From assembly GCF_029892965.1 (NCBI RefSeq), contig NZ_JARXWN010000008.1, positions 124,001 to 188,000 on the forward strand: a DNA stretch of 64,000 nucleotides, read 5' to 3'. Positions 1 through 64,000 of the stretch are shown here, piece by piece. Within the stretch, counting starts at the first letter, position 1. Each line of letters starts with the position of its first letter. The stretch is from Dysgonomonas sp. PF1-14. GTDB lineage: Bacteria > Bacteroidota > Bacteroidia > Bacteroidales > Dysgonomonadaceae. The notes below the pieces were generated by a model. The model was given only the letters and a program-made list of their open reading frames with translations. It did not search any database and was not told where the DNA came from. A program made the position numbers and the translations under genes.

Positions 1-186
1 ATAGTTGGTGCTCTTATTAACTATAAGCCTATTATATGGGGAGGAATAACAGGAATTATTGCAGCACACATTTTGCTGTTTATTCCTGATATGGTTAGCC
101 AAATACCGATTTTTGCAGCTACATTTATTCTTTCCATCATCATACCCGGACATATATTTAAAAAGTCTACTTCTTCTCATGTTTAA
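1..186 (+). CDS. 3' end of an integral membrane protein (partial)
   Basis: Frame 1 is open from the first base to a TAA at 184-186 and encodes 61 residues. Two hydrophobic stretches (about residues 8-30 and 39-53) are followed by a short basic tail (KKSTSS), as expected for the C-terminal membrane helices of a small integral membrane protein. Its stop overlaps the start of the next gene (ATGTTTAA), so the two are probably translationally coupled. The 5' part lies outside the window, so the family cannot be named. It may be the membrane partner that often accompanies small winged-helix regulators, but that is inference. Confidence 0.6.
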   Translation: MVGALINYKPIIWGGITGIIAAHILLFIPDMVSQIPIFAATFILSIIIPGHIFKKSTSSHV

Positions 187-463
187 AGGACTAAATCCAC
201 TATTACATTCAGAATTGCGTTTAGCAATTATGTCACTCTTAATTTCTATTCAAGAGGCTGATTTTATGTACATCATGGAACAAACAAAGGCTTCGGGAGG
301 AAACATGAGTGTACAGGTAGACAAACTTAATAAGGCTGGATATATCAAAGTAACCAAAACTTTTAAAGATAAAAGACCTCGTACAATCTGTAAAATTACA
401 CAAAAAGGGATAGATGCTTTTGAAGAGTACGTAGAGGCATTAAAGTCCTATATAAACAAGTGA
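179..463 (+). CDS. winged-helix transcriptional regulator (HTH_34/MarR-like)
   Basis: A 94-residue protein if started at ATG 179, which overlaps the preceding stop codon; a longer frame opens at 59 but lies inside the upstream membrane gene and is unlikely. It has the compact winged-helix layout: LNPLLHSELRLAIMSLL (helix 1), DFMYIMEQTKASGGNMSVQVDKLNKAGYI (helix-turn-helix and recognition helix) and a basic wing KDKRPRTICKITQKG, ending in a helix. This matches the small one-domain regulators (Pfam HTH_34 type) that pair with membrane proteins. It probably controls its own two-gene unit. The fold is clear; the target and ligand are unknown. Confidence 0.75.
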   Translation: MFKGLNPLLHSELRLAIMSLLISIQEADFMYIMEQTKASGGNMSVQVDKLNKAGYIKVTKTFKDKRPRTICKITQKGIDAFEEYVEALKSYINK

Positions 464-577
464 TTTGCGAACCTATAACTATTTGTGTTGTAATTAATCA
501 TAATTTCACATAAAATATTTTATGAGAGATGTAGATTATTCTCTACTATGCATTAATAATTTTAATTCATTATAGTC

Positions 578-1243
578 ATGCCAACATGGGAATTAACAGA
601 AAGGCAAATCTATAAGCTCTTAAAGCATCCTTATCAGATAAACAAGGCTATTGTAGAAGATATGACCTCTGCCTATTTAGAATTTGTAGAAGAACTATTC
701 ACTTATCTAAATGAGAGTAATGATAACAAGAAAATAATCCGTAAATTAAATACAGCTCAGATAGAATTTGCAACAATCAAGGCTTTTGAAGAATCTCTTC
801 CAACTGAAAACAATAAACTTAAAATTGTATTCCTTGATAAGTTGATTAGCTTAGTTGAAAAAGAGTTAGAACTACTTTATCGACAAATGGAACACCCAAA
901 GTTCTTCATCAATATTGAATCTGAATGGAAATCTCCAATTTATGTTAACTCTGAAGAAATAAAACTTATCGACATCATGGAACTAGCTTGCGGATTTTAT
1001 TACCTTATAAATGGACTCCTACGTGTCGATAATAAGGAATTACATTTGATTGATATTACTCGTCTATTTGAAAAAACATTCAATATCACTCTTGGGGATA
1101 TCTATAAGAAAGAAGAAGCTGTTATAAAACGGAAACCTCAAAAAATAACCAATTTTCTAGATCGTCTAAAAATAGCTATCATTCAAAAAAGTATTGAACA
1201 AGGCTACAATTTACAAACTGATTTTTCAAAATTAAACCCTTAA
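578..1243 (+). CDS. RteC-like regulatory protein
   Basis: A 221-residue protein. The C-terminal half carries the pattern of RteC proteins of Bacteroides conjugative transposons: KSPIYVNSEEIKLIDIMELACGFY, then KELHLIDITRLFEKTFNITLGDIY and a basic KRKPQKITNFLDRLKIAI tail. In CTnDOT, RteC activates excision genes; here the same role is only inferred. It is a full-length version of the domain also present at 6096-6482. It stands about 115 bp after the winged-helix gene and is probably a separate transcript. The N-terminal half is helical and not otherwise recognised. Confidence 0.65.
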   Translation: MPTWELTERQIYKLLKHPYQINKAIVEDMTSAYLEFVEELFTYLNESNDNKKIIRKLNTAQIEFATIKAFEESLPTENNKLKIVFLDKLISLVEKELELLYRQMEHPKFFINIESEWKSPIYVNSEEIKLIDIMELACGFYYLINGLLRVDNKELHLIDITRLFEKTFNITLGDIYKKEEAVIKRKPQKITNFLDRLKIAIIQKSIEQGYNLQTDFSKLNP

Positions 1244-1391
1244 TTTACCCAATGATTATCAGTTTATTATGAGTTATTTATAGGGAAGTAGGTGTGCTAC
1301 TCCCCTATTTTGTTGTCTTTCATTGTCCGACCTTTGTTCTGCCAATCGATTGGAATTAATTAGATTCATTAATTTCAAAAAAGTAAATGTT

Positions 1392-1718
1392 ATGTATTTA
1401 GACAATGAAGACTTTATCAAATGGATGGAAAAACTTAACTCCAAGCTGTCGGAAATCGGGCAGGATGTGAGAACCATGTTGAACACTTCGGATATTTTGG
1501 ATGATAATGAGAAAATATTGGATAATCAAGACTTGTGCTTTCTTTTCAAGGTGTCTAAGCGAACACTTCAACGTTACCGGGACAAAAAGATACTACCCTA
1601 CTTCAAAATAGAGGAACGTGTATACTATAAAGCCGGCGATATCCGTGAGTTTGTCCGGAAATACGGAAACACTTCGTCTGTCCGATGGGACAAGCCCGTA
1701 TCGGAAGATGAAGTATAA
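1392..1718 (+). CDS. helix-turn-helix protein (MerR/excisionase-like)
   Basis: A 108-residue protein from ATG 1392; the frame is open further upstream (to 1323) but this start gives the normal N-terminus of the family. The N-terminal half is a predicted coiled helix. The C-terminal half is an HTH_17-type domain: LCFLFKVSKRTLQRYRDKKILPYFKIEERVYYKAGDI. Proteins of this type are common in Bacteroidetes conjugative elements and act as excisionase or recombination directionality factors or local regulators. Two paralogs lie at 6485-6757 and 6763-7026. It faces the convergent relaxase gene, with about 100 bp between the stops. Confidence 0.75.
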   Translation: MYLDNEDFIKWMEKLNSKLSEIGQDVRTMLNTSDILDDNEKILDNQDLCFLFKVSKRTLQRYRDKKILPYFKIEERVYYKAGDIREFVRKYGNTSSVRWDKPVSEDEV

Positions 1719-1821
1719 GCAACCCCAATCAACAACAAAATTTTTCCCCTTTAACAAATGCCCTTTCACAAAAACCACGAAGGGTTTTGGTAGAGGGGAA
1801 AGATTTTCTTTCAGCAAGAAA

Positions 1822-3105
1822 TTACATTCCTCTTCCTCTTTTCTTATTTTTCTTTTTTCTGATCGAATCCTCCCTTTCTTTTTCACGGACAAAGTTTTCC
1901 GCTTCGTAGTCTGTACCGTGTTGTTCAAACAGGCTGAGGCCTGCATTAAAGCTGTCGCTTTCGGCGGATGACGGAACTCCGGAGGATTCCGACAATCGGC
2001 CGGGGCGATTCGTTTCTGTTGAAGATTTTCCAACTGCCGTTGGTTGAATGTTCCTTTCAGAAGGATTATTCAGCAGGCCGTTAAAAACATTGGCCGAAAA
2101 TTCTTTACCTAAGCGCGAACCGTTCAGTATCGTTCGATTTTGATAGTCGATGAAGGTCGCTCCGTAAATCCGCCCTTGTTCATTCTGTCTGAATACGCAA
2201 CCGATACCTTGTTGTAATAAAAATTGTTTGAAGCTGTTTATATCTATGTTAGGTTGTTTCATGGCTTTGCCAATAATCGGTTTCAGCCGTTCTCTGACAT
2301 TGGATTTGTCAATAACCGTTTTCGATTTGTCAAAATGCTTTTGCAAAGCCTCAGTATTTACTGACTTTCCGAATAAAGAAGATTTGAAAGGCTTAGATAC
2401 CTTTTCTCCATTCTCATCCAATACCGAATAAACCAACCCCTTATACGGTTTACCTCTGTATTCTCCCTTAACCTCTTCTGCCGTTACATTGAACTGTTCC
2501 AACAAAGTACGGTATTCCCCGAACGACTGGAAATGATAATTAGCCATAATGGATTTAGTAACATTCCCAACCTGATGTTTTAAATCTCCCGCTTTATAAT
2601 CTATCTTCTTTGTCGGAGCTTCACTTTCCCGTTGCCCTTTCTTTAGAGGGATAAGATTAAATTCCTGCTCCAGCTCTTTACATATCTTCATGGAACGAGT
2701 CACTTCGTAACTGTCGTTAATCTTTTTTCCAGTTTCATCTATTCGCAAAGAAATAATATGCAAATGCTCCCTTTGGATATCGGAATGTTTAATTACTATA
2801 TAAGGCTGATTACCATATCCTAATTTCTCCATATAGCGTTGGGCGATTTTTGATAGCTGCTCATCAGAGAGCTTATCCTTGGGGTCGGGATTAAGCGATG
2901 CATGAAAGACCACCTTTTCGGTTTTGTTGTTCATTGCCAGATAAGGCGCAAACGAATCCATGCAATCCCGGACAGAGAATCTCCCGTCCAGCGAATCGAA
3001 CATCTTTTGGCGGTATAATACTTTGGCGGTATTATCATCCATCTTGATTTTGTTGTATGCCAATACTCCGTAAATTGATTTACCCGAACTTATTTTAGCA
3101 AGCAT
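1822..3105 (-). CDS. mobB: MobB-type relaxase (mobilisation nuclease)
   Basis: A 427-residue relaxase of the Relaxase/mobilisation nuclease family (MOBP-like). The N-terminal domain has tyrosines Y12 and Y17 in SGKSIYGVLAYN. The metal-binding histidine triad region follows: H107, D109, H114 and H116 in KHSDIQREHLHI. This enzyme nicks oriT and stays covalently bound to the 5' end of the transferred strand. The C-terminal part, from about residue 330, is low-complexity and basic and is typical for the family. It lies 30 bp downstream of the mobA-like gene in one minus-strand operon, which reads away from the putative oriT region. Length and motifs appear intact, so it is probably functional. 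Confidence 0.9.
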   Translation of the reverse strand: MLAKISSGKSIYGVLAYNKIKMDDNTAKVLYRQKMFDSLDGRFSVRDCMDSFAPYLAMNNKTEKVVFHASLNPDPKDKLSDEQLSKIAQRYMEKLGYGNQPYIVIKHSDIQREHLHIISLRIDETGKKINDSYEVTRSMKICKELEQEFNLIPLKKGQRESEAPTKKIDYKAGDLKHQVGNVTKSIMANYHFQSFGEYRTLLEQFNVTAEEVKGEYRGKPYKGLVYSVLDENGEKVSKPFKSSLFGKSVNTEALQKHFDKSKTVIDKSNVRERLKPIIGKAMKQPNIDINSFKQFLLQQGIGCVFRQNEQGRIYGATFIDYQNRTILNGSRLGKEFSANVFNGLLNNPSERNIQPTAVGKSSTETNRPGRLSESSGVPSSAESDSFNAGLSLFEQHGTDYEAENFVREKEREDSIRKKKNKKRGRGM

Positions 3106-3135
3106 CTGATCTAATGAAGAATTAAAAACTAAAAA

Positions 3136-3582
3136 TTAAAAATCGGATATTTGTTCTCTGAGTTTGGTTGCCATTTTTTCAAAATCTTTCATGGTTTGTA
3201 TAAATTCGAGTGTTGATTTATCCAAAATTTTCATCATAAATCGGGCCTTGTCTTCTCCTGAATTCCTTATCAAAGCGACAAAAAGTTGGTTATAATTATT
3301 CTTTATTACGCGGAATTGGGCAAAGAATTGTGTCAGCTGTATTACAAAATCAATAGCTGATTTATTGACTTCAATAACTTTTAGCCTGTGGTTCAATACA
3401 CAATCGGCAATAAATTTCGACTTGCTTTTCTGCCCCGATTGCTGAAACATGGAGAGAAACCTCTCATTTTCTTTATCGGTTAAGCGAATCATATAGCGAT
3501 ATTTCAGAATATCGTCTTTCTTAGGTCTTCCTCTTTTTCTTTTGGGAGCCTGCTCCCCGGTTGTAATATGTTCCATATTCAT
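3136..3582 (-). CDS. mobA: MobA-type mobilisation accessory protein
   Basis: A 148-residue protein with a basic N-terminus (KRKRGRPKK) followed by a ribbon-helix-helix-like segment (YMIRLTDKENERFLSMFQQSG...SKSKFIADCVL). A long helical tail includes FAQFRVIKNNYNQLFVALIRN, typical of MobA/MobC proteins of Bacteroides mobilisable elements. It should bind oriT and load the relaxase. It is the first gene of the two-gene mob operon, immediately downstream of the non-coding putative oriT. In other nomenclatures the same protein is called MobC. Confidence 0.8.
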   Translation of the reverse strand: MNMEHITTGEQAPKRKRGRPKKDDILKYRYMIRLTDKENERFLSMFQQSGQKSKSKFIADCVLNHRLKVIEVNKSAIDFVIQLTQFFAQFRVIKNNYNQLFVALIRNSGEDKARFMMKILDKSTLEFIQTMKDFEKMATKLREQISDF

Positions 3583-4082
3583 TTTATTATTGGTTTACTC
3601 TAAAGTTCGACTTGGGAGAGCTTTCTCCAAACAGCGGGTTTGGGCAAGAAATGTTTTTGGAAAGCAGGGAAAATGGAATTTTCTGCTGACAAAAACACTT
3701 CTTGCTATTAGCTGACGCTAATAAAATCCGCCTGTACGGGCGGACATTGACAGGAACCGGAACGGTTACTCATTAATAATCGGGAATCGGTATCCGGAAC
3801 ACTTCGGGTGTTTTCGTTATTGAATATCTTTTCTTTAGATATTCCATAGCTATTTTGCTATTCTCTTATACAAAATTACATGGAATAACTCACTATTAAT
3901 CAAAGTCAATAAAGACGATTAACGACAGCAAAAGCCATGTGATGACACTTCGAAAAAGGGATTGATTTTCTGTTTTTATTTGCAGGAGAATTGCAAAACG
4001 GCAATGCTTCGGATGAGCCGATTTGCTTATGTTGAGAAAAGGATAAATGACAATACGAATAATCGATTAAAACCAATCATAT
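3583..4082. other. putative oriT and divergent promoter region (non-coding, 500 bp)
   Basis: No convincing gene lies between the divergent mobA-like and DUF3408 genes. The stretch is rich in short inverted repeats: TCCGCC/GGCGGA at 3727-3744, AACCG/CGGTT at 3755-3767, AACAC/GTGTT at 3798-3812, and a perfect 8-bp pair GAATATCT/AGATATTC at 3822-3844. Such clustered inverted repeats just upstream of a mob operon are the usual setting of oriT in Bacteroides elements. The nick site cannot be located by eye. Promoters for both flanking operons must also lie here. Confidence 0.5.
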
Positions 4083-4580
4083 ATGGATAAAGAAAAGAAT
4101 AAGAGCAAAAGTGAAGGACAGGGTATATCCATAGATGCAGGCTCAAAAGAGGAAGCGAAGATAAACCCCAATGCCTTTATCCGCAACATCGCTGTTGCAG
4201 GTAATACTACAAGCCTACCTGCACATCTGCCTATAAGCATGCAAGACACAGAACAAGAAGACGAAAATTCAAACGAATCAGAAACAAAGGTTGATACCAG
4301 TGAGCCCAAAACAAAAGAATCAATAAAACGCAGGAAAGGGCAGACGGCTACTATCGATTATGAAACGGTATTCCTTGCCCGGAACGAATTAAGTAACCGT
4401 CAGGGCTTGTATATCGACAAAGAGAATTACGAAGTGTTGCAAACTCTTGTTCGCTCTATACGCTTCGAACGCTTAAGTGTCAGCGGTCTGGTGGATAATA
4501 TCGTCAAACATCATATCGAACTTTATGGTGATGAGATAAACCGCATTTTTGAAGAAAATATTAGGAAACCAATCAAGTGA
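4083..4580 (+). CDS. DUF3408 protein, conjugal transfer TraB-like
   Basis: A 165-residue protein. The N-terminal 95 residues are acidic and disordered. The C-terminal part (about 100-160) has the DUF3408 pattern: ATIDYETVFL, RQGLYIDKENYEVLQTLVRSI and LSVSGLVDNIVKHHIELYGDEI, a ribbon-helix-helix-like DNA-binding fold. In Bacteroides conjugative transposons this gene accompanies the ParA homolog TraA as the start of the tra region. Here it is followed by exactly that gene after 68 bp. It probably acts as the DNA-binding partner of the ParA ATPase. Confidence 0.75.
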   Translation: MDKEKNKSKSEGQGISIDAGSKEEAKINPNAFIRNIAVAGNTTSLPAHLPISMQDTEQEDENSNESETKVDTSEPKTKESIKRRKGQTATIDYETVFLARNELSNRQGLYIDKENYEVLQTLVRSIRFERLSVSGLVDNIVKHHIELYGDEINRIFEENIRKPIK

Positions 4581-4648
4581 AACGAAGAATGAAAAACTAA
4601 AAATGAAAAAACAAGATACAGTAACAATAAATTAAAAATTAAAAGATT

Positions 4649-5431
4649 ATGAATTCAACACATTCAAACAAACAGCCTTTGTACATTTCAATTTGTACCC
4701 AGAAAGGCGGAGCCGGCAAGTCCGTGTTCACGACACTTGTCGCCGGTTACCTGCATTATGTGAAAGGATACGATGTAGCGGTTATCGATTGCGATTATCC
4801 GCAATGGAGTATTTACAAGATGCGTGGCCGGGAAGCTGAACAAATAGGGCGTAATCCGTTCTATGGGAATAAAGCGGAAGTATTCTTTTCCAAATTAGGT
4901 AAACCGACTTACCCGATAGTTCCCGCACAGCCTGAAACGGGACTACATCAGGCAATAGAATTTTTATCGGCGGAAGAACAGAAATACGACATCGTATTGT
5001 TCGACCTGCCGGGAACAGTAAATAACGAAAGCGTTGTGCAGACCTACTTTGCAATGGATTACCTGTTTGTTCCCATAACCACCTCCCGCATCAATATGGA
5101 GAGTACACTGCCCTTCATGATATCTACCAATGAGATGCTGACCGTCAATCAGGGAAACACGAAGCTGAAAGGCATATATCCCTTTTGGAATATGGTTACA
5201 GGACGGGAAAAACAGGAATTATTCGATTACTATGAGAACGCCATATTGAGCTTAGGCATCACTATCCTGCAAACCAAAATACCCAAAAGCGTGCGCTATG
5301 ACAGGGAGCAATCCATTGAAGGGAACGACTATCTGTTCCTGTCTACCATATTCCCACCGGATAGACCTCTCTTGAAAGGGAGTAATCTTGATTTATTGGT
5401 CGAAGAGATAATTCAGACTATAGAATTATGA
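4649..5431 (+). CDS. traA: ParA-family ATPase (conjugal transfer TraA)
   Basis: A 260-residue ParA/MinD-type ATPase. The deviant Walker A motif KGGAGKS is at residues 19-25, the Walker A' region IDCDYPQ near residue 50, and the Walker B-like VLFDLPG near residue 115. The C-terminus IFPPDRPLLKGSNLDLLVEEI is typical of the TraA proteins of Bacteroidetes conjugative elements. It probably positions or segregates element DNA, or assists transfer. The stop overlaps the start of the next gene by 4 bp (ATGA-type), implying translational coupling. Confidence 0.9.
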   Translation: MNSTHSNKQPLYISICTQKGGAGKSVFTTLVAGYLHYVKGYDVAVIDCDYPQWSIYKMRGREAEQIGRNPFYGNKAEVFFSKLGKPTYPIVPAQPETGLHQAIEFLSAEEQKYDIVLFDLPGTVNNESVVQTYFAMDYLFVPITTSRINMESTLPFMISTNEMLTVNQGNTKLKGIYPFWNMVTGREKQELFDYYENAILSLGITILQTKIPKSVRYDREQSIEGNDYLFLSTIFPPDRPLLKGSNLDLLVEEIIQTIEL

Positions 5432-6099
5432 AAACGATAGGAATAATTGCACTAACCATAGCCTGTCTATTTATGGCAGGATTGAATCTGTGGAATGAGT
5501 TTAAGGACTGGTTTGATAAAAAATACCAGCGGAAAGAACAAGGTAAGCCGGATAACCAGTCAATGGATATCCGAAAAGATGAAACGAAAAATATTCCGGA
5601 TATTATCGGTAAATCAAAATTCAACTTAAAAGAAGAAGAACTCAAACAAAAACAAAGGCAGGCTGAACAAACCAGAAAGATTACAGTCGATGTAGAAGAG
5701 AATAATATTCCTATTCACAGCATCGATTTGGAGAAGGAAGAAAACCCTCTCTCCGGTTATACAGGACCAATCAGTTCGGAGGATGAAATTATACTGGATA
5801 CACAATATGATAAGACTGATATTGTTCAAAGTAAAGACCAGTCTTTTACGATGGATGAATTTGAATTGTTGGCAAAAACCTTGCAGGGAAAACCCATGCC
5901 GGAAAAGGAAGAAAAACAGATTCCTGAAATACTACAAAGAGTACACGGGACTAATCTGTATGAACAGTTTATCAGTCAGGTTAATGGAGCGGAAGCAATA
6001 GCCGGTAATATATTGAGGTTGGCTGAAATAGATTCGGAAATGGATAATAACAATAACAGCTCCAACACAGGAAACCTGTCAAAATTTATACGCACATGA
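5428..6099 (+). CDS. conjugal transfer TraC/TraD-like protein with N-terminal anchor
   Basis: A 223-residue protein. It begins with a single hydrophobic segment (MKTIGIIALTIACLFMAGLN) followed by a highly charged, low-complexity middle part and a helical C-terminus (LYEQFISQVNGAEAIAGNILRLAEI). Proteins of this build follow traA in Bacteroides conjugative elements, but I cannot name the exact family. Both ends overlap neighbours by 4 bp (traA upstream, RteC-like downstream), so all three are one operon. The function is unknown; it may be a membrane-anchored assembly factor. Confidence 0.6.
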   Translation: MKTIGIIALTIACLFMAGLNLWNEFKDWFDKKYQRKEQGKPDNQSMDIRKDETKNIPDIIGKSKFNLKEEELKQKQRQAEQTRKITVDVEENNIPIHSIDLEKEENPLSGYTGPISSEDEIILDTQYDKTDIVQSKDQSFTMDEFELLAKTLQGKPMPEKEEKQIPEILQRVHGTNLYEQFISQVNGAEAIAGNILRLAEIDSEMDNNNNSSNTGNLSKFIRT

Positions 6100-6482
6100 A
6101 ACAGAATACAATAACAATAGACAAGGCTCAATTTGAAAAGATAAATAGGCTTGTTGGAGAATTGAATCGTATATTCAAAACCATATCCGGGGATAAACCT
6201 GATACTCCCCTGTATTGGTCTGGCTCGAAAAGTGATTTGGTGGAACTGGCATATGGAATACTTGAAACAAAACGATTCAATGACGGAGATATAGATATTC
6301 AGGAAGCTGTCCGCCATCTTAGCGAGATATTCTCCATTCCCATTCAGGATTGTTACGATGTATTCCGAGCTATCAGGAGGCGTACCGATAGCAGGACTTT
6401 ATATCTGGATGAGATGAAAGCCAGACTAAACCAACGAATGGATGATATGGATAATGGCATTTTTAAGAAAAGATGGAAATAG
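6096..6482 (+). CDS. RteC C-terminal domain protein
   Basis: A 128-residue protein that matches the C-terminal domain of RteC: TPLYWSGSKSDLVELAYGILET, then GDIDIQEAVRHLSEIFSIPIQDCYDVFRAIRRR and a TLYLDEMKARLNQRMDD tail. It is much shorter than the 221-residue RteC-like protein at 578-1243 and lacks its N-terminal half. It overlaps the upstream TraC-like gene by 4 bp and precedes two HTH genes. A role in regulating excision or transfer is inferred from family and position. Confidence 0.75.
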   Translation: MKQNTITIDKAQFEKINRLVGELNRIFKTISGDKPDTPLYWSGSKSDLVELAYGILETKRFNDGDIDIQEAVRHLSEIFSIPIQDCYDVFRAIRRRTDSRTLYLDEMKARLNQRMDDMDNGIFKKRWK

Positions 6483-6484
6483 AT

Positions 6485-6757
6485 ATGGAGATAATCGCGA
6501 TTGAAAAGAAAACATATGAGTTGATGAAAAACCGGTTCGAGGATTTTGTAAAGCAAGTCGAAATACTCTGTAATAACAATCAGAAAATGGAATGGCTCAG
6601 TAATGGGCAAGTCTGTGAAATGCTCAATATATCGAAGCGGACACTCCAATCTTACAGGGATAATGGGACTTTATCTTACTCACAGATAGGGCATAAGTGC
6701 TATTACAAGCAATCGGATATCGAAAATCTGATAGAACAATCACAAATAAAGAAATAA
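6485..6757 (+). CDS. helix-turn-helix protein (HTH_17 type)
   Basis: A 90-residue protein from ATG 6485, two bases after the previous stop; an in-frame ATG at 6473 would add MEID but overlap the preceding gene. The N-terminal helix (IEKKTYELMKNRFEDFVKQVEIL) precedes a winged HTH: WLSNGQVCEMLNISKRTLQSYRDNG, then SYSQIGHKCYYKQSDIENLI. This is the common Bacteroidetes element HTH family, paralogous to the next gene and to 1392-1718. It probably acts as an excisionase or regulator. Confidence 0.75.
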   Translation: MEIIAIEKKTYELMKNRFEDFVKQVEILCNNNQKMEWLSNGQVCEMLNISKRTLQSYRDNGTLSYSQIGHKCYYKQSDIENLIEQSQIKK

Positions 6758-6762
6758 CAGCA

Positions 6763-7026
6763 ATGGATATACTTAACGGAAAATCAGAAGAGGTTATATC
6801 TTTCTTCTCGGCTCTGGGTAAAATGCTCGATAACATTCAGTTGGCTCTTAAAAATAAGGCTTCGAACGATAATAGACTGCTGACAAGCAAAGAAGTTTGT
6901 AAACTTCTCTGTATTTCGCCCCGTACTCTTCAGGAATGGAGGAATACGGGGAAGATACCGTTTATTAAAATCGGCGAGAAGGTGTTGTATAAGTGGTCAG
7001 AGATAATAAACATATTTAACAGGTAA
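6763..7026 (+). CDS. helix-turn-helix protein (HTH_17 type)
   Basis: An 87-residue protein from ATG 6763, five bases after the stop of its paralog; an upstream in-frame extension to 6697 lies inside that paralog and is rejected. The domain is LLTSKEVCKLLCISPRTLQEWRNTG followed by KIPFIKIGEKVLYKWSEI. The tandem pair of such genes is usual in Bacteroidetes conjugative elements and may act in excision control. It ends the plus-strand operon begun at 4083; a 214-bp AT-rich gap follows, which must hold the promoter of the ATPase operon. Confidence 0.75.
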   Translation: MDILNGKSEEVISFFSALGKMLDNIQLALKNKASNDNRLLTSKEVCKLLCISPRTLQEWRNTGKIPFIKIGEKVLYKWSEIINIFNR

Positions 7027-7240
7027 GAAATATGCTATTATTTTCATGATAATAAGAAGTTATATTTACAATATAGCCTCATCATCGGAACATTAAACTT
7101 TAATATAAATAGCCTTTTGTAGATGTTTTTTAATATATTTGCTCAATAATAATTTATCTATAGGATAAAACAAATCAAGATATATCTTGTTAAACTGGTT
7201 ATAAGATAGATACGTTATTAGTAATATAATATTTAGCAAT

Positions 7241-8905
7241 ATGAAGCTGAGTAAATTTGATATTGGTGCTGAGGTTATATCCATTTTAACAAAAGGGATG
7301 TATCCAGACCCGAAGGATACTCTCCGAGAATATATTCAAAATGGAGTTGATGCAAAGTCCAAAAAAATCATATTGAAAATCCGTCAGGATTCTGTTACAA
7401 TTCAGGATAATGGAATCGGGATGAATCATGATGTATTAAGAAAAGCTGTGCGGATTGGAGTCTCAGATAAAAATCCGACAAAGAATGTTGGATTTATGGG
7501 AATTGGTATATATAGTGCTTTTCATTTGTGTGAAAGGTTAGTAATTTTTAGTAGAGGAAGTCTAGGTATACCAAATCGCCTTGAAATGGATTTTCAAGGG
7601 ATGAAAGATGTTTTACTAAAGCAAAAAGAGCTTAGATTAAAAGGCGAAATAACAAGTGAGCAATTAATGGATTTACAGACATTGCTGCAAAACTTTGTAT
7701 CTTTATCAGAGGACGGAGACTTAAGTTCATCTGATTTTCCTGTTCAGGGAACTAGGGTTGAATTGGTTGGTATTAGCCCGTATTTTTATAATGAAATATC
7801 GGAATTTAAAGAAGTCGCTCAATATCTTAGAGATGTAGTTCCTCTTCGCTTTGACCATGTTAATTTCAAATGGGGTAAATTGATTGAGGATAAGATAACA
7901 AAAATCTGTGAGGAACATAACTCTAAATTTGAATTGATTGATCTTGATTTACAAATCAATTCTCAACTTGAATCTCTTTATAAACCATATAAAAATAGTG
8001 ACTTCGATAAAGCAGGAAATCCACAATCTCCCGAATTTAGAGAATTAAAACAGGGTACGGCTTTTTTTGGTGTAGCATGGGGCTGCTTGAGTTCTGACCG
8101 AAAAAAAATAATTAATAAGGATTTAAGAGGCTTTCTGATACGCAAACAAGGATTTGCTATAGGAAAAAGGGAAAGTATAGTAAATTATTTCCCTAGAGCA
8201 AATACTTTCTTTGATAGATATATAGGAGAAATTATAATTGTTAATACTGATATTTTACCTAATGCTTCCAGAAATGATATTGAATACTCAGCACTGAGAA
8301 CATCATTTTATAATTCTTTGACAGAAGTTGCTAAACAGTATGACGAAATAGCTGAAAAATTTCAAAATGATGAAAAGGCTGATGAGGTATTAGCTGAGAT
8401 GGCTGAAAAAATAAAAAAATTAAATCTTGAAGTTAGCCAAAACCAACAAAATTCATCTTTATTATTGATGAATAATGTTGAAATCAAAGGCGTAATAAAA
8501 ACTTTATTCGACAGAATAAAAACAAAAAGATTAAAAGAAGGGACTTTTGACTCCGCAAAAGCATTATTAAAGCAAGCGGAAGATATTGATAAGATAATTA
8601 GAGACAATATAAAGATTGCCAATACAGGAAAGAGGAAAAAGAATGCAAAAACTTCAAATAAAGTCACAACGGTTGATATTGCTCGAAACTTATCTAACAT
8701 AGAGCTATCTCCTCTTCCTCAAAATAAAAATTATGAATCTCTAATTAATTTGCTTGTCGATTTAGAGCTTAATATTGACAATAATCAAGAGAGGCTATTT
8801 TCTATAATAGATGAAATGTTTATTCAAGCATTGGCAGAAAATAAACAAAATTATTATGAATTGCTAAATGATCTATTAAAAGAATACCAAAGACAAGAAG
8901 ATTAA
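7241..8905 (+). CDS. GHKL (Hsp90-like) ATPase
   Basis: A 554-residue protein with an N-terminal Bergerat ATP-binding fold like Hsp90, MutL and gyrase. The N box is REYIQNGVDAKS (E30, N34, D37), the G1 box is DNGIGM at 56-61, and GFMGIG at 84-89 is the lid/G2 motif. The nucleotide-binding residues therefore appear intact. The middle (about 190-340) resembles the second domain of Hsp90-like proteins. The C-terminus is helical, with a basic patch (GKRKKNAKTSNK). The gene after it starts four bases after the stop, so the protein works with the 333-aa protein and the radical SAM protein. Members of this ATPase class are frequent in defence islands and in Morc/Hsp90-type machines; the exact function here is unknown. 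Confidence 0.85.
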   Translation: MKLSKFDIGAEVISILTKGMYPDPKDTLREYIQNGVDAKSKKIILKIRQDSVTIQDNGIGMNHDVLRKAVRIGVSDKNPTKNVGFMGIGIYSAFHLCERLVIFSRGSLGIPNRLEMDFQGMKDVLLKQKELRLKGEITSEQLMDLQTLLQNFVSLSEDGDLSSSDFPVQGTRVELVGISPYFYNEISEFKEVAQYLRDVVPLRFDHVNFKWGKLIEDKITKICEEHNSKFELIDLDLQINSQLESLYKPYKNSDFDKAGNPQSPEFRELKQGTAFFGVAWGCLSSDRKKIINKDLRGFLIRKQGFAIGKRESIVNYFPRANTFFDRYIGEIIIVNTDILPNASRNDIEYSALRTSFYNSLTEVAKQYDEIAEKFQNDEKADEVLAEMAEKIKKLNLEVSQNQQNSSLLLMNNVEIKGVIKTLFDRIKTKRLKEGTFDSAKALLKQAEDIDKIIRDNIKIANTGKRKKNAKTSNKVTTVDIARNLSNIELSPLPQNKNYESLINLLVDLELNIDNNQERLFSIIDEMFIQALAENKQNYYELLNDLLKEYQRQED

Positions 8906-8909
8906 TATT

Positions 8910-9911
8910 ATGGCAAAGTCCTTTAACACAGATGCTAAGGTTTTAATTAGAAATAAGTGGGATAAACCTTTACTCAATCTATTAGAAAGAAAAACAGGTA
9001 ATAAGCTTGTTTACTTAGGGTTACCATCTCCAGAAGCCGAAGATATCGAAGCTTGGATTGAGCATTTGAAAATAGTAATTGCTTTTCAGTGTAGAAAATA
9101 CGGGATACAATCAGATGTTCTGCAAGAACGGGAAGATGTTATGCGCTTACATGAAAAGCTTTTAGCGTATGAGCGGCAAATGCAACTGGAAAACTTTATT
9201 GTCTATGATGGATACATTGAAGAAGTTGTTCTTCGAGGATATGATAATTCTCCAGATACGGTTATTCCATTTGAATTAAAGGATATCGTAACTGTTTATA
9301 ATCTGGACTTTTGTAACAATATAACTTCTCCTATCGAATTTTTAGACAAAGGTGGGAATATTCAGAAAGCATATAAATTTAATGCAGTCAAAGAATTATT
9401 GCAAATACAACATAAACTAGCTCCTGTATCTAGCAAATTTGTACTTTTTTTGACTGTTCATTCTAGTTATAAAGGTGGGGAATTAGATGATTTTATTAAT
9501 CCAACAAAGCAGTCTGATGCTCAAATCAAGGAGTTATTGAATAAATACAAGGCATTACCCAAAGAAGAGCAAAATCAAAAAATTGTTCAGTTGTTTGTTA
9601 TACATACTTTAAAATCATTTTTTAGAGTCTATAATCTAGTGCCTCATTTTTTGCCTACAATTTACTATAAGGGATTAGGGGATCAAGGATTATTGCATTT
9701 CTCAGTTATTGGTACTGTTTCGGAATCCTGTGCAGGAGGCGAAACAATATGGTATCAAGATGTAGCTAATCTTTGTGCTGAAAAAAGAATTACAATCGAA
9801 AATGATGAATTTTCTATTATATCCTGTGAAGACATTGAACATATAGATATCAAGACTCAACCTGTAGAGCATTTTTGTCAATCAAGAACATATTCGCAGT
9901 TATGGCAATAA
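8910..9911 (+). CDS. uncharacterised protein, middle gene of ATPase/radical SAM operon
   Basis: A 333-residue soluble protein that I do not recognise. Visible conserved-looking stretches are YLGLPSPEAEDIEAWIEHL near the N-terminus, YDGYIEEVVLRGYD, VTVYNLDFCNNITSP near residues 133-147, KFVLFLTVHSSY, and SFFRVYNLVPHFLPTIYYKG. The YNLDFCN motif after an alternating strand pattern is reminiscent of Rossmann-type methyltransferase motifs, but I do not see a clear SAM-binding glycine loop. It starts four bases after the ATPase stop and overlaps the radical SAM start by ten bases, so it belongs to one translationally coupled unit. It might be the substrate-binding subunit. Confidence 0.7.
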   Translation: MAKSFNTDAKVLIRNKWDKPLLNLLERKTGNKLVYLGLPSPEAEDIEAWIEHLKIVIAFQCRKYGIQSDVLQEREDVMRLHEKLLAYERQMQLENFIVYDGYIEEVVLRGYDNSPDTVIPFELKDIVTVYNLDFCNNITSPIEFLDKGGNIQKAYKFNAVKELLQIQHKLAPVSSKFVLFLTVHSSYKGGELDDFINPTKQSDAQIKELLNKYKALPKEEQNQKIVQLFVIHTLKSFFRVYNLVPHFLPTIYYKGLGDQGLLHFSVIGTVSESCAGGETIWYQDVANLCAEKRITIENDEFSIISCEDIEHIDIKTQPVEHFCQSRTYSQLWQ

Positions 9912-11716
9912 AAAGAAATGTCTTATTATTAGAACCGAACTATAAAAATAAATATCCTCCAATTGGATTGATGAAACTCGCAACTTATCATCGCCAGATT
10001 GGAGACCATGTAACCTTTTATAAAGGAAGCATGAAAGAATTTATAATAAAGCAAGCTACTCAACTATGTATTGCTGATTTATCATTGATAAGACCCGAAA
10101 AAGATTGGAATTTTCAATACGATAGAATTTGGAATTATATAAAAACAAGAAGAAAAACTCATTTAGAGGGTCTTGAGAAAGATGAAAAAAGTGTTCTTTG
10201 CAAATACAAAGACTACTATTGGAAAAAAGAGTATATAAAGAATCCTATATGGGATAGAATTTGTATAACAACGCTATTTACATTCTATTGGGATGTGACA
10301 ATTGAAACAATAAAATTCGCCAAAGATTTAGTTAAGACTCCCTCTGAATTATGGATAGGTGGAGTTATGTCTACAATTTTGCATAATGAAATCAAAGAAG
10401 AGACTGGAGTTAATTCTTGGAAAGGATTGATGAATAAAAAACATATTCTAGATAAGGATAATGATTTTATTATAGATGAAATGTCTTTAGACTATTCTAT
10501 ACTTGACGAAATTGACTATAAATACTCTAAAAGTAGCGCATATTATGGATATATGACGCGAGGCTGTATAAGAAAATGTCCTTTTTGCGCTGTCCCTACT
10601 TTAGAGCCAACTTTTAATAATTATATATCCTTAAAAGAAAAAATAGAACACACCAATCGCCTATTTGGAAGACAGCAGAATCTATTACTTTTAGACAATA
10701 ATGTTCTAGCCTCAGACTCCTTAACTGATATAGTTGAAGAAATTAAAAATCTAGGATTTTATTCAGGAGCGAAATATCTTGAACCGAATCAGTTGGATTT
10801 AGCTGTTAGAAATTTAAGGCTTGCCATAAATGACAAGGCTTATATTCAAAAATCGAAAGAGATATTGACAGGATTATTTAAAAGACTTCAAGGCCGAAAG
10901 AAAGATGAATTTATGACTATTCTCAATAAATATGATGTTGAGAATATAGCAATAATCACAAAATCTAAAATACTAGAAATATATCCTCATATTCATAGCT
11001 ATTATGACGAATTTCATAATAGGAAGAAACCTAAGCAGAGATTTATTGACTTTAATCAAGGGTTAGATGCCAGGCTTATTAATGATACAAATATGGCTCT
11101 GTTAAGCCAAATAGCAATACGTCCAATGAGAATTGCATTTGATAGTATTAAAGACCAAAACAAGTATTTATCAGCCATAAACTGTGCCGCAAAGCACGAT
11201 ATAAAACATTTTTCAAATTATTTGCTATACAATTTCAAAGATACACCAATAGAGTTATATCAAAGATTGAAGCTAAATGTCGATTTATGTGAAGAATTGA
11301 ATGTTAATATTTATTCATTCCCTATGAAATACCACCCTATAAGCGATAATTTGTTTTATGCTAATAGAAATTATCTGGGGAGGAATTGGAATAGAAAATT
11401 TATTCGTGCAATTCAAACGATATTAAACGCAACAAAAGGAAAGGTTGGAAGAGGTAAAAGCTTCTTTATCGAAGCTTTTGGCGAAAATGAGGAGGTCTTT
11501 ACGGAATTATTATATATGCCTGAGCCATTTATTTTATATCGCAAATTCTTTAGAGAAAATGGATTTACAGAGAAATGGAGAGAAGCTTTTTACAATCTAT
11601 CCATAGAAGAAAGAGAATTGGCTAAGGAAATTATATCAACTAATATTTTCAAAACAGAAGAGCCTATATCTGACGATATTAAAAAATTATTAGATTATTA
11701 TAGCATTACATGCTAA
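9902..11716 (+). CDS. radical SAM protein (B12-binding-type architecture)
   Basis: A 604-residue protein from ATG 9902, which overlaps the previous stop; the longer frame from 9875 is less likely. The N-terminus (NVLLLEPNYKNKYPPIGLMKLATYHR) resembles the cobalamin-binding-type domain of class B radical SAM enzymes, although no cobalamin DxHxxG is obvious. The radical SAM cluster motif CIRKCPFC (C222, C226, C229) follows RG, as is usual. A long insertion of about 100 residues separates the cluster from the later barrel strands (DFNQGLDARL, RIAFDSI, NIYSFPMKYHP). It should use a 4Fe-4S cluster and S-adenosylmethionine for radical chemistry; the substrate is unknown. It is the last gene of the ATPase operon. 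Confidence 0.85.
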   Translation: MAIKRNVLLLEPNYKNKYPPIGLMKLATYHRQIGDHVTFYKGSMKEFIIKQATQLCIADLSLIRPEKDWNFQYDRIWNYIKTRRKTHLEGLEKDEKSVLCKYKDYYWKKEYIKNPIWDRICITTLFTFYWDVTIETIKFAKDLVKTPSELWIGGVMSTILHNEIKEETGVNSWKGLMNKKHILDKDNDFIIDEMSLDYSILDEIDYKYSKSSAYYGYMTRGCIRKCPFCAVPTLEPTFNNYISLKEKIEHTNRLFGRQQNLLLLDNNVLASDSLTDIVEEIKNLGFYSGAKYLEPNQLDLAVRNLRLAINDKAYIQKSKEILTGLFKRLQGRKKDEFMTILNKYDVENIAIITKSKILEIYPHIHSYYDEFHNRKKPKQRFIDFNQGLDARLINDTNMALLSQIAIRPMRIAFDSIKDQNKYLSAINCAAKHDIKHFSNYLLYNFKDTPIELYQRLKLNVDLCEELNVNIYSFPMKYHPISDNLFYANRNYLGRNWNRKFIRAIQTILNATKGKVGRGKSFFIEAFGENEEVFTELLYMPEPFILYRKFFRENGFTEKWREAFYNLSIEERELAKEIISTNIFKTEEPISDDIKKLLDYYSITC

Positions 11717-11723
11717 AGTTGAT

Positions 11724-11879
11724 ACTCGATCATACAATTTCTACTGTCAGATGAAATTCAACCTCAAAATACATTTTTTTCTTTCAAATCCCCTCCCCAA
11801 AAGCCCTTAGAGGGCGTTTGAAAGAGAAAAATGTTGTCAGATTAGCTGAAACTTATTTTGAGTGTCTGTAAGATCGAGT
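11724..11879. repeat. nested inverted repeat between convergent genes
   Basis: Three nested arms are visible: ACTCGATC/GATCGAGT (11724-11731 and 11872-11879), CTCAAAATA/TATTTTGAG (11763-11771 and 11854-11862), and a 16-bp pair with one mismatch (11773-11788 and 11817-11832). The central loop contains GCCCTTAGAGGGC. The structure lies between the convergent radical SAM and UPF0489 genes. It could be a bidirectional terminator, but at about 155 bp it is larger than needed and could also be a small non-autonomous (MITE-like) insertion. Confidence 0.65.
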
Positions 11880-11978
11880 CCCATTTTTTACACATTACAC
11901 GAGAAAATGTAGTGATTAAAGATAAGACTATACATTTGAAAAATATATCGTTAGCTCTTACATAAAGAACTAATTGAT

Positions 11979-12803
11979 TCAACCTTTCGAATGTTTCCAA
12001 TTAGTATGTTTTTCCCATTGCCAAGCATAATTTGAAAAAAGAGAAGGTTTAAAATATAGTCTATCAATAATTTCCAATATTTTATTAGCCTTGAGCAGAC
12101 CTCCAGTATGTTCTGGTTCTATAGCAATTGTAAATCCTTGCAATCGCTGGAATATCCAAGAAATTAGAGGACGCTCAATTTTTAGCATTTCAATTATCTC
12201 TTTTTTTGGCATATAGCTAAAATTCTTACCTACAGCATTTAGAGGATTGTTTATTGTAAAATAATCAAGGTCGATGTCAAAATAGACTTTACTTTCAGAT
12301 GATTTTAACAAATAGTTTTCTAATTCATCGTAATCCTTAAACCTTTTTATTATGTGTTCATTACCATATTTATCGATATATGACTGATCTTCCCATCTAT
12401 GATCAGAGCCTTGTCTGCAATGAACATAAATGTTTCCAATTAAATTTAAGTATGCAGCAGCTACAATTTGTTCATCATTTATATGAGACAGATTAGCCCA
12501 TGCATATAAAGAAACATCTTTGTTGGAAGAAATATCCAATACATCAAGCCATTTCTTTTGTCCTTTTGTCGGCCAAGCTAAGTCTTGATGCCAGTCAACT
12601 GATACAAGACAAGGTGGGTTTGATTTTGGTTCTTTCGTTAGTATACGCCTAGTCCATTTATTCCAAAAGAAGAAAGCATATCTATGATCATAGAATAATG
12701 ATAGTTCTATTCCATTTCCTGCTTCCAAAAATGGATGCGATAAATTTTGAGTTAAAGTTCCCGGAGGAGTTATATATTCATCATTATGAAAGTGTAATTC
12801 CAT
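11979..12803 (-). CDS. UPF0489-family protein, arginase-like fold
   Basis: A 274-residue protein with the metal-ligand pattern of the arginase/deacetylase fold in UPF0489 (C5orf22-like) proteins: VDWHQDLAW at 69-77 (D70, H72, D74), FDIDLDYF at 175-182 and EPEHTGG at 229-235. The bacterial peptide arginase OspR, which turns arginine into ornithine in ribosomal peptides, belongs to this family. It is convergent with the radical SAM operon, and no precursor-peptide gene was recognised nearby. All metal-binding motifs appear intact, so a hydrolase acting on guanidino or amide groups is a fair inference. The substrate is unknown. Confidence 0.75.
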   Translation of the reverse strand: MELHFHNDEYITPPGTLTQNLSHPFLEAGNGIELSLFYDHRYAFFFWNKWTRRILTKEPKSNPPCLVSVDWHQDLAWPTKGQKKWLDVLDISSNKDVSLYAWANLSHINDEQIVAAAYLNLIGNIYVHCRQGSDHRWEDQSYIDKYGNEHIIKRFKDYDELENYLLKSSESKVYFDIDLDYFTINNPLNAVGKNFSYMPKKEIIEMLKIERPLISWIFQRLQGFTIAIEPEHTGGLLKANKILEIIDRLYFKPSLFSNYAWQWEKHTNWKHSKG

Positions 12804-12833
12804 ATATTGTTCTATTTTTAGTATAAATGTTTC

Positions 12834-13388
12834 TTACTCCATCATGCATTCTTTTACCAACCTTTCAATTTCTTCCCTTTGTTCTTCTGAAGAACAAAAT
12901 GCATAACTTTCGATAATCAAACGTGTTGCCGTTAATCCCTGCCTATGAGGGTCTAAGTCTTCGTCTGTCAGTAGGAATAGGCAACGTAAGGCTTCTTTTG
13001 GAAAATCGGTTCGTCTATTTTCCAAATAATCCGTTATCTGGCTGAATACATCATTGTAAGTTTCTATAAAATGAGGACTCTGTTGCAAACTTTTTGTCCT
13101 TTCCCTGTTTCTTAAGATGACCTCATTCATTGTCTCTGCAAAACAAAAAACCGCAACTTTCCTGTAATCGGTTTCTCCGACCATACTGCTATACTTCATT
13201 CCCGTAAGAATATATTCTTCGAATGGTATTCCGTTTTCCAGAATATTGTCTATTTCTTTAAAAAGACTTTGCTGGTCTTCATATGGCCTTTCCTCGATGA
13301 AATAACGAAAAGTTCTTGTACGTCTTACTTCTTCCATGGATTGCTCTCGCTGTTCAGCCGGTACCCTATAGTATAAGTCTTGTCCCAT
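12834..13388 (-). CDS. hypothetical protein
   Basis: A 184-residue soluble, mostly helical, charged protein with no family I recognise. It begins MGQDLYYRVPAEQREQ and ends with an acidic and basic helical segment. No signal peptide or membrane segment is present. It lies 30 bp upstream of the UPF0489 gene on the same strand and is probably co-transcribed with it. It is divergent from the HU gene, with a 97-bp spacer between the starts. It may be an accessory subunit or regulator of the UPF0489 protein, but this rests on position only. Confidence 0.6.
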   Translation of the reverse strand: MGQDLYYRVPAEQREQSMEEVRRTRTFRYFIEERPYEDQQSLFKEIDNILENGIPFEEYILTGMKYSSMVGETDYRKVAVFCFAETMNEVILRNRERTKSLQQSPHFIETYNDVFSQITDYLENRRTDFPKEALRCLFLLTDEDLDPHRQGLTATRLIIESYAFCSSEEQREEIERLVKECMME

Positions 13389-13485
13389 TTATAAGTGCTT
13401 TTAATAATTTGTGCCTGTGCATTATTTATCAGGTAAGGAAATAATAAATGCCTTTGCAAGGTAACAAATAATTTATAATCAGACT

Positions 13486-13719
13486 ATGACTAAAGCAGAT
13501 TTAGTGGCACAGATTGCCCAGAACACAGGGATAGACAGAGTATCTGTCCTCAAAATTGTTGAATCATTTATGGAAGAAGTAAAACTATCTTTAGAAAAAG
13601 GTAAAAATGTATATTTAAGAGGTTTCGGTAGTTTTATTATTAAGGAAAGGGCAGAAAAGACAGCACGTAATATATCCAAGAATACAACAATTATTATACC
13701 TGCCCATTATGCAATGTAA
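13486..13719 (+). pseudogene. HU/IHF-type DNA-binding protein, 5' part (gene interrupted)
   Basis: Encodes MTKADLVAQIAQNTGIDR... through the conserved RGFGSF (about residue 50) and ARNISKNTTIIIPAH, the standard Bacteroidetes HU family sequence. After H74 it diverges to YAM and stops, where family members continue with about 15 residues of the type xxPAFKPSKSF. The missing C-terminus (VVPAFKPSKSFKIG) is found in frame at 29142-29186, 15.4 kb away, behind a second copy of TGCCCAT. Thus the gene was cut by insertion of the recombinase element at 13708-29134. The 77-residue product keeps the DNA-binding arm but lacks the final helix, so it may be unstable. Confidence 0.9.
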
Positions 13720-13734
13720 ATTATTATGTAAAGC
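13701..13734 (+). repeat. left end of the recombinase element: 34-bp inverted repeat
   Basis: These 34 bases occur as an exact reverse complement at 29081-29114. The first seven (TGCCCAT, 13701-13707) are HU codons and also recur directly at 29135-29141, marking the target duplication or crossover core. The remaining 27 bp are the element terminus. A related inverted segment, CTTTACATAAATAA at 13780-13793, faces TTATTATGTAAAG at 13721-13733 and may be an additional recombinase arm site or terminator behind the last recombinase gene. Confidence 0.9.
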
Positions 13735-13798
13735 TGACTAGCACTATTTGTTGAAGATTAACAAGATACACTCTGTCAACTTTACATAAATAATTATT

Positions 13799-14812
13799 TC
13801 AAAATGCCTTAAGCCACTTTAGTATATCTGTATTACTTTCCCAGATGGGCTTCTCAGCCGGACTAATATCAACATACGCACTTTCTATAGCCCTTCGTTT
13901 TTGTTTTGAATCTGCTCTAGCGTAAACTTCCGTAGTCTTTACAGATACATGCCCTAAAATATCCCGGATATATACAATATTAACCCCGGCCTGGAGTAAG
14001 TGCATCGCTTTTGAATGTCTCATTGTGTGACAACTGATCTTTTCAGGTATCAATCTATCATCTATTAATCTTGCCTGTGCTGCATATTTTTGTAAGATGT
14101 AATTTATTCCGGCACGAGTGAGTTTTTCTCTCCATACATTATGAAATAGAGGATACATGCTTATTGCAGGAGAATCCATTCCCGACTCTTTCATATAAAT
14201 ACGCAAATGTTTTATCTGAGCATCCAGCATAGGTACAATCCTCATTTTATTTCCTTTTCCGACTATTCTTATAGTAGGAGGATTATGTAATTGGAGCATG
14301 GATGGTGTTAAATCTATTATCTCCTGAACCCGTGCTCCTGCATCATACATAAGTGATAAAAGAGCCAAATCTCTGCGACCTTGGATCGTAGTTGTATCAG
14401 GCTGCTGTAATAATAGCTTGATACCGTCAACGGATAAATAGTTAATGCTCTTATGTTCTTCTTTCTTACATCTTATCGATAATATACGCTGTGACTCAAA
14501 GATGGAATCAATATTTTCATATTGCAGGAACTTATAGAAAGAGTGTATGGCAGCAAGCCGGTTATTCCTTGTTGAGTTATTACACTTACGAGTCACTTGT
14601 AGCCAGTCAAGAAACTCAACAACAACCTCTTTTGAGATTTTATTAATTGTTAGTTTTTCTATTCTCATCTGTTTTTCATTCCGTAGAAAATTTAATAATA
14701 AAACAAAAGTATCCCTGTAAGAGGATATAGTATTTTTACCTGATCCTTTCTCATCGGGTAAGTATCTGGTCAAAAATGCAGATACATATTTAGCAAAATC
14801 TGTTGGTTGCAT
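13799..14812 (-). CDS. tyrosine recombinase, third of trio (RitC-like)
   Basis: A 337-residue tyrosine recombinase from ATG 14812, two bases after the upstream recombinase stop; a TTG-started extension to 14839 is possible. It has an N-terminal SAM-like core-binding domain (FLTRYLPDEKGSG...SSYRDTF) and a catalytic domain. Conserved residues are the Arg in DAGARVQEIIDL, HTMRHSKAMHLL (HxxR), LGHVSVKTTEVYAR (H/W position and nucleophile Tyr), and a Lys in the beta-hairpin (VGKGNKMR). The catalytic set looks complete. It lies next to the left end of the element and is translated in a coupled chain with the other two recombinases. Confidence 0.9.
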   Translation of the reverse strand: MQPTDFAKYVSAFLTRYLPDEKGSGKNTISSYRDTFVLLLNFLRNEKQMRIEKLTINKISKEVVVEFLDWLQVTRKCNNSTRNNRLAAIHSFYKFLQYENIDSIFESQRILSIRCKKEEHKSINYLSVDGIKLLLQQPDTTTIQGRRDLALLSLMYDAGARVQEIIDLTPSMLQLHNPPTIRIVGKGNKMRIVPMLDAQIKHLRIYMKESGMDSPAISMYPLFHNVWREKLTRAGINYILQKYAAQARLIDDRLIPEKISCHTMRHSKAMHLLQAGVNIVYIRDILGHVSVKTTEVYARADSKQKRRAIESAYVDISPAEKPIWESNTDILKWLKAF

Positions 14813-14814
14813 AT

Positions 14815-15780
14815 CTATTGAGGAAATACGTTTAAACAAGTCATATCAATATCTTTCTGTAGTTCGGGATAAATCATAGATGTCAGTCTTACATAATGGT
14901 TCGTAGCATTCAAAGACTGATGTCCCAGATAGGTAGATAATATTGGAAGTGAAACATAAATATCTATTCCCGAATCAGCCATCTGCATTAGAGAATGGCA
15001 CGCAAAAGTATGCCTGAGATCATGTATGCGTGGTTTTCGAGATCTATCTGTATAAGTAATCCCTGCTTCGTCAAGGCACATATTAAACCAACGTCCTAAA
15101 CAAGATGTATATTTGACGGCTTCTCCGTTTAATTTGACAAAAAAACTATTTGATTGATTCGGTTTAACAGGAAGTTGATTTTTATAGAACAGGTAGTCCT
15201 TGAGTACCAGCGACAATGTGCCTGAAAAAGGAATAACCCGTTCTTTACCGTTTTTACTATCTCTGACGCATAGATAATTTCCCTCCAGATTAACATCTTG
15301 TTCTTTGAGAGCCAGAGCCTCGCTAATACGTAGCCCTGTTCCATATAGTAATCTCAATAATGTAGGAATACTGAATATGGTTGAGTTCAGAAAAGTCAGT
15401 CTTAGAGCCAAATGGTCAGCCGCATCGAAAATCGCATGTATCTCTTTAGGTGAATATATGTATGGGATGAATGTGTTTTGGGGAAATGGTATTTGTTTTG
15501 GCACATATGAAGAATACCCCAGATCATTCATATAAGAAGAGAATTGACATAACAGACAAATCCGGCTATATCTGTATGATTCTGTTTCGTTTTCTTTCTT
15601 TTTGCACCAAGCCTCGGTTAATGCTTTTGTAATTCCGGGCTCCGATTCATTCCGATCGAAAGCTAATTTGTCAAATAATGAAAGGATTATCTCTTCTTTA
15701 CCGTATTTAAAGCCCAAGGTTCGCTTCATTGAGATAAAGCCAACAATGTGAGTCCCATAAATACTATTAAAGTGCCTCAT
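14815..15780 (-). CDS. tyrosine recombinase, second of trio (RitB-like)
   Basis: A 321-residue recombinase from ATG 15780, chosen because a strong ribosome-binding site (AAAGGAGGAACG) lies seven bases upstream; the frame extends further up inside the first recombinase. The catalytic motifs are YGTGLRISEALAL (Arg I), HDLRHTFACHSL (HxxR) and YLGHQSLNATNHYVRL (His and Tyr). It overlaps the first recombinase by 14 bp and ends two bases before the third, so the trio is one transcript. It is shorter than its partners, as reported for RitB. Confidence 0.9.
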   Translation of the reverse strand: MRHFNSIYGTHIVGFISMKRTLGFKYGKEEIILSLFDKLAFDRNESEPGITKALTEAWCKKKENETESYRYSRICLLCQFSSYMNDLGYSSYVPKQIPFPQNTFIPYIYSPKEIHAIFDAADHLALRLTFLNSTIFSIPTLLRLLYGTGLRISEALALKEQDVNLEGNYLCVRDSKNGKERVIPFSGTLSLVLKDYLFYKNQLPVKPNQSNSFFVKLNGEAVKYTSCLGRWFNMCLDEAGITYTDRSRKPRIHDLRHTFACHSLMQMADSGIDIYVSLPILSTYLGHQSLNATNHYVRLTSMIYPELQKDIDMTCLNVFPQ

Positions 15781-17044
15781 AAAACGTTCCTCCTTTCTGG
15801 TTATAGAATGTTGAAGGTATAGCAGGAACATCCAGCATACAGTTTTGCATGGATTTAATATCAATCCGCAAATAATAGCGTGTAGAATCAGAATTTTTAT
15901 GTCCCAGTACTTCTGAAATAACAGATAAAACCGTATTTCTCTCTAACAGTCTGGAACTTAAACTATGCCGTAATGCATGAGAGCCATATTTTCTATTTCC
16001 TATATTGATTCCAGATCTTAGAAAGTTATGTTGCGCTATATGTGAGATGGCATGTCCATTGGCAAATCTCTCAAATGGGGGAACTGCTTTCAGGAAAACA
16101 TAGGGTTCATCTGATACAGGACGCCCATGACGCAAGTAATCAATAATGGCATTACCAATATCTGGTAATAATGGTAACTGAATATGTCTCCCTGTTTTAC
16201 ATTGTTCTAATTCTATTGTGGATGTGTCCCAATGAAGATTTTCAAACTTAAGATTTGCTATATCCGATGCACGCAGTCCTAATCTTACCAATATCAGGAT
16301 AATGGCATAATCCCTTTTACCTAAACCTGTATTACGCTTTATTGAAGAAAGAAGGGTATCTATCTCCTGGCTTGAATAAATAGACGGTAATTTAGGTTGG
16401 ATAATACGTTTGTATTTTGGTAATTTAGATGCTATATCGGTATTGATATAATGATGAGTGTATAGATATTTGCAGAAACATCTAAGAGATTGTAGAAGCC
16501 ACTCTGTTTGATGCCTTTTATGTGAATTAGGCTTTTTGATGAATTGGAGAAGGAATATTAAATCAATATCCTTTATAGAGGTTACATTATTAGCTTCGCA
16601 GTATTGAAAGAATATATAAAGATAACATTTTTGATTACTGATATAACCATATGAGACCCTTGCTTCATTCTGTTGATATAATAAATATTGAAGTATTAGT
16701 TCTCCAAGAGGACCATATAATTCACGTTTAGTCCGATGTCTTAACAGTATTTGTTTTGTAATACAATTCGTTTCATGGAATTCCTGTATTACATGTAAGG
16801 CCTTAAAGAAACTTCGTTCTCCTTTTGTCAATTCATCCATATGGCGGGCACCATAATAGTGGATAAGCAGTTTATCATAAATATCCTGCTCAAAAGTGTC
16901 AACATTATATAAATGCATGTATTCTCTTAAGCGTCTCCAGTGCCTTCGATAAACTTCTATTGTCCCTGTGGATAATAATAATTTAGTTTCAAGATAATGA
17001 GCTGCATCTGATATCAGCCTGTTGAAATTTTGGATTTTCTTCAT
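15767..17044 (-). CDS. tyrosine recombinase, first of trio (RitA-like)
   Basis: A 425-residue tyrosine recombinase, the longest of the three, as in RIT elements. The N-terminal 210 residues form an extended core-binding region. The catalytic domain shows LGLRASDIANL (Arg near 258), HALRHSLSSRLL (HxxR near 355-358) and LGHKNSDSTRYYLRID (His and Tyr near 390). All catalytic positions appear intact. It starts 543 bp after the toxin cargo on the same strand and is followed by the two partner recombinases with overlapping ends. The three proteins are expected to act together on the palindromic ends at 13701 and 29081-29141. Confidence 0.9.
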   Translation of the reverse strand: MKKIQNFNRLISDAAHYLETKLLLSTGTIEVYRRHWRRLREYMHLYNVDTFEQDIYDKLLIHYYGARHMDELTKGERSFFKALHVIQEFHETNCITKQILLRHRTKRELYGPLGELILQYLLYQQNEARVSYGYISNQKCYLYIFFQYCEANNVTSIKDIDLIFLLQFIKKPNSHKRHQTEWLLQSLRCFCKYLYTHHYINTDIASKLPKYKRIIQPKLPSIYSSQEIDTLLSSIKRNTGLGKRDYAIILILVRLGLRASDIANLKFENLHWDTSTIELEQCKTGRHIQLPLLPDIGNAIIDYLRHGRPVSDEPYVFLKAVPPFERFANGHAISHIAQHNFLRSGINIGNRKYGSHALRHSLSSRLLERNTVLSVISEVLGHKNSDSTRYYLRIDIKSMQNCMLDVPAIPSTFYNQKGGTFYEAL

Positions 17045-17587
17045 GTAATAGTGGTTTTTAGTTTTACATCTTATTTCCCGTATTAAACCGGGGATACTAA
17101 ATTAACTATTACTTCAATAGTAGCCTGTATAGACTAAGAGGTTTAATGAAACGATATTTTACCGTGGGTTTATATAGTAAATTATAATATATAATATACT
17201 TCGTGAAGAGTCATACATTAATATTTTACGGCAAGCTCCAGAGGTAAATTTAACTAAAAATAGACAAACCTGACTTCAGCTTTTATACTCCTTTTTGCTT
17301 GTTATGTTTTACCATACCTACAAATCATTTAACCCCTAATTTGACACATGAGAGTTAATCTTTCAGAATATTAGCTCGTTTATTTCGACTTTAATGATAC
17401 CCAAATAATAAAAACGGTTCTTAGGCCGTCTTTATTATTACTCATTTTTGAATATTTCAATGATTATAAGTCAGTTATACAACCATCCCCTAATCTGATA
17501 CATTACCACCATCCTGCCAAATATGCAACGTGACAGGATGATTTTTCAGTATCTGTAGATGCAACCCTTCAGAAATTATATCTCATT
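17045..17587. other. non-coding region between toxin cargo and recombinases
   Basis: No supported gene. It holds a strong terminator-like hairpin (17404-17439) and a degenerate direct repeat. CCCCTAATTTGACACAT near 17333 and CCCCTAATCTGATACAT near 17489 are each followed at a distance by CTTCAGAA-like sequence before 17588. The promoter of the recombinase trio must lie in the first few hundred bases. The repeat may mark an older junction in the cargo or a past immunity cassette whose gene was lost. Confidence 0.5.
17404..17439 (-). terminator. stem-loop terminator behind the Rhs cargo
   Basis: A 14-bp stem with one mismatch (17404-17417 paired with 17426-17439) and an 8-base loop. Read on the minus strand it ends in CCGTTTTTATTATT, so it fits an intrinsic terminator for the minus-strand toxin/immunity operon ending at 17588. 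Because it is nearly symmetrical, it could also work in the other direction. Confidence 0.65.
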
Positions 17588-18001
17588 TTATCGTTTGAGA
17601 GCATATCCATCATTCCAAATAGGAGTTTTTATTGCTCTCTGCTCAAACCCAGTCGATGTAAAGCTTATATCTCCTTGATCTGTAATTATTATATAATTCC
17701 ATATAGTGCTTTTTTTATTCGGAGATAAAGTTGGATTTTTTCTTTCAATTTCAGATATGTAGATACTCGTATTATTTTCAAAATCCATATTAATCCTTAA
17801 ATTCAAAACATCTTTAAAAACAAGAGAACATGGACAGATGTAAAATTTAGAAAGTAAAGGATCTTCCATTAATTTCCATTCCATAATGTAATCTATATCA
17901 AATTTAAGCGATAAATCATCAAAAGGAAATGATATTGAATAAAGTGCACTATCATGCCATCCCATTTGTTCAAAATCTTTATCACACCATTTAAGTTTCA
18001 T
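17588..18001 (-). CDS. probable immunity protein of the displaced Rhs toxin cassette
   Basis: A 137-residue soluble protein. The pattern MGWHDSALYSISFPFDD, LKFDIDYIMEW and CSLVFKDVLNLRINM is that of a group of small cytosolic immunity-like proteins found directly behind polymorphic toxins. It starts 10 bp after the end of the orphan Rhs tip at 18012, which carries a toxin domain, so position supports immunity to that toxin. No signal peptide is present, consistent with a toxin acting in the cytoplasm. The specific Imm family cannot be named with certainty. Confidence 0.65.
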   Translation of the reverse strand: MKLKWCDKDFEQMGWHDSALYSISFPFDDLSLKFDIDYIMEWKLMEDPLLSKFYICPCSLVFKDVLNLRINMDFENNTSIYISEIERKNPTLSPNKKSTIWNYIIITDQGDISFTSTGFEQRAIKTPIWNDGYALKR

Positions 18002-18011
18002 ATTTTATATT

Positions 18012-19379
18012 TTAAAATCCATTGTATTTTCTTAACATTCTAATGTCTTGTTGTGTCATAGATCGTACCCATTTTGAGTCTTTATTCCAATGAAGGACGC
18101 CATTTGAGTCTACATTGGGAAGGGACCTTTGAACATGTGGAGTTGGCACACCTTTGTGAGCAGGTCCTCTAAGGTCATAATGATAAATAACATTCGAAGT
18201 CTTCATTTTTACTGAATTTTTTCTTATTCTATGGCTTAGATCTGTAGCTTGCTGAATAAGACTTTTGAATGCTCGTGCTGTCGCCTTACCGCCACCTCCT
18301 TTTTTCGCAAGTGATACATTATCTATACCAACAAGTCGTCCCGAAATATTCACATTCCAATTATTAACACCGTCATAATAACGATTTGGATCAAAAGGAG
18401 CCATAAATTCAATTGCAAATGCAGAAATTTCGCCAAATTGAGAAGCATTATAACCTTTGTTGTATAATCCCCCTTTTCCTGAACTATAACTATACACAAA
18501 CGCCCCCGGATAACCTAAACCACTTAACCCAATAGCCGGTTTTATATTGGCATCGAAAATACTTCCTGCTGTCATAGTCACTACTCCATTGACTATCTCT
18601 ACGCTGGTCATGTAAAATTGTCCACTTTCATCATCGTAAGTCAGCCGCGATAAGAATTCATTATCGGTCATATGCTCCCAACCGGAAAAATCAAATAACT
18701 CTTGTCCACTACCTACAGCATTCAGAAAAGCCGTTATTAAATCCTTATTATTCGTACTCCAATAATCCATGCCGAAAGGATCGATATTTACAATTGGATT
18801 ATTCCCTCCATAATGATACGGACTCCAACTATAATACTTCTCCGCCAACGGATCAACCATAATAAACCGATTACCCAGTTCAGGCATAGTATAACGGGCA
18901 AAGTAATCATACATGTTCAGCCCATGCATCTGGTCGAGTTCCTTTGCATTGTACTTATACGGCTGTATTCCCTGTTCCGCTTTCGGTGTTTCGGCAAAGG
19001 CCATTCCAAACGGATAATAATGGTTCGTCTGTATTATCGTACCGTCTTTTTTAACTACAGCACGATTATTACCTAAATGATCTCCCAGATAGAAATAATA
19101 TTCTCCATCCTCTATATAGCCTCCGTCTACAAATATCCTTGTTTTATTGGTTACATTCAGGCCGCTTTTTATTTTTTCGTAAACAATGTTACCGACATAG
19201 TCGGTGGTCTTGTAATCACTTAACCCATCGTTAGAGGGTGTTGTTTCTGTAATGGGAGCGGTCAGCATAGTCGGGTCGTAGCGTTGCTCGGTTCTCAGCT
19301 TCACGCCTGAAGCCGAGTAGGTATAGTAATTTTTAGCCTTTACGGCCGGGCTGTTGATTACCAGTACCTGTGGTAAAAA
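18012..19379 (-). pseudogene. displaced Rhs C-terminal cassette with alternative toxin tip
   Basis: An open frame without a gene start. It begins (19379) at LPQVLVINS and runs through the Rhs core end (YFYLGDHLGNNR, NHYYPFGMAFAET, YKYNAKELDQMHGLNMYDYFARY, VDPLAEKYYSWSPYHYGGNNP), parallel to residues of the full Rhs protein at 19985-23980. It then switches to a different tip ending YHYDLRGPAHKGVPTPHVQ and SMTQQDIRMLRKYN. That tip resembles the polymorphic toxin type 24 group (moderate confidence). It has lost the N-terminal Rhs shell and signal peptide. Homology upstream of the switch point would let it recombine into the intact gene and replace the present tip. Its immunity gene follows. Confidence 0.8.
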
Positions 19380-19389
19380 TCAAAAAGAA

Positions 19390-19977
19390 TTAACTCGATC
19401 TACACTCATCAGGCATACCAATATTTTTATAAGATTCTATAAAATATGTTTTATTATTCTTAATGGCTAAGATAAGTTTTATACTTTTTGATGTTGTAAA
19501 TCCCGATTCATCTTTTTCTTGCAATTTTTCAATATTTCCTTTTCTTGAATAATCAATTAAACATTTAAAACTGGAAGGAATATTAACTTCATAAAGATTA
19601 TTGATAATTAAAGGCTTATCTAAAAAAGATTTGTCTCTATTACTTATACGGTCATTCTTATCAAAATTACCGCTACCATTCTCAAAACAATAATATTTCT
19701 TGCTTTGAGAATTATATACACTACAATCAAAGCCTAACGATTCTGAAATAAAAACTCTTTCATAAAAAATTAATGTATCAGCATTAAAATCTAATAAATC
19801 CAGATTCTCAAGAAGCAATAATCTACAACGAATTACAAAATCATTATTTGGTTCTTCATTTGTAAAATAGGTTTTAATCTGTAATTTTCTTTTTAAATTA
19901 TTGTCATTAATAATTTTCTGTTGATCAGAGCAACTGATTAACAGAATACAGGTAAAGAAAAATATGATATATTTCAT
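19390..19977 (-). CDS. lipoprotein, probable immunity protein to the M91-type Rhs toxin
   Basis: A 195-residue protein with a lipoprotein signal peptide (MKYIIFFFTCILLISC, lipobox LISC, Cys16). The mature part is mixed alpha/beta and not of a family I know. It lies 7 bp downstream of the full-length Rhs protein, whose tip carries a metallopeptidase motif, and before the displaced cassette. This is the position of a cognate immunity gene. Periplasmic or membrane anchoring would suit a toxin met outside the cytoplasm, though M91 toxins usually act in the cytosol, so immunity is inferred from position only. Confidence 0.6.
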   Translation of the reverse strand: MKYIIFFFTCILLISCSDQQKIINDNNLKRKLQIKTYFTNEEPNNDFVIRCRLLLLENLDLLDFNADTLIFYERVFISESLGFDCSVYNSQSKKYYCFENGSGNFDKNDRISNRDKSFLDKPLIINNLYEVNIPSSFKCLIDYSRKGNIEKLQEKDESGFTTSKSIKLILAIKNNKTYFIESYKNIGMPDECRSS

Positions 19978-19984
19978 AAAATAT

Positions 19985-22900
19985 CTATTTTAGTTTTATT
20001 GGTGAAACTCGAGGTTTTATATACTCTGGTATTGTAATATTTAATTTTTGCCGATATTGCACCCCAGAATAACGCCCTTTGCCAGAGGAGTCGAGAATCC
20101 AAGACGGAGCATATGGTACAATAATATAGCCACCTCCAATTTTAGTCTTATCATAGTGAGTTCTAAGTGGCAAATTTGCTTCTGCTCGAATAAAATTCTC
20201 ATAATGAGTGGATATGGTTTCTGTATTAGGTATTTGTCGGCCATCATCCCCTATCATTTTCCAAGGTTCCATAGCCTTAGAAAGCCCTCTTATTGATAAG
20301 TCTACGCCATGCCCTAACTCGTGACCAATATCTAACCAAAAAGGGCTCATTTGAATACCATTTTCTGTAGGGATCTCACTTCCTGATAAATCATCCTTTA
20401 AATAAATAATATTATTTGTCATATCAATCTGATTTTTATAATCCAATTTCATATTTTGGGCTTCTATACGTGATAAACTCTTAATAGAAATATCTCTTTT
20501 ATCATTAGAAAAGTAATTAACTAACCATGCTCCTGTTCTTGAATTGGAAAATAAATCATTCAAACCATTTAATATCCCTTCTAAGACACTGCCAGGTAAT
20601 ACTGTATATTCATTATATTTGCCTTTTTCATATTGATATAATTGACCATCTTCATATTTATAGGACTGTCCACCATGATAAACATATATCCACATCCCTG
20701 TCGGATCAATAAATTTCAACGGATTATTAGCCACATAAGCATAAGGAGATATTGAATAATACTTCTCCGCCAGCGGATCGACAGTGGTAAACCTGCCCGT
20801 AGCAGGCTCCATATACCTTGCCGAATAATCGATAAGGTTCAGTTCATGCATCTGGTCGAGTTCTTTTCCATTGTATTTATACGGCTGTAAACCTTGCTCT
20901 GCTTTCAGTGTTTCGGCAAAAGCCATCCCGAATGGATAATAATGGTTTTTCTGTATTACTGTACCATTCTTGTCTACTACCACACGGTTATTACCTAAGT
21001 GATCGGTCAGATAGAAATAATATTGCCCGTCTTGTATATAACCTCCGTCTATCACAATCATTTTCAAAGAGCCATTTTCATATATCTTATTGCCGATATA
21101 GTCGGTTTCTTTCAGCAGGTCAAGGCTGGCATCCTGCGCTGTTGTGCCATGCATAGGAGTATAAGCCGGATTGCTTGCAGCCAGATGCTTTGTCCTTAGC
21201 TTTATTCCTCCTGCCGAGTAGGTATAGTAAACTTTACCGCTTGTCCTGCCGGTTTTTACGGTTAGTTCCTGTGGTAAATTTAATGAATTATATGAGATTC
21301 CCAATATTCCTTTGTGAGTATCTTTGTCCATTGCCCCGTTTTTGTTATAGGTATACAAACCGTTTACTCCGGCATGATTTTTAAAGTCGGCCGATGAGGT
21401 AAGATTTACATTTACTCCCGTATCGGTTACTTTCGTCAGTTGGTTTCCTGTATAATTCATTTTAAGATTATCTACAAGCCCATAGGAGGAATCCGTTTTC
21501 CCGCTACGTTTTAGTGTCATAATATTACCATGCTTATCGTACGTATATTGAGTACCATACTGTTCGTTGCCTATACCTGTATAGTTTGCTTTTTTCAGGC
21601 GCGACAGGCGGTCGTACTCAAAATCGTAGCTGCGGTTTTGCCCATCGGTAGTCCAATCCATACGGGTAATGTTTCCTCCGGGACTGTGTTGCAGGTTTTG
21701 TGAGAAGTATTCTCCTGTGATAGCAGTAGTCCACGAGCGAACGTTATAGGCATAGTTGGTGGGAATATTGGTCGCGGTTTCTGTAGGTACTTCAGGCCCT
21801 TCTATTGCTGTACCGTCGTCATCTACCCCTATGTCACCATCATCTCCTCCTGTTATTAAGCCAGATCCACCCCTGTTGATACCGCTTAGTTGTCCCAGTT
21901 CGTTATAGCTGTTTCTTGCCAGTATTACCGGGGTATTGTTGTTCAGGCTGTGCTGTGTCGACAGCAGCCTGCCCGCATGGTCGTAGTTATATTCATACGT
22001 TTCCGTCTGGTCGGGCTTGCCCTGTGCTTTATGTACGTTCATTCGTTTGAGTGGTTGATTCGTGAAATTATAGGCGACATACTCCCAATCAGTCCCGTTC
22101 AGGTGATTGTTTGCTTTGGCCTGTACCATACGTCCCCGGCTATCATAATACATTACCGTATAGAGTAGCGGACTATTTGCCTGCCCGCCCAATTGGGCGG
22201 TTAATGTACCTGTGAGCAATCCTTTATTACTGCCGGTATAGCGGTCACCATATCCGTCCTGCCCTGTGAATCGGCTATCGTTATTGTCAGGTATGGAATT
22301 TTTACCCAGAAATTCGTAATTATCATAATAATTCACAGTCAATACCTGCGGATTGGTAAGGCTTATACCCGTGATGTTATATCCTTTGTATGTATTTGTG
22401 GCATTTGCCCACAACGCTCTCACAATCGCATTGTCTAATGGATTAACGGCATAGTTAATCGTATTTTTACAGATACCCGTCAATGCGATCCGTCCATGTG
22501 CATCGGGTATGGCAAACGACCATTCGTTTTTGCCGTCTTTGCGCTGTTCGCCGTCCTGTGTGAATATAAGGTTATCGGCCCTGTCGTATACATAATATAT
22601 CCATTCGCTGCCGGGAATCCGTTTGGCTATGCAACGGTGCAGATTATCATATTTGTAGAGGTAGGCATATCTCAATAAGGCATCTGAATTGTCGCCCGTC
22701 TGGGCTGTGCCGGCTGCCAGCGGAGGTAATACATAACACAGGTTCCCGGCTTTGTCGTATACATAATAGGTATCCAGATAGCCTTCTTCTGCTACAGTGC
22801 GGGTAAGCAGTACTTGCCCCAGTTTGTCTTTAAATTCGTATGCAAGATGTCCTTCTTCGTCTGTTACCCTTGTTACCAGTAGAGTTGAATTTGCGTAATA

Positions 22901-23980
22901 CCCTGCATTTACCAGCGAAGTGACTGTTCCTGTACCGTTTACTTTATATAGGATGCATTTCAGGCTGTCTTTTGTGTTGTCGTTGGTCAGGTATCCTGTC
23001 CTTACGGCATTTCCCGCATTGTGCCAGTCAGCCCCGGGACCGAACTGAGCAGTAACACGGTTCAGCGGCGAATTTTCGTATATAGATTTTGCATAAGGTT
23101 TCTGGTCGTTATTGAGCTGGATGGCTGCATTCTTCACTTCCGGTTCATCAACAAAAGCTCCGTTTTGTGCCGATAGTGCTGGCAGCCATGTATTCGATTG
23201 CCTGCCATAGGAATCGTATTCTTGCAAACTTATCAGGTCTCCTTTGTTAGGTGTAATACCTCTCTGCACGGTTTGCGAGAGGCGGCCAAGCCCATCGAAA
23301 TATTGTATCTGGTCGATAAAATCAATTCCTGTTTCATTGGTATATGTACGGGTATTGATATAATTCCGGCCACCGGAAAAATTGAATGTAACATTTTTTT
23401 GTGTCTGAATTCTGACAGTATACGGGCCTTTGCGTCCGAGATTGTCAGGCCCTACGTATTCTTCGTCATTAAATGTTGTTAGGGATAAAGGTGTTACTTC
23501 TTCTTCGATATCGATTCCTTTATATCCACAGGGAGTAGCAGGTCTTATTTGATATTTTCCCGCATCTAAAACTATATATTCAGTTTTTTCGGTCCCTTTT
23601 ATCAGTGAATAGTTCTTTATAACCGAACTGCCAATATCGCCTGTCATTTTAGATAATGTTAATAAACAGTCATATTCCGACTGGTTGGTAAAAGTAAAAT
23701 TCAGTTCGATAACACCGTCTACTTCAAAATCTATTGCATCTTCGAAAGAAGTATAATCATTATATATGAACATACATTCTGTATATAAACTCTGTTGAAA
23801 TGCAGAATAGGCGGTAAGCAAACCCCAATTATGAGTTATCATATTCGGCTCGGATGGTTCGGGCCCTACCGGCCCTCCGGGTCCTCCAGGCACCGGCTCT
23901 TCGGGCTCGGACACTTCCTGCGACAAAACGATGCCGCAATTGCATATTATTAGTAGAATAAATAATATATATTTTTTCAT
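19985..23980 (-). CDS. secreted Rhs/YD-repeat protein (DUF6443-like) with M91-type metallopeptidase tip
   Basis: A 1331-residue protein with a Sec signal peptide (ILFILLIICNCGIVLS). It has a Pro/Gly/Glu-rich linker and a DUF6443-like start (YINTRTYTNETGIDFIDQIQYFDGLGRLSQTVQRG). Many YD repeats follow, then the Rhs core end (DHLGNNRVVV, NHYYPFGMAF, YKYNGKELDQ, DPLAEKYYSISPYAYVANNP). The C-terminal 230 residues differ from the core and contain IGHELGHGVDL (HExxH zinc motif) and ETISTHYENFIRAEANLPLRTHY. This arrangement matches the NleD-like peptidase M91 toxins. The protein is encoded after another Rhs-type protein and a T9SS protein, suggesting export across both membranes. The Rhs shell would encase the toxin tip. 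Confidence 0.85.
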   Translation of the reverse strand: MKKYILFILLIICNCGIVLSQEVSEPEEPVPGGPGGPVGPEPSEPNMITHNWGLLTAYSAFQQSLYTECMFIYNDYTSFEDAIDFEVDGVIELNFTFTNQSEYDCLLTLSKMTGDIGSSVIKNYSLIKGTEKTEYIVLDAGKYQIRPATPCGYKGIDIEEEVTPLSLTTFNDEEYVGPDNLGRKGPYTVRIQTQKNVTFNFSGGRNYINTRTYTNETGIDFIDQIQYFDGLGRLSQTVQRGITPNKGDLISLQEYDSYGRQSNTWLPALSAQNGAFVDEPEVKNAAIQLNNDQKPYAKSIYENSPLNRVTAQFGPGADWHNAGNAVRTGYLTNDNTKDSLKCILYKVNGTGTVTSLVNAGYYANSTLLVTRVTDEEGHLAYEFKDKLGQVLLTRTVAEEGYLDTYYVYDKAGNLCYVLPPLAAGTAQTGDNSDALLRYAYLYKYDNLHRCIAKRIPGSEWIYYVYDRADNLIFTQDGEQRKDGKNEWSFAIPDAHGRIALTGICKNTINYAVNPLDNAIVRALWANATNTYKGYNITGISLTNPQVLTVNYYDNYEFLGKNSIPDNNDSRFTGQDGYGDRYTGSNKGLLTGTLTAQLGGQANSPLLYTVMYYDSRGRMVQAKANNHLNGTDWEYVAYNFTNQPLKRMNVHKAQGKPDQTETYEYNYDHAGRLLSTQHSLNNNTPVILARNSYNELGQLSGINRGGSGLITGGDDGDIGVDDDGTAIEGPEVPTETATNIPTNYAYNVRSWTTAITGEYFSQNLQHSPGGNITRMDWTTDGQNRSYDFEYDRLSRLKKANYTGIGNEQYGTQYTYDKHGNIMTLKRSGKTDSSYGLVDNLKMNYTGNQLTKVTDTGVNVNLTSSADFKNHAGVNGLYTYNKNGAMDKDTHKGILGISYNSLNLPQELTVKTGRTSGKVYYTYSAGGIKLRTKHLAASNPAYTPMHGTTAQDASLDLLKETDYIGNKIYENGSLKMIVIDGGYIQDGQYYFYLTDHLGNNRVVVDKNGTVIQKNHYYPFGMAFAETLKAEQGLQPYKYNGKELDQMHELNLIDYSARYMEPATGRFTTVDPLAEKYYSISPYAYVANNPLKFIDPTGMWIYVYHGGQSYKYEDGQLYQYEKGKYNEYTVLPGSVLEGILNGLNDLFSNSRTGAWLVNYFSNDKRDISIKSLSRIEAQNMKLDYKNQIDMTNNIIYLKDDLSGSEIPTENGIQMSPFWLDIGHELGHGVDLSIRGLSKAMEPWKMIGDDGRQIPNTETISTHYENFIRAEANLPLRTHYDKTKIGGGYIIVPYAPSWILDSSGKGRYSGVQYRQKLNITIPEYIKPRVSPIKLK

Positions 23981-23992
23981 AGCTATTCTTTT

Positions 23993-26900
23993 TTAGTGAT
24001 TCTGATAATGATATTCATAAGACTGAACAGATTTTTTTTTACCGTCTTCCATAATGTAAGTTTCTTTGAGACGACCTAATCCGTCATAATCGTAGTAGGT
24101 GGTTATTCCACGTGGGTCTGTCATTGTTTTCACCCCTACTAAAGGTTCGTAAGTATAAGTGCTTATCAGTGCATCTTTAAGCCTCGCATCGGTTCTCAAT
24201 TCCATAATACTATATGGATACCACATATAAGGATCATCTTCTCCTGCAATGGAATTGATGAGAGATTCACCGATGACCGATTTCAATTGCTCATAGCTTA
24301 TGTTCTTTATTTCAGCTATAGGGTATTGCCCCTTATATCCCCAAAGAATACAGGTTGAGTTATTGTCTTTCCCTATAATATTTACCGGATTGCCAAATGT
24401 GTCATATTTAGTAATGGTTGATTCGGTATATTCGTCAGTTCCTGCATACTTAACTTTTTTCTGATGAGGAAATGGTGCTATCATGCCGTCTATCAATAAA
24501 TTTTCAGAAAAACTGTAATTTACTTTAGATATAAATTCATTTGATCTGAAATAATTCTGTTCAACAGGATAATTAATCATATTGTTAATTTTCATTATTT
24601 CATATGCGCCATTAGAACTTGACAAATCATGTGGATAGGAAACGGTCGATTTAATACTGTTATTTTCACTATCGGTTGAAGTTACAGACCGGATCAGCCG
24701 ATAGTCTTCATCATAAGTAAAATCCTGTGTTTTCTCTACTGTTTTATCTAAATAAAGAGTTTCTTTTTTTTTCTTGAGATAAGGAAAATATGTATAATGC
24801 AATCCTGCAACTATGCGGTATGATCTTAAACTTTCTGCCAGATCGATATTATTACGGCTAAGCTTCATGTAACGCACATTCTGTTCAAACCTATTGGGAT
24901 CATCATTATAAAAATATTCAGTTTTACTTTTCGGATTTTTATTTGAATCAAATATTTCTTCCGATAAGGGTTGCCCCCTTTCCAGTTTCATACTTATTCC
25001 TTCATCATCTTCCCAAAGTTTTATTAGTGGAGTATCCCTGATTTCTAATTGTCTTAAATCTCTGGATACAGCATGAATGAGATCATTATCGTGATAACCG
25101 TTATCGTAATTTTTATATTTATATACTTTAAAGCCATTGCCGGGTTCTTCAACTGTCACTTCGCTATAGGTTACATGATTCCCTCTAGTAGACATAAGCG
25201 GATATATAGGATTGGAAGTGCATCGTAAAAAATAATGTACAAATGCACTATCTGAAACTAATTCCCTGCCGGAACTCAAATATCTTTTTATAATAGCCAC
25301 GTCCTCATATTTTTCATGATATTTAGGTGTATAGGCCAAGATACCACTTGAGGCAGTTCCTCCGTTTAAATAGTTTTTTTTGTAATGATATATTTTTTCT
25401 GTCAGTTTAGTTCCATTAAAATCATAATTTGATAATTTCTTTATGCGAGGTCCTCCGGTATTTATGTTCCCATTCGGATTATTTTCTACTCTAAATGGCC
25501 ATGTCTTGTATTCCGCTCCATAATCATGAGGCTCATATTCAAGTTGAGTATATCCTTTTGTGGGATATATCACTTTTACCAGCATATCATTCATGTAATG
25601 TGCCGTACTTGGCTTTTTCATCTGATAAAAGAGAGTGCAATCATTCTGAATTTCTTGATAAAAAACACCACTAGGATTATCATCTGGTAAATAAAAAGAA
25701 CCATTGTTTTGAAAACCATAATAATCTGTGGATTGACTTAAATAAAAATCTGTATATAAGGGATTGTATTGGAACGAATAGGTTTGTAATCCACTATAAG
25801 CTTTTCCCCGTATTTTAATATCAGTCAGTTTCATTCTTTGTAAACGATTGGTAGTATAAGAAAAATCAACTTTTTTTATCCATTCGCCACTATTATTGTT
25901 GTATACCTCAAAAGCATCCACCTTATGCGGAAGAAATCTGTTTCTTGCAGTTTCCCAGTTAGTATCTGTTGTACCGTTAAGCAGTTTTTTTGTATTTGCA
26001 AATTTCACATCAGGATAATTGTAAAAACTATTATAATGATTATTCATTGATTGAAAATATTTAGAATCTATGTAAGCTCTGGATCCCTGAGTTGGACTCA
26101 TAGGATGGAATGGAGAATAATCTTCGTAGATAAGTTGTTCGGATGCAATAGAATTTTTAAATTTTACTTTGCCTGACGGAAAAGTTACTTCTTTCAGATA
26201 GCAACCATTGATTAGGGTAGCCTTTGTTCCATCAACTGTATTTACGCTAAGGCTGGGACTTCTATCCTTCGATGCTCCCACTGCTCCTGTTTGTACGTTA
26301 TAGATAGTATAGCGACTAATGACATAATCGGTAAAACGGACTTGCGTGATATATGTTTCCTGTTCATAAGAAAATTCGATTTTATATCCATTCGGAGACT
26401 CAATAGAAACTAAATACCACGATGTAGGTTGTATATATTTGATCATATTACCGTCATCAATATCCTGAAATTCCCTGAGTCCGTTTCTTGAAAATTCAAT
26501 GGAGTTAAAAGAACCTCCAAATTTATATTTTATTCCTTTTGTATCTGTTAGTTCAAACCCTGTTATCATTAAAGGGATATTTATGTTCGGATTATAAATT
26601 ATTTCAGAATCGGGATCATAATATGTTGTGTCTTGCACTACTATAGGGAAAGGAGGCCAACCTCCAACAAGAATAGTTTTATTTTCTATGCGCATTGCTC
26701 CTTTGACAGTCTGTGGCAATTCTTTAAATTTTCCACTAAAACCACTAGGCTTACTAATCTGGGTAATACGAAATGTTTCTCCTTTATCTGACTGAACTCG
26801 GAATGCGCCGGTATGGTCAACATAAAATCGCCCTACATGTCCGTTAAAGTTGAAATAAAATTCATCAGGGTCGCTTGTGCCCTCCAATAAATAATCATGA

Positions 26901-27403
26901 TAATAAACATATTCTTTCAGTGTTCTGTCACTGCTCCAGTCATCATTTATTCTTGGATCGGGCATTTGGGCTAGGTGTTCCCCGTTGGTTTCATCCTCTG
27001 GCCCTGCCCCGTAGTCGGGAGAACCTTTTATTACTCTTGTTATAACTCCTCCACATTGTAAAGACCAGCCTAAACCGACAGGTCCGGGGAATAAATCAGG
27101 TTTAACCCCGGAGGCATGATAACTAACAGATATTGGTACTGATAAATCCTTATGTTTTATTTCGTATAATGGTATACTTATTTCTGCTGTTCCGGTATAG
27201 TTACCCACTGGTATTTGCCCGAATATTCCTAAGCTGGCAGCCCGTGGGGATACTGGCATAAAGTCTTTTGTCGATCCGTATTGCATATCCGGAAGGGGAT
27301 CCCATAGTGTGCTGTTTCTAATGTCGCCACTAAAGTCTTGTGCTTTTAAGAGTGATAAGACATGAAACAATAAGATGATTGTTAAGTATATAATTTTTCT
27401 CAT
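23993..27403 (-). CDS. secreted SpvB/Rhs-type YD-repeat protein
   Basis: A 1136-residue protein with a Sec signal peptide (MRKIIYLTIILLFHVLSLLKAQ). The N-terminus has the SpvB/TcC-like opening (PRAASLGIFGQIPVGNYTGTAEISIPLYEIKHKDLSVPISVSYHASGVK, GPVGLGWSL). Beta-rich repeats lead to a C-terminal YD repeat (TYTYEPLVGVKTMTDPRGITTYYDYDGLGRLKETY). It lacks a toxin tip and ends soon after the last YD motif, so it is probably the shell or carrier partner of the next Rhs protein, 12 bp downstream. This pair architecture recurs in Bacteroidetes beside T9SS proteins. Confidence 0.85.
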   Translation of the reverse strand: MRKIIYLTIILLFHVLSLLKAQDFSGDIRNSTLWDPLPDMQYGSTKDFMPVSPRAASLGIFGQIPVGNYTGTAEISIPLYEIKHKDLSVPISVSYHASGVKPDLFPGPVGLGWSLQCGGVITRVIKGSPDYGAGPEDETNGEHLAQMPDPRINDDWSSDRTLKEYVYYHDYLLEGTSDPDEFYFNFNGHVGRFYVDHTGAFRVQSDKGETFRITQISKPSGFSGKFKELPQTVKGAMRIENKTILVGGWPPFPIVVQDTTYYDPDSEIIYNPNINIPLMITGFELTDTKGIKYKFGGSFNSIEFSRNGLREFQDIDDGNMIKYIQPTSWYLVSIESPNGYKIEFSYEQETYITQVRFTDYVISRYTIYNVQTGAVGASKDRSPSLSVNTVDGTKATLINGCYLKEVTFPSGKVKFKNSIASEQLIYEDYSPFHPMSPTQGSRAYIDSKYFQSMNNHYNSFYNYPDVKFANTKKLLNGTTDTNWETARNRFLPHKVDAFEVYNNNSGEWIKKVDFSYTTNRLQRMKLTDIKIRGKAYSGLQTYSFQYNPLYTDFYLSQSTDYYGFQNNGSFYLPDDNPSGVFYQEIQNDCTLFYQMKKPSTAHYMNDMLVKVIYPTKGYTQLEYEPHDYGAEYKTWPFRVENNPNGNINTGGPRIKKLSNYDFNGTKLTEKIYHYKKNYLNGGTASSGILAYTPKYHEKYEDVAIIKRYLSSGRELVSDSAFVHYFLRCTSNPIYPLMSTRGNHVTYSEVTVEEPGNGFKVYKYKNYDNGYHDNDLIHAVSRDLRQLEIRDTPLIKLWEDDEGISMKLERGQPLSEEIFDSNKNPKSKTEYFYNDDPNRFEQNVRYMKLSRNNIDLAESLRSYRIVAGLHYTYFPYLKKKKETLYLDKTVEKTQDFTYDEDYRLIRSVTSTDSENNSIKSTVSYPHDLSSSNGAYEIMKINNMINYPVEQNYFRSNEFISKVNYSFSENLLIDGMIAPFPHQKKVKYAGTDEYTESTITKYDTFGNPVNIIGKDNNSTCILWGYKGQYPIAEIKNISYEQLKSVIGESLINSIAGEDDPYMWYPYSIMELRTDARLKDALISTYTYEPLVGVKTMTDPRGITTYYDYDGLGRLKETYIMEDGKKKSVQSYEYHYQNH

Positions 27404-27415
27404 AATATATAGATT

Positions 27416-28582
27416 TTATTTTTTAATTATAATTTCATTTACAAAAGTGTCATTTGCTGTAATCCTAAGTACATAATTTCTCGATTGCAGATTTGAGCAG
27501 TCGATCGTTTCATTATATATCCCCTTAGTTCTTGATTTAGGCTGTAGCTTTCTTATAGGTAATCCCTCCATTGAATAAAGCTCGAAACTAACCTTTGCAT
27601 CTTCTTTCAACTCATACTCCAGATTCATATGTGAGACAACAGGGTTCGGATAAATCCTGCAGGTCATGATATCTTCCAGTGTGACTGTCTTGCCATCTTG
27701 ATTGTTTGCATCTGTTGTATTGTTTTGATTATCTTCAGTCTCTTTCCAAAGCTCATCCAGTAAGGCCTGATTCTCCGGATCAGTATCCAGATACAGGTGG
27801 TCCTGTGGAGGATAGAAAAAGGCAGTGGAGAAGATTGTCGTGCTATCAGCTATATTGAGATTCCTGACCGTCTCAAATACAGGATAACGATATCCTTTAC
27901 TGTACCAGCGGCAGGTTTCAAGTAATTTCCCCTTATAGTTTATCGAATCAATATTATAGGAATATTTGTTAGGGATATCTAATATTGTTTGTTCTGTCTT
28001 TACCCTGAGTACAGGACTAAGGGTGTCTCCAGAAGGAAGAATAATCTTACCATAAGCATCCGCAGTGGTAGTTATTGTTCCTTCGGATTGAATATCTATT
28101 GTTCCTGAATATAAACCTTCGGATTTATATTCAGATGAAACTGTTTGTCCATAGTTCAATGGGAATTGTATCAGAACCATAGGTGAAGAGTATTCCAGTT
28201 TAACAGATGGGTTTTCATGCCCTGTCTGTAATAAAGAATCATTGGATAGGTGATAATAGTACATGGTATTATGCTCTGTACCTACTATCAGCTCATTGTC
28301 CGATACATTTTTCTTGTTATAGCGGATATCACCTAAGATATACACTGAATCACCTTCCAGCGGTGGCAAATCATAAGTCAGTGTATATTCTTCATTAATG
28401 GTCTTCAACTTACTAAAGTCCCATACCTGATTCACTCCGGTTTTTCCGGGATTGACAAATTCAACCTGTTGTTTTATTAACACATCACCTGGGCGGTAAT
28501 GGTTATGCAGGGTGTTCAACTGCCCGTATAAAGACAGTACACCCATAAATGCTGACAGCAGCATCAAAAGGATTGTTTTCAT
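27416..28582 (-). CDS. secreted protein with T9SS type A sorting domain
   Basis: A 388-residue protein with a Sec signal peptide (MKTILLMLLSAFMGVLSLYGQ). It has a beta-rich body and a C-terminal type IX sorting domain of about 75 residues beginning ITCRIYPNPV-like (CRIYPNPVVSHMNLEYEL) and ending YVLRITANDTFVNEIIIKK. T9SS substrates carrying this tail are exported to the cell surface. It is the first gene of the Rhs operon (12 bp before the SpvB-like gene) and may anchor or escort the Rhs proteins. The body of the protein is not recognised. Confidence 0.85.
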   Translation of the reverse strand: MKTILLMLLSAFMGVLSLYGQLNTLHNHYRPGDVLIKQQVEFVNPGKTGVNQVWDFSKLKTINEEYTLTYDLPPLEGDSVYILGDIRYNKKNVSDNELIVGTEHNTMYYYHLSNDSLLQTGHENPSVKLEYSSPMVLIQFPLNYGQTVSSEYKSEGLYSGTIDIQSEGTITTTADAYGKIILPSGDTLSPVLRVKTEQTILDIPNKYSYNIDSINYKGKLLETCRWYSKGYRYPVFETVRNLNIADSTTIFSTAFFYPPQDHLYLDTDPENQALLDELWKETEDNQNNTTDANNQDGKTVTLEDIMTCRIYPNPVVSHMNLEYELKEDAKVSFELYSMEGLPIRKLQPKSRTKGIYNETIDCSNLQSRNYVLRITANDTFVNEIIIKK

Positions 28583-29080
28583 AGATAGTTAGTTTTTAGT
28601 GTTGAATAAGCGTTTTTAAGTATTAGTTATTACCTGTTTTACTTGATTCCCTCTTATAGATAATTTGAATGAATAATTTCCATATGATTTTAACAAAAAA
28701 ATAAATGTTTTTTAATTTATATTTGCTTCCACAAGGTAATGTTTATAAAGACAAGCGGACTCTAATTTTTTATTGAAATAAAAATACATTAATTAGGTTA
28801 AATTGCAATATGTAAAGATATTATTTAACATAAACCGTATGTTTATCTGTTAATTCAAGAAACATGACTTACTCTTGAAATTCATTGGGAAGTTCATGAA
28901 CCATAATCCTGATTGGAATATTTATTGCCCAATCAGATATAAAAGATAATTTGTGGAAATTAAAATCGAAAGGTTATAATAAAAGGTTTGCTTAAGCATT
29001 ACAGATTTGTAATAAAGCTTAATGCTTTATGTATAGAAAACAAATGGTTTTATGTTTAATATCAGCTGGTTAACTTTATT
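28583..29080. other. AT-rich non-coding region upstream of the Rhs operon
   Basis: No gene is supported here. The stretch must hold the minus-strand promoter of the T9SS/Rhs operon, whose first start codon is at 28582. I see no unambiguous Bacteroidetes promoter (TAnnTTTG) on the minus strand at suitable distance. The right end of the recombinase element follows immediately at 29081. Confidence 0.5.
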
Positions 29081-29141
29081 GCTTTACATAATAATTTACA
29101 TTGCATAATGGGCATTATGTAAAGCTTTACATAATGCCCAT
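29081..29141. repeat. right end of the recombinase element: inverted repeat plus perfect palindrome
   Basis: 29081-29114 is the exact reverse complement of 13701-13734. It overlaps a perfect 34-bp palindrome at 29108-29141, made of ATGGGCA, the 20-bp palindromic core TTATGTAAAGCTTTACATAA (29115-29134) and TGCCCAT. The outer TGCCCAT (29135-29141) is the direct repeat of the one in the HU gene at 13701. The left end lacks the 20-bp core, so the two ends are unequal, as expected if recombination used one of two symmetrical sites. Confidence 0.9.
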
Positions 29142-29186
29142 GTAGTGCCGGCTTTTAAACCTTCAAAAAGTTTTAAGATCGGTTAA
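29136..29186 (+). pseudogene. HU gene, 3' part (separated by the inserted element)
   Basis: In frame with the repeat TGCCCAT, this stretch reads AHVVPAFKPSKSFKIG followed by TAA at 29184-29186. That is the canonical C-terminus of HU/IHF proteins (PAFKPSKSF). No start codon or separate gene is possible, so it is the detached tail of the HU gene starting at 13486. Joining the two fragments at the 7-bp repeat gives an 88-residue HU protein. Confidence 0.9.
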
Positions 29187-29222
29187 TCCGGATAGAGTTA
29201 TTCCCTTAAAGGATCCTATATA

Positions 29223-29957
29223 TTAAAAGTTCGCTTTCTCAAGTGAACTTTTTTCTTGGAATCTCACTTCCAGATCAAAGATAGTTTCTCCGCTTTTGCG
29301 CCGAAAAGGACGGTTTGTCTTAGTCTGTAGTTCTTTAAGTTGTTCCCAGTAGCCGGGTAGATATCGGTATATATTATATAATTCTTTCAGGTTTTTATTC
29401 CCGCAGTTCCAACAACTAACCCTGTCTAAAATGGAATACAGAGCTATCCCTTCTTCCCGCCAGTCAAAGCCTTTTTCATAGCAGTAAGTTAATGCCTGCT
29501 CTTCGGTTATACCCCATTCTGCCAAGGGTAAAATACGGTTGGGATGCCATTCTTTATTGAAACGGTAAGGCTCGTCCACAGCCAAGCCAACATAGAAATA
29601 GGAATCCGCTATGTATTTTCGTAATACACGCAGCTTTTCACTCGTACCCCACCGACAGGGGCCACCACACCAGGAATAACCGTATTGATGGATAATATTT
29701 GTCCCCCGTTTTTTGACAGGCTTTTCAAGCATGGAGTATAAAAACGGTTTATCTGGATGCAGTTCTGTATATTTGATTCCTTCAGCTTTCAGAATAGGTA
29801 ATACTTTATCCCGCATCTCATACAAGGCTTTGAATTCCATTCCTGTATTAAAAAATACCACTTCATCCAACGGATAGTGCTTTTCAATCAACATCAGGGT
29901 CATACAAAGCGAGTCTTTACCGTGACTTAACGAAGAGATATAATAAGTATCTGCCAT
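29223..29957 (-). CDS. PAPS-reductase-like PP-loop ATPase
   Basis: A 244-residue member of the adenine nucleotide alpha hydrolase superfamily. The PP-loop is SLSHGKDS at residues 9-16 (family SxSxGKDS), followed by VVFFNTGMEF. Two cysteine pairs, WCGGPCRWGTSEK and CWNCGNKN, could bind zinc or an iron-sulfur cluster; the latter pair is found in element-borne PAPS-reductase relatives rather than true CysH. It probably activates a substrate by adenylation for sulfur or other group transfer. It ends an operon with a 174-aa unknown protein and a radical SAM protein, which suggests a modification pathway. It is not DndC by context. Confidence 0.8.
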   Translation of the reverse strand: MADTYYISSLSHGKDSLCMTLMLIEKHYPLDEVVFFNTGMEFKALYEMRDKVLPILKAEGIKYTELHPDKPFLYSMLEKPVKKRGTNIIHQYGYSWCGGPCRWGTSEKLRVLRKYIADSYFYVGLAVDEPYRFNKEWHPNRILPLAEWGITEEQALTYCYEKGFDWREEGIALYSILDRVSCWNCGNKNLKELYNIYRYLPGYWEQLKELQTKTNRPFRRKSGETIFDLEVRFQEKSSLEKANF

Positions 29958-29966
29958 AGGGGGTTA

Positions 29967-30491
29967 TTAAAACAGGTCTAATTGCAAAGCAATCTCCCGC
30001 CTGTAAATCCGTATCCTACGTCCATAATAGTTTTCAAACGCCTTGATCAGTTGTGTCGTATCTACATGGTATTCATCACCGTCATCCTGCACGATATGCG
30101 ATACGATTTTATCGATACTCCAGCCTTTTTCTATAAAATAAGACCAGATCCAGTATCGTCGGGTCGGTTTTTTGAGCTTCATTTCGTCCCATTCCAAATC
30201 TGTGGCCGGACGTTTATAGATTATTTTGTACCAATGGGTTTCAGCCATTCTCGCCCTGTCCTGCCAAGGCATCAGGTCTATAATAACGGCTATCTCTTGT
30301 TTCTTGATGCATTTATGGTGAGTTTTACGGATTCCATACATAACAACGGGTCTTTCCCAATCAGGATTTAACTCCCTGTAATGTAGGGTTTCGACTGTTT
30401 TCTTATAAATCCGGACCAAGTCCACTTTATCAAAAAACTCCCGGAGCCATTCGTCGGGAGTTTCGTACAAACTATTGGGAAATGTCGCCAT
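29967..30491 (-). CDS. hypothetical protein between radical SAM and PP-loop ATPase genes
   Basis: A 174-residue protein from ATG 30491 (MATFPNSLYETPDEWLREFF), chosen because the longer frame to 30560 overlaps the radical SAM gene. It is rich in Trp, Tyr and Arg, with segments WERPVVMYGIRKTHHKCIKKQE and RYWIWSYFIEKGWSIDKIV. No known family is recognised. It begins 14 bp after the radical SAM stop and ends 9 bp before the PP-loop ATPase start, so all three are probably translated together and work in one process. Confidence 0.65.
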   Translation of the reverse strand: MATFPNSLYETPDEWLREFFDKVDLVRIYKKTVETLHYRELNPDWERPVVMYGIRKTHHKCIKKQEIAVIIDLMPWQDRARMAETHWYKIIYKRPATDLEWDEMKLKKPTRRYWIWSYFIEKGWSIDKIVSHIVQDDGDEYHVDTTQLIKAFENYYGRRIRIYRREIALQLDLF

Positions 30492-30505
30492 AACTGTTTT
30501 TCTAT

Positions 30506-31192
30506 CTAATATTTTTTCACATGGTATTTCACATAACTCCAAAAACAACAGCAATGACATAATTCATTTCCGGTTTGCCTCTGATAACTTAAATCGCCAT
30601 TGCTGAGTATCATCCCTTCAGCATTCAGATATACGTTTCCTTCTAAATGATTTCCTTCGTTAAGGGTTAAGGGATGTATGTGATTTTGATTTCCGGAACA
30701 ACTTCGACCTTCCTTAAAGAGAAAGATATAGTCTGCCTGCCCTCTTAATCCGAAAAAGGGGTAGCAACTCAATTTTTCAATGATTTCAGCATGAAACCTG
30801 TTATCATGGAAGCAGTCATCACTCATCTCCAGCATACGGAAATTTCCGGACATATTTTTCTTCTGCTGGTAATCATAGAGCTTTGAGCATATGGCGATAA
30901 ACTCATCGGATAAAGAACTTTTGGAACCATTGGTTACAATATAAAATTCATAGACTTCAATTTCAAAGAGTTCCACCTGCTTCAGTATATACCTGATTGC
31001 CTTAATATTCAGGGAAGGCTCGCCACCGGTTATATTGAAATGTCCGATACATCGGATATGTTTCAGTACATTCCTGATGTTGCTATGGCGGATATCGAGG
31101 TTCTGTGCATCTCCCCGCATACAATGACTACACAGCATATTGCATTTACGGGTTATTTCAATGGACAATGTCCTGAGTATTAGTTTTTCCAT
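30506..31192 (-). CDS. radical SAM protein
   Basis: A 228-residue protein with the 4Fe-4S motif CNMLCSHC (CxxxCxxC) near residues 18-25, preceded by LSIEITRK, and the SAM-binding motif NITGGEPSL near residue 55. The barrel is short, and the C-terminus has a cysteine cluster (NELCHCCCFWSYVKY), which could hold an auxiliary cluster. It is the upstream partner of the 174-aa unknown protein and the PAPS-reductase-like ATPase. The substrate is unknown; the combination with an adenylating PP-loop enzyme suggests modification of a nucleic acid base or peptide. Confidence 0.8.
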   Translation of the reverse strand: MEKLILRTLSIEITRKCNMLCSHCMRGDAQNLDIRHSNIRNVLKHIRCIGHFNITGGEPSLNIKAIRYILKQVELFEIEVYEFYIVTNGSKSSLSDEFIAICSKLYDYQQKKNMSGNFRMLEMSDDCFHDNRFHAEIIEKLSCYPFFGLRGQADYIFLFKEGRSCSGNQNHIHPLTLNEGNHLEGNVYLNAEGMILSNGDLSYQRQTGNELCHCCCFWSYVKYHVKKY

Positions 31193-31204
31193 GAAATTTT
31201 AATA

Positions 31205-31633
31205 TTAAGATCCCATTTCGATAATCCATGTGACTATAAAGTCCTTATTGCTTTCCGGCAAACAGAGTTTCTTCAATCCATCGATACCATCTACACAACA
31301 CAACAAACCTTCCTTATCTTTTGATTGCCCATTCAGTCCTATCAGGCATTCGCCGTACTGGTTATTCTCATCCCGGTAAGTAATCTCACATCTGGCGCTT
31401 GCAGGTTTTTTTCCGGTAGCCTCTTTGTAGCTTCCGGACAAATAATCTACAGCCTGTATCACTTCTTCACAATCACTAAGCACAGTAGAACTATGGCAGT
31501 CTGTACAATAGCCATAATAGAAACTTTCATCTGAAAAATGGTCCAGAGCTTTATCCATATTGTTCTTATTCGGGTTAACCCATGCTTCACAGGTTACATC
31601 CTCTCCCCCACACTGGGTACATATTACTTTCAT
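31205..31633 (-). CDS. hypothetical zinc-ribbon protein
   Basis: A 142-residue protein beginning MKVICTQCGGEDVTCEAWVNPN, with a second cysteine pair in YCTDCHSSTVL. Together these form a plausible four-cysteine zinc ribbon. The rest is mixed alpha/beta with no known motif. It overlaps the upstream 78-aa gene by 4 bp and ends 12 bp before the radical SAM gene. Similar small zinc-ribbon proteins are common in the accessory gene runs of Bacteroidetes conjugative elements. The function is unknown. Confidence 0.65.
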   Translation of the reverse strand: MKVICTQCGGEDVTCEAWVNPNKNNMDKALDHFSDESFYYGYCTDCHSSTVLSDCEEVIQAVDYLSGSYKEATGKKPASARCEITYRDENNQYGECLIGLNGQSKDKEGLLCCVDGIDGLKKLCLPESNKDFIVTWIIEMGS

Positions 31634-31866
31634 ATTCTTATGCTTAATGAATTCATATCATTAGCAGTCCTCAATGCTACCCAGCTTTCTGTCAGGCAAT
31701 CACAGAATTCATCATTGATGGCTATTATAAAATTTTCAAGACGGTATTTTACTATCTTATCCTGTCTTGTCAATTCATCTAATTGCTCTAAAGACAAGGT
31801 TTCTGACTCTTCACTGGAGAAATCACAAACCGGCATCACGTATATAAAAATATTATCTGTTGACAT
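31630..31866 (-). CDS. small hypothetical protein
   Basis: A 78-residue protein starting MSTDNIFIYVMPVCDFSSEESETLSLEQLD. It has one hydrophobic strand, then a helix and an acidic stretch, without signal peptide or known motif. It overlaps the zinc-ribbon gene by 4 bp, which supports its being real. It belongs to a run of small minus-strand accessory genes. Confidence 0.6.
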   Translation of the reverse strand: MSTDNIFIYVMPVCDFSSEESETLSLEQLDELTRQDKIVKYRLENFIIAINDEFCDCLTESWVALRTANDMNSLSIRI

Positions 31867-31906
31867 AATTTGAATGTTTTAAAATTTATTACTGAATACC
31901 TTACAC

Positions 31907-32083
31907 TTACAGCATCGGAAAATCTTCCAATGCACAAATCAATCCGTCAAAATCTTCGTTTTCACTCAATACTTCAGCCATAGAGTTTATAATGTGCCTG
32001 TCTGTGCTATAATCCTCTGATAAAGACTTTAAATAATCGTTCCGGTCTTTATAGCCGTTTTCCTTGTAAATGTTTTTTTCCAT
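31907..32083 (-). CDS. small hypothetical protein (58 aa)
   Basis: A short frame of 58 codons from ATG 32083 to TAA 31907. The product, beginning MEKNIYKENGYKDRNDYL and ending EDFPML, is acidic and helical. It is on the same strand as its neighbours, separated by 40 bp downstream and 78 bp upstream, and shows the codon use of the surrounding genes. The start MEKNIYKENGYKDRNDYL resembles small proteins encoded in Bacteroides element accessory regions. The function is unknown. Confidence 0.55.
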   Translation of the reverse strand: MEKNIYKENGYKDRNDYLKSLSEDYSTDRHIINSMAEVLSENEDFDGLICALEDFPML

Positions 32084-32161
32084 CGTTTTCTGATTTTATA
32101 AAAGAAAAAGCCCGGATCTCTCCAGGCAGTTATTATTATCTCATTATATGTTATGTAATTT

Positions 32162-32389
32162 TTATCCCAAAAACAACGATACAGTTTCATCGCTTAGCTG
32201 ATACTTTTTCTGCAAGCACCGCACCATTTCTTCATTGTCCTGTTTGAAAATAATCTCATATACGCTTGTATCCGCCGGATTGAACGGATGGTCTTCCTGC
32301 CATTGCTGTATCCATTGCAGGTACTCTTTGGTAAAATCGCGGATAGCCTGGACTTCTTTTTCTAAGGCATGGTTCTGTTCTTTATTCAT
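32162..32389 (-). CDS. small hypothetical protein
   Basis: A 75-residue acidic helical protein (MNKEQNHALEKEVQAIRDFTKEYLQWIQQWQ...). No known motif is seen. Its start overlaps the end of the next upstream gene by 4 bp (ATGA-type), so it is translationally coupled to it. It is part of the accessory run at 31.2-34.6 kb. Confidence 0.6.
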   Translation of the reverse strand: MNKEQNHALEKEVQAIRDFTKEYLQWIQQWQEDHPFNPADTSVYEIIFKQDNEEMVRCLQKKYQLSDETVSLFLG

Positions 32390-32811
32390 CTTATTCTGAA
32401 TTTACAGGTTATTTCATTATCAGCGGGTTCTGAGATTTCCGTTAATGAACACAGCTTATTTTCTTCAATAAACAGGATAGCTTCTTCTATCTCATCTTTC
32501 TCAAAACCGTCTCCTCCATCTCCATTGAATAGGGATATGAATAAATTGGCTTTCCATAAGGGAATTGTGATTTTTTTCATTTTTACACTGACTATTTTCT
32601 GCACCTTGAATAACCCACCTTTTACCCGGGCAAATTCCCCGTTTTCAAATTTTTCGTTCTCCTTAACCGGCAGAGTACTGCTTGTCTTATGCTCCGGTTT
32701 ACCTTCAAATAAGCCTTTTATCACAATAATTCTTTCCCGACCATCTCTTTTGGAAGAGATGAGCGGGACTTCTTTGATCCTGCCGATATAATTGATCCTT
32801 ATTTTTCTCAT
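32386..32811 (-). CDS. hypothetical protein
   Basis: A 141-residue protein from ATG 32811 (MRKIRINYIGRIKEVPLISSK); the frame continues to 32838 but this start gives a cleaner N-terminus. Predicted beta-rich N-terminal half (INYIGRIKEVPL, RERIIVIKGLFEG, VKGGLFKVQKIVSV), then a helical segment (FEKDEIEEAILFIEENKL). No family is recognised. It is coupled to the 75-aa gene downstream. Confidence 0.55.
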   Translation of the reverse strand: MRKIRINYIGRIKEVPLISSKRDGRERIIVIKGLFEGKPEHKTSSTLPVKENEKFENGEFARVKGGLFKVQKIVSVKMKKITIPLWKANLFISLFNGDGGDGFEKDEIEEAILFIEENKLCSLTEISEPADNEITCKFRIR

Positions 32812-32845
32812 AAAATACCATTTATCCAAATTAAACAATTATCAA

Positions 32846-33130
32846 TCAGGTATGTATCTGCCAGCCTATTTCCTGTATCATTTGAACAGCGAAAGATTCA
32901 TCCGGGTTGCCATGAAACAACAGCCCTCCGTTCATGATGCGTTTTCCTGCATTATCCTTCAACTCAAAATAAAAAGATAGTGGCGCAAAGTCCTTATACA
33001 GATATACCTCACAATCGGCATTCATTTCATATTGTTTCAACCTGTCAAGACAGTTTTGCAAAGTCTTATCGGTTGTCTTCTTGGCATAAGCCATTGCCTC
33101 TTGATATCTTTCTTCACATTTTATTACCAT
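32846..33130 (-). CDS. DUF4120-like protein
   Basis: A 94-residue protein. The pattern CEERYQEAMAYAKKTTDKTLQNCLDRLKQYE, LYKDFAPLSFYFEL, MNGGLLFHG and GWQIHT at the C-terminus fits the DUF4120 family, known from Bacteroides mobile elements. The name is from memory of the pattern and not checked. The biochemical role of the family is unknown. It sits in the accessory run, 15 bp from the next gene. Confidence 0.65.
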   Translation of the reverse strand: MVIKCEERYQEAMAYAKKTTDKTLQNCLDRLKQYEMNADCEVYLYKDFAPLSFYFELKDNAGKRIMNGGLLFHGNPDESFAVQMIQEIGWQIHT

Positions 33131-33144
33131 AGTTCAATTGTATT

Positions 33145-33645
33145 TTATGCATTTATATTTACTTTTTTAAAAATATTCCAGAAGAGATGGATACATCCCA
33201 TCTTGCTTTTCTGGTAGAATGTTGCTGTAAAATCTTCTGCAAAGCCAAAACGCCTGAAAGTAATTTCCAGACAATAGTTATTGTCACAGGACGACTTCTC
33301 GCATTCTACTCCGGAAATGCTGATAACTTCCCCATCTTCCGCCAGTGTTTTGAAATCGATATTTACTATATCCTTTTTTGTCCTGTAAATACCTTTTTCA
33401 AGACTGCATAAAGGATCACGGGTCTGATATCTGTTTAATTCCTTACTACCCATTTTACGGATGTAGCTAGTCGATTCGTATGTAAACCATCCGTACCCGC
33501 AGCCATGACGGTTACTTCCCTCGCTTCTCTGGGTAATTCTTTCTAATGAAACATTATCCGGGTATATTCCGATAACAACATATTCTATTTCCGGATGATC
33601 TACGAAGGTAAAAACCATCCCTAATTCTATTTCTTCTTTTTTCAT
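33145..33645 (-). CDS. hypothetical protein
   Basis: A 166-residue protein, MKKEEIELGMVFTFVDHPEIEYVVIGIY at the start, with beta-rich character and a Gly/Tyr/Trp patch (HGCGYGWFTYES). Several cysteines (ECEKSSCDNNYC) might bind metal. There is no signal peptide. It overlaps the upstream 190-aa gene by 4 bp. Not recognised. Confidence 0.6.
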   Translation of the reverse strand: MKKEEIELGMVFTFVDHPEIEYVVIGIYPDNVSLERITQRSEGSNRHGCGYGWFTYESTSYIRKMGSKELNRYQTRDPLCSLEKGIYRTKKDIVNIDFKTLAEDGEVISISGVECEKSSCDNNYCLEITFRRFGFAEDFTATFYQKSKMGCIHLFWNIFKKVNINA

Positions 33646-34214
33646 AAGGCTCTGAGTTTAAAATCAGCCAATTCTGAAAGCTTATTGTAGTATTTATCGT
33701 AAAGCGGATTGAATATATTCTGATATTCCTCGGTGTAACATTCTTCTTTAGAATCGGCAAAATCTTCCGGCAGCTTGCCGTAAGTATCGACCATTTCTTT
33801 TTCCGCCAGATTACATGCCAATTCCATAATGGAAGAGTTCAGTGAATTCAGTACATTTTTTTCATCCATATCGTCAAACCAATCCAGAACATAGCCGATA
33901 AAATACAGGATATCGGAATACTGATTTTCTTCGATTATAAAGCCTTCTTTACGATAACCGGTATCATCGTCGATACCGTCTGCATAGATAGTTTCGTTTT
34001 CATCTATATATACATCGGTTACACAGATACTATACACGTCTTTGCGTCCCGGAAGGATCGCTATCAACGGATAATCGTCATCAGCCTCTTCTTCCTTTGT
34101 CCTTTCAAGGATAATGCGTCCGTTATTGTCTTTCAAAGTTCTAATTATCAGATATTTTGTCTTTTCGCAGATGGCTTCATTTTTTAGTTTAAGCCTGTAA
34201 TATTCCTGTTTCAT
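33642..34214 (-). CDS. hypothetical protein
   Basis: A 190-residue acidic protein. The N-terminal 90 residues are beta-rich (YLIIRTLKDNNGRIILERTKEEE, YSICVTDVYIDENETIYADGIDDDTG). The C-terminal part is helical (SSIMELACNLAEKEMVDTYGKLP). It has no known family. It is coupled to the downstream gene by a 4-bp overlap and follows the LPD29-like gene by 20 bp, so the small genes from 34.6 to 31.2 kb are probably one operon. Confidence 0.6.
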   Translation of the reverse strand: MKQEYYRLKLKNEAICEKTKYLIIRTLKDNNGRIILERTKEEEADDDYPLIAILPGRKDVYSICVTDVYIDENETIYADGIDDDTGYRKEGFIIEENQYSDILYFIGYVLDWFDDMDEKNVLNSLNSSIMELACNLAEKEMVDTYGKLPEDFADSKEECYTEEYQNIFNPLYDKYYNKLSELADFKLRAL

Positions 34215-34234
34215 CTTTCTTATATTTTTATTAG

Positions 34235-34633
34235 TTAGAAATCTCTCATGCTGAATATAAGCCGGACATAATCACCGGCTGTTCCATGTATAGGTTTAAA
34301 ATAGTCCGGCATGGCAGGTGTTTTATCCAGATTGAAGACTATTTTCATCTCACTAAGGATCAGCGACTTTACTCTTTCACTCATCCTGCGGTCTGTTTCA
34401 ATCGTGATACCACAGATATGGATATCCGGCTGCGAATAACGTTTGAGATGCTTCACAGAGTTCCATACATGTTGCGATGAAGCCCCGTCCGTCCAATGAA
34501 TTGTCAGGGTTTCATAATTCCCCCTTTCTTCTGTACTTATCGTAAAATCTGTCTTCGGGAAACAGGTATTCAATATATTCCTGATTTCCGTTCTCTGCCT
34601 GCTGCGCTGTTTTGGCTTTACAATAGTGTTCAT
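34235..34633 (-). CDS. LPD29-like domain protein
   Basis: A 132-residue protein from ATG 34633; the frame extends to 34678 but the internal ATG gives MNTIVKPKQRSRQRTEIRNILNTCFPKTDF. The pattern of an arginine-rich helix, then FTISTEERGNYETLTIHWTDGASSQHVWNSV resembles the large-polyvalent-protein-associated domain LPD29 found in mobile element polyproteins. It could bind nucleic acid. It is the first gene of the accessory operon; the long structured repeat at 34691-34856 lies directly upstream. Confidence 0.5.
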   Translation of the reverse strand: MNTIVKPKQRSRQRTEIRNILNTCFPKTDFTISTEERGNYETLTIHWTDGASSQHVWNSVKHLKRYSQPDIHICGITIETDRRMSERVKSLILSEMKIVFNLDKTPAMPDYFKPIHGTAGDYVRLIFSMRDF

Positions 34634-34690
34634 ATGTTTTCTTTTTTTAATGAATACATGGATGTTTACCCTGCACACAGACAGAGTAAG

Positions 34691-34856
34691 AATCCGTTTA
34701 TTGGTAAGGCTCTAAAACTTGCAGGGATTCGCTCTCGGCAAGGTTTTATGTGGAAATACGACCCTTAAGGGTGGAGATTTCCGCATAAACGCCGCAAGGC
34801 ATACCTTGCCGACGGCGTAAAGTCCCTGCAATAGCTTGCCTGCCAATAAGCGGATT
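34691..34856. repeat. long nested stem-loop element, copy 1
   Basis: Five concentric arms are visible: 34691-34704 with 34843-34856 (13 of 14 match), TTGCAGGGA/TCCCTGCAA (34719-34727 and 34823-34831), CGGCAAGG/CCTTGCCG (34736-34743 and 34804-34811), TTTATGTGGAAAT/ATTTCCGCATAAA (34745-34757 and 34777-34789), and the apical palindrome ACCCTTAAGGGT (34761-34772). The element starts one base after the stop codon of the methylase-helicase gene. A related copy lies upstream of the same gene at 40109-40199. It is far larger than a terminator and could be a structured RNA or a DNA site. Confidence 0.85.
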
Positions 34857-37800
34857 TTATTCATTTTCTATCTCCATCAGTTCCGGTTTCTCTTCTTCTA
34901 CTTCTTTGTCTATATTTGCCAGTGTGTCCTGTATTTTACGCTCCAAGGCCGACAGTTCTGTTCTCAGGCGGATTAGTTCCGAAGCTCTTTTCCATGGCGT
35001 GTCGATTATTTCCTGCAAAACAGGAATGTCTTTTTCTATTTGTGCAATCTCCGACTCGAATTTAGGTATCAGGGACGGTATTTTATCTAATGCCTTTATG
35101 AAGTTGGCTGCTGCCAGTAACGGGTCCCGGGCTAAATCACCATTGTTGTAAGTATATTTACAGGCTCCTTCGATACAGAAGCGGTTATACTGTGTTCCAA
35201 ATGCCGGCCTTTCTGTTATTACTAAAATCTTAAAATCAAGCAAGGCTCCTATTTCTATGAACTGACCGCCAGTATCCATACCATTGGCGATGACTACCAG
35301 TCTTTCTCCGATTTTTTCTATCGAATCATTGCCTTCAAATTTATTCAACCGGATCGGATTCGGTCTGATACCATTTTCATCTTTTATAAGCTGCGTTTCA
35401 ACTCTCTGCCAGTCCCGGATAATACCTTCCAGACGGTTTTTCTTTTGTTCAAGTTTCAGCCGGCTGTTTTTCAACGACCAACCTGTCTGCTCCAATTGTT
35501 TGTTATAGTTCTTTTGCTCACTTTCCATGAGGCTGATCCTACGCTCCAGCTTCACTTTATCCAGCAGGTCGGTATTCCCCGAAAGGATGGCTACATATTC
35601 TGAATAATTCATATTACCGTCTTCGTCCATAGCTCCCTCGTCAATGGTACGCTTGCCTAATGAATTGGTCTTGAGCTGTGTGATAAAGGTTTGCTTGTTC
35701 TGCAACAGGTTGAATTTGTAGGTGTCCAAGCTGTTTTCTGAGGCATAGATGATATTATCGACTTTATTACCGGCGTAGAGCCGGGCGACCTTATTGCCTT
35801 TACGGGCTCCACGTCCGCCTCGTTGCTCCATGTCTTTGGGAGTCCAGGGGATGTCGATATGATGGGTGGCCACCGCATAGTCCGGAGCATCCACTCCCGT
35901 ACCCAGACTCTTGGTATGGCCTACCAGCACCCGGATAATACCTTGTTTAAAGGCGGCAATCATAGCTTCCCGCTGTCTGATGTTCTTAGCTTCCTGGATA
36001 AAGCGAACTTCGTAAGCATGCAACTTGTAATCTTCTACCAGTTTCCGCTTGAGTTCTCCATAGATGCTCCACTCATCAGGCTTATCGGGCTTGTATGTGC
36101 CTATGTCGCAAAAGACAAACTGTGTCCCCCGCTGATTATCAAAGCGGTAATAATAGTCCGCTATCTTTTTTGCCGCACGGGATAGCTTATTATCCGGATG
36201 GTCGTGGTATTTTTTAAGATCGATCAGCCGTAGGTCTAAAGATGCTTTGCGTGCCAGGTCGGTTACAATCAGCATACGGCCTGAATCTTTTTTATCATAT
36301 GTCATACCGGGACGGCCGATCAGCTCTCCATCTCCTGTTTTTGCAAATTCAATCAATTTTTTCTGAAATTCGTCCTGCTGTGGAGTGGAACGGGTCGTGT
36401 AAAACATGACGTTATTTTCGGGGCGCTCCAGATTTATATCTTTTCCTGTACGATAGTCCGTTATCTCGTTGTAGAAATTGGCAAGCTCCGGTACGTTCTT
36501 GAAATAACGGAAACGTTCTTTGGACTTGATCTCATTGGTCACAGTAAATTCAAAATCGGAAGTTTTTTTAGCATATACCGCCGCCCAGGCATCGAATGTG
36601 CGGATACCTTGCCCTTCCATAGCTGCCGGGCGCAAGTACTTGAATAACAGGTATAATTCGACAAGTGAATTACTGATGGTAGTACCGCTCAGAAAAGTAG
36701 CACATAAATCCTTGCCTTTTAAGTATTGCATGGTTCTAATCGCATACAGCAGATTCAGTGCGCGCTGGCTGCCCTGCGGATCTCCTAATCCCGACACATA
36801 GCGATAACGGGTATCAAAGCGGAGATTTTTAAATTCATGGCTCTCATCTATAAACAAATGATCTATACCCATCGTGCGGAAGTCAATGCTGTCATCCCGC
36901 CTTTCTTCCATCTTCTGAAACAGTTCACTGAGCATGGCTTTGAGATTCTGCTGACGCTTTTGCAAACCCTTGAGCATACCTGCCGATGACGATATCTTGT
37001 TTAAGCGTTCATAGACTTTCAGGTTTTCTTCTACCGAATCTAATTCCCTCTGGAGGGTATCGCGCTGGATTTCCATAGACTGGGGTATCTTAAAGAATTG
37101 TTCATGGGTCAGGATGATAACGTCCCAGTCATCGTTCTTGATCCGGTGAAACAGTTTCATCCGGTTCTTAGGCTCAAAGTCTTTCTCCGTAGGATACAGG
37201 ATTTTGTCGTTTGGATATGCCTTCCGGTAGGTTTCGGCAATGGCGAAAATATTGGTTTTTAATCCTATAATCATTGGTTTGTGCGCCATTTTCAGGCGTT
37301 TCATCTCATGGGATGCAATACAGATAGTCAGAGTCTTGCCTGTACCCACCTCATGGTCAATGATCCCGCCGTTATTGGATTTGAGCATCCAGATAGCATC
37401 GTACTGGCTGTCGTAAAGACGGTCGATCCCCAACGATGTAAGTTGCAAATCGGGAAAGGTCTGGAACTTGCCGTCATACCGGGGTTTTACCCGTGCGTTG
37501 AACTTGCGGTTATACAAATCCGAAAGCTTGTCCCTGATTTCGCCCGGTAAACCGTTCAGGTAGACGGCAAATCCGCTGCGTATCTCGTCAATCTTGGTAT
37601 TGGCCTGCTGTATGGCTTCCAAATCAGGAACACGTATTTCCTTCCCTTCAGCGGTATACCGTCCCGATGGCTTTGTTATCTTGGGAAAGGTATTGACCAG
37701 TGCATGGCTGAGTATGGTAAGCCCGCTTATATCATTGCTGTAATCCGGTTTGACAGCGTACTTTTCCCTGATCTCGACAGTATGTTCGCTTTCAGCCGCT

Positions 37801-40064
37801 ATATGGAAATTGTCTATATCGGCTATATACTCTATCGTAACCGTCGTATTGAACAGTTTACCTGCATATTCACTGTAATATGCGGCGGGAATCCACCTTT
37901 CCCCGAAATTGAAGTCCAAATCGGAAAAAGGGATAGCCTCAGGAATAGCTGTTTTCAAGGCTTCCAGCGATTTATGACACTCCTGAAGGTTCTCATCTCC
38001 GGGATGGACAGCTATATATTCTTCTATCTGCTCCGATTTAACAATCACATCGCCTGCGATAAAACGGGCGGCAACTTCGTAATCACCGGATAAGGGATTA
38101 TAATAGATGACACCTTCAAGTTCCCGGATCAGGTCTTTTTCATCTTTGCCTGAAATGGCAGACATATATTCCGGATCGACCCGGTCGAACTTATTCAGGG
38201 ATGCGGCCAAAGCCTCCTGCGCATTATCAACCCGAAGGGTCTTGTCTGCCCCGAATGATACGGGATGGTAGAAAATACCTGCCAGTTTCTTATTACCGTT
38301 CTCATAAAATTCAAGGGTTTGCATCTCATCTCCGAATATATCCTGCTGCAACAGTTTGCGGTTCTCCCGACAGGTCAGATCGCCGTATTTTCCGGTAAAT
38401 TCAGTGTACCTGTCGTTCAACATTTGCCGGGCCTCCGGATTTTCTTTTTTCTGGATGGTTTCTGTTGTATGCAGAAAAAAATAGGTTTCACGCAGATGGA
38501 TATAAGATTTGAATTTATCTACCTGAGCTTGGTTAAGCCTTAACGGAATAAAAGTATAGACTGTATCTTCACGCTGTTTTTGGGCATTCCATTGTGTTTT
38601 GATGGAGAGAGTTCCGACCTGTCCCCGATTTTCCACCAGCACCCCGTTTTTATAATAGTCCATCAGGACACCTTCGTATAGGCGGGATTCAAAGCTATCA
38701 CCACAGATAACAACTGTCTTAGCGGGTAAGCCTTCCGGGGACGGGCCCTCTGATTTGACAGGCAAAGCCCGGCTTTTAGCTTTGGTTTGTTGCTTTTGCC
38801 GTATCTGTCCCCGCTCTTCTTCGGATATGCCGAAAATATCGAATAAGCTAAGCTCTTTCTCCGGTTCGGGTAAGGGTATTTTGTCTGCTTGAACTACAGG
38901 TAGTATACTGTTTCCAAAGTGTTTATTATACAAATCCGTATCTAAATACAGGGCAAGGTCTTCCCTGATTTTCTCATATAGCTTTTCGCTAAGGGCTTTC
39001 ATCCCGTTTTCATACCGAAAATTAATGGCGGGCTGCCCATATTGGTCTTTGCCTTGCTTGACGCTTGTATAGACAACACGGCTGAAATCCATATAGTAGT
39101 TATTTATATTAACTCCCCCTAACCGGCGGATTCCGGTGAAATTGTATTCCCTTGTGGATCGTTCTGTTTTATGGCTGTCTTTTTGCAGAATAACCAAATC
39201 ACTTGGTACCTGAGTGTTGGCATTATCCATAAACAGATTATCGGGAAGGCGTATAGCCGATACAAGCCGGCACTTGTCCATCAGCCATTTCCTTAGATAT
39301 TCGTTCTTAGGTGAATCCATTACACCCTGCGATGTGATAAAGGCGATAAGGCCTCCTTCCCGTACCGCATCGACTGCTTTGACAAAGAAGTAGCTGTGGA
39401 TATCCTTACAGCAGCGTTTCTTTGTTTCATCTTTTTCGGAAACATACAGGGGATCATAAACCCGGTAGTCCCCAAACGGAATATTGGAACAGGCAATATC
39501 AAAATGGTTCAATGAGCGTTCGTCTATCGTCTCGAAGCCTCCCGCTACAACAATATCTTCGGGATGTAGTGCTGAGAGGATGCCGGCTGTCAACAAGTCT
39601 TTTTCATAACAACTTACAGGCCGCCCAAAAACGGAAAAAGCTTCGGTAAACGCTCCGGCTCCGGCACTGGGCTCAATGATAGTATTCGCTTTTATCCCGG
39701 TACCGGTTAATGCTTTTGCAATTGCTTCGGCTACTTCGGGCGGGGTATAAAATGCTGATAAGATGGAAGCTTGCAGGCTATCCCTGTATTTTTTATATTC
39801 TTCTTCTGTCCGAGAATATTGGCGCAGGATACTGAAGAGCAGTTTTGTGTCTTCATAGAGTTCCTGTTCCGATAGCGGCCAGCTGTTCTTATCTTCGGGG
39901 CTTTCGCACTGCCGGAGTACGCACTTCAAGCCGCCGAATCCCGAATATTTTTTCAATAGTATACGTTCTGCTTCGGATGCTTTCCGATTTTCTTCTCTTA
40001 TTCTGAAAACTGTTTGTATAGCAAGGATATTATCCTGCAAATGCTTTTTCTTATTATACGCCAT
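34857..40064 (-). CDS. giant DNA methylase / SNF2-type helicase of Bacteroidetes conjugative elements
   Basis: A 1735-residue fusion. Residues about 100-330 are an N6-adenine methylase-like domain (EPSAGAGAFTEAF as motif I, SNIPFGDY near 195 in place of NPPF/NPPY, so activity is uncertain). Residues about 870-1450 are an SF2/SNF2 helicase: DHEVGTGKTLT (Walker A) near 905, IDESHEFKN (DEAH-like) near 1071, LSGTTISNS (motif III), and GHTKSLGTGVDAP and QRGGRGARKGN (motifs V and VI). The C-terminus is a long coiled coil. Such proteins sit with topoisomerase III and DUF4099 proteins in Bacteroides conjugative elements and may process or protect transferred DNA, possibly against host defence. The gene is divergent from the DUF3945 gene. 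Confidence 0.9.
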   Translation of the reverse strand: MAYNKKKHLQDNILAIQTVFRIREENRKASEAERILLKKYSGFGGLKCVLRQCESPEDKNSWPLSEQELYEDTKLLFSILRQYSRTEEEYKKYRDSLQASILSAFYTPPEVAEAIAKALTGTGIKANTIIEPSAGAGAFTEAFSVFGRPVSCYEKDLLTAGILSALHPEDIVVAGGFETIDERSLNHFDIACSNIPFGDYRVYDPLYVSEKDETKKRCCKDIHSYFFVKAVDAVREGGLIAFITSQGVMDSPKNEYLRKWLMDKCRLVSAIRLPDNLFMDNANTQVPSDLVILQKDSHKTERSTREYNFTGIRRLGGVNINNYYMDFSRVVYTSVKQGKDQYGQPAINFRYENGMKALSEKLYEKIREDLALYLDTDLYNKHFGNSILPVVQADKIPLPEPEKELSLFDIFGISEEERGQIRQKQQTKAKSRALPVKSEGPSPEGLPAKTVVICGDSFESRLYEGVLMDYYKNGVLVENRGQVGTLSIKTQWNAQKQREDTVYTFIPLRLNQAQVDKFKSYIHLRETYFFLHTTETIQKKENPEARQMLNDRYTEFTGKYGDLTCRENRKLLQQDIFGDEMQTLEFYENGNKKLAGIFYHPVSFGADKTLRVDNAQEALAASLNKFDRVDPEYMSAISGKDEKDLIRELEGVIYYNPLSGDYEVAARFIAGDVIVKSEQIEEYIAVHPGDENLQECHKSLEALKTAIPEAIPFSDLDFNFGERWIPAAYYSEYAGKLFNTTVTIEYIADIDNFHIAAESEHTVEIREKYAVKPDYSNDISGLTILSHALVNTFPKITKPSGRYTAEGKEIRVPDLEAIQQANTKIDEIRSGFAVYLNGLPGEIRDKLSDLYNRKFNARVKPRYDGKFQTFPDLQLTSLGIDRLYDSQYDAIWMLKSNNGGIIDHEVGTGKTLTICIASHEMKRLKMAHKPMIIGLKTNIFAIAETYRKAYPNDKILYPTEKDFEPKNRMKLFHRIKNDDWDVIILTHEQFFKIPQSMEIQRDTLQRELDSVEENLKVYERLNKISSSAGMLKGLQKRQQNLKAMLSELFQKMEERRDDSIDFRTMGIDHLFIDESHEFKNLRFDTRYRYVSGLGDPQGSQRALNLLYAIRTMQYLKGKDLCATFLSGTTISNSLVELYLLFKYLRPAAMEGQGIRTFDAWAAVYAKKTSDFEFTVTNEIKSKERFRYFKNVPELANFYNEITDYRTGKDINLERPENNVMFYTTRSTPQQDEFQKKLIEFAKTGDGELIGRPGMTYDKKDSGRMLIVTDLARKASLDLRLIDLKKYHDHPDNKLSRAAKKIADYYYRFDNQRGTQFVFCDIGTYKPDKPDEWSIYGELKRKLVEDYKLHAYEVRFIQEAKNIRQREAMIAAFKQGIIRVLVGHTKSLGTGVDAPDYAVATHHIDIPWTPKDMEQRGGRGARKGNKVARLYAGNKVDNIIYASENSLDTYKFNLLQNKQTFITQLKTNSLGKRTIDEGAMDEDGNMNYSEYVAILSGNTDLLDKVKLERRISLMESEQKNYNKQLEQTGWSLKNSRLKLEQKKNRLEGIIRDWQRVETQLIKDENGIRPNPIRLNKFEGNDSIEKIGERLVVIANGMDTGGQFIEIGALLDFKILVITERPAFGTQYNRFCIEGACKYTYNNGDLARDPLLAAANFIKALDKIPSLIPKFESEIAQIEKDIPVLQEIIDTPWKRASELIRLRTELSALERKIQDTLANIDKEVEEEKPELMEIENE

Positions 40065-40108
40065 AACGCTGTCATTTAAATTTCAGACAGCCGGCACTTG
40101 CCGGATAA

Positions 40109-40199
40109 CGGATAATCAAGGTTTTTTGAAGGAAATACAACCCGAAGGGTGGAGATTTCCTCAAAAACCCGACAGGGCATGACCTTAAAGATTCATCCG
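40109..40199. repeat. nested stem-loop element, copy 2
   Basis: The outer arms CGGATAATC (40109-40117) and GATTCATCCG (40190-40199) pair with one extra base. Next come AAGG/CCTT, then GGTTTTTTGAAGGAAAT against ATTTCCTCAAAAACC (with a bulge), and an apical ACCC-GAA-GGGT. The core GGAAATAC-ACCC-AGGGTGGAGATTTCC pattern (40131-40160) is nearly the same as copy 1 (34752-34782) and in the same orientation. Shared sequence in the unpaired GGAG suggests a conserved function rather than a chance terminator. Confidence 0.75.
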
Positions 40200-40284
40200 G
40201 TAGACGGCAAAAATTTGCTGGATGAAATTAAATGGCAGTACCTGCGCAACTGCCTCCACTACGACAAATTACGACAAAACGCGA

Positions 40285-40314
40285 CAACAGTTTAAATATC
40301 AACAGTTTAAATAT
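40285..40314. repeat. tandem 15-bp direct repeat (operator-like)
   Basis: CAACAGTTTAAATAT occurs twice in immediate succession (40285-40299 and 40300-40314). It lies just upstream of a TATATTTG promoter element and inside the divergent spacer, so it is a good candidate for a repressor-binding site that controls the DUF3945 operon and perhaps the helicase. Confidence 0.6.
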
Positions 40315-40324
40315 ATTTCATTTA

Positions 40325-40332
40325 TATATTTG
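40325..40332 (+). promoter_or_regulatory. putative Bacteroidetes -7 promoter element
   Basis: TATATTTG fits the Bacteroidetes consensus TAnnTTTG and lies 42 bp upstream of the DUF3945 start codon. A possible -33 box overlaps the tandem 15-bp repeat. No other promoter for this operon is visible. Confidence 0.4.
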
Positions 40333-40374
40333 AAGCAAATACGATATGTCTGAAATAAATAATTGATTATTCCA

Positions 40375-42045
40375 ATGGGTAAAAAAGCTAATAATATGGA
40401 CGCAGCAGATAATGATGTGATTGTTGTCAGCGATAAGAAAGAGAAAAAAATAGAAGTCGTGAAAAAAGCCGGAAAGGACGGAGTGGAAACCGTACCACCC
40501 GAAAAAGAAAGGCAGAACGAGTTTTTAAAGATCGGACATAATTCAGACCCTTCAGACGTGCTGATCACTTTTGTGAAAAACTTTTACAGTCAGGCACGCG
40601 ACCCTACACGCTTCGGAATATATAAAATACCTTTTAAAACTTTCGATACATTCTTAAACAGCCTGAAATGGCTTAATAATCAAATTAATAGTAACATAAA
40701 AAAAGAACTGATGGAAAAAGATTCAAAAAACCAGGAGACTGTTCCTGAAAACAACACCGACAGGAAGAACCGCTTTATGCCTTCCCAGATAAATTGGGAC
40801 CAACTGAAAAATTTGGGTATCACACGGGAATACTTGGAACAGAAGGGCTTGTTAGACCAGATGTTACAAGGGCGTAAGACAAACCAGCTAATACCGATCT
40901 CCGTACAGCAGGGAGGAGCTCATGTGACGACCGATGCCAAATTGTCCTTGCGGCAGGAACAGGACGGCTCTGTATCCCTGAGGATACACGGGGTTAAGAA
41001 AGAGCCGGAACTGGACAGACCCTACTTCGGGCATGTATTTAGTGAAGAGGATAAGAAGAACTTGCGGGAAACAGGACATCTGGGACGGGTTGTAGACCTT
41101 TACGACAGAAGTAACGCACAACATCCTTCTTTTATAAGTATCGACCCGCTGACCAAAGAGATTACATCGATCAGGGCCAAAGGCGTCTATATACCGGATG
41201 ATGTGAGCGGTGTCAAACTCATGGATCATGAGAAAGAAGCTCTCAGAAACGGAAAGGAGATTTTTGTAGAAGGAATGACTGCCAGGTCGGGAAAGGAATT
41301 CGATGCTTACCTGCGGGTGGATGCCAATGAACGGAGGGTATCCTACCGTTTTGAAGAAGGATTGGCGAACATCCGTAAGATCGGGGGCGTAGAACTCAAT
41401 GAACAGCAAAGGAATGACCTGACTGAAGGCAAGGCTATCCTTGTCGAAGGCATGGTTAATAAGCAAACCGGAGAGTTAAGGGATTCCTATGTGAAAGCGG
41501 CGGACTTAGCTACCGGAAAGCTTCAGTTTACAAACTTCAATCCGGATTCGCCGGAGGAAAAACGGGAGATTATCATACCGCGCTACATCGGGCAGGTTCT
41601 TTTGACAAACGAAGACCGCAGGGAACTCTCCGAAGGAAAACCGATATTCCTCAAAGACCAGGTCAGGGCCAGCGGAGAGACCTACGATAGCTTTGTGCGC
41701 CTGCATCCGGCAACGGGAGATATTCAGCGCAGCCGCACCCCTGAAGGCTTTACCGAAGAGGTGAAAGTAGATATCCCCAAAGAAATATCAGGGGTGAAGG
41801 TAACGGCTAAAATGAGGGCGGATATTCAGGATGGTAAAGCCGTGGAGATCAAAGGAGCAAAAGCTCCCGACGGTACTTTAGTGCCTACTTTCGTGAAAAT
41901 GAATAAGGATACAAACTTATTGAGTTTTTACCGCGAGAACCCCGACCAGGCGAAGAAAGCTACGATAAAGCAGGGAGCAGACGATACAAGCAATAAACAG
42001 GCTCCTGCCGAAGATAAGAAATCCAAATCCAGAAAAATCGGTTAA
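40375..42045 (+). CDS. DUF4099 / DUF3945 domain protein of conjugative elements
   Basis: A 556-residue protein from ATG 40375; the frame extends 12 bases upstream to a TTG. The N-terminus is charged. A DUF4099-type domain follows (QINWDQLKNLGITREYLEQKGLLDQMLQGRKTNQL, about residues 130-210). At least three DUF3945-type repeats come next, each with an LTxEDRxxLxxGKxIxLxxMxxxxGxxxDAYLRVDxxxRR-like pattern (for example SGVKLMDHEKEALRNGKEIFVEGMT). These proteins are linked to helicase and topoisomerase genes of Bacteroides elements; the function is unproven. The C-terminus is basic (KKSKSRKIG). It starts an operon with the 86-aa DUF4099 protein and probably topB. Confidence 0.85.
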   Translation: MGKKANNMDAADNDVIVVSDKKEKKIEVVKKAGKDGVETVPPEKERQNEFLKIGHNSDPSDVLITFVKNFYSQARDPTRFGIYKIPFKTFDTFLNSLKWLNNQINSNIKKELMEKDSKNQETVPENNTDRKNRFMPSQINWDQLKNLGITREYLEQKGLLDQMLQGRKTNQLIPISVQQGGAHVTTDAKLSLRQEQDGSVSLRIHGVKKEPELDRPYFGHVFSEEDKKNLRETGHLGRVVDLYDRSNAQHPSFISIDPLTKEITSIRAKGVYIPDDVSGVKLMDHEKEALRNGKEIFVEGMTARSGKEFDAYLRVDANERRVSYRFEEGLANIRKIGGVELNEQQRNDLTEGKAILVEGMVNKQTGELRDSYVKAADLATGKLQFTNFNPDSPEEKREIIIPRYIGQVLLTNEDRRELSEGKPIFLKDQVRASGETYDSFVRLHPATGDIQRSRTPEGFTEEVKVDIPKEISGVKVTAKMRADIQDGKAVEIKGAKAPDGTLVPTFVKMNKDTNLLSFYRENPDQAKKATIKQGADDTSNKQAPAEDKKSKSRKIG

Positions 42046-42073
42046 ACGGTAAACTTTAAAAATAATTCTCATT

Positions 42074-42334
42074 ATGGACGAAAATAAAAAAAATGTGTTC
42101 CCGCAGGAGGCCGTTAACTGGGATGAACTGGAGGCAATCGGTATTTATAGGGATGAGCTGGAGACAAACGGCGAACTGGAGCTGTTATTAAACGGACAAA
42201 GAACCAATCCGGTAAACTTGCATTTGATGATGTTGGGCATCGATATAGACATGGATGCTACTCTCCGTCTTATTCTTCAGGGGGAAACCTACATTGTGGA
42301 AATCAACGGGATAACTCCTGATCCTTTGAACTAA
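42074..42334 (+). CDS. small DUF4099 protein
   Basis: An 86-residue protein consisting of one DUF4099-like domain: VNWDELEAIGIYRDELETNGELELLLNGQRTNPVNL, then a beta-rich half. It is a stand-alone paralog of the N-terminal domain of the preceding 556-aa protein and lies 28 bp behind it. It might regulate or compete with that protein. A 166-bp spacer precedes topB. Confidence 0.8.
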   Translation: MDENKKNVFPQEAVNWDELEAIGIYRDELETNGELELLLNGQRTNPVNLHLMMLGIDIDMDATLRLILQGETYIVEINGITPDPLN

Positions 42335-42500
42335 TCTTCTATTGTATTGATTTTTTAATCCGGTTCTCCATATTAAGGTCTCAGACCTATTTATTGTCCA
42401 TCTAAGTATAACATTCACTGTTTGTTATAACTGAGAAATATGATATTAAATACTATCTGTTACTTATAATATATGGGGAACCTCTAAAACTTTTGCCTTT

Positions 42501-44597
42501 ATGATTGCGATTATTACGGAGAAACCGAGCGTAGGACAGGATATTGCACGGGTGTTGAATATTACAAAGAAAAAAAACGGATATATCGAAGGGAACGGTT
42601 ATATGGTTACATGGGCCTACGGGCATCTGGTTAGTCTGGCATACCCAGAAGATTACGGGATAAAAAGCTTTGATGCGGAAAAGTTACCTGTCCTTCCTGA
42701 TCCTTTTAAATTGATACCCCGGAAAACAAAAACAAAAAAAGGGTATCAGACAGACGGAACTGCGAAAAAACAACTGGAAACAATTGCTTATGTGTTTTCA
42801 AAGTGTGACAGTATTATCGTGGCGACGGACGCCGGACGCGAAGGGGAACTCATATTCCGCTTTATTTATTCTTACCTGAATTGTAAGAAACCGTTTTCCC
42901 GTCTGTGGATCAGTTCATTAACAGACAGTGCCATAAAGGAAGGTTTTGAAAACCTCCGCGATGGTAGTGCTTATGACAACCTCTACCTTGCAGCCGATGC
43001 CAGAAGCAAGGCGGACTGGTTATTGGGGATTAATGCCAGCAGGGCACTTTGTATCGCTTCGGGAGACGGGAATAATTCGTTGGGAAGGGTGCAGACTCCG
43101 ACTCTGGCTATGATCTGCAAACGCTATCTGGAAGTGAAAAATTTTAAGCCGCAACCTTTCTGGCAGCCGGCTATCAATCTGGAAAAAGACGGGATTACCC
43201 TTCATTTGAGTACAGTTGAAGAATTTTACGAGGAAGAAAAGGCAAGCGAAATATACAAACGCTTAGTAAGCTATCCTGTGGCTAAAGTTGAGCATGTCGA
43301 AAAGAAAGAAACGCTTGTACAGCCTCCTTTATTACATGATTTGACCGACCTGCAAAAAGAAGCGAATAAAAAATACGGACTGACTGCCGAGCAAACGCTT
43401 TCTATAGCCCAGAAACTGTATGAAGCGAAATTAATATCTTATCCGCGTACTGCAAGCCGCTATATTCCCTATGATGTATTTGAAAAGATACCTTTCCTGA
43501 TAGATTCCCTGAAAGAATATCCGGAATTTAAAGTGCAGGCAAGCCTGTACTCTGTGATAAAGACAAGCGGGAACTCGGTAGATGACAAAAAAATAACAGA
43601 CCACCATGCGCTAATCATTACGGAAAATAAGCCGGAGAAGCTGTCTGCGGATGAGAAAAAGGTATATGAGCTGATTGCCAAACGGATGCTGGAGGCTTTC
43701 GCCGGAGTTTGCCGAAAAGCAGTGACGAGCGTGGATATAGCCTGCGATGATATAAAATTCAGGGCAACTCAAAGCCTGGTAACGCAGCAGGGATGGACAG
43801 GGCTGTTCGCCCTTGCTGATGAAGATGAAGCACAGGATGAAAAAGCAGTCCTGCCTGAACTGGCTGAAGGTGATTTCTTGCGGATAGTAAGCTGCAACCT
43901 TGTGCAAAAGAAAACAAAGCCGAAAGCCTTGTTTACGGATGCAGGACTGCTCTCGGCGATGGAAAGCTGCAGAAAGGAGGTGGAAGACCAAGAATCAAAA
44001 AAGGCGATGAAGGATTCGGGAATAGGCACTCCGGCGACAAGGGCGGCAATCATAGAGACCTTATCGGATCGGGGCTATATCGAAAGGGATAAAAAGAATA
44101 TTGTCCCGACTTCAAAAGGTCTGAGCCTTTATAACCTGATAAAAAATATGCGGATTGCCGATGTGGAAATGACAGGGGGATGGGAAAATGCCCTCTCGAA
44201 GATCGAAAACAGCCCGGATTTTACGGATTCGTTTATGAATGGCATAAGGGTTTATACCCGGCAGGTGGTCGATGAGATCATCAGTGTGGTCAGGGCGGAA
44301 AACACATCGGCAGAAACACCCTATATATGCCCCCGGTGCAGGCTCGGCAAGATTACTTTCTACAACAGGGTGGTCAAATGCAATTATTCAAAATGTAACC
44401 TTACTTTCTTCAGGGAGATTTGCGGAAAGAAACTGACGGATAACCAATTGACGGAGTTGTTCAAAACAGGGAAGTCGCCTCTTATTAAGGGCTTTAAAAA
44501 CAAAGAGGGGGAATCTTTTGATGCTCATATCGTTTTCGATAAGAACGGGAATTCGCATTTTGTGTATCCGGACCGTAAAAAGAAAAATAATCAGTAG
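42501..44597 (+). CDS. topB: DNA topoisomerase III (type IA)
   Basis: A 698-residue type IA topoisomerase. The Toprim domain has E7 in ITEKPSVGQDIAR and the acidic DAGREGE motif near residue 111. The catalytic tyrosine is Y314 in LISYPRTASRYI, and the C-terminus carries a zinc-ribbon (ICPRCRLGKITFYNRVVKCNYSKC). Such topoisomerases are standard cargo of Bacteroidetes conjugative elements; the related Exc protein of CTnDOT is needed for excision. It is followed by a terminator hairpin and is convergent with the T6SS-side genes. Confidence 0.93.
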   Translation: MIAIITEKPSVGQDIARVLNITKKKNGYIEGNGYMVTWAYGHLVSLAYPEDYGIKSFDAEKLPVLPDPFKLIPRKTKTKKGYQTDGTAKKQLETIAYVFSKCDSIIVATDAGREGELIFRFIYSYLNCKKPFSRLWISSLTDSAIKEGFENLRDGSAYDNLYLAADARSKADWLLGINASRALCIASGDGNNSLGRVQTPTLAMICKRYLEVKNFKPQPFWQPAINLEKDGITLHLSTVEEFYEEEKASEIYKRLVSYPVAKVEHVEKKETLVQPPLLHDLTDLQKEANKKYGLTAEQTLSIAQKLYEAKLISYPRTASRYIPYDVFEKIPFLIDSLKEYPEFKVQASLYSVIKTSGNSVDDKKITDHHALIITENKPEKLSADEKKVYELIAKRMLEAFAGVCRKAVTSVDIACDDIKFRATQSLVTQQGWTGLFALADEDEAQDEKAVLPELAEGDFLRIVSCNLVQKKTKPKALFTDAGLLSAMESCRKEVEDQESKKAMKDSGIGTPATRAAIIETLSDRGYIERDKKNIVPTSKGLSLYNLIKNMRIADVEMTGGWENALSKIENSPDFTDSFMNGIRVYTRQVVDEIISVVRAENTSAETPYICPRCRLGKITFYNRVVKCNYSKCNLTFFREICGKKLTDNQLTELFKTGKSPLIKGFKNKEGESFDAHIVFDKNGNSHFVYPDRKKKNNQ

Positions 44598-44603
44598 TGG
44601 AAT

Positions 44604-44635
44604 CATTCCCTCCGGGGAATGGGTTTGTTTTTTAG
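44604..44635 (+). terminator. intrinsic terminator of topB
   Basis: CATTCCC-TCCG-GGGAATG (44604-44621) forms a 7-bp stem with a 4-base loop and is followed by GGTTTGTTTTTTAG. It lies six bases after the topB stop codon. Confidence 0.8.
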
Positions 44636-44649
44636 TTCATGTTTTTAGA

Positions 44650-44676
44650 CAGCAACCGATGGGATATCGGTTGCTG
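44650..44676. terminator. bidirectional hairpin between convergent genes
   Basis: A perfect 11-bp stem (CAGCAACCGAT and ATCGGTTGCTG) with a five-base loop lies five bases beyond the end of the minus-strand gene at 44681. It would terminate that gene and block read-through from topB. Confidence 0.7.
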
Positions 44677-44680
44677 TTTG

Positions 44681-45289
44681 TTAATCACTATAGCGATCAT
44701 TATAAACAATAAAAGGCTTGTACACAGAGGCATATACAACTGTATTATTTTCTTCTTTTTTCTCAATTAATCCATGTTCTGATAAATGCGCTTCTATTTT
44801 TTCTATACTTTTGATTCCTATACCTTCCATTCGAAGAAGTCTGTTTCTTCCCCCATTCAATAAAAAATAAAGTAGTTCTCCATATGTAAATATCCCGAAA
44901 TTTTTCAAATGGGTCTTCAAACTCTTACGGGTACTTATCCATTCTAAATCAAGAGGCTTGTCAAGAAGCAACAAATCAAGATGATCCGATTGTATCTTAC
45001 AAATCTCATTCTGAAGCCTGTTTATGACTGAATCCGGATTGTTTACAAAATAATTTTTGTCCATATCTGTAGTTTCCAGCAGAAAATGAATATAGTCAAT
45101 GCCTAATTGCAGATAATGGATTTGCTGCTCTCTGGTGTTTGAACAACCAGAGAAATGCTGCCTGACATATAATCCGATTATGTCCCTTGCCGAAAACAAA
45201 TCGGGTAGCATTTCGGCTACTGCCGGATGGAGTTGGACTTCGTCCTGTTTATCGGGATAAGAAACATTCTGGAGTTGATTGGACATCAT
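44681..45289 (-). CDS. hypothetical protein with RNA polymerase alpha C-terminal-like domain
   Basis: A 202-residue protein. The C-terminal part (about residues 110-180) reads LKTHLKNFGIFTYGELLYFLLNGGRNRLLRMEGIGIKSIEKIEAHLSEHGL, the helix-hairpin-helix pattern of the RNA polymerase alpha-subunit C-terminal domain, which binds DNA and regulators. The N-terminal half is helical and not recognised. It may be an accessory regulator of the mobile element or the T6SS block. It is the last minus-strand gene before topB. Confidence 0.6.
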   Translation of the reverse strand: MMSNQLQNVSYPDKQDEVQLHPAVAEMLPDLFSARDIIGLYVRQHFSGCSNTREQQIHYLQLGIDYIHFLLETTDMDKNYFVNNPDSVINRLQNEICKIQSDHLDLLLLDKPLDLEWISTRKSLKTHLKNFGIFTYGELLYFLLNGGRNRLLRMEGIGIKSIEKIEAHLSEHGLIEKKEENNTVVYASVYKPFIVYNDRYSD

Positions 45290-45317
45290 AATTGTATAAT
45301 ATTATTGAGCAGATACC

Positions 45318-45866
45318 TCATTTGTTTTTTATTTGCTTTTGGCGAAGTATCTTACTATTATCGGGTAGGAAATAGAATATATCCGTCCTCTCCTGTCTTG
45401 GATTGGAAGGAGGAAACACATAGGAATACCGGCACTCTACGGGTTGCAAGAGTACCTTCTCAGAAGAAATGCCTTCGTATTTATTGACAAATTGTAGATT
45501 TTTTACGGAATCAATCCTACGGGTGGCATCCGAGATATGTTTGTTATACATATCGGTTATTACCTTCGACCCGTATTTTGCTTTTCCCTCTTTTTCCAAA
45601 TTCTCCTGTGATCGTTTTAGATGGGATTCCTGTAGTTCCAGACATTTAGCTTTATTTTCTTCAAATTCCTGCTGAAGAATGGCAATGCTGTCCGACACTT
45701 TTATTGGCGGCAATTCTTTCAGGTTTACAATTTTGAAATCAAGATCAGTCCATGTACCGTGCTTGTCTGTCTGCACATAATCACTGATAAGTTTCTCGTA
45801 CTTGCTTTCGTTTGTAGAACAGGACACAATACAAAATACAATAAAAAGGATGGATAATTTTTTCAT
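45318..45866 (-). CDS. lipoprotein of unknown function
   Basis: A 182-residue protein with a lipoprotein signal peptide (MKKLSILFIVFCIVSC, Cys16). The mature part has a long charged helical segment (QQEFEENKAKCLELQESHLKRSQENLEKEGKAKY) and a Pro/Arg-rich beta tail. No family is recognised. It lies next to the T6SS immunity-type lipoproteins but is not similar to them by eye. It may be an additional immunity or accessory factor. Confidence 0.65.
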   Translation of the reverse strand: MKKLSILFIVFCIVSCSTNESKYEKLISDYVQTDKHGTWTDLDFKIVNLKELPPIKVSDSIAILQQEFEENKAKCLELQESHLKRSQENLEKEGKAKYGSKVITDMYNKHISDATRRIDSVKNLQFVNKYEGISSEKVLLQPVECRYSYVFPPSNPRQERTDIFYFLPDNSKILRQKQIKNK

Positions 45867-46050
45867 AATATAATATTTAAAATTAACTGTTTTTCGATTC
45901 GCTTTTCGTGTCTAGCTATACAGGTAATATTCTCTTCACAACTATCCACATACACATAATAATAACAAGTAAAACTCATCCCTCTATTCATAATTCTACT
46001 TTTTAAATTCTATCAGTATATATATCCACTAAGAGCATGCTAGCTACCAT

Positions 46051-47490
46051 TTACTTTAGTTTGATATAATCAAAAGGTTCTTTAAATTCTTCATCACCAT
46101 TTACTACAGGAAATTCCCATTCTCCAACTTGTACAATTTCATCAAAATTAGTTATATTCCAATAATTATGCTTCCTTGCTATTTCCTGATATTCGTCTCT
46201 ATAGTTATTTAATAAACTTGATATGAAAGAATTCATTCTTGCATTCCATTGAGCACCATCTCCATTTCGGGAATGAAGATATTTTTTTATCAGTTCTATT
46301 TCTACACTTCCGAAAGAACAATATATCTCGATTTTCTCTTCATCGGATAAGTTTAAGTTTAATGAATTTGAATCAACGTGAATTAAGTATTTATATAACA
46401 TTTCCAAATACAGACCATCCTCTGCTGTTGTTAAATCTTTTACTGTAGCTAATAGTCCATGATTTATTCTTAGGTTATTACTACAATCTCTTGAAAAAAG
46501 TATGTCATTACAATCTTCATAATTGTAATGAACATTATTATTTTTATCTTGACATTTCTGATATGCAATTTGAAGAACAAATTTATTTATCCTAGGTTCT
46601 TTGTCATAACCAAAAGTTTTTAATAAAGAAATTAGAAACTCCTTATCATTATTGATTAACCATGTTAGACTAGCCTGGCTTTCATTAAAAATATACATAT
46701 TCCTATGGAAACACCGTTTTAATAAAAAATCTTTATTTTCATCTTCATTTATATACATTAATAATGTCTCTATATCAGATACAAACAAGAATGTCGTTGA
46801 AAAAATAATATTAGGTATAGTATAATCAAACTCTGACTTTAAAAGTTCATGATGATTGCAACCTTTCTCTATTAAATAGACAAAATAAGATTTATGATTA
46901 GAGATTTTTACATTATTGATAGTATCTGAAATAGCAAAAACACGATTAATTCCCTGATTAAATTTGTTTAAAGTAATGCCACTGAATCCTAAGTTATCTA
47001 TGTTTTCATATAAGTTGGCTAATGCATATTTTTCTATATCTTCCTTTATTCTTTCTACTTCACTCATATTTTCTTCTTTTACATGTTGATATTTATTTGG
47101 GGTATTTGTACAAAGTATTTTAATATTGTTTGGAATAACCCATATTGCACTATCTTGAAGTACATGGCAAGTAATCTTATCTTTCGAATTTTTTAATATA
47201 AAAATGAATTCATCATTTATAATTTGTATTGTGTCTATTTCATATGAGATATCTTCTATTCCATATCTGACAAAAATTTCTTTTTTGTCCTTTGTTACCT
47301 TTATTTCCATGTTGTATGCATCACAAGGTATATATATAACATTTTCGCCATCTATTTCTGTTAATTTAAACCAAGTTCCTATAAATGTATTTCCTTGAGA
47401 GTCTTTTATATCATACCAATTTTTAGTAGTACAACTAAAAATAAAGGAAAAGAATAAGCCCCAAATAAATAGGTTGTATTTTTTATTCAT
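46051..47490 (-). CDS. lipoprotein, candidate T6SS immunity protein (older pair)
   Basis: A 479-residue lipoprotein (LFIWGLFFSFIFSC, lipobox FSC). The N-terminal 110 residues form a separate small beta domain (GNTFIGTWFKLTEIDGENVIYIPC, VTKDKKEIFVRYGIEDISYEID, ILKNSKDKITCHVL). The large C-terminal domain is paralogous to the lipoprotein at 48422: both share ASLTWLINN-(D/N)-EFL and FGYDK followed by (L/I)NK-VL. It lies one base after a GH19 effector remnant, so it was probably the immunity protein of that effector. Periplasmic placement fits protection against a cell-wall hydrolase. Immunity is an inference. Confidence 0.65.
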   Translation of the reverse strand: MNKKYNLFIWGLFFSFIFSCTTKNWYDIKDSQGNTFIGTWFKLTEIDGENVIYIPCDAYNMEIKVTKDKKEIFVRYGIEDISYEIDTIQIINDEFIFILKNSKDKITCHVLQDSAIWVIPNNIKILCTNTPNKYQHVKEENMSEVERIKEDIEKYALANLYENIDNLGFSGITLNKFNQGINRVFAISDTINNVKISNHKSYFVYLIEKGCNHHELLKSEFDYTIPNIIFSTTFLFVSDIETLLMYINEDENKDFLLKRCFHRNMYIFNESQASLTWLINNDKEFLISLLKTFGYDKEPRINKFVLQIAYQKCQDKNNNVHYNYEDCNDILFSRDCSNNLRINHGLLATVKDLTTAEDGLYLEMLYKYLIHVDSNSLNLNLSDEEKIEIYCSFGSVEIELIKKYLHSRNGDGAQWNARMNSFISSLLNNYRDEYQEIARKHNYWNITNFDEIVQVGEWEFPVVNGDEEFKEPFDYIKLK

Positions 47491-47491
47491 C

Positions 47492-48079
47492 TTAATTGTT
47501 AATTATCCAATTGCCAATATTAGAGATATCCATATGTTGTTGATTACATACAGGACAGTATTCATTTTCTTTTACAATCAAAATATCACATATATTTTTA
47601 TCATATTTGAACCAAGCCTTCAATTTTTGTAGATTTGCAACCCGTTCAGAATAATTTAGTGAAACTGGCTTCTCATCAGTCTGATAACGATCGTAGCCAT
47701 GGCAAAGCCTACTAATAAGAAAGAAGTATTTTTCTTCATCATCAGCCATTAATTGAGCGATTTCATTTAGGCTCATTTTTTTAGATACAGCTTCACCAAA
47801 ATATTCTCTTTTCCATTTAAAAGCATCTTGCCTCTTTTTAAACTCCTCATCTGTTTCTTCAACATCTTGATTGTTTTTTCCTTTTTTAGTGGGATGAAAC
47901 CAAGGTGGACATGATTTAAAGATAAAATACCAGCAACCAGAGTCAATAGCCAAATGTAAGTTCTTTCCAATCAATTCAGGCTCTTTAACAATATCTTCTT
48001 GTATAACGCATTTCGTTTTATATGTCTTATAGACTACTGGCAAATCATTTCCTTGATTATCCTTTGAGCCTGTTAGTTA
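47492..48079 (-). pseudogene. 3' remnant of a GH19-type T6SS effector gene
   Basis: The frame has no plausible start; it opens just behind a stop near 48079 with LTGSKDNQGNDLPVVYKTY. That point corresponds to the position directly after the RGRGLIQ-type motif of GH19 hydrolases. The following DIVKEPELIGKNLHLAIDSGCWYFIF and FLISRLCHGYDRYQTDE match the later GH19 pattern (paired Asp-Pro segment, S-x-x-W-x-F, and the (I/V)NG-like ending). A C-terminal CPVCNQQH may bind zinc. The N-terminal delivery and catalytic parts are gone. It is fused by recombination to a tssO-like fragment. Confidence 0.6.
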
Positions 48080-48081
48080 TA

Positions 48082-48300
48082 TCATACCCCGACCTTTGTA
48101 TAAATACGACCGGCAAGGTCGATCTGCTGTACATAGATTTTGTCGTATTCTTCGATCTTGTCTACTATCCGTTGTACCTCTACTACCGATGTTTTGGTAT
48201 AGAAAAAATTGGTGAGTACCCCTACGAGTACACAGGCGCCCAAGTAACCGGAGAACTTCCAGTAGCCGCGAAGGATTTCTTTGTGGTTTTGAGGCCGCAT
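48082..48300 (-). pseudogene. tssO: 5' fragment of a tssO-like T6SS membrane gene
   Basis: A 72-residue frame: MRPQNHKEILRGYWKFSGYLGACVL..., one transmembrane segment (about residues 17-33), then a helical VVEVQRIVDKIEEYDKIYVQQIDLAGRIYTKVGV and a stop. This fits the start of TssO, a membrane component of the Bacteroidetes T6SS, whose normal length is about twice this. It ends where the GH19 remnant begins, so a duplicated and truncated tssO copy marks a recombination breakpoint. It could still be translated, but is unlikely to be functional. The family assignment rests on pattern only. Confidence 0.5.
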
Positions 48301-48421
48301 AGGTATTTATATATTAAGACAGATCATTTTTCAAGAATCATTATAACACCTAATGTATTAAATAGGCGTTTCAATCTTTTAATTAGGAATAAAGTTAGAT
48401 ATAAGGAAAACCTCGTTTATA

Positions 48422-49684
48422 TTAAAGTGGTTCATTATCCCCCCGGAACATTTCAAGCACGTCATCAAATGGAATATTGAAATAATTATACTTTTCTGCT
48501 GTTTCGAGTAGAGCCGGATATTTTTGTGAAATATAATAGGAGTGAGAGCGATTGTTCCACTCAGGTGCTGCCGGTTTAAAATAAGAAGTACGTATTTGTT
48601 GCTCAACTATTGCAATATTCACAAATATTTGGGATAATTCCTCTAAAGAATATTTTCCTTTTTGTTCAGGATTTCCAAAGAAATAAGAAATATAATCAGT
48701 AAGAGCATATATATACATCGTGTTATCACTATTTGTTTCTTCCTCAATTGTTTTCAACAGCCCATTTCTTATAGAAAGTTTTTCATTGCAGTCTTTTTTG
48801 AAAAAAATGTCATCGAATTGAGAATAATCGGTGGTACCATCAAACATTTTATAGTCCTTGAAAATATTTCTTAGTACTGCTTTATTTAATTTCCCATTTT
48901 TATCATAGCCAAAGTAAGTTACCAATAACGTTAAAAATTCAATATTATTATTAATCAACCATGTCAGGCTTGCATTGCTATTATTGAATATAAATTTATT
49001 GAGGTGAATCAAAAATAATCGATTATTATTTTGTCGTATTTCCAGATCTAACTCGTCCTTCCAATGGATTCCTTTATGTATAACTCCCTTTTCGTATTCA
49101 TCTTCAAAATAGATTGGTTCTTTTTCTAATTCCAATAGATCAGGAAATTGCTTTTTATAATTGATCATTTCAGGGAGAAAGTAGGCGTAAGTGATTAGAC
49201 CATGCTTGTAACTAACATAAAATGTCGAGAAAAAACTTGATTGATATGGTTCTATTGTATGCATGAGATCTACGGCAGTTCCTGTTTCAGCAATTAAAGA
49301 CTTATTGCATAATCGAAAATATGAATAATCTGTATTTGTCTCTACAGGATATACTCCAAATATATTTTTTATTATTTGTTTCATATTTATCTCAGTAGAT
49401 CTTTTATAGCCACTATTTAGGAGTAAAGTATCTTCTATATTAAATAATGTTTCTAAAGCCTGAATACCTCCATAGTCTGAATCTGTTCCATTATCTAATT
49501 GGATCAATAATATATTTTTTACATTTAAAGAATCTCTATACATAATATTTGAATCTTGATTTAGTTTTGATGTTTTTTTATTACAAGCAAATAATAAATT
49601 AATAACTGTAAGTAGTACTAAAATAAATAAATACCTCTTGTTATTTTTTATTAGCTTTATCTCTCCATATTTTTTTTGCTGCAT
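48422..49684 (-). CDS. lipoprotein, candidate immunity protein of the PAAR/GH19/M23 effector
   Basis: A 420-residue protein from ATG 49684 (an ATA/ATG-rich extension to 49702 exists). After a long charged n-region, the signal segment KRYLFILVLLTVINLLFAC ends in a lipobox (LFAC). The mature protein shares ASLTWLINNN, EFL and FGYDK with the lipoprotein at 46051. The gene overlaps the last 44 bases of the effector gene, so expression is coupled. An outer- or inner-membrane lipoprotein next to a peptidoglycan-degrading effector is the usual form of immunity. It lacks the N-terminal extra domain of its paralog. Confidence 0.7.
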   Translation of the reverse strand: MQQKKYGEIKLIKNNKRYLFILVLLTVINLLFACNKKTSKLNQDSNIMYRDSLNVKNILLIQLDNGTDSDYGGIQALETLFNIEDTLLLNSGYKRSTEINMKQIIKNIFGVYPVETNTDYSYFRLCNKSLIAETGTAVDLMHTIEPYQSSFFSTFYVSYKHGLITYAYFLPEMINYKKQFPDLLELEKEPIYFEDEYEKGVIHKGIHWKDELDLEIRQNNNRLFLIHLNKFIFNNSNASLTWLINNNIEFLTLLVTYFGYDKNGKLNKAVLRNIFKDYKMFDGTTDYSQFDDIFFKKDCNEKLSIRNGLLKTIEEETNSDNTMYIYALTDYISYFFGNPEQKGKYSLEELSQIFVNIAIVEQQIRTSYFKPAAPEWNNRSHSYYISQKYPALLETAEKYNYFNIPFDDVLEMFRGDNEPL

Positions 49685-52600
49685 CTTGTTCTTTATTATC
49701 ATATGATTGTAATTTTATAAATAATGCTGGATTTAAGTAATATTTCCTATTTTTATCTTTGGTTATATTTTTTATCTCGAAATGAAGATGAGGTGCCTTT
49801 GTCTTGTCTGCGTTTCCTTCAACTCCTGCATAGCCGATTACTGTACCTGCTTTAACTATACCATCTTTATTTTCTATTTCTTTCTGGGACAACTTTTTAA
49901 ATAGGTGCATATAACTAACATATATTTTGTCTGTTTCTTTCAAAATAAATTCTGCTTTTTTTCCATTAAAGTTTCCAGTTGATATCCCTGCTGTATATTC
50001 ATTCTCTTCTGTAAACTGAAGTTTATATTTGACTGTATTCATTTGAGCAATGAGTTCTTTTGTATTTATTATTTCAAGTGTAATTGTTGAATTTCCAAAA
50101 GCAATAAATTTACAATCCAGACATGCATATACTTTAGTTGTTTCCGGGATAGCGAAAAGATCAATTCCTGTGTGGAATCTTCTTGTACCATTAGTTCGAA
50201 CTCTAACATTACCAAAAGAAGCACTTCTGGGACTAACAGCTCCTGAAAAATTATATTTATTTATTTGTGGATTAATTACAGGATCATGCCATATACCATT
50301 ACTTATATACTCTTCTTTCCCCCATTGACACTCATCTACCTTAAACAATTTTGAGGTAATTTCATCAAATGCTTTCTTTTTACCTTCCCAGTCAACACTT
50401 GAACCTATTATCTTACTTACTTGATCTACATCCTTAGAACCATTACACTTAGTGTTTGCACTCTTCACTATCCATGCGCCCATAGAAGCTAATATAATTA
50501 ACCTCATATTCTCCTCATTTGTTAGCGCCTTTACTCCACTATCTGTTGTAATATCTATTGTAGCGTCTTCTTTATCTTTTATTTTTTTCCATGTTTTATC
50601 ATATAATTCCCGACCTGTCATCTGAATCAATCCGCGTCCCCTAAATCTCCAGCCATCACCACTCTGTGTGTTTCCTAATCCATGATTCTTAGAGCGATTT
50701 TCATCTGCATATATAAAGTTCGCTAATTTTTCCTGATTACATTTCTGTATTCCTGCATCTAAATGTTTATTTAAATCTTTACGTCCATAATCTTCAGCTA
50801 TGTGTTTATTTTCAGGTTTGAGCAAAGATGAAAATAATGGGTCTCTATATTTTGTACCTTCTTGATAATAACCTCCTTCCTTTGTTGCTTTATTCCCTTC
50901 TTTCCAGTTTTTTACTCCTTCAATATAGCGGCCAACCAACAACTCACGGGTACTGTAATTTATTGATTCCGGCTCTTTGAGTTTTAATGATGTTCCGACC
51001 TCAATCCGCGCTTGCGCAAAAAAATGGGCTTTTTGCCAACAGGTAGCCATACCAAAATCCTTCATATATTTTGTGTATGTATCACCAACTTTATTTAATA
51101 TATCATCAGTTGCATTAGGAAATATATCTTTCAAGCAAACTTCATTCTCTTTATTTTTACTTTTATTCCATTCACTTTTAGAACCTCTTATTGCAGCTGT
51201 ACACCTCGGACAATGACCTGATTTATGCTCTTTCTCTACATCTATTCCCTCCCCAATAATCACAGGTTTTGTTTCAGGGAAAGAGTAATTCATCTTGGCA
51301 TCCTTTGCAAGTTTTAACTGTAAAAAATAGTTTAACCTTCTGTTCTGAATTTCCAAAACATAGTTATTCCAATCGGATTTTGTTTTTTTCGGATTTTCTT
51401 GTTTCCATACTTCATAATATTGATTGGAGGAATTTTCATCTTCTATATCCAGCAATGTATCGATCAGATATATATCGTTATGCTTATCTGAGTTATAATT
51501 TTTCGGATACTGGCATACGCATTCTATCTTTCCATTCTTAACCTGTTTACTATCATATAATACCAAATAAAAGCATCTTGGCTGATGACCAGGAATCCCT
51601 TTATGCAGTGCAGGGCTTAATAAACTGTAATTTGTATCTGTTAGATGAATGTATTTTCCTTCTCCGTTAAATGTGTTGATCAATGCCACATTCATCCTTA
51701 TTTTCTGCTTATGATCAACATAGCTATCCGGAGTCCTGTCCTTTTTGTTTTTAGCCGTAGCCTTGGTATTTTCTATAATGTGCATCCGATATCTGTTATC
51801 GTATTCGGTACTTTGCATAGCGGCTTTTTTACTCAACAATAGCTGCACTACTATTTGCATAGGGTCTCCGTATTTAAGGATTTTTTTTAGAAGCACCCCC
51901 TCCCCGTCTGCAAAATAAGCTTTTATTTTTGAGTTTTCTACAATTGTGACATGCTTATGCAGAAATTCACTTTTTATGATATTTTCATCAACAATATATG
52001 TATCTGTTTTGCTTCCATCCGGCAAATCTCTTTTCCAGTCTTTTTTCCAGTTTTTACATATTGTATCTATTTTACTTACAGTAAAGTATAACTTTATTTC
52101 TTTTGGGGTATTTGTTTTGACTAATTCGGAAAGCGCATTCCATGTCGAAGTCAGAACAGGTATTTTAGCAACACCTTCATTATTAAACTGGGTAGTTCCG
52201 GCAAAATCTACACTATCAATTATAGGATCGATCGCATAATTCTTCTCCCAATATAGGGTTACTATCCCTTCTTTATTTTCCCAACCTTTGGCTTCAATAT
52301 CTACATATACATCCTGATACCAGCCTATTTCTTTATATCTGTTACCTGCATCATCGGAGAAACACCACCTAACTATTTCCGATTCATCTATTGTAATCTC
52401 TTTCTTAGTAATCTCAATTGGACTTTTCGATAAGGCGATTGAAATTTCATATTTTCCGGTCTTATTAAATATGAGATTTAGCTTATTTGTAAATACTTTT
52501 CCCGTCCAGGCCGGATCAGATAGAAATTCATACCACTCATTGGCGTCCTGCAATCCCGGATTCGAACTATTTTTATCTTCAAATTCTAGTTTAACAATTT

Positions 52601-54329
52601 GCTTACTGTTAATTAACATCCTTCTATCTGCATTCTTCGGTGTAATATCTTTTATAAAGATTATAAATCCTCCATCTGATGTCAGATTATAAGGCATTTC
52701 CGTTTCAATATTCAACTCAATTTTGTTTGCAGGATATTTTGTAATATTTTCATATTGCCTATCAAATGAAAAATTGGTTATAGCATTGTTTTTTACAGTT
52801 ATATTATGTGCATTATTCGGCATTTTGAAAGCCGAAGGAAGTAGCCATGTAAAAAAAGTCTGGACAGGATTTTCATCCAAAACAGCCCCAATCTGGTAAT
52901 TTCCCAATACTGAAAAACTTTCCTGAATAGATACCCCTTTTTTCGGAGATTTAGTAATAAGCCCAAAAGGATTTTTTATCATCCAGGCAATATTATCTTT
53001 ATCAGCATTTATATCTTCTTTAAGTCTAAGAATAAATGTTATCTTTTCATTAGGTCTGACAACGCGTATATCATTAGGCTGAGTATTTACACTGGTAATT
53101 TCATTATTCTGTGCATCTATTTGAAATGTTTTAGAAATACCTTCTGCTCCAAGAGATATAAATATATTATATTTTGCTACATTATCAGGTGTGAAAATTA
53201 TTGTATCTTTAGTATGTGAATACCCTTTCGATAAGATACTGCCTCTACCATCTTTTATTGTTACAATTAATGTTTCTATTTCTTCCTCTTCAAATGGAAA
53301 TAACGACTCAATAGTAAATGTATATGTTTTTTTTCTTACTAAAGGAATAAGAGTATCAGGCTCATATACTTGACCATTACTCCTACTCAAGTGTGTAATT
53401 TCATTCTTATCTGTTACCTCAAATTTAAGAATACAACTTGTATCCTCCTTACTTCTAGCATCTAAGAAAGCCCCAAAACCTTCCAAACTGAATTTTCCTT
53501 CTTTTGGAAATAACAACTTCAATTCTTCTCCTTGTTGTTTATATATAAAAGAGGTTTTATCATTGATATCAAGATTTTCTGTTTTTTCCCATAATTGCCA
53601 ACTAATATTTCTTTTATCTCCGCGATAATTGGCCTTAAATATAATTTCCTTATTCATTCGGACTTTCATTAAATCGGAATTCCCTGATTTTTGTCCGTTA
53701 TATTCGATATTGTCAACTATTGCTTTCTTTATATCGTCAGCGGGTTCTAGAGGCTCAAATAAACAGTTTATAGCTAAAGCTTCTAATTCGTCCAATTCTT
53801 CTATGCTATCAGAATCAACCGTGATTTCCTGTCCATGTGTTACAATTGTTATTTTTCCTTGAAATTTAGGACATTGTATATATGCATTTTCTGTTAATAC
53901 AAGCAGAGTATTGACTTCCGGATGTTCTGTACTAGGTGTAAGTTCCCAATCTTGCGGGGAATACATACAAGGCTTTCCTGTTGCCGGATTTTTTGTACAT
54001 TGACCAAAAAATGGCGGAGGAAATACATTATCTTTAATAGTAGCTATAAGTTTCTGCCTTGCAGAAGCATCATTTATATATGCTTTAGATTGGCTTATTA
54101 CCTCTATCTTTAACATAGCACTTCCAAACTCACATTTACAGGTAGCTCCTTTACAGACTAAGTATGCACCTGATTCTGGTGTAGATTTTCCAGACATATT
54201 ACTAGTTTCTATAGAAGTAGCCTCTTCAACACTATTCTCTTTATTCTGATTTTGTGGTTGAATATTAACGTTACTGTCTATCTGCCTAGCTCTAGGCTGC
54301 TGATTTAAAGTAATTGTATTATCATTCAT
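49641..54329 (-). CDS. T6SS effector: PAAR-like (DUF4280) – Ig-like repeats – GH19 lysozyme – M23 peptidase
   Basis: A 1562-residue protein. Residues 52-190 are a DUF4280 PAAR-like domain (GAYLVCKGATCKCEFG ... GQCTKNPATGKPC ... CPKFQGKITIVTHGQEI), which caps the VgrG spike. Residues about 200-900 are beta-rich Ig-like repeats. A GH19 hydrolase-type domain follows (about 1075-1350): HFFAQARIEVGTSL with E1110 in the HESGG position, NYSTRELLVGRY, RFRGRGLIQMTGRELY near 1227. Residues about 1370-1545 are an M23 (LytM) endopeptidase with HTGID (H1386, D1390) and HLHFEI (H1514, H1516), the zinc ligands. It would cleave both glycan and peptide bonds of peptidoglycan in the target periplasm. It overlaps the upstream adaptor gene by 8 bp and the downstream immunity gene. 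Confidence 0.85.
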   Translation of the reverse strand: MNDNTITLNQQPRARQIDSNVNIQPQNQNKENSVEEATSIETSNMSGKSTPESGAYLVCKGATCKCEFGSAMLKIEVISQSKAYINDASARQKLIATIKDNVFPPPFFGQCTKNPATGKPCMYSPQDWELTPSTEHPEVNTLLVLTENAYIQCPKFQGKITIVTHGQEITVDSDSIEELDELEALAINCLFEPLEPADDIKKAIVDNIEYNGQKSGNSDLMKVRMNKEIIFKANYRGDKRNISWQLWEKTENLDINDKTSFIYKQQGEELKLLFPKEGKFSLEGFGAFLDARSKEDTSCILKFEVTDKNEITHLSRSNGQVYEPDTLIPLVRKKTYTFTIESLFPFEEEEIETLIVTIKDGRGSILSKGYSHTKDTIIFTPDNVAKYNIFISLGAEGISKTFQIDAQNNEITSVNTQPNDIRVVRPNEKITFILRLKEDINADKDNIAWMIKNPFGLITKSPKKGVSIQESFSVLGNYQIGAVLDENPVQTFFTWLLPSAFKMPNNAHNITVKNNAITNFSFDRQYENITKYPANKIELNIETEMPYNLTSDGGFIIFIKDITPKNADRRMLINSKQIVKLEFEDKNSSNPGLQDANEWYEFLSDPAWTGKVFTNKLNLIFNKTGKYEISIALSKSPIEITKKEITIDESEIVRWCFSDDAGNRYKEIGWYQDVYVDIEAKGWENKEGIVTLYWEKNYAIDPIIDSVDFAGTTQFNNEGVAKIPVLTSTWNALSELVKTNTPKEIKLYFTVSKIDTICKNWKKDWKRDLPDGSKTDTYIVDENIIKSEFLHKHVTIVENSKIKAYFADGEGVLLKKILKYGDPMQIVVQLLLSKKAAMQSTEYDNRYRMHIIENTKATAKNKKDRTPDSYVDHKQKIRMNVALINTFNGEGKYIHLTDTNYSLLSPALHKGIPGHQPRCFYLVLYDSKQVKNGKIECVCQYPKNYNSDKHNDIYLIDTLLDIEDENSSNQYYEVWKQENPKKTKSDWNNYVLEIQNRRLNYFLQLKLAKDAKMNYSFPETKPVIIGEGIDVEKEHKSGHCPRCTAAIRGSKSEWNKSKNKENEVCLKDIFPNATDDILNKVGDTYTKYMKDFGMATCWQKAHFFAQARIEVGTSLKLKEPESINYSTRELLVGRYIEGVKNWKEGNKATKEGGYYQEGTKYRDPLFSSLLKPENKHIAEDYGRKDLNKHLDAGIQKCNQEKLANFIYADENRSKNHGLGNTQSGDGWRFRGRGLIQMTGRELYDKTWKKIKDKEDATIDITTDSGVKALTNEENMRLIILASMGAWIVKSANTKCNGSKDVDQVSKIIGSSVDWEGKKKAFDEITSKLFKVDECQWGKEEYISNGIWHDPVINPQINKYNFSGAVSPRSASFGNVRVRTNGTRRFHTGIDLFAIPETTKVYACLDCKFIAFGNSTITLEIINTKELIAQMNTVKYKLQFTEENEYTAGISTGNFNGKKAEFILKETDKIYVSYMHLFKKLSQKEIENKDGIVKAGTVIGYAGVEGNADKTKAPHLHFEIKNITKDKNRKYYLNPALFIKLQSYDNKEQDAAKKIWRDKANKK

Positions 54330-55146
54330 ATGCTGCTGCTGTTTGTTGTTGAATGTTTACTTCAATATTTCTTATCATGTGATTATTGTAGAATAATGCA
54401 TTATTTACTAAAATTTTTTTAATAGTTTTATTTTGAGTTAAAGTATATCGGATACTGAGATCGACCTCAACATTACTATCTTCTCCTTCTTTTTTCCATT
54501 GCTTCTCAAGAATATCGATATTATTCTGGGCAACCTTCGAAACAGAAGTTATATGAAATTCGTTAAGTTCGGATTCAAACACTTCATTTTTTTGCATTAT
54601 AGATAATCTATACTTAGGTAGGAACCATTGATGAATACCTTCAAATACTATTTCCCCATTTTTATATTCGCCATATATCCCTATCAGGTAGCTATTGAAA
54701 AAAGGATCTTTACTCAACGAAGAGATTGTTGTTTCTTGATTTTTCAATGTCTGATCCATAGGAGAAATAATTTTCTCTACTATTTCTCCCTTATACGTAG
54801 CTCTAATCTTAAATTTAATTTCTTTCCATTTTTCTTGTAACTGCTCCCAATTCTTGATGTGTAAAATCTTTCCTTCTGATGTAATTTCTAAATCTAAATC
54901 ATATAATACCTGACCAGATATAAGAAGTATTTCATGGATAGCTTCTTGGCTTTTAGATTTGTTTAGCAATACATTCTGACGATGAAAATTAACAACATAT
55001 CCATTCCAAGTTTCTTTTTTTAATGTAACTATACATTCATAAGTCAATAAACTTTCCTTTTGCTTCAAACTTTCCGAACTGTTTTTTATCGAAACCTTAT
55101 AACATACATCTTTATTCTCAGCAATAGGACGGAACAATATTTTCAT
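54322..55146 (-). CDS. probable T6SS effector adaptor / chaperone
   Basis: A 274-residue soluble protein, alpha/beta, with no family that I can name; it begins MKILFRPIAENKDVCYKVSIKNSS. It sits 33 bp downstream of vgrG, and its stop overlaps the start of the PAAR-effector gene. Genes in this exact position, between vgrG and a PAAR effector, usually encode adaptors (such as the DUF1795, DUF2169 and DUF4123 proteins) that load the effector on VgrG. It does not show the motifs of those families, so an unrelated adaptor is possible. Confidence 0.55.
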   Translation of the reverse strand: MKILFRPIAENKDVCYKVSIKNSSESLKQKESLLTYECIVTLKKETWNGYVVNFHRQNVLLNKSKSQEAIHEILLISGQVLYDLDLEITSEGKILHIKNWEQLQEKWKEIKFKIRATYKGEIVEKIISPMDQTLKNQETTISSLSKDPFFNSYLIGIYGEYKNGEIVFEGIHQWFLPKYRLSIMQKNEVFESELNEFHITSVSKVAQNNIDILEKQWKKEGEDSNVEVDLSIRYTLTQNKTIKKILVNNALFYNNHMIRNIEVNIQQQTAAAYE

Positions 55147-55179
55147 GATTTTAAGTATATATAGAAATAATTTAATTAT

Positions 55180-57021
55180 TTAAAACAACCTTACTTTTTT
55201 TGCACTCTGCACATCCACTTCCTTGTTTGAAGCCAGCTCCAAATTTTCCTGTGTACTATCGATACGTGCCTTATCAGCAATCACATCATACTTTTTGGCT
55301 GTATGCATCGAATCCGATATAGCTTGTGTATAAATATTATTCGCAGAAGTTTGGCAATCTTCTCCGGCAATATATCCCATATTTCGATCAGCATGCATAT
55401 TTATATTCTCTCCAGCATATCCAGAGATATTCTCACGTGCATACATATTTATATTTTTAGCATTCAGCGTCATCGTTTCTAGAGCTGTAATCTCTATATT
55501 ATTGCCTTTGGTATCTATATGGACAAAATTGCCGTTCTTGTCTTTGATAGTGATACCCAATGTGTCTTCCGCATCGTCGAACTCGATAGTATGCCCTTGC
55601 CGGGTAATAATACTCTTGATATGATTGTCTTCTTTGCCTCCTTCGGCATTCTTTCCATGAAACATACTCCCCATTACATATGGCTGATTCGGATCGCCGA
55701 ACTCAAAGCCGACCATCACCTGATCGCCTTTCTCCGGAACGAAAACCAGTCCTCTGTTCTTCTGTACTACATCGCTTGATCCTGCATTCGGAGTCATTAC
55801 TCTGAGCCAGACATCACTCACCCTGTCCTGTGCAAACGGGAAATCTACCCTGATACGTCCCTGTCCCTGCGGGTCTTCATTACTGATAACGGTAGCTCTT
55901 ATCGAATCGGCAACAGGTAGACATACTTCGGGTGCGGGGACTGTTTTCAAAGCGGCGGGCACTGCTTCAAACTCGCATTTATATCTGTGGTTCTGGTCGA
56001 TGGTGTGTTTTACTTTTACAATACGGTAAGTACCCAGATCACTGGCACCTCCCATATTGGCAGGCATATTGATTGTCAGTTGACGTCCTATTCTCGGAGC
56101 GCAGGTCTTGGCGGTGCCTCGCACATACACTGTCTCTGAGGCTGTAACGGACTTCTCCCTTGCAACCAGTTCATTTAATGACCCGATATCTCCGATAGGA
56201 AGGGAAGACGGGGTACGGACTGGACGCTTCTCGGTCAGTTCTTTACTGCTATCGGCTGCCGTATTGACATATTCGTTGGCATTGTCAATCGTCGCAGGGG
56301 CATCCTGTGTAATGGTATCATCCTGTTCCGCTAAATATTGGTAACGGGTAAAGTTATTGGCGAGCAGGCGTGTGCCGAACTGGAAGCTGGTTATTTCTTT
56401 ATCATAAGTAACTTCTACCGGACTCCAGTCTTTGTATTCGCCGAATACCAAGTCCATACCTGTATATAGCAATGTCTCTCCGGATATGGCTGAAAGCCTG
56501 CGCAGGAACTCCCAGTCGCTTTCCTTATATTGCATCAGGAAATTTACCTGACCGGTATAATGAGGTTTATTGACACAGGGAAGACGGTCTTTCTTATTGA
56601 TAATATTATCGGTAACCTGATCGAAGACTTGTCCCAAATTCATATTGCAGAAGATGTCCAGACGCTTGCCTCTTTCCAAAAGGATAGTGGGGCTAAGGCC
56701 TTCGAGTATCAGGTAGCCGTGTTTGCCTTCCTGTCCTTCGTGGTATACATCGCGGATGACTCCCCTGAACTCATAGGCATTGCCGCTGTCATCGCCCTGC
56801 ATCAGATCGATATCCAGAAACTGTCCGATCAGCTTCATCTGTTCCAGCGGGTTCTTCATGAAATCCTGTTTCAGGGTATCATAATCCATGACTACTCTAA
56901 ATGAATGGTGTTCCGAAAAGGACTGTTCCAAACTTAATGATACAAAGTCGATTTCATCACCTTCAATATAGACCCGTGCATTGGTGATATGTCTTTCGTT
57001 TAATAAATCCGAAGTTGCCAT
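55180..57021 (-). CDS. vgrG: T6SS spike protein VgrG (TssI)
   Basis: A 613-residue VgrG. The N-terminal gp27-like base (HITNARVYIEGDEIDFVSLSLEQSFSEHHSFRVVMDYD) and the junction GQFLDIDL are followed by a gp5-OB fold (RATVISNEDPQGQGRIRVDFPF, DVWLRVMTPNAG, VFVPEKGDQVMVGFEFGDPNQPYVMGSMFHG). A beta-helix needle of repeated short strands completes the protein (TMTLNAKNINMYARENISGYAGENINMHADRN). There is no C-terminal effector extension; it ends KKVRLF. It is followed by adaptor, PAAR-effector and immunity genes, and preceded by the TnpB-like gene with a 141-bp gap. Confidence 0.93.
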   Translation of the reverse strand: MATSDLLNERHITNARVYIEGDEIDFVSLSLEQSFSEHHSFRVVMDYDTLKQDFMKNPLEQMKLIGQFLDIDLMQGDDSGNAYEFRGVIRDVYHEGQEGKHGYLILEGLSPTILLERGKRLDIFCNMNLGQVFDQVTDNIINKKDRLPCVNKPHYTGQVNFLMQYKESDWEFLRRLSAISGETLLYTGMDLVFGEYKDWSPVEVTYDKEITSFQFGTRLLANNFTRYQYLAEQDDTITQDAPATIDNANEYVNTAADSSKELTEKRPVRTPSSLPIGDIGSLNELVAREKSVTASETVYVRGTAKTCAPRIGRQLTINMPANMGGASDLGTYRIVKVKHTIDQNHRYKCEFEAVPAALKTVPAPEVCLPVADSIRATVISNEDPQGQGRIRVDFPFAQDRVSDVWLRVMTPNAGSSDVVQKNRGLVFVPEKGDQVMVGFEFGDPNQPYVMGSMFHGKNAEGGKEDNHIKSIITRQGHTIEFDDAEDTLGITIKDKNGNFVHIDTKGNNIEITALETMTLNAKNINMYARENISGYAGENINMHADRNMGYIAGEDCQTSANNIYTQAISDSMHTAKKYDVIADKARIDSTQENLELASNKEVDVQSAKKVRLF

Positions 57022-57162
57022 AGCGTATAATTTTTATAATTGTTATATTCTTCTCTATCTCACTTAATTAGATGGCCAGTTGCTGTATATATCTGTTTAA
57101 AGATACTTCATGAGTGCATTCATACCTCACGCTCAGGGTAAACAGCTACCCCATCATTTATA
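57022..57162 (-). other. intergenic region downstream of the TnpB-like gene with small hairpin
   Basis: 141 bp without a gene between the TnpB-like gene and vgrG. It contains GGGTA-AACAGC-TACCC (57136-57151) and, at the TnpB-like stop, ATTGAA/TTCAAT (57165-57170 and 57175-57180). TnpB guide RNAs normally arise from the 3' end of the gene and the following sequence, so this is the place to look for one. It may equally be the leader of vgrG or an attenuator. Confidence 0.35.
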
Positions 57163-58284
57163 TTATTGAATTATTTCAATGTCAATGCCATAAAAAGCTG
57201 CTTTGTACCGAACCTTTTCTTCCAGACCATAATGGGACCAATTTCCTAAAACGGCAAGTTCTTCTTCATTTATATTTGAGTCCCTTATTTCCTGCTTTAT
57301 CAATATAAGTTTATGCGATCGGTTTCTTTTTGCATACTCCACCAGAAGCCGGGCATAAGTATGTAGCTTTGTATTGACATAGTTCGCTTCCTTACCCTTT
57401 AAACGGTCTATACTCTGAACTTTTCGTTTATAGCCTCTGCCTCCTTTATTGTATTTTGCTGCTTGCAACATTTTTTTTAAGGTTTCCTGAATACGCATCT
57501 TCTGATAGAGGAATTCTTCTTTTGTTCCGATATAATAGCCTTTCTTTTCTATCGAGGATATAATTTTCACTGCTTGCTCTTTATTACCTCCATTTATAGC
57601 AATAATCGGATTATCGATGCCTAAAAGAGCATAGGTAACATTACCGGGATCAAGCTGTATTTTCTTTGCCGGAATTTCCATCTTCAAAAGGAGCATGGTT
57701 TTATTTTCTCCCAACTGGATAGAGCTTCCGCAAATCTTATATTCTCCATCAAGGCAACGCTCCAACATGATGCGGTTATTGGATCTATCGGTTCCCAGAT
57801 AGGTCTTGAAAGGAATACCGAAAAGAGTAAATTCAAAATTCTTTGCTTCCGGGTTCCACCTGAGTTTGCGGATACATCTGGCAGAAAAAGGTACCGGTAG
57901 TGTTTTCTTATAGTTTCTCAAACTCCTGTCCCCTGTATAATATGCCTCCTTCTCTTTATTATAATATCCGCTCACATACTGGTTAACCGATCCTCTTATA
58001 TCACCCGGCAAATCTGTAAAAGACTGGGACATCTTACCGGTTGAGTGTAAATTAGAGCAGTTGAATATACCCAGCTCATCTTTTGCATGGTCGCCCAGCT
58101 TCCTTTTGACACCTTCTTCCAGATAGATCATCCTTATCAGGTTATCTTGGATAAAACGGTGCGAACTGATCAGGTTAGCCAGTTGAAATGTATTCCGCTG
58201 CCATGAAAAAAGAGTATCCCAATATCCTTTCTTTTCCTCAGGGGTACCTACCGGATTTATTTGTATTTTACGGGTAATGATCAC
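57163..58284 (-). CDS. TnpB-like RuvC-fold protein, C-terminally short, inside the T6SS operon
   Basis: A 373-residue protein with TnpB/Cas12-like character. The N-terminus is a helical and WED-like region (FEFTLFGIPFKTYLGT, MLLLKMEIPA). RuvC-I is YALLGIDNPIIAI with D224. A basic bridge-helix-like stretch follows (KYNKGGRGYKRKVQSIDRLKGKEANYVNTKLHTYARLLVEYAKR). The RuvC-II strand is KLILIKQEI, where the catalytic Glu position reads K330 (or E332 if shifted). The protein ends at GIDIEIIQ, where TnpB continues into the zinc finger and RuvC-III Asp, so both are missing. A nuclease-dead, perhaps RNA-guided, function is possible. It lies between clpV (with the 59-aa gene) and vgrG in the same direction; no TnpA or insertion sequence ends are seen. 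Confidence 0.7.
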   Translation of the reverse strand: MIITRKIQINPVGTPEEKKGYWDTLFSWQRNTFQLANLISSHRFIQDNLIRMIYLEEGVKRKLGDHAKDELGIFNCSNLHSTGKMSQSFTDLPGDIRGSVNQYVSGYYNKEKEAYYTGDRSLRNYKKTLPVPFSARCIRKLRWNPEAKNFEFTLFGIPFKTYLGTDRSNNRIMLERCLDGEYKICGSSIQLGENKTMLLLKMEIPAKKIQLDPGNVTYALLGIDNPIIAINGGNKEQAVKIISSIEKKGYYIGTKEEFLYQKMRIQETLKKMLQAAKYNKGGRGYKRKVQSIDRLKGKEANYVNTKLHTYARLLVEYAKRNRSHKLILIKQEIRDSNINEEELAVLGNWSHYGLEEKVRYKAAFYGIDIEIIQ

Positions 58285-58305
58285 TTTAAGTAATAGTATT
58301 ATTTT

Positions 58306-58485
58306 TTATTCCTTTTTTGATAGTTTATTATCTATTCCTATATAATACTCATTGGTCTTAGTCCACAGCGTAACATAATCAATCGGATATACCTGCCCTG
58401 TTTTATGGGAACGGACTTTTATTTCACGATCTCCGTATAATTTCTGTTGCTGTTGCAATTGTTCTATGAGTTCGCTGATTCTCAT
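58306..58485 (-). CDS. small protein translationally coupled to clpV (59 aa)
   Basis: A 59-residue frame from ATG 58485 to TAA 58306. Its start overlaps the clpV stop (ATGA), and AAAGGAGGG inside the clpV end is a strong ribosome-binding site. The product MRISELIEQLQQQQKLYGD-REIKVRS...VTLWTKTNEYYIGID begins with an amphipathic helix and continues with short strands. It resembles small ISELIxxLxxxxxxYGD-type proteins seen on phages and plasmids. It ends 21 bp before the TnpB-like gene. The coupling indicates a real gene; the role is unknown. Confidence 0.7.
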   Translation of the reverse strand: MRISELIEQLQQQQKLYGDREIKVRSHKTGQVYPIDYVTLWTKTNEYYIGIDNKLSKKE

Positions 58486-60977
58486 TGTTTACCCTCCTTT
58501 ATAATATCCCAAGTTAATTCATCCTTTTCATCTTTACCTACTATAAGTTTCTGTCCATGATTGAGTTTGTTGCCTACAATAAGGCGCGAGATAGGACGGC
58601 GCAGATAAGTACGTATTGTTCCTGCCACCTGACGTGCCCCGTATTTAGGGGTAAAACCTTTTTCAGCAAGCATTTTACGTGTATCATCGTCTATCACCAA
58701 TTCTATTCCTTGTTTATTCAATGCTTCTGTCAGCCCTTTAAGTTGTATATTGAATATTTTTAGCAACATAGTCTCATTAATAGGTGAAAATGGAACAATC
58801 TCGGACAAACGTGCCAGAAATTCGGGACGGAAATACTGCCCCATCACTTCCATCAGCTGTGTAGTAGTAGGTGTTTTGCCTTCATTCAACTGCTTGGTAA
58901 GCCATTCGCTACCCACGTTGGAGGTAAACAATACAATGGCATTGGAGAAATCACCTTCCTTGCCTAAGCGATCGTGGAGCTTTCCTTCATCCATTATTTG
59001 CAGGAAGATATCATAAACAGAAGAGTGGGCTTTTTCTATCTCATCGAATAACACTACTGCATACGGTTGTTGTCGTATTTTATTTACCAACAGACCACCC
59101 TCTTCATATCCTACATATCCCGGAGGTGCTCCGTAAAGTAAGGCGGCAGAATGTTCTTCCTTGAACTCCGACATATCGAAGCGTATCATAGCTTTTTCAT
59201 CATTGAACAGCACTTCGGCTAACGATTTTGCCAGTTCTGTTTTTCCTGTACCTGTAGGCCCCAATAGGAAGAATGAACCGATAGGCTGCCCTACCTTGTT
59301 CAGTCCGCTGCGCGATTCGAGAATAGCATCTACAAGTGATTTTAAAGCACCGTCCTGCCCAACTACGCGCCGACGCAAGAGGTCTTCCATATTCAGCAGG
59401 CGTTCTTTTTCCTGCGCCTGTACTTTTCCGATAGGGATGCCTGTTTTACTCGAAATAATAGCAGCGACCTCGTGTACTTCTATAGTCGTTATTTTCTCTT
59501 TTACAAACTCGCGTAGTGTATCCAGCGCCTTGTCGATATAGGCGAATAGCTTTGCATCGTCTTCTATTTCTTTTACATCCGTTTCGTCGGTGATTATACC
59601 CAATAGTACCGGACTCAGCCTGTTCTGCATCGAGAAAAAGAGGAAACGCAAGTCTTCTAACTTTTCTTCGCGGGTTTTCTCAAAAGCCCCTTCAATAGTT
59701 GCCAGTTCAGTCGTAAAATAGTGTATGTCCTTCTCGGCTGTTTCGTTTACCATCTTTGTAGCAGACATTGTCCTGTCCATCAAATCGATGGCCGAATCGG
59801 GCAGCCGCCTGTCTTTATCGTATCGTTTAGCAAGGCGTACACATTCTTCAACAGCATCTTTAGATATGTCTAAGTTGTGGAAGTCTTTATAGCGAGGTAG
59901 TACAGAGTGCATCATAAGTATTGCCGAAGCAATATCCGGCTCGTTGATCTGTAATACTTCAAACCTACGGTTAAAAGCATGATCGGGCTCTATCAATTTT
60001 CGGTATTCATCGATTGTTGTTGCCCCGATAACGGTCAGGTCACCTTTCGATAGTTCGGGTTTCAGTATATTGGCTGCACCCGAATTTCCCTGTTTGGGAT
60101 CGAGCAGGGTATGTATCTCATCTATAAAAAGAATAGCATTGTCGATATTGCGTATCTCTTTGATAATGTTTTTCAGACGGTCTTCTATCTCGCCTTTATA
60201 GGTTGCTCCGGCAATCAGGGCACCTGTATCGAGTTCGTATATATTCGCCCCTTCGAGGTATGAAGGCACATTCTTATTTACAATGTCGTATGCCAATCCA
60301 TCTACCAATGCTGTTTTTCCTACACCGGAATCCCCAATTATCATTACATTGGGTTTACTATGGCGACCGAGTATCTCCATCATCATGCGGGTTTCCTTAT
60401 CGCGGCTGACGATGTTATGTATTTTAAAGTCCAAAGCAAGAGCCGTTTTGTCAACACAGTATTTCAGTAGGTTTACCAGTGGCATTGCTCCGTCTTCTTC
60501 CGATGTTACAAAAGCATTACCCGCCATACCGATAGACGAACGGGTTTCTTTACCGCTTACATACAGGTCGAATATTTCATTTTCACGTAATGGAAAGGAT
60601 TTCAGTTGATCAGTAGAGAATCCAACATTCGGTTTTGCCAATGCAGCCAGTACGCAAATCGGATTTATTTCGAGTAACCCGAGTTTCAGCCTTACATTAT
60701 CGGCTTCTTCAAATATCAACGGTATCTTATCATCGGGTTGTATATCGGCAACAACACCTGCTTTGGGAAATTCGTCGATGCGCATTTCTGCCCATTCTTC
60801 GAAGTATTCGATGTCCTTATCCATGCTCTGAATAAAGCCTTGCAGTCCGATCTCCTTGTGCATAAGCGCTTTGAGAAGGTGTGCAGCCGAATACTGCGCG
60901 TTATAATACTCGCGGGCTATGGATTGGGATATCCTTACCGCTGTTTTTACCGATTCGTTTAGGTTAATGAAGTCCAT
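58482..60977 (-). CDS. clpV: T6SS ATPase ClpV (TssH)
   Basis: An 831-residue ClpB/ClpV-type AAA+ protein from ATG 60977; the frame extends to 61103, but that part lies inside tssF. The N-domain (residues 1-150) starts MDFINLNESVKTAVRISQSIAREYYNAQYSAAHLLKALM. AAA1 has GDSGVGKTAL and LFIDEIHTLL; AAA2 has GPTGTGKTEL and VVLFDEIEKAH. A shortened middle domain is present, as in ClpV. It disassembles the contracted TssB/TssC sheath for recycling. It follows tssF by 19 bp and is coupled to the 59-aa gene. Confidence 0.92.
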   Translation of the reverse strand: MDFINLNESVKTAVRISQSIAREYYNAQYSAAHLLKALMHKEIGLQGFIQSMDKDIEYFEEWAEMRIDEFPKAGVVADIQPDDKIPLIFEEADNVRLKLGLLEINPICVLAALAKPNVGFSTDQLKSFPLRENEIFDLYVSGKETRSSIGMAGNAFVTSEEDGAMPLVNLLKYCVDKTALALDFKIHNIVSRDKETRMMMEILGRHSKPNVMIIGDSGVGKTALVDGLAYDIVNKNVPSYLEGANIYELDTGALIAGATYKGEIEDRLKNIIKEIRNIDNAILFIDEIHTLLDPKQGNSGAANILKPELSKGDLTVIGATTIDEYRKLIEPDHAFNRRFEVLQINEPDIASAILMMHSVLPRYKDFHNLDISKDAVEECVRLAKRYDKDRRLPDSAIDLMDRTMSATKMVNETAEKDIHYFTTELATIEGAFEKTREEKLEDLRFLFFSMQNRLSPVLLGIITDETDVKEIEDDAKLFAYIDKALDTLREFVKEKITTIEVHEVAAIISSKTGIPIGKVQAQEKERLLNMEDLLRRRVVGQDGALKSLVDAILESRSGLNKVGQPIGSFFLLGPTGTGKTELAKSLAEVLFNDEKAMIRFDMSEFKEEHSAALLYGAPPGYVGYEEGGLLVNKIRQQPYAVVLFDEIEKAHSSVYDIFLQIMDEGKLHDRLGKEGDFSNAIVLFTSNVGSEWLTKQLNEGKTPTTTQLMEVMGQYFRPEFLARLSEIVPFSPINETMLLKIFNIQLKGLTEALNKQGIELVIDDDTRKMLAEKGFTPKYGARQVAGTIRTYLRRPISRLIVGNKLNHGQKLIVGKDEKDELTWDIIKEGKQ

Positions 60978-60996
60978 TATGTTTATGTTATCTTTT

Positions 60997-62772
60997 TTAA
61001 GGTGTTGTGACAATAATTTCGTAGTTATAATTATTCGGAGACCGTTTGATAAGCCTTGTATGGAGGTCTCTAACAACCTCTTTTTTATTAAGATAATCTG
61101 CATATCTTTCTTTTGGTCTTATCCGGATTTCCATTACATTAATCAGCCCTTCTTTGAATTTGGGACTGATCTTAACTGCTTTTTTTACATTTATATCCTC
61201 TGCATATTTACCTATTTCCAACTGACAGTAACTGACAATATCATGCTTTGTCAGTATTCTTCCCTTTGATGTCAGGAAGAAGCGGTTAATCGCTTTCAGA
61301 CTTTCTATATCATAAAAAGTGTGGCCTCCGGTAACCGGACTCAGGAAAACAGCCTTATTTTTATTTAATGCAGGAATCGTAGTTGCCATCAGAGCTGTTC
61401 CTTTTTCCAATCCGTTGACCTGTCCGGCTAAGGTAGTCCAGTATGATGTAACAACAGTTGTTGTTGTGTCATATGGATGCACTGTCAATCTTGCAACATC
61501 CGCATACTCATTCATCCTGTTGAGATCGAAGCGCTGATTTTCTTTATCTTGTATATCAGACAGAAGATTCAAAACATCCAGTATTTTTTCTTCATTAATT
61601 TTTGGAAAGGCTGTTTTTTCACTTTGAATAACATCAATAAAGCGTTCCAAGTGGTCGTATATGCGTATATCATCTATCCTTTTCTTATGAATGGGAGTAA
61701 CAGTATAAGAACCCTCTTTCTTTTTAGCTGTATCGTAATGATGAAAAATGGTATCTGTATCGGTAACGGATTCGATTTCAAGGAACTCCTCCCCGATTTC
61801 AGAGGGTAATGAGATTATATTGGAGAGATTTTGCCGGGGTTGCCTGTCTTCATTGTATCTCCTGTTAAGAGCCGGAAAAGCATTTAACACTATGATCATT
61901 TTTTCCAGATCAGATTCTTCAAAGTGAGGAGGAAAAGTAATGGATAACCAGTTTTTATGAGGCAAAGACATGATAATATCTTCCGGTATAACAGCCTGTA
62001 ATCCGGCAGGAAAAGTATCTATTGCAATATCATCCGGATAAAGAATATCAGTCAGTGTTTGAAAATGAGACTCATAAAAATGAAGGATGTCTTTTTCTGC
62101 ATTACTATTTGCAGTTTCTGCTATAACCGGAAACCCTTTTCTTGCATTTAACTGGTGCTCTGTTGAAGACCAACGAATCGTTGATAACAAATCATAATAA
62201 TTGTGGTTGTCGTTCAGATGAGGAAAATCAATATAAAAAAACAGGTTTTCCAATTGTTTTATTTCAGTATCTATTTCCAGTTGTAACCAAATGGTATTAT
62301 ATACTGCTTTTTTCTCTGTTGTGGTTGTTAGTGATTTATTCCCCTGCTCATCGACAGTCCATAACGATTGGTTGTAGAACATATATCTGATACATGCGTC
62401 ATGGAGAACAGTATCTGTCAGGGGGCTGAATACAGGTGGCTTAAAAGCGGTATTTTTCAAGTTATCGGACAACTCTTTCAGACTGAACTCAGCGTTCTTG
62501 CTCAACCGGTACACTGGTGTGTCGGGCCTGACCTGCAAGATACCATGTGCAGGACGCACATAACCAAACATGGAAGGAGAAAGTGTCTTAACTAGCTTTT
62601 CGAGAATAGTGACATCTATATCGTTAAGTTTATTATCTAACAGATACAGTTCATTGCACACCTCTTCTACCATCAGCTGAAAAAGCGGATTGAAATTACC
62701 TGATTTCTTTGTCCCCCACACCATGTTGGCATAGTGGATTATCTTGTTGCGTATGGCTTCTTTGCTCTTCAT
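60997..62772 (-). CDS. tssF: T6SS baseplate subunit TssF (Bacteroidetes type)
   Basis: A 591-residue protein. The N-terminus (KSKEAIRNKIIHYANMVWGTKKSGNFNPLFQLMVEEVCNELYLLDNKLNDIDVTILEKLVKTLSP and GYVRPAHGILQVRP) and the wedge-like architecture match TssF baseplate proteins of subtype-iii T6SS. The later GYVRPAH and SLKAINRFFLTSKGRILTKHDIVSYCQLEIG segments resemble phage baseplate gpJ/TssF C-terminal domains. It is located between TssR and ClpV, and the downstream clpV start lies 19 bp beyond its stop. Confidence 0.85.
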   Translation of the reverse strand: MKSKEAIRNKIIHYANMVWGTKKSGNFNPLFQLMVEEVCNELYLLDNKLNDIDVTILEKLVKTLSPSMFGYVRPAHGILQVRPDTPVYRLSKNAEFSLKELSDNLKNTAFKPPVFSPLTDTVLHDACIRYMFYNQSLWTVDEQGNKSLTTTTEKKAVYNTIWLQLEIDTEIKQLENLFFYIDFPHLNDNHNYYDLLSTIRWSSTEHQLNARKGFPVIAETANSNAEKDILHFYESHFQTLTDILYPDDIAIDTFPAGLQAVIPEDIIMSLPHKNWLSITFPPHFEESDLEKMIIVLNAFPALNRRYNEDRQPRQNLSNIISLPSEIGEEFLEIESVTDTDTIFHHYDTAKKKEGSYTVTPIHKKRIDDIRIYDHLERFIDVIQSEKTAFPKINEEKILDVLNLLSDIQDKENQRFDLNRMNEYADVARLTVHPYDTTTTVVTSYWTTLAGQVNGLEKGTALMATTIPALNKNKAVFLSPVTGGHTFYDIESLKAINRFFLTSKGRILTKHDIVSYCQLEIGKYAEDINVKKAVKISPKFKEGLINVMEIRIRPKERYADYLNKKEVVRDLHTRLIKRSPNNYNYEIIVTTP

Positions 62773-62807
62773 TTCATACTTTTATCTGTTTCCTGCTTAA
62801 TTGTCCT

Positions 62808-64000
62808 TTACGGCAACAGTTTTCTGTCCACCCAGTAATAAGTCTGTCCGTTCGATTCAAACTTTTCGGCTTTGTTAAGTTCTTCCTTCTTGCTTTTGAA
62901 GTAGATAATGAGGTCATCCAGCATCTTATCTGTAACCAATTTGTAATCGGTCAGATCTTTTATTTTTATGTCGTTCAGCATATCGGTGGCAGATGGACTC
63001 CCTGTTATTCGTCTTTGCGCTTCGGCAAGCGACATAGAATTCAGTATATTTCCTTTTTGCTTACATAGTTTACAGTATTTGATCGTATTCATATACAGGT
63101 CTCTCAGATAAGTTCTGACTGCATAAGTGTCTGCATATGCTCCCGGAGGTTTTGGTATGGTATAGAGTGTTTCCTTTGGAATAGTATCATTTGCGTAATC
63201 GGGAATTTCTTCTTTTGATTTAGCCATCAGATCAAACAGATCATCTTCACAGTTACATGGTTTTTTGTCTTTCTGTTGTGCGTCTCTTGCTTGATAGATA
63301 TATTCCACTTCCATTTTAGATAAAGCATCTACGAAGTCTTTCAGTTCATCCAATTCACTTTCGGATGCCATTAGGCGATAGCCTACATGCCTGTTTACCG
63401 AATCGGAAAGTATTACAGGCTCAGAGGCCATACTCCATGCCGGAAACTGATTCTTAAAGCCAGCCACCAGTTTTTTGGATGGCGTCCTTGTTGTATCCAG
63501 TTCGAATTTCCGGGTAAATTGTTCATCAAATCGTGTACGATTATTACCCACTGTATTAAAAGCCCGCGACATATAACGGATAACACTGGTATTGTCTTCT
63601 TTGATCTGCCCGACAATAGTATCGACATTATTGGTAAGGACATCCAGAGATAAATAATCACCTTTTTGAGGAAAAAGGATAGCTCCCTGAGTGATGCTGT
63701 TATCCGGAAAATCGAGACGATACCCGTTTTTCGTTTCACCTATTTCAGTATAATAACTGGTATGCTTGATCTGTTCGGGTGATACCAGAACGTCTCCTTT
63801 GGTTTTTTTCATAGTTTCGGCATAGGAGTCTATCATCGTTTCTATGTCTAACACAAAGTTGTTTGATGCGTTGTCATCTGAGGCATATACCTGAAATCCG
63901 AGTAAGCGGCAATTGTTTGTTGCGAGCCTGTTAGTCAGGGTAGAGTCTACATCTTCATTGGCATAACCTGTTTCTCCTACTACAACAATCAGGTTCGATT
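62808..64000 (-). CDS. tssR: T6SS protein TssR (partial, continues past the window)
   Basis: The frame is open from 62808 to the last base, so at least 396 residues of the C-terminal part are present; the GTG at 63854 is not the real start. The upstream part reads LIVVVGETGYANEDVDSTLTNRLA and LLGFQVYASDDNASNNFV, and the protein ends with FESNGQTYYWVDRKLLP. This hydrophobic-aromatic ending and the von Willebrand-like VVVGE strand fit TssR, a periplasmic component specific to Bacteroidetes T6SS. A CxC pair (KPCNCED) and KYCKLCKQKG could bind metal. It is followed by tssF after 35 bp. Confidence 0.75.
   Translation of the reverse strand, partial: SNLIVVVGETGYANEDVDSTLTNRLATNNCRLLGFQVYASDDNASNNFVLDIETMIDSYAETMKKTKGDVLVSPEQIKHTSYYTEIGETKNGYRLDFPDNSITQGAILFPQKGDYLSLDVLTNNVDTIVGQIKEDNTSVIRYMSRAFNTVGNNRTRFDEQFTRKFELDTTRTPSKKLVAGFKNQFPAWSMASEPVILSDSVNRHVGYRLMASESELDELKDFVDALSKMEVEYIYQARDAQQKDKKPCNCEDDLFDLMAKSKEEIPDYANDTIPKETLYTIPKPPGAYADTYAVRTYLRDLYMNTIKYCKLCKQKGNILNSMSLAEAQRRITGSPSATDMLNDIKIKDLTDYKLVTDKMLDDLIIYFKSKKEELNKAEKFESNGQTYYWVDRKLLP

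Follow-up and report, generated by a model that had tools for sequence, protein, structure and literature searches.

A T6SS operon of Dysgonomonas sp. PF1-14 encodes a nuclease-dead Cas12f (dCas12f) together with a guide-type RNA. The protein, found in the window (the whole stretch of 64,000 nucleotides that was analysed; Table 1), belongs to the Cas12f family, has lost the RuvC-I and RuvC-II acids as well as its C-terminal end, and is accompanied by a covarying RNA scaffold; such genes occur in two T6SS loci that differ from each other, the stretches scanned around them lack a sigma gene, and the tree places them with sigma-free homologues from phages. That the protein is a dCas12f accompanied by a guide-type RNA is much better secured than the reading of its function, which, by analogy, is probably that of a sigma-free, single-guide DNA binder acting as a repressor in trans (we put the probability of this at about one half).

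Table 1. Features of the dCas12f locus in the window.
Feature	Position	Strand	Basis
nuclease-dead Cas12f (dCas12f), 373 aa, GTG start	57163..58284	-	phmmer, PADLOC, AF2 model/Foldseek, RuvC columns
guide-RNA scaffold, 74 nt	57079..57152	-	conserved with C12 copy; model R1 homologues; covariation on 16 units
probable guide, AACTGGCCATCTAATTAAG... (or from 57078 with TGGCC)	57059..57081	-	analogy with L113 repeat end
vgrG, directly downstream of the guide RNA	55180..57021	-	NCBIfam vgr_GE 81 bits, below cut-off 122
59-aa ORF after clpV, present also in loci without dCas12f	58306..58485	-	homologue comparison
clpV (TssH)	58482..60977	-	NCBIfam VI_ClpV1 578 bits, below cut-off 885
T6SS gene, presumably TssF-like by resemblance	60997..62772	-	45.6% identity to gene at same place in C12
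end of a T6SS gene that we take to be TssR-like	62808..63854	-	10 loci in 9/101 family genomes

The dCas12f gene is an intact ORF that lies between clpV and vgrG and runs in their direction, as the original prediction had it; all three are on the minus strand. ClpV and VgrG were both matched by NCBIfam models, each below the curated cut-off; the clpV ORF reaches 61103, its start (MDFINLN) was picked by comparison, and the gene is 87% identical to the clpV of a second T6SS in the same genome, on contig C12. NCBIfam gave no match for the TssF-like gene, nor for the TssR-like one, whose ORF has 843 aa and runs beyond the ORF called in the window (L004 809-3340). The small ORF that separates clpV from the dCas12f gene was rejected as a dCas12f accessory, since a homologue stands after clpV without a dCas12f in genome G013; another follows clpV at the locus of the second dCas12f copy, and yet others lie outside T6SS loci in G005, G006, G009 and G030 (12-kb stretches). 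By inspection, the neighbouring ORFs are T6SS genes and include no transposase, and no inverted repeat of at least 12 bases was found in 56900-58600; the ends of IS200/IS605 elements, however, are hairpins and not inverted repeats. Both T6SS loci adjoin genes that, by resemblance, may be conjugation genes.

Downstream of vgrG, a 1562-aa protein (window 49641-54329, minus strand) combines an N-terminal DUF4280 with a C-terminal Peptidase_M23 domain; it resembles a T6SS effector that acts on the cell wall. A tandem row of five to six lipoprotein-like ORFs of 143-189 aa, near-repeats of one another, stands beside T6SS genes at the end of contig C8 (L004 9685-12701, minus strand). Three genes are consecutive in the window at 7241-11716 (plus strand): one of the HATPase_c_3 (Hsp90-like) type, one of 333 aa that has no Pfam match, and a weak radical-SAM gene. 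They are a possible defence cassette, judging from weak PADLOC matches of the ATPase; a PAPS-reductase-like protein at 29223-31633 (minus strand), with a radical-SAM gene nearby, gave weak PADLOC matches to SspD and BrxP.

By sequence, profile and fold, the family nearest to the window protein is dCas12f (Cas12f/Cas12u3), not TnpB, with which the original prediction had labelled it. The best sequence match is the dCas12f of PDB entry 9n9c (phmmer to 9n9c_A, 5.5e-70); the AF2 model shows the Cas12/TnpB fold, the outcome on which the prediction had staked itself, and also has its best fold match in 9n9c (Foldseek, 2.2e-27); the PADLOC profiles Cas12f and Cas12u3 match at 9.5e-48 and 1.6e-46, respectively, the latter over positions 1-340 of its 398. 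The guided_TnpB profile reached 44 bits against a cut-off of 100, and TnpB, Cas12k and other Cas12 rows scored below Cas12f in the fold comparison, which leaves room for a more distant kinship. TnpB and TldR were rejected on these grounds as the nearest family; the descent from TnpB that marks a TldR was not found.

The absence of a zinc finger and of RuvC-III had been noted correctly: in Cas12f, the zinc ribbon and RuvC-III lie in the C-terminal part, and the protein stops before both. Judged by chain lengths, aligned active Cas12f chains extend about 60 to 130 residues past its end, and 12 of 12 aligned relatives end at most one residue from its last column. The residue that had been taken for the RuvC-I aspartate, D224, is a different one: in the HMMER alignment, the Asp of the VDLGI motif of active Al3Cas12f falls on L220, and its Asn on D224. 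The acid of RuvC-II is lost as proposed, but not to the lysine, since the Glu of the MER motif aligns to I329 and K330 occupies the next column; the window protein has no acid at either. The second copy carries Ile at both the RuvC-I and the RuvC-II columns and E330 one column after the RuvC-II position, so that a one-column shift of the alignment would leave it an acid. Elsewhere, these two columns hold Ser and Val in Pedobacter (one of the five has Thr in place of Ser), Phe and Val in phage L113, and Ser and Met in 9n9c; phage L116 retains Asp at the RuvC-I column. The protein combines full-length homology to dCas12f and its fold with lost RuvC acids (L220, I329, no RuvC-III) and an associated guide RNA, identified by its scaffold through model and covariation, and the intact RuvC triad of an active CRISPR-Cas12f is absent. 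In expecting an RNA-guided protein with a dead nuclease, domesticated by a T6SS locus, the prediction was right in kind.

The 57022-57250 region had been singled out as the place to look for a small RNA, and a conserved scaffold does lie there; it stands downstream of both T6SS dCas12f genes, directly so in the window, at a mean column identity of 89%. In its predicted fold, two hairpins are joined by a putative third stem, and a pseudoknot links loop 1 to the 3' end; a compensatory pair is seen between the two T6SS copies. A model built from these two RNAs alone (R1) gave 19 matches (E up to 0.1) in five of six other dCas12f loci, none of them further than about 1.8 kb downstream of the gene: seven in L029, nine in L030, and one each in L031, L032 and L034. 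R1 found nothing in L033, although two copies of hairpin 1 appear there with a looser pattern. It further matched on both sides of dCas12f in the phage contigs L113 (2.3e-8, 3e-8), L114 and L115, and weakly in L116 (0.032). Across the 101 genomes of the family, the three T6SS copies matched strongly, and G032, G054 and G056 weakly (E 0.007-0.035).

Covariation computed on the two T6SS scaffolds alone is uninformative, with 256 of 500 shuffles scoring as high. The set that carries the test consists of 16 units of the single-guide type (window, C12 and 14 from Pedobacter), which we chose for holding scaffold and guide in one piece; the structure covers the two hairpins and the pseudoknot. It is paired in 94.4% of 288 cells and beats every slid version of itself. 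Eight of its 18 pairs changed on both sides, against a shuffle mean of 2.7 and with none of 500 shuffles as high, a significance that is overstated, since related units are counted repeatedly and the structure was drawn from the same sequences. In the pseudoknot, pair 8-82 changes from U-A to C-G, and the outermost pair, 7-83, is unpaired in 13 of the 16 units. The folding energy of a single scaffold is no stronger than that of shuffles. At C12, a hairpin follows immediately after the guide (scaffold and hairpin together have a z of -4.45), whereas the window guide runs on into the vgrG leader. Rfam gave a single sub-threshold match (18.5 bits against 40), located elsewhere. Three exact matches of the scaffold 3'-end pattern in viral contigs fall within long ORFs and were judged to be chance. 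No CRISPR array was found at the locus, the window and L003 (the C12 locus) holding one scaffold copy each.

A paper on RNA-guided transcription by dCas12f and sigmaE has reportedly been published. That a dCas12f occurs with a sigma factor is already known from titles and chains of PDB entries (9n9c, 9n9m, 9n9o, 9n9q), in which the titles name a dCas12f-gRNA complex. The window system is like this one in full-length sequence and fold, in its dead RuvC, its truncated C-terminus and its guide RNA; it differs in having no sigma gene nearby, in its T6SS operon, in its one fused guide RNA and in its separate place in the tree. Each of the five Pedobacter loci has an ECF-type sigma gene directly upstream of its dCas12f; the one sigma tested contains Pfam Sigma70_r4 and matches chain C of 9n9q ('RpoE') at 6.8e-38. 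An HMM built from the five Pedobacter sigmas detects two ECF genes elsewhere in the Dysgonomonas genome (1.2e-8, 1.1e-6), and no ORF in the window, L003-L005 or L039-L041 (C8:110,000-198,718 and C12:44,200-122,200; 88.7 kb and 78 kb); the adjacent rpoE-type sigma gene of dCas12f-sigmaE is missing from these scanned stretches of C8 and C12. The HMM had no match in L028, L034, L035 and L036 either, or in the 11-kb phage stretches around the phage dCas12f genes.

In the 13-row tree, 9n9c and the Pedobacter genes stand together (100/99) and the T6SS pair joins phage L113-L115 with moderate support (81/94). A reduced tree, without L116 (the longest branch) and the near-duplicates L030 and L115, gives 98/96 for the T6SS-phage split, leaves the T6SS pair with L113 alone unsupported (69/63), and rejects a topology holding the T6SS rows with the sigma-linked ones (p-AU 0.021, in a test chosen after the first tree had been seen, on few rows and with a midpoint root). 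These results bear on the alternative that the T6SS dCas12f is an RNA-guided activator like its sigma-E-linked relatives, with a host ECF sigma supplied in trans. Among solved structures the closest relative is a dCas12f that shares entry 9n9q with an RpoE chain, the Pedobacter relatives keep their sigma adjacent and the genome itself encodes ECF sigmas, all of which would suit an activator; we nevertheless consider it rather unlikely, given the lack of a sigma gene in the stretches scanned around both T6SS copies, the position of the pair outside the sigma-linked clade, and a best own-genome match to a Pedobacter sigma that is weak (E 0.0025).

The phage-contig proteins, of about 350-380 aa and without RuvC-III (L113 4600-6220, L114 4685-6524, L115 4567-6206, L116 6062-6588), stand beside CRISPR arrays, with a sigma gene absent from the 11 kb scanned, and are candidates for phage-borne CRISPR interference without cutting. 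The L113 dCas12f shows 43-45% identity; five repeats with a 66-base spacing lie just upstream of it, arrays flank the L114 gene on either side, and three repeats occur in L034, which comes from a genome of the same order. The neighbours of L113 are an anti-repressor (PF03374, 3.8e-32), a DNA methylase and a reverse transcriptase (8540-9526, plus strand; RVT_1 3.4e-16, PADLOC RT 5.4e-41), those of L114 an SSB and a RecE-like gene, and that of L116 a phage tail protein. Downstream of the Pedobacter sigma-dCas12f genes, scaffolds are arranged in tandem, seven in L029 (11097-12589) and nine in L030 (5300-7085); many are followed by related guides, variants of TGGGGTCTGCTGTT, and in L029 CRISPR-like repeats stand side by side with single-guide units. 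CRISPR-Cas12f and Cas12u3 systems (types V-F and V-U) share with the window system the PADLOC matches and scaffold relatives beside CRISPR arrays; the window system differs from them in its lost RuvC residues and in a single scaffold copy, with no array seen at the locus. A sigma-free branch with arrays in phages and a single guide in T6SS loci would form a series that leads from the CRISPR array to a regulator with one fixed guide.

The second dCas12f of the genome (C12:73398-74477) lies in another T6SS and shows 62-64% identity; it is again preceded by clpV and an ORF of 60 aa, a 290-aa gene intervening, and has its own scaffold. The two dCas12f genes are separated by a pS of 0.82, which is saturated, and a dN of 0.29 (0.10 for clpV), values that place both copies under purifying selection; a second, diverged copy in another T6SS is more than chance. 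The 19,001 bases of L003 that hold this second locus are identical to part of scaffold 2 (L028) of Dysgonomonas sp. 521 (G011), from the same genus, which points to recent transfer.

The VipB family PF05943 had no match in the own genome, so that T6SS loci were counted via the TssR-like protein. Three of its ten loci carry dCas12f (two in the present genome, G000, and one in G011; two of the three are identical), and none of the other seven does, examined as stretches of 9.9-16.5 kb with clpV outside the stretch in G007 and G021; conservation at this place, which the prediction had named as a check, is not what is seen, and the gene is not fixed there across the 101 family genomes. A search of these genomes for dCas12f matched four, namely G000, G011, a fragment in G034, and G072 with two distant TnpB-like matches (28% and 23%); an order-wide search of 393 genomes at 1e-20 matched three (G000, the G034 fragment, and G163 at 42%, L034). 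G013, in which clpV, a 60-aa ORF and vgrG follow one another with 32 bases between the last two, is a site without dCas12f, and in G034 a piece of dCas12f lies beside a 60-aa ORF with an internal stop. Homologues found only as random insertion-sequence remnants would have spoken against a domesticated gene; the one in G034 is decayed, but intact ones exist in settings other than insertion sequences. A decaying relic without function is very improbable for the T6SS copies: the patchy occurrence, the G034 fragment with its broken small ORF and a guide whose target was not found are what a relic would leave, but two copies that have stayed intact while diverging strongly, with synonymous sites saturated and dN at 0.29, and a scaffold this well conserved, with its compensatory pair, are not.

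The CRISPR repeat of L113 ends GGATATACAGC before the spacers, and by analogy the window guide would start AACTGGCCATCTAATTAAG and the C12 guide AACTGGTTCATCATTGCAA. With starts of this type, the two guides share AACTGG; with a start after CAGCAAC, based on the ending CAAC that Cas12f scaffolds presumably have, they share TGG. TGG or GGG recurs at about the same offset in many, not all, of the Pedobacter units. The window guide as a 16-mer with up to three mismatches matched 17 sites in its own genome, including itself, against 37 for a reversed-pattern control; the best other site has three mismatches. The C12 guide as an 18-mer matched three sites there, including itself, against two for its control. 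A repeated intergenic site (L010, L018) has three mismatches. Apart from the guides themselves, the two T6SS-region stretches contained for neither guide a site with fewer than six mismatches over 20 bases, among sites mismatched at no more than two of the first 12 bases. No target-like site lay in 400 kb of C1 and C2, and in 25 genomes of the genus the window 18-mer, with up to two mismatches, matched three sites including itself against two for the control. The searches are blind to a short seed-only match elsewhere in the genome. As no guide target was found, we infer both the target and the direction of control; spike or effector genes, which the prediction had suggested, would be possible targets. 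A Pedobacter guide pattern, TGGGGTYTGCTGTT, gave ten matches with at most one mismatch in two genomes, against none for the control; three of these are the guide units themselves, and the other seven, each with one mismatch, fall for the most part within ORFs that show no shared theme.

The guides also bear on a further alternative, an element-borne defence without cutting that would silence competing mobile elements or phages and not a host gene. The nearest sigma-free relatives do lie on phage contigs beside CRISPR arrays, and the conjugation-gene look-alikes at both T6SS loci would fit an element-borne system; the guides themselves make this improbable. In viral contigs, the window guide (17- and 18-mer) had no exact match (nor had its control), and the C12 guide matched 11 stretches against 10 for its control, none of which extends beyond about the pattern; spacers of the L113 and L114 arrays had no match in the phage collection; and a single fixed guide would be a poor defence.

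A dead Cas12f with a conserved scaffold and no sigma gene nearby makes guide-directed binding without cutting the most economical function. Under the preferred reading, a repressor acting in trans, a dCas12f of the sigma-free lineage would be expressed together with the T6SS in whose operon it is encoded, and would be supplied with one fused guide RNA from directly downstream; the complex would bind a DNA site matching the guide without cutting it and would most likely block transcription there, as a natural CRISPRi, TldR-like in effect. We infer expression, the start and length of the guide, DNA binding, repression over activation, and a target in trans. Repression of the bound promoter would follow by analogy with TldRs, TnpB-like, nuclease-dead repressors of the promoter they bind (PMC13418256); what the two have in common is an RNA-guided protein whose nuclease is dead, which has a guide RNA next to it and has been domesticated beside non-transposon genes. 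The gut Bacteroidales T6SS loci GA1-GA3 (PMC4714493) have ClpV, VgrG and further T6SS genes in common with the window locus, and two of their architectures lie on mobile elements; the words transposase, TnpB and OrfB are absent from the main text of that paper. In a literature search by titles and starts of abstracts, a scope outside which preprints and most subscription papers lie, no paper treated Cas12f in a T6SS or nuclease-dead phage Cas12f. Nor did the search bring up a dCas12f of the sigma-free, single-guide type in a T6SS operon, which may be new.

Somewhat tentatively, the sigma-free lineage may have begun as non-cutting CRISPR interference encoded by phages, been taken up by mobile elements bearing a T6SS, and been reduced to a single fused guide that would retune a host gene or a competitor's gene whenever the weapon is expressed. 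If true, this would be a third natural use of nuclease-dead Cas12f. The window system would show that dCas12f is not only a partner of sigma-E, since a sigma-free branch exists both on phage contigs, where it comes with CRISPR arrays, and in T6SS operons, where it has a single fused guide; and it raises the question of how a dead Cas12f without a sigma factor acts at its target. It would also tie RNA-guided gene control to an interbacterial weapon: a dead CRISPR-type protein that has a guide-like RNA of its own beside it suggests a naturally occurring gene switch, programmed by RNA and linked to the T6SS.
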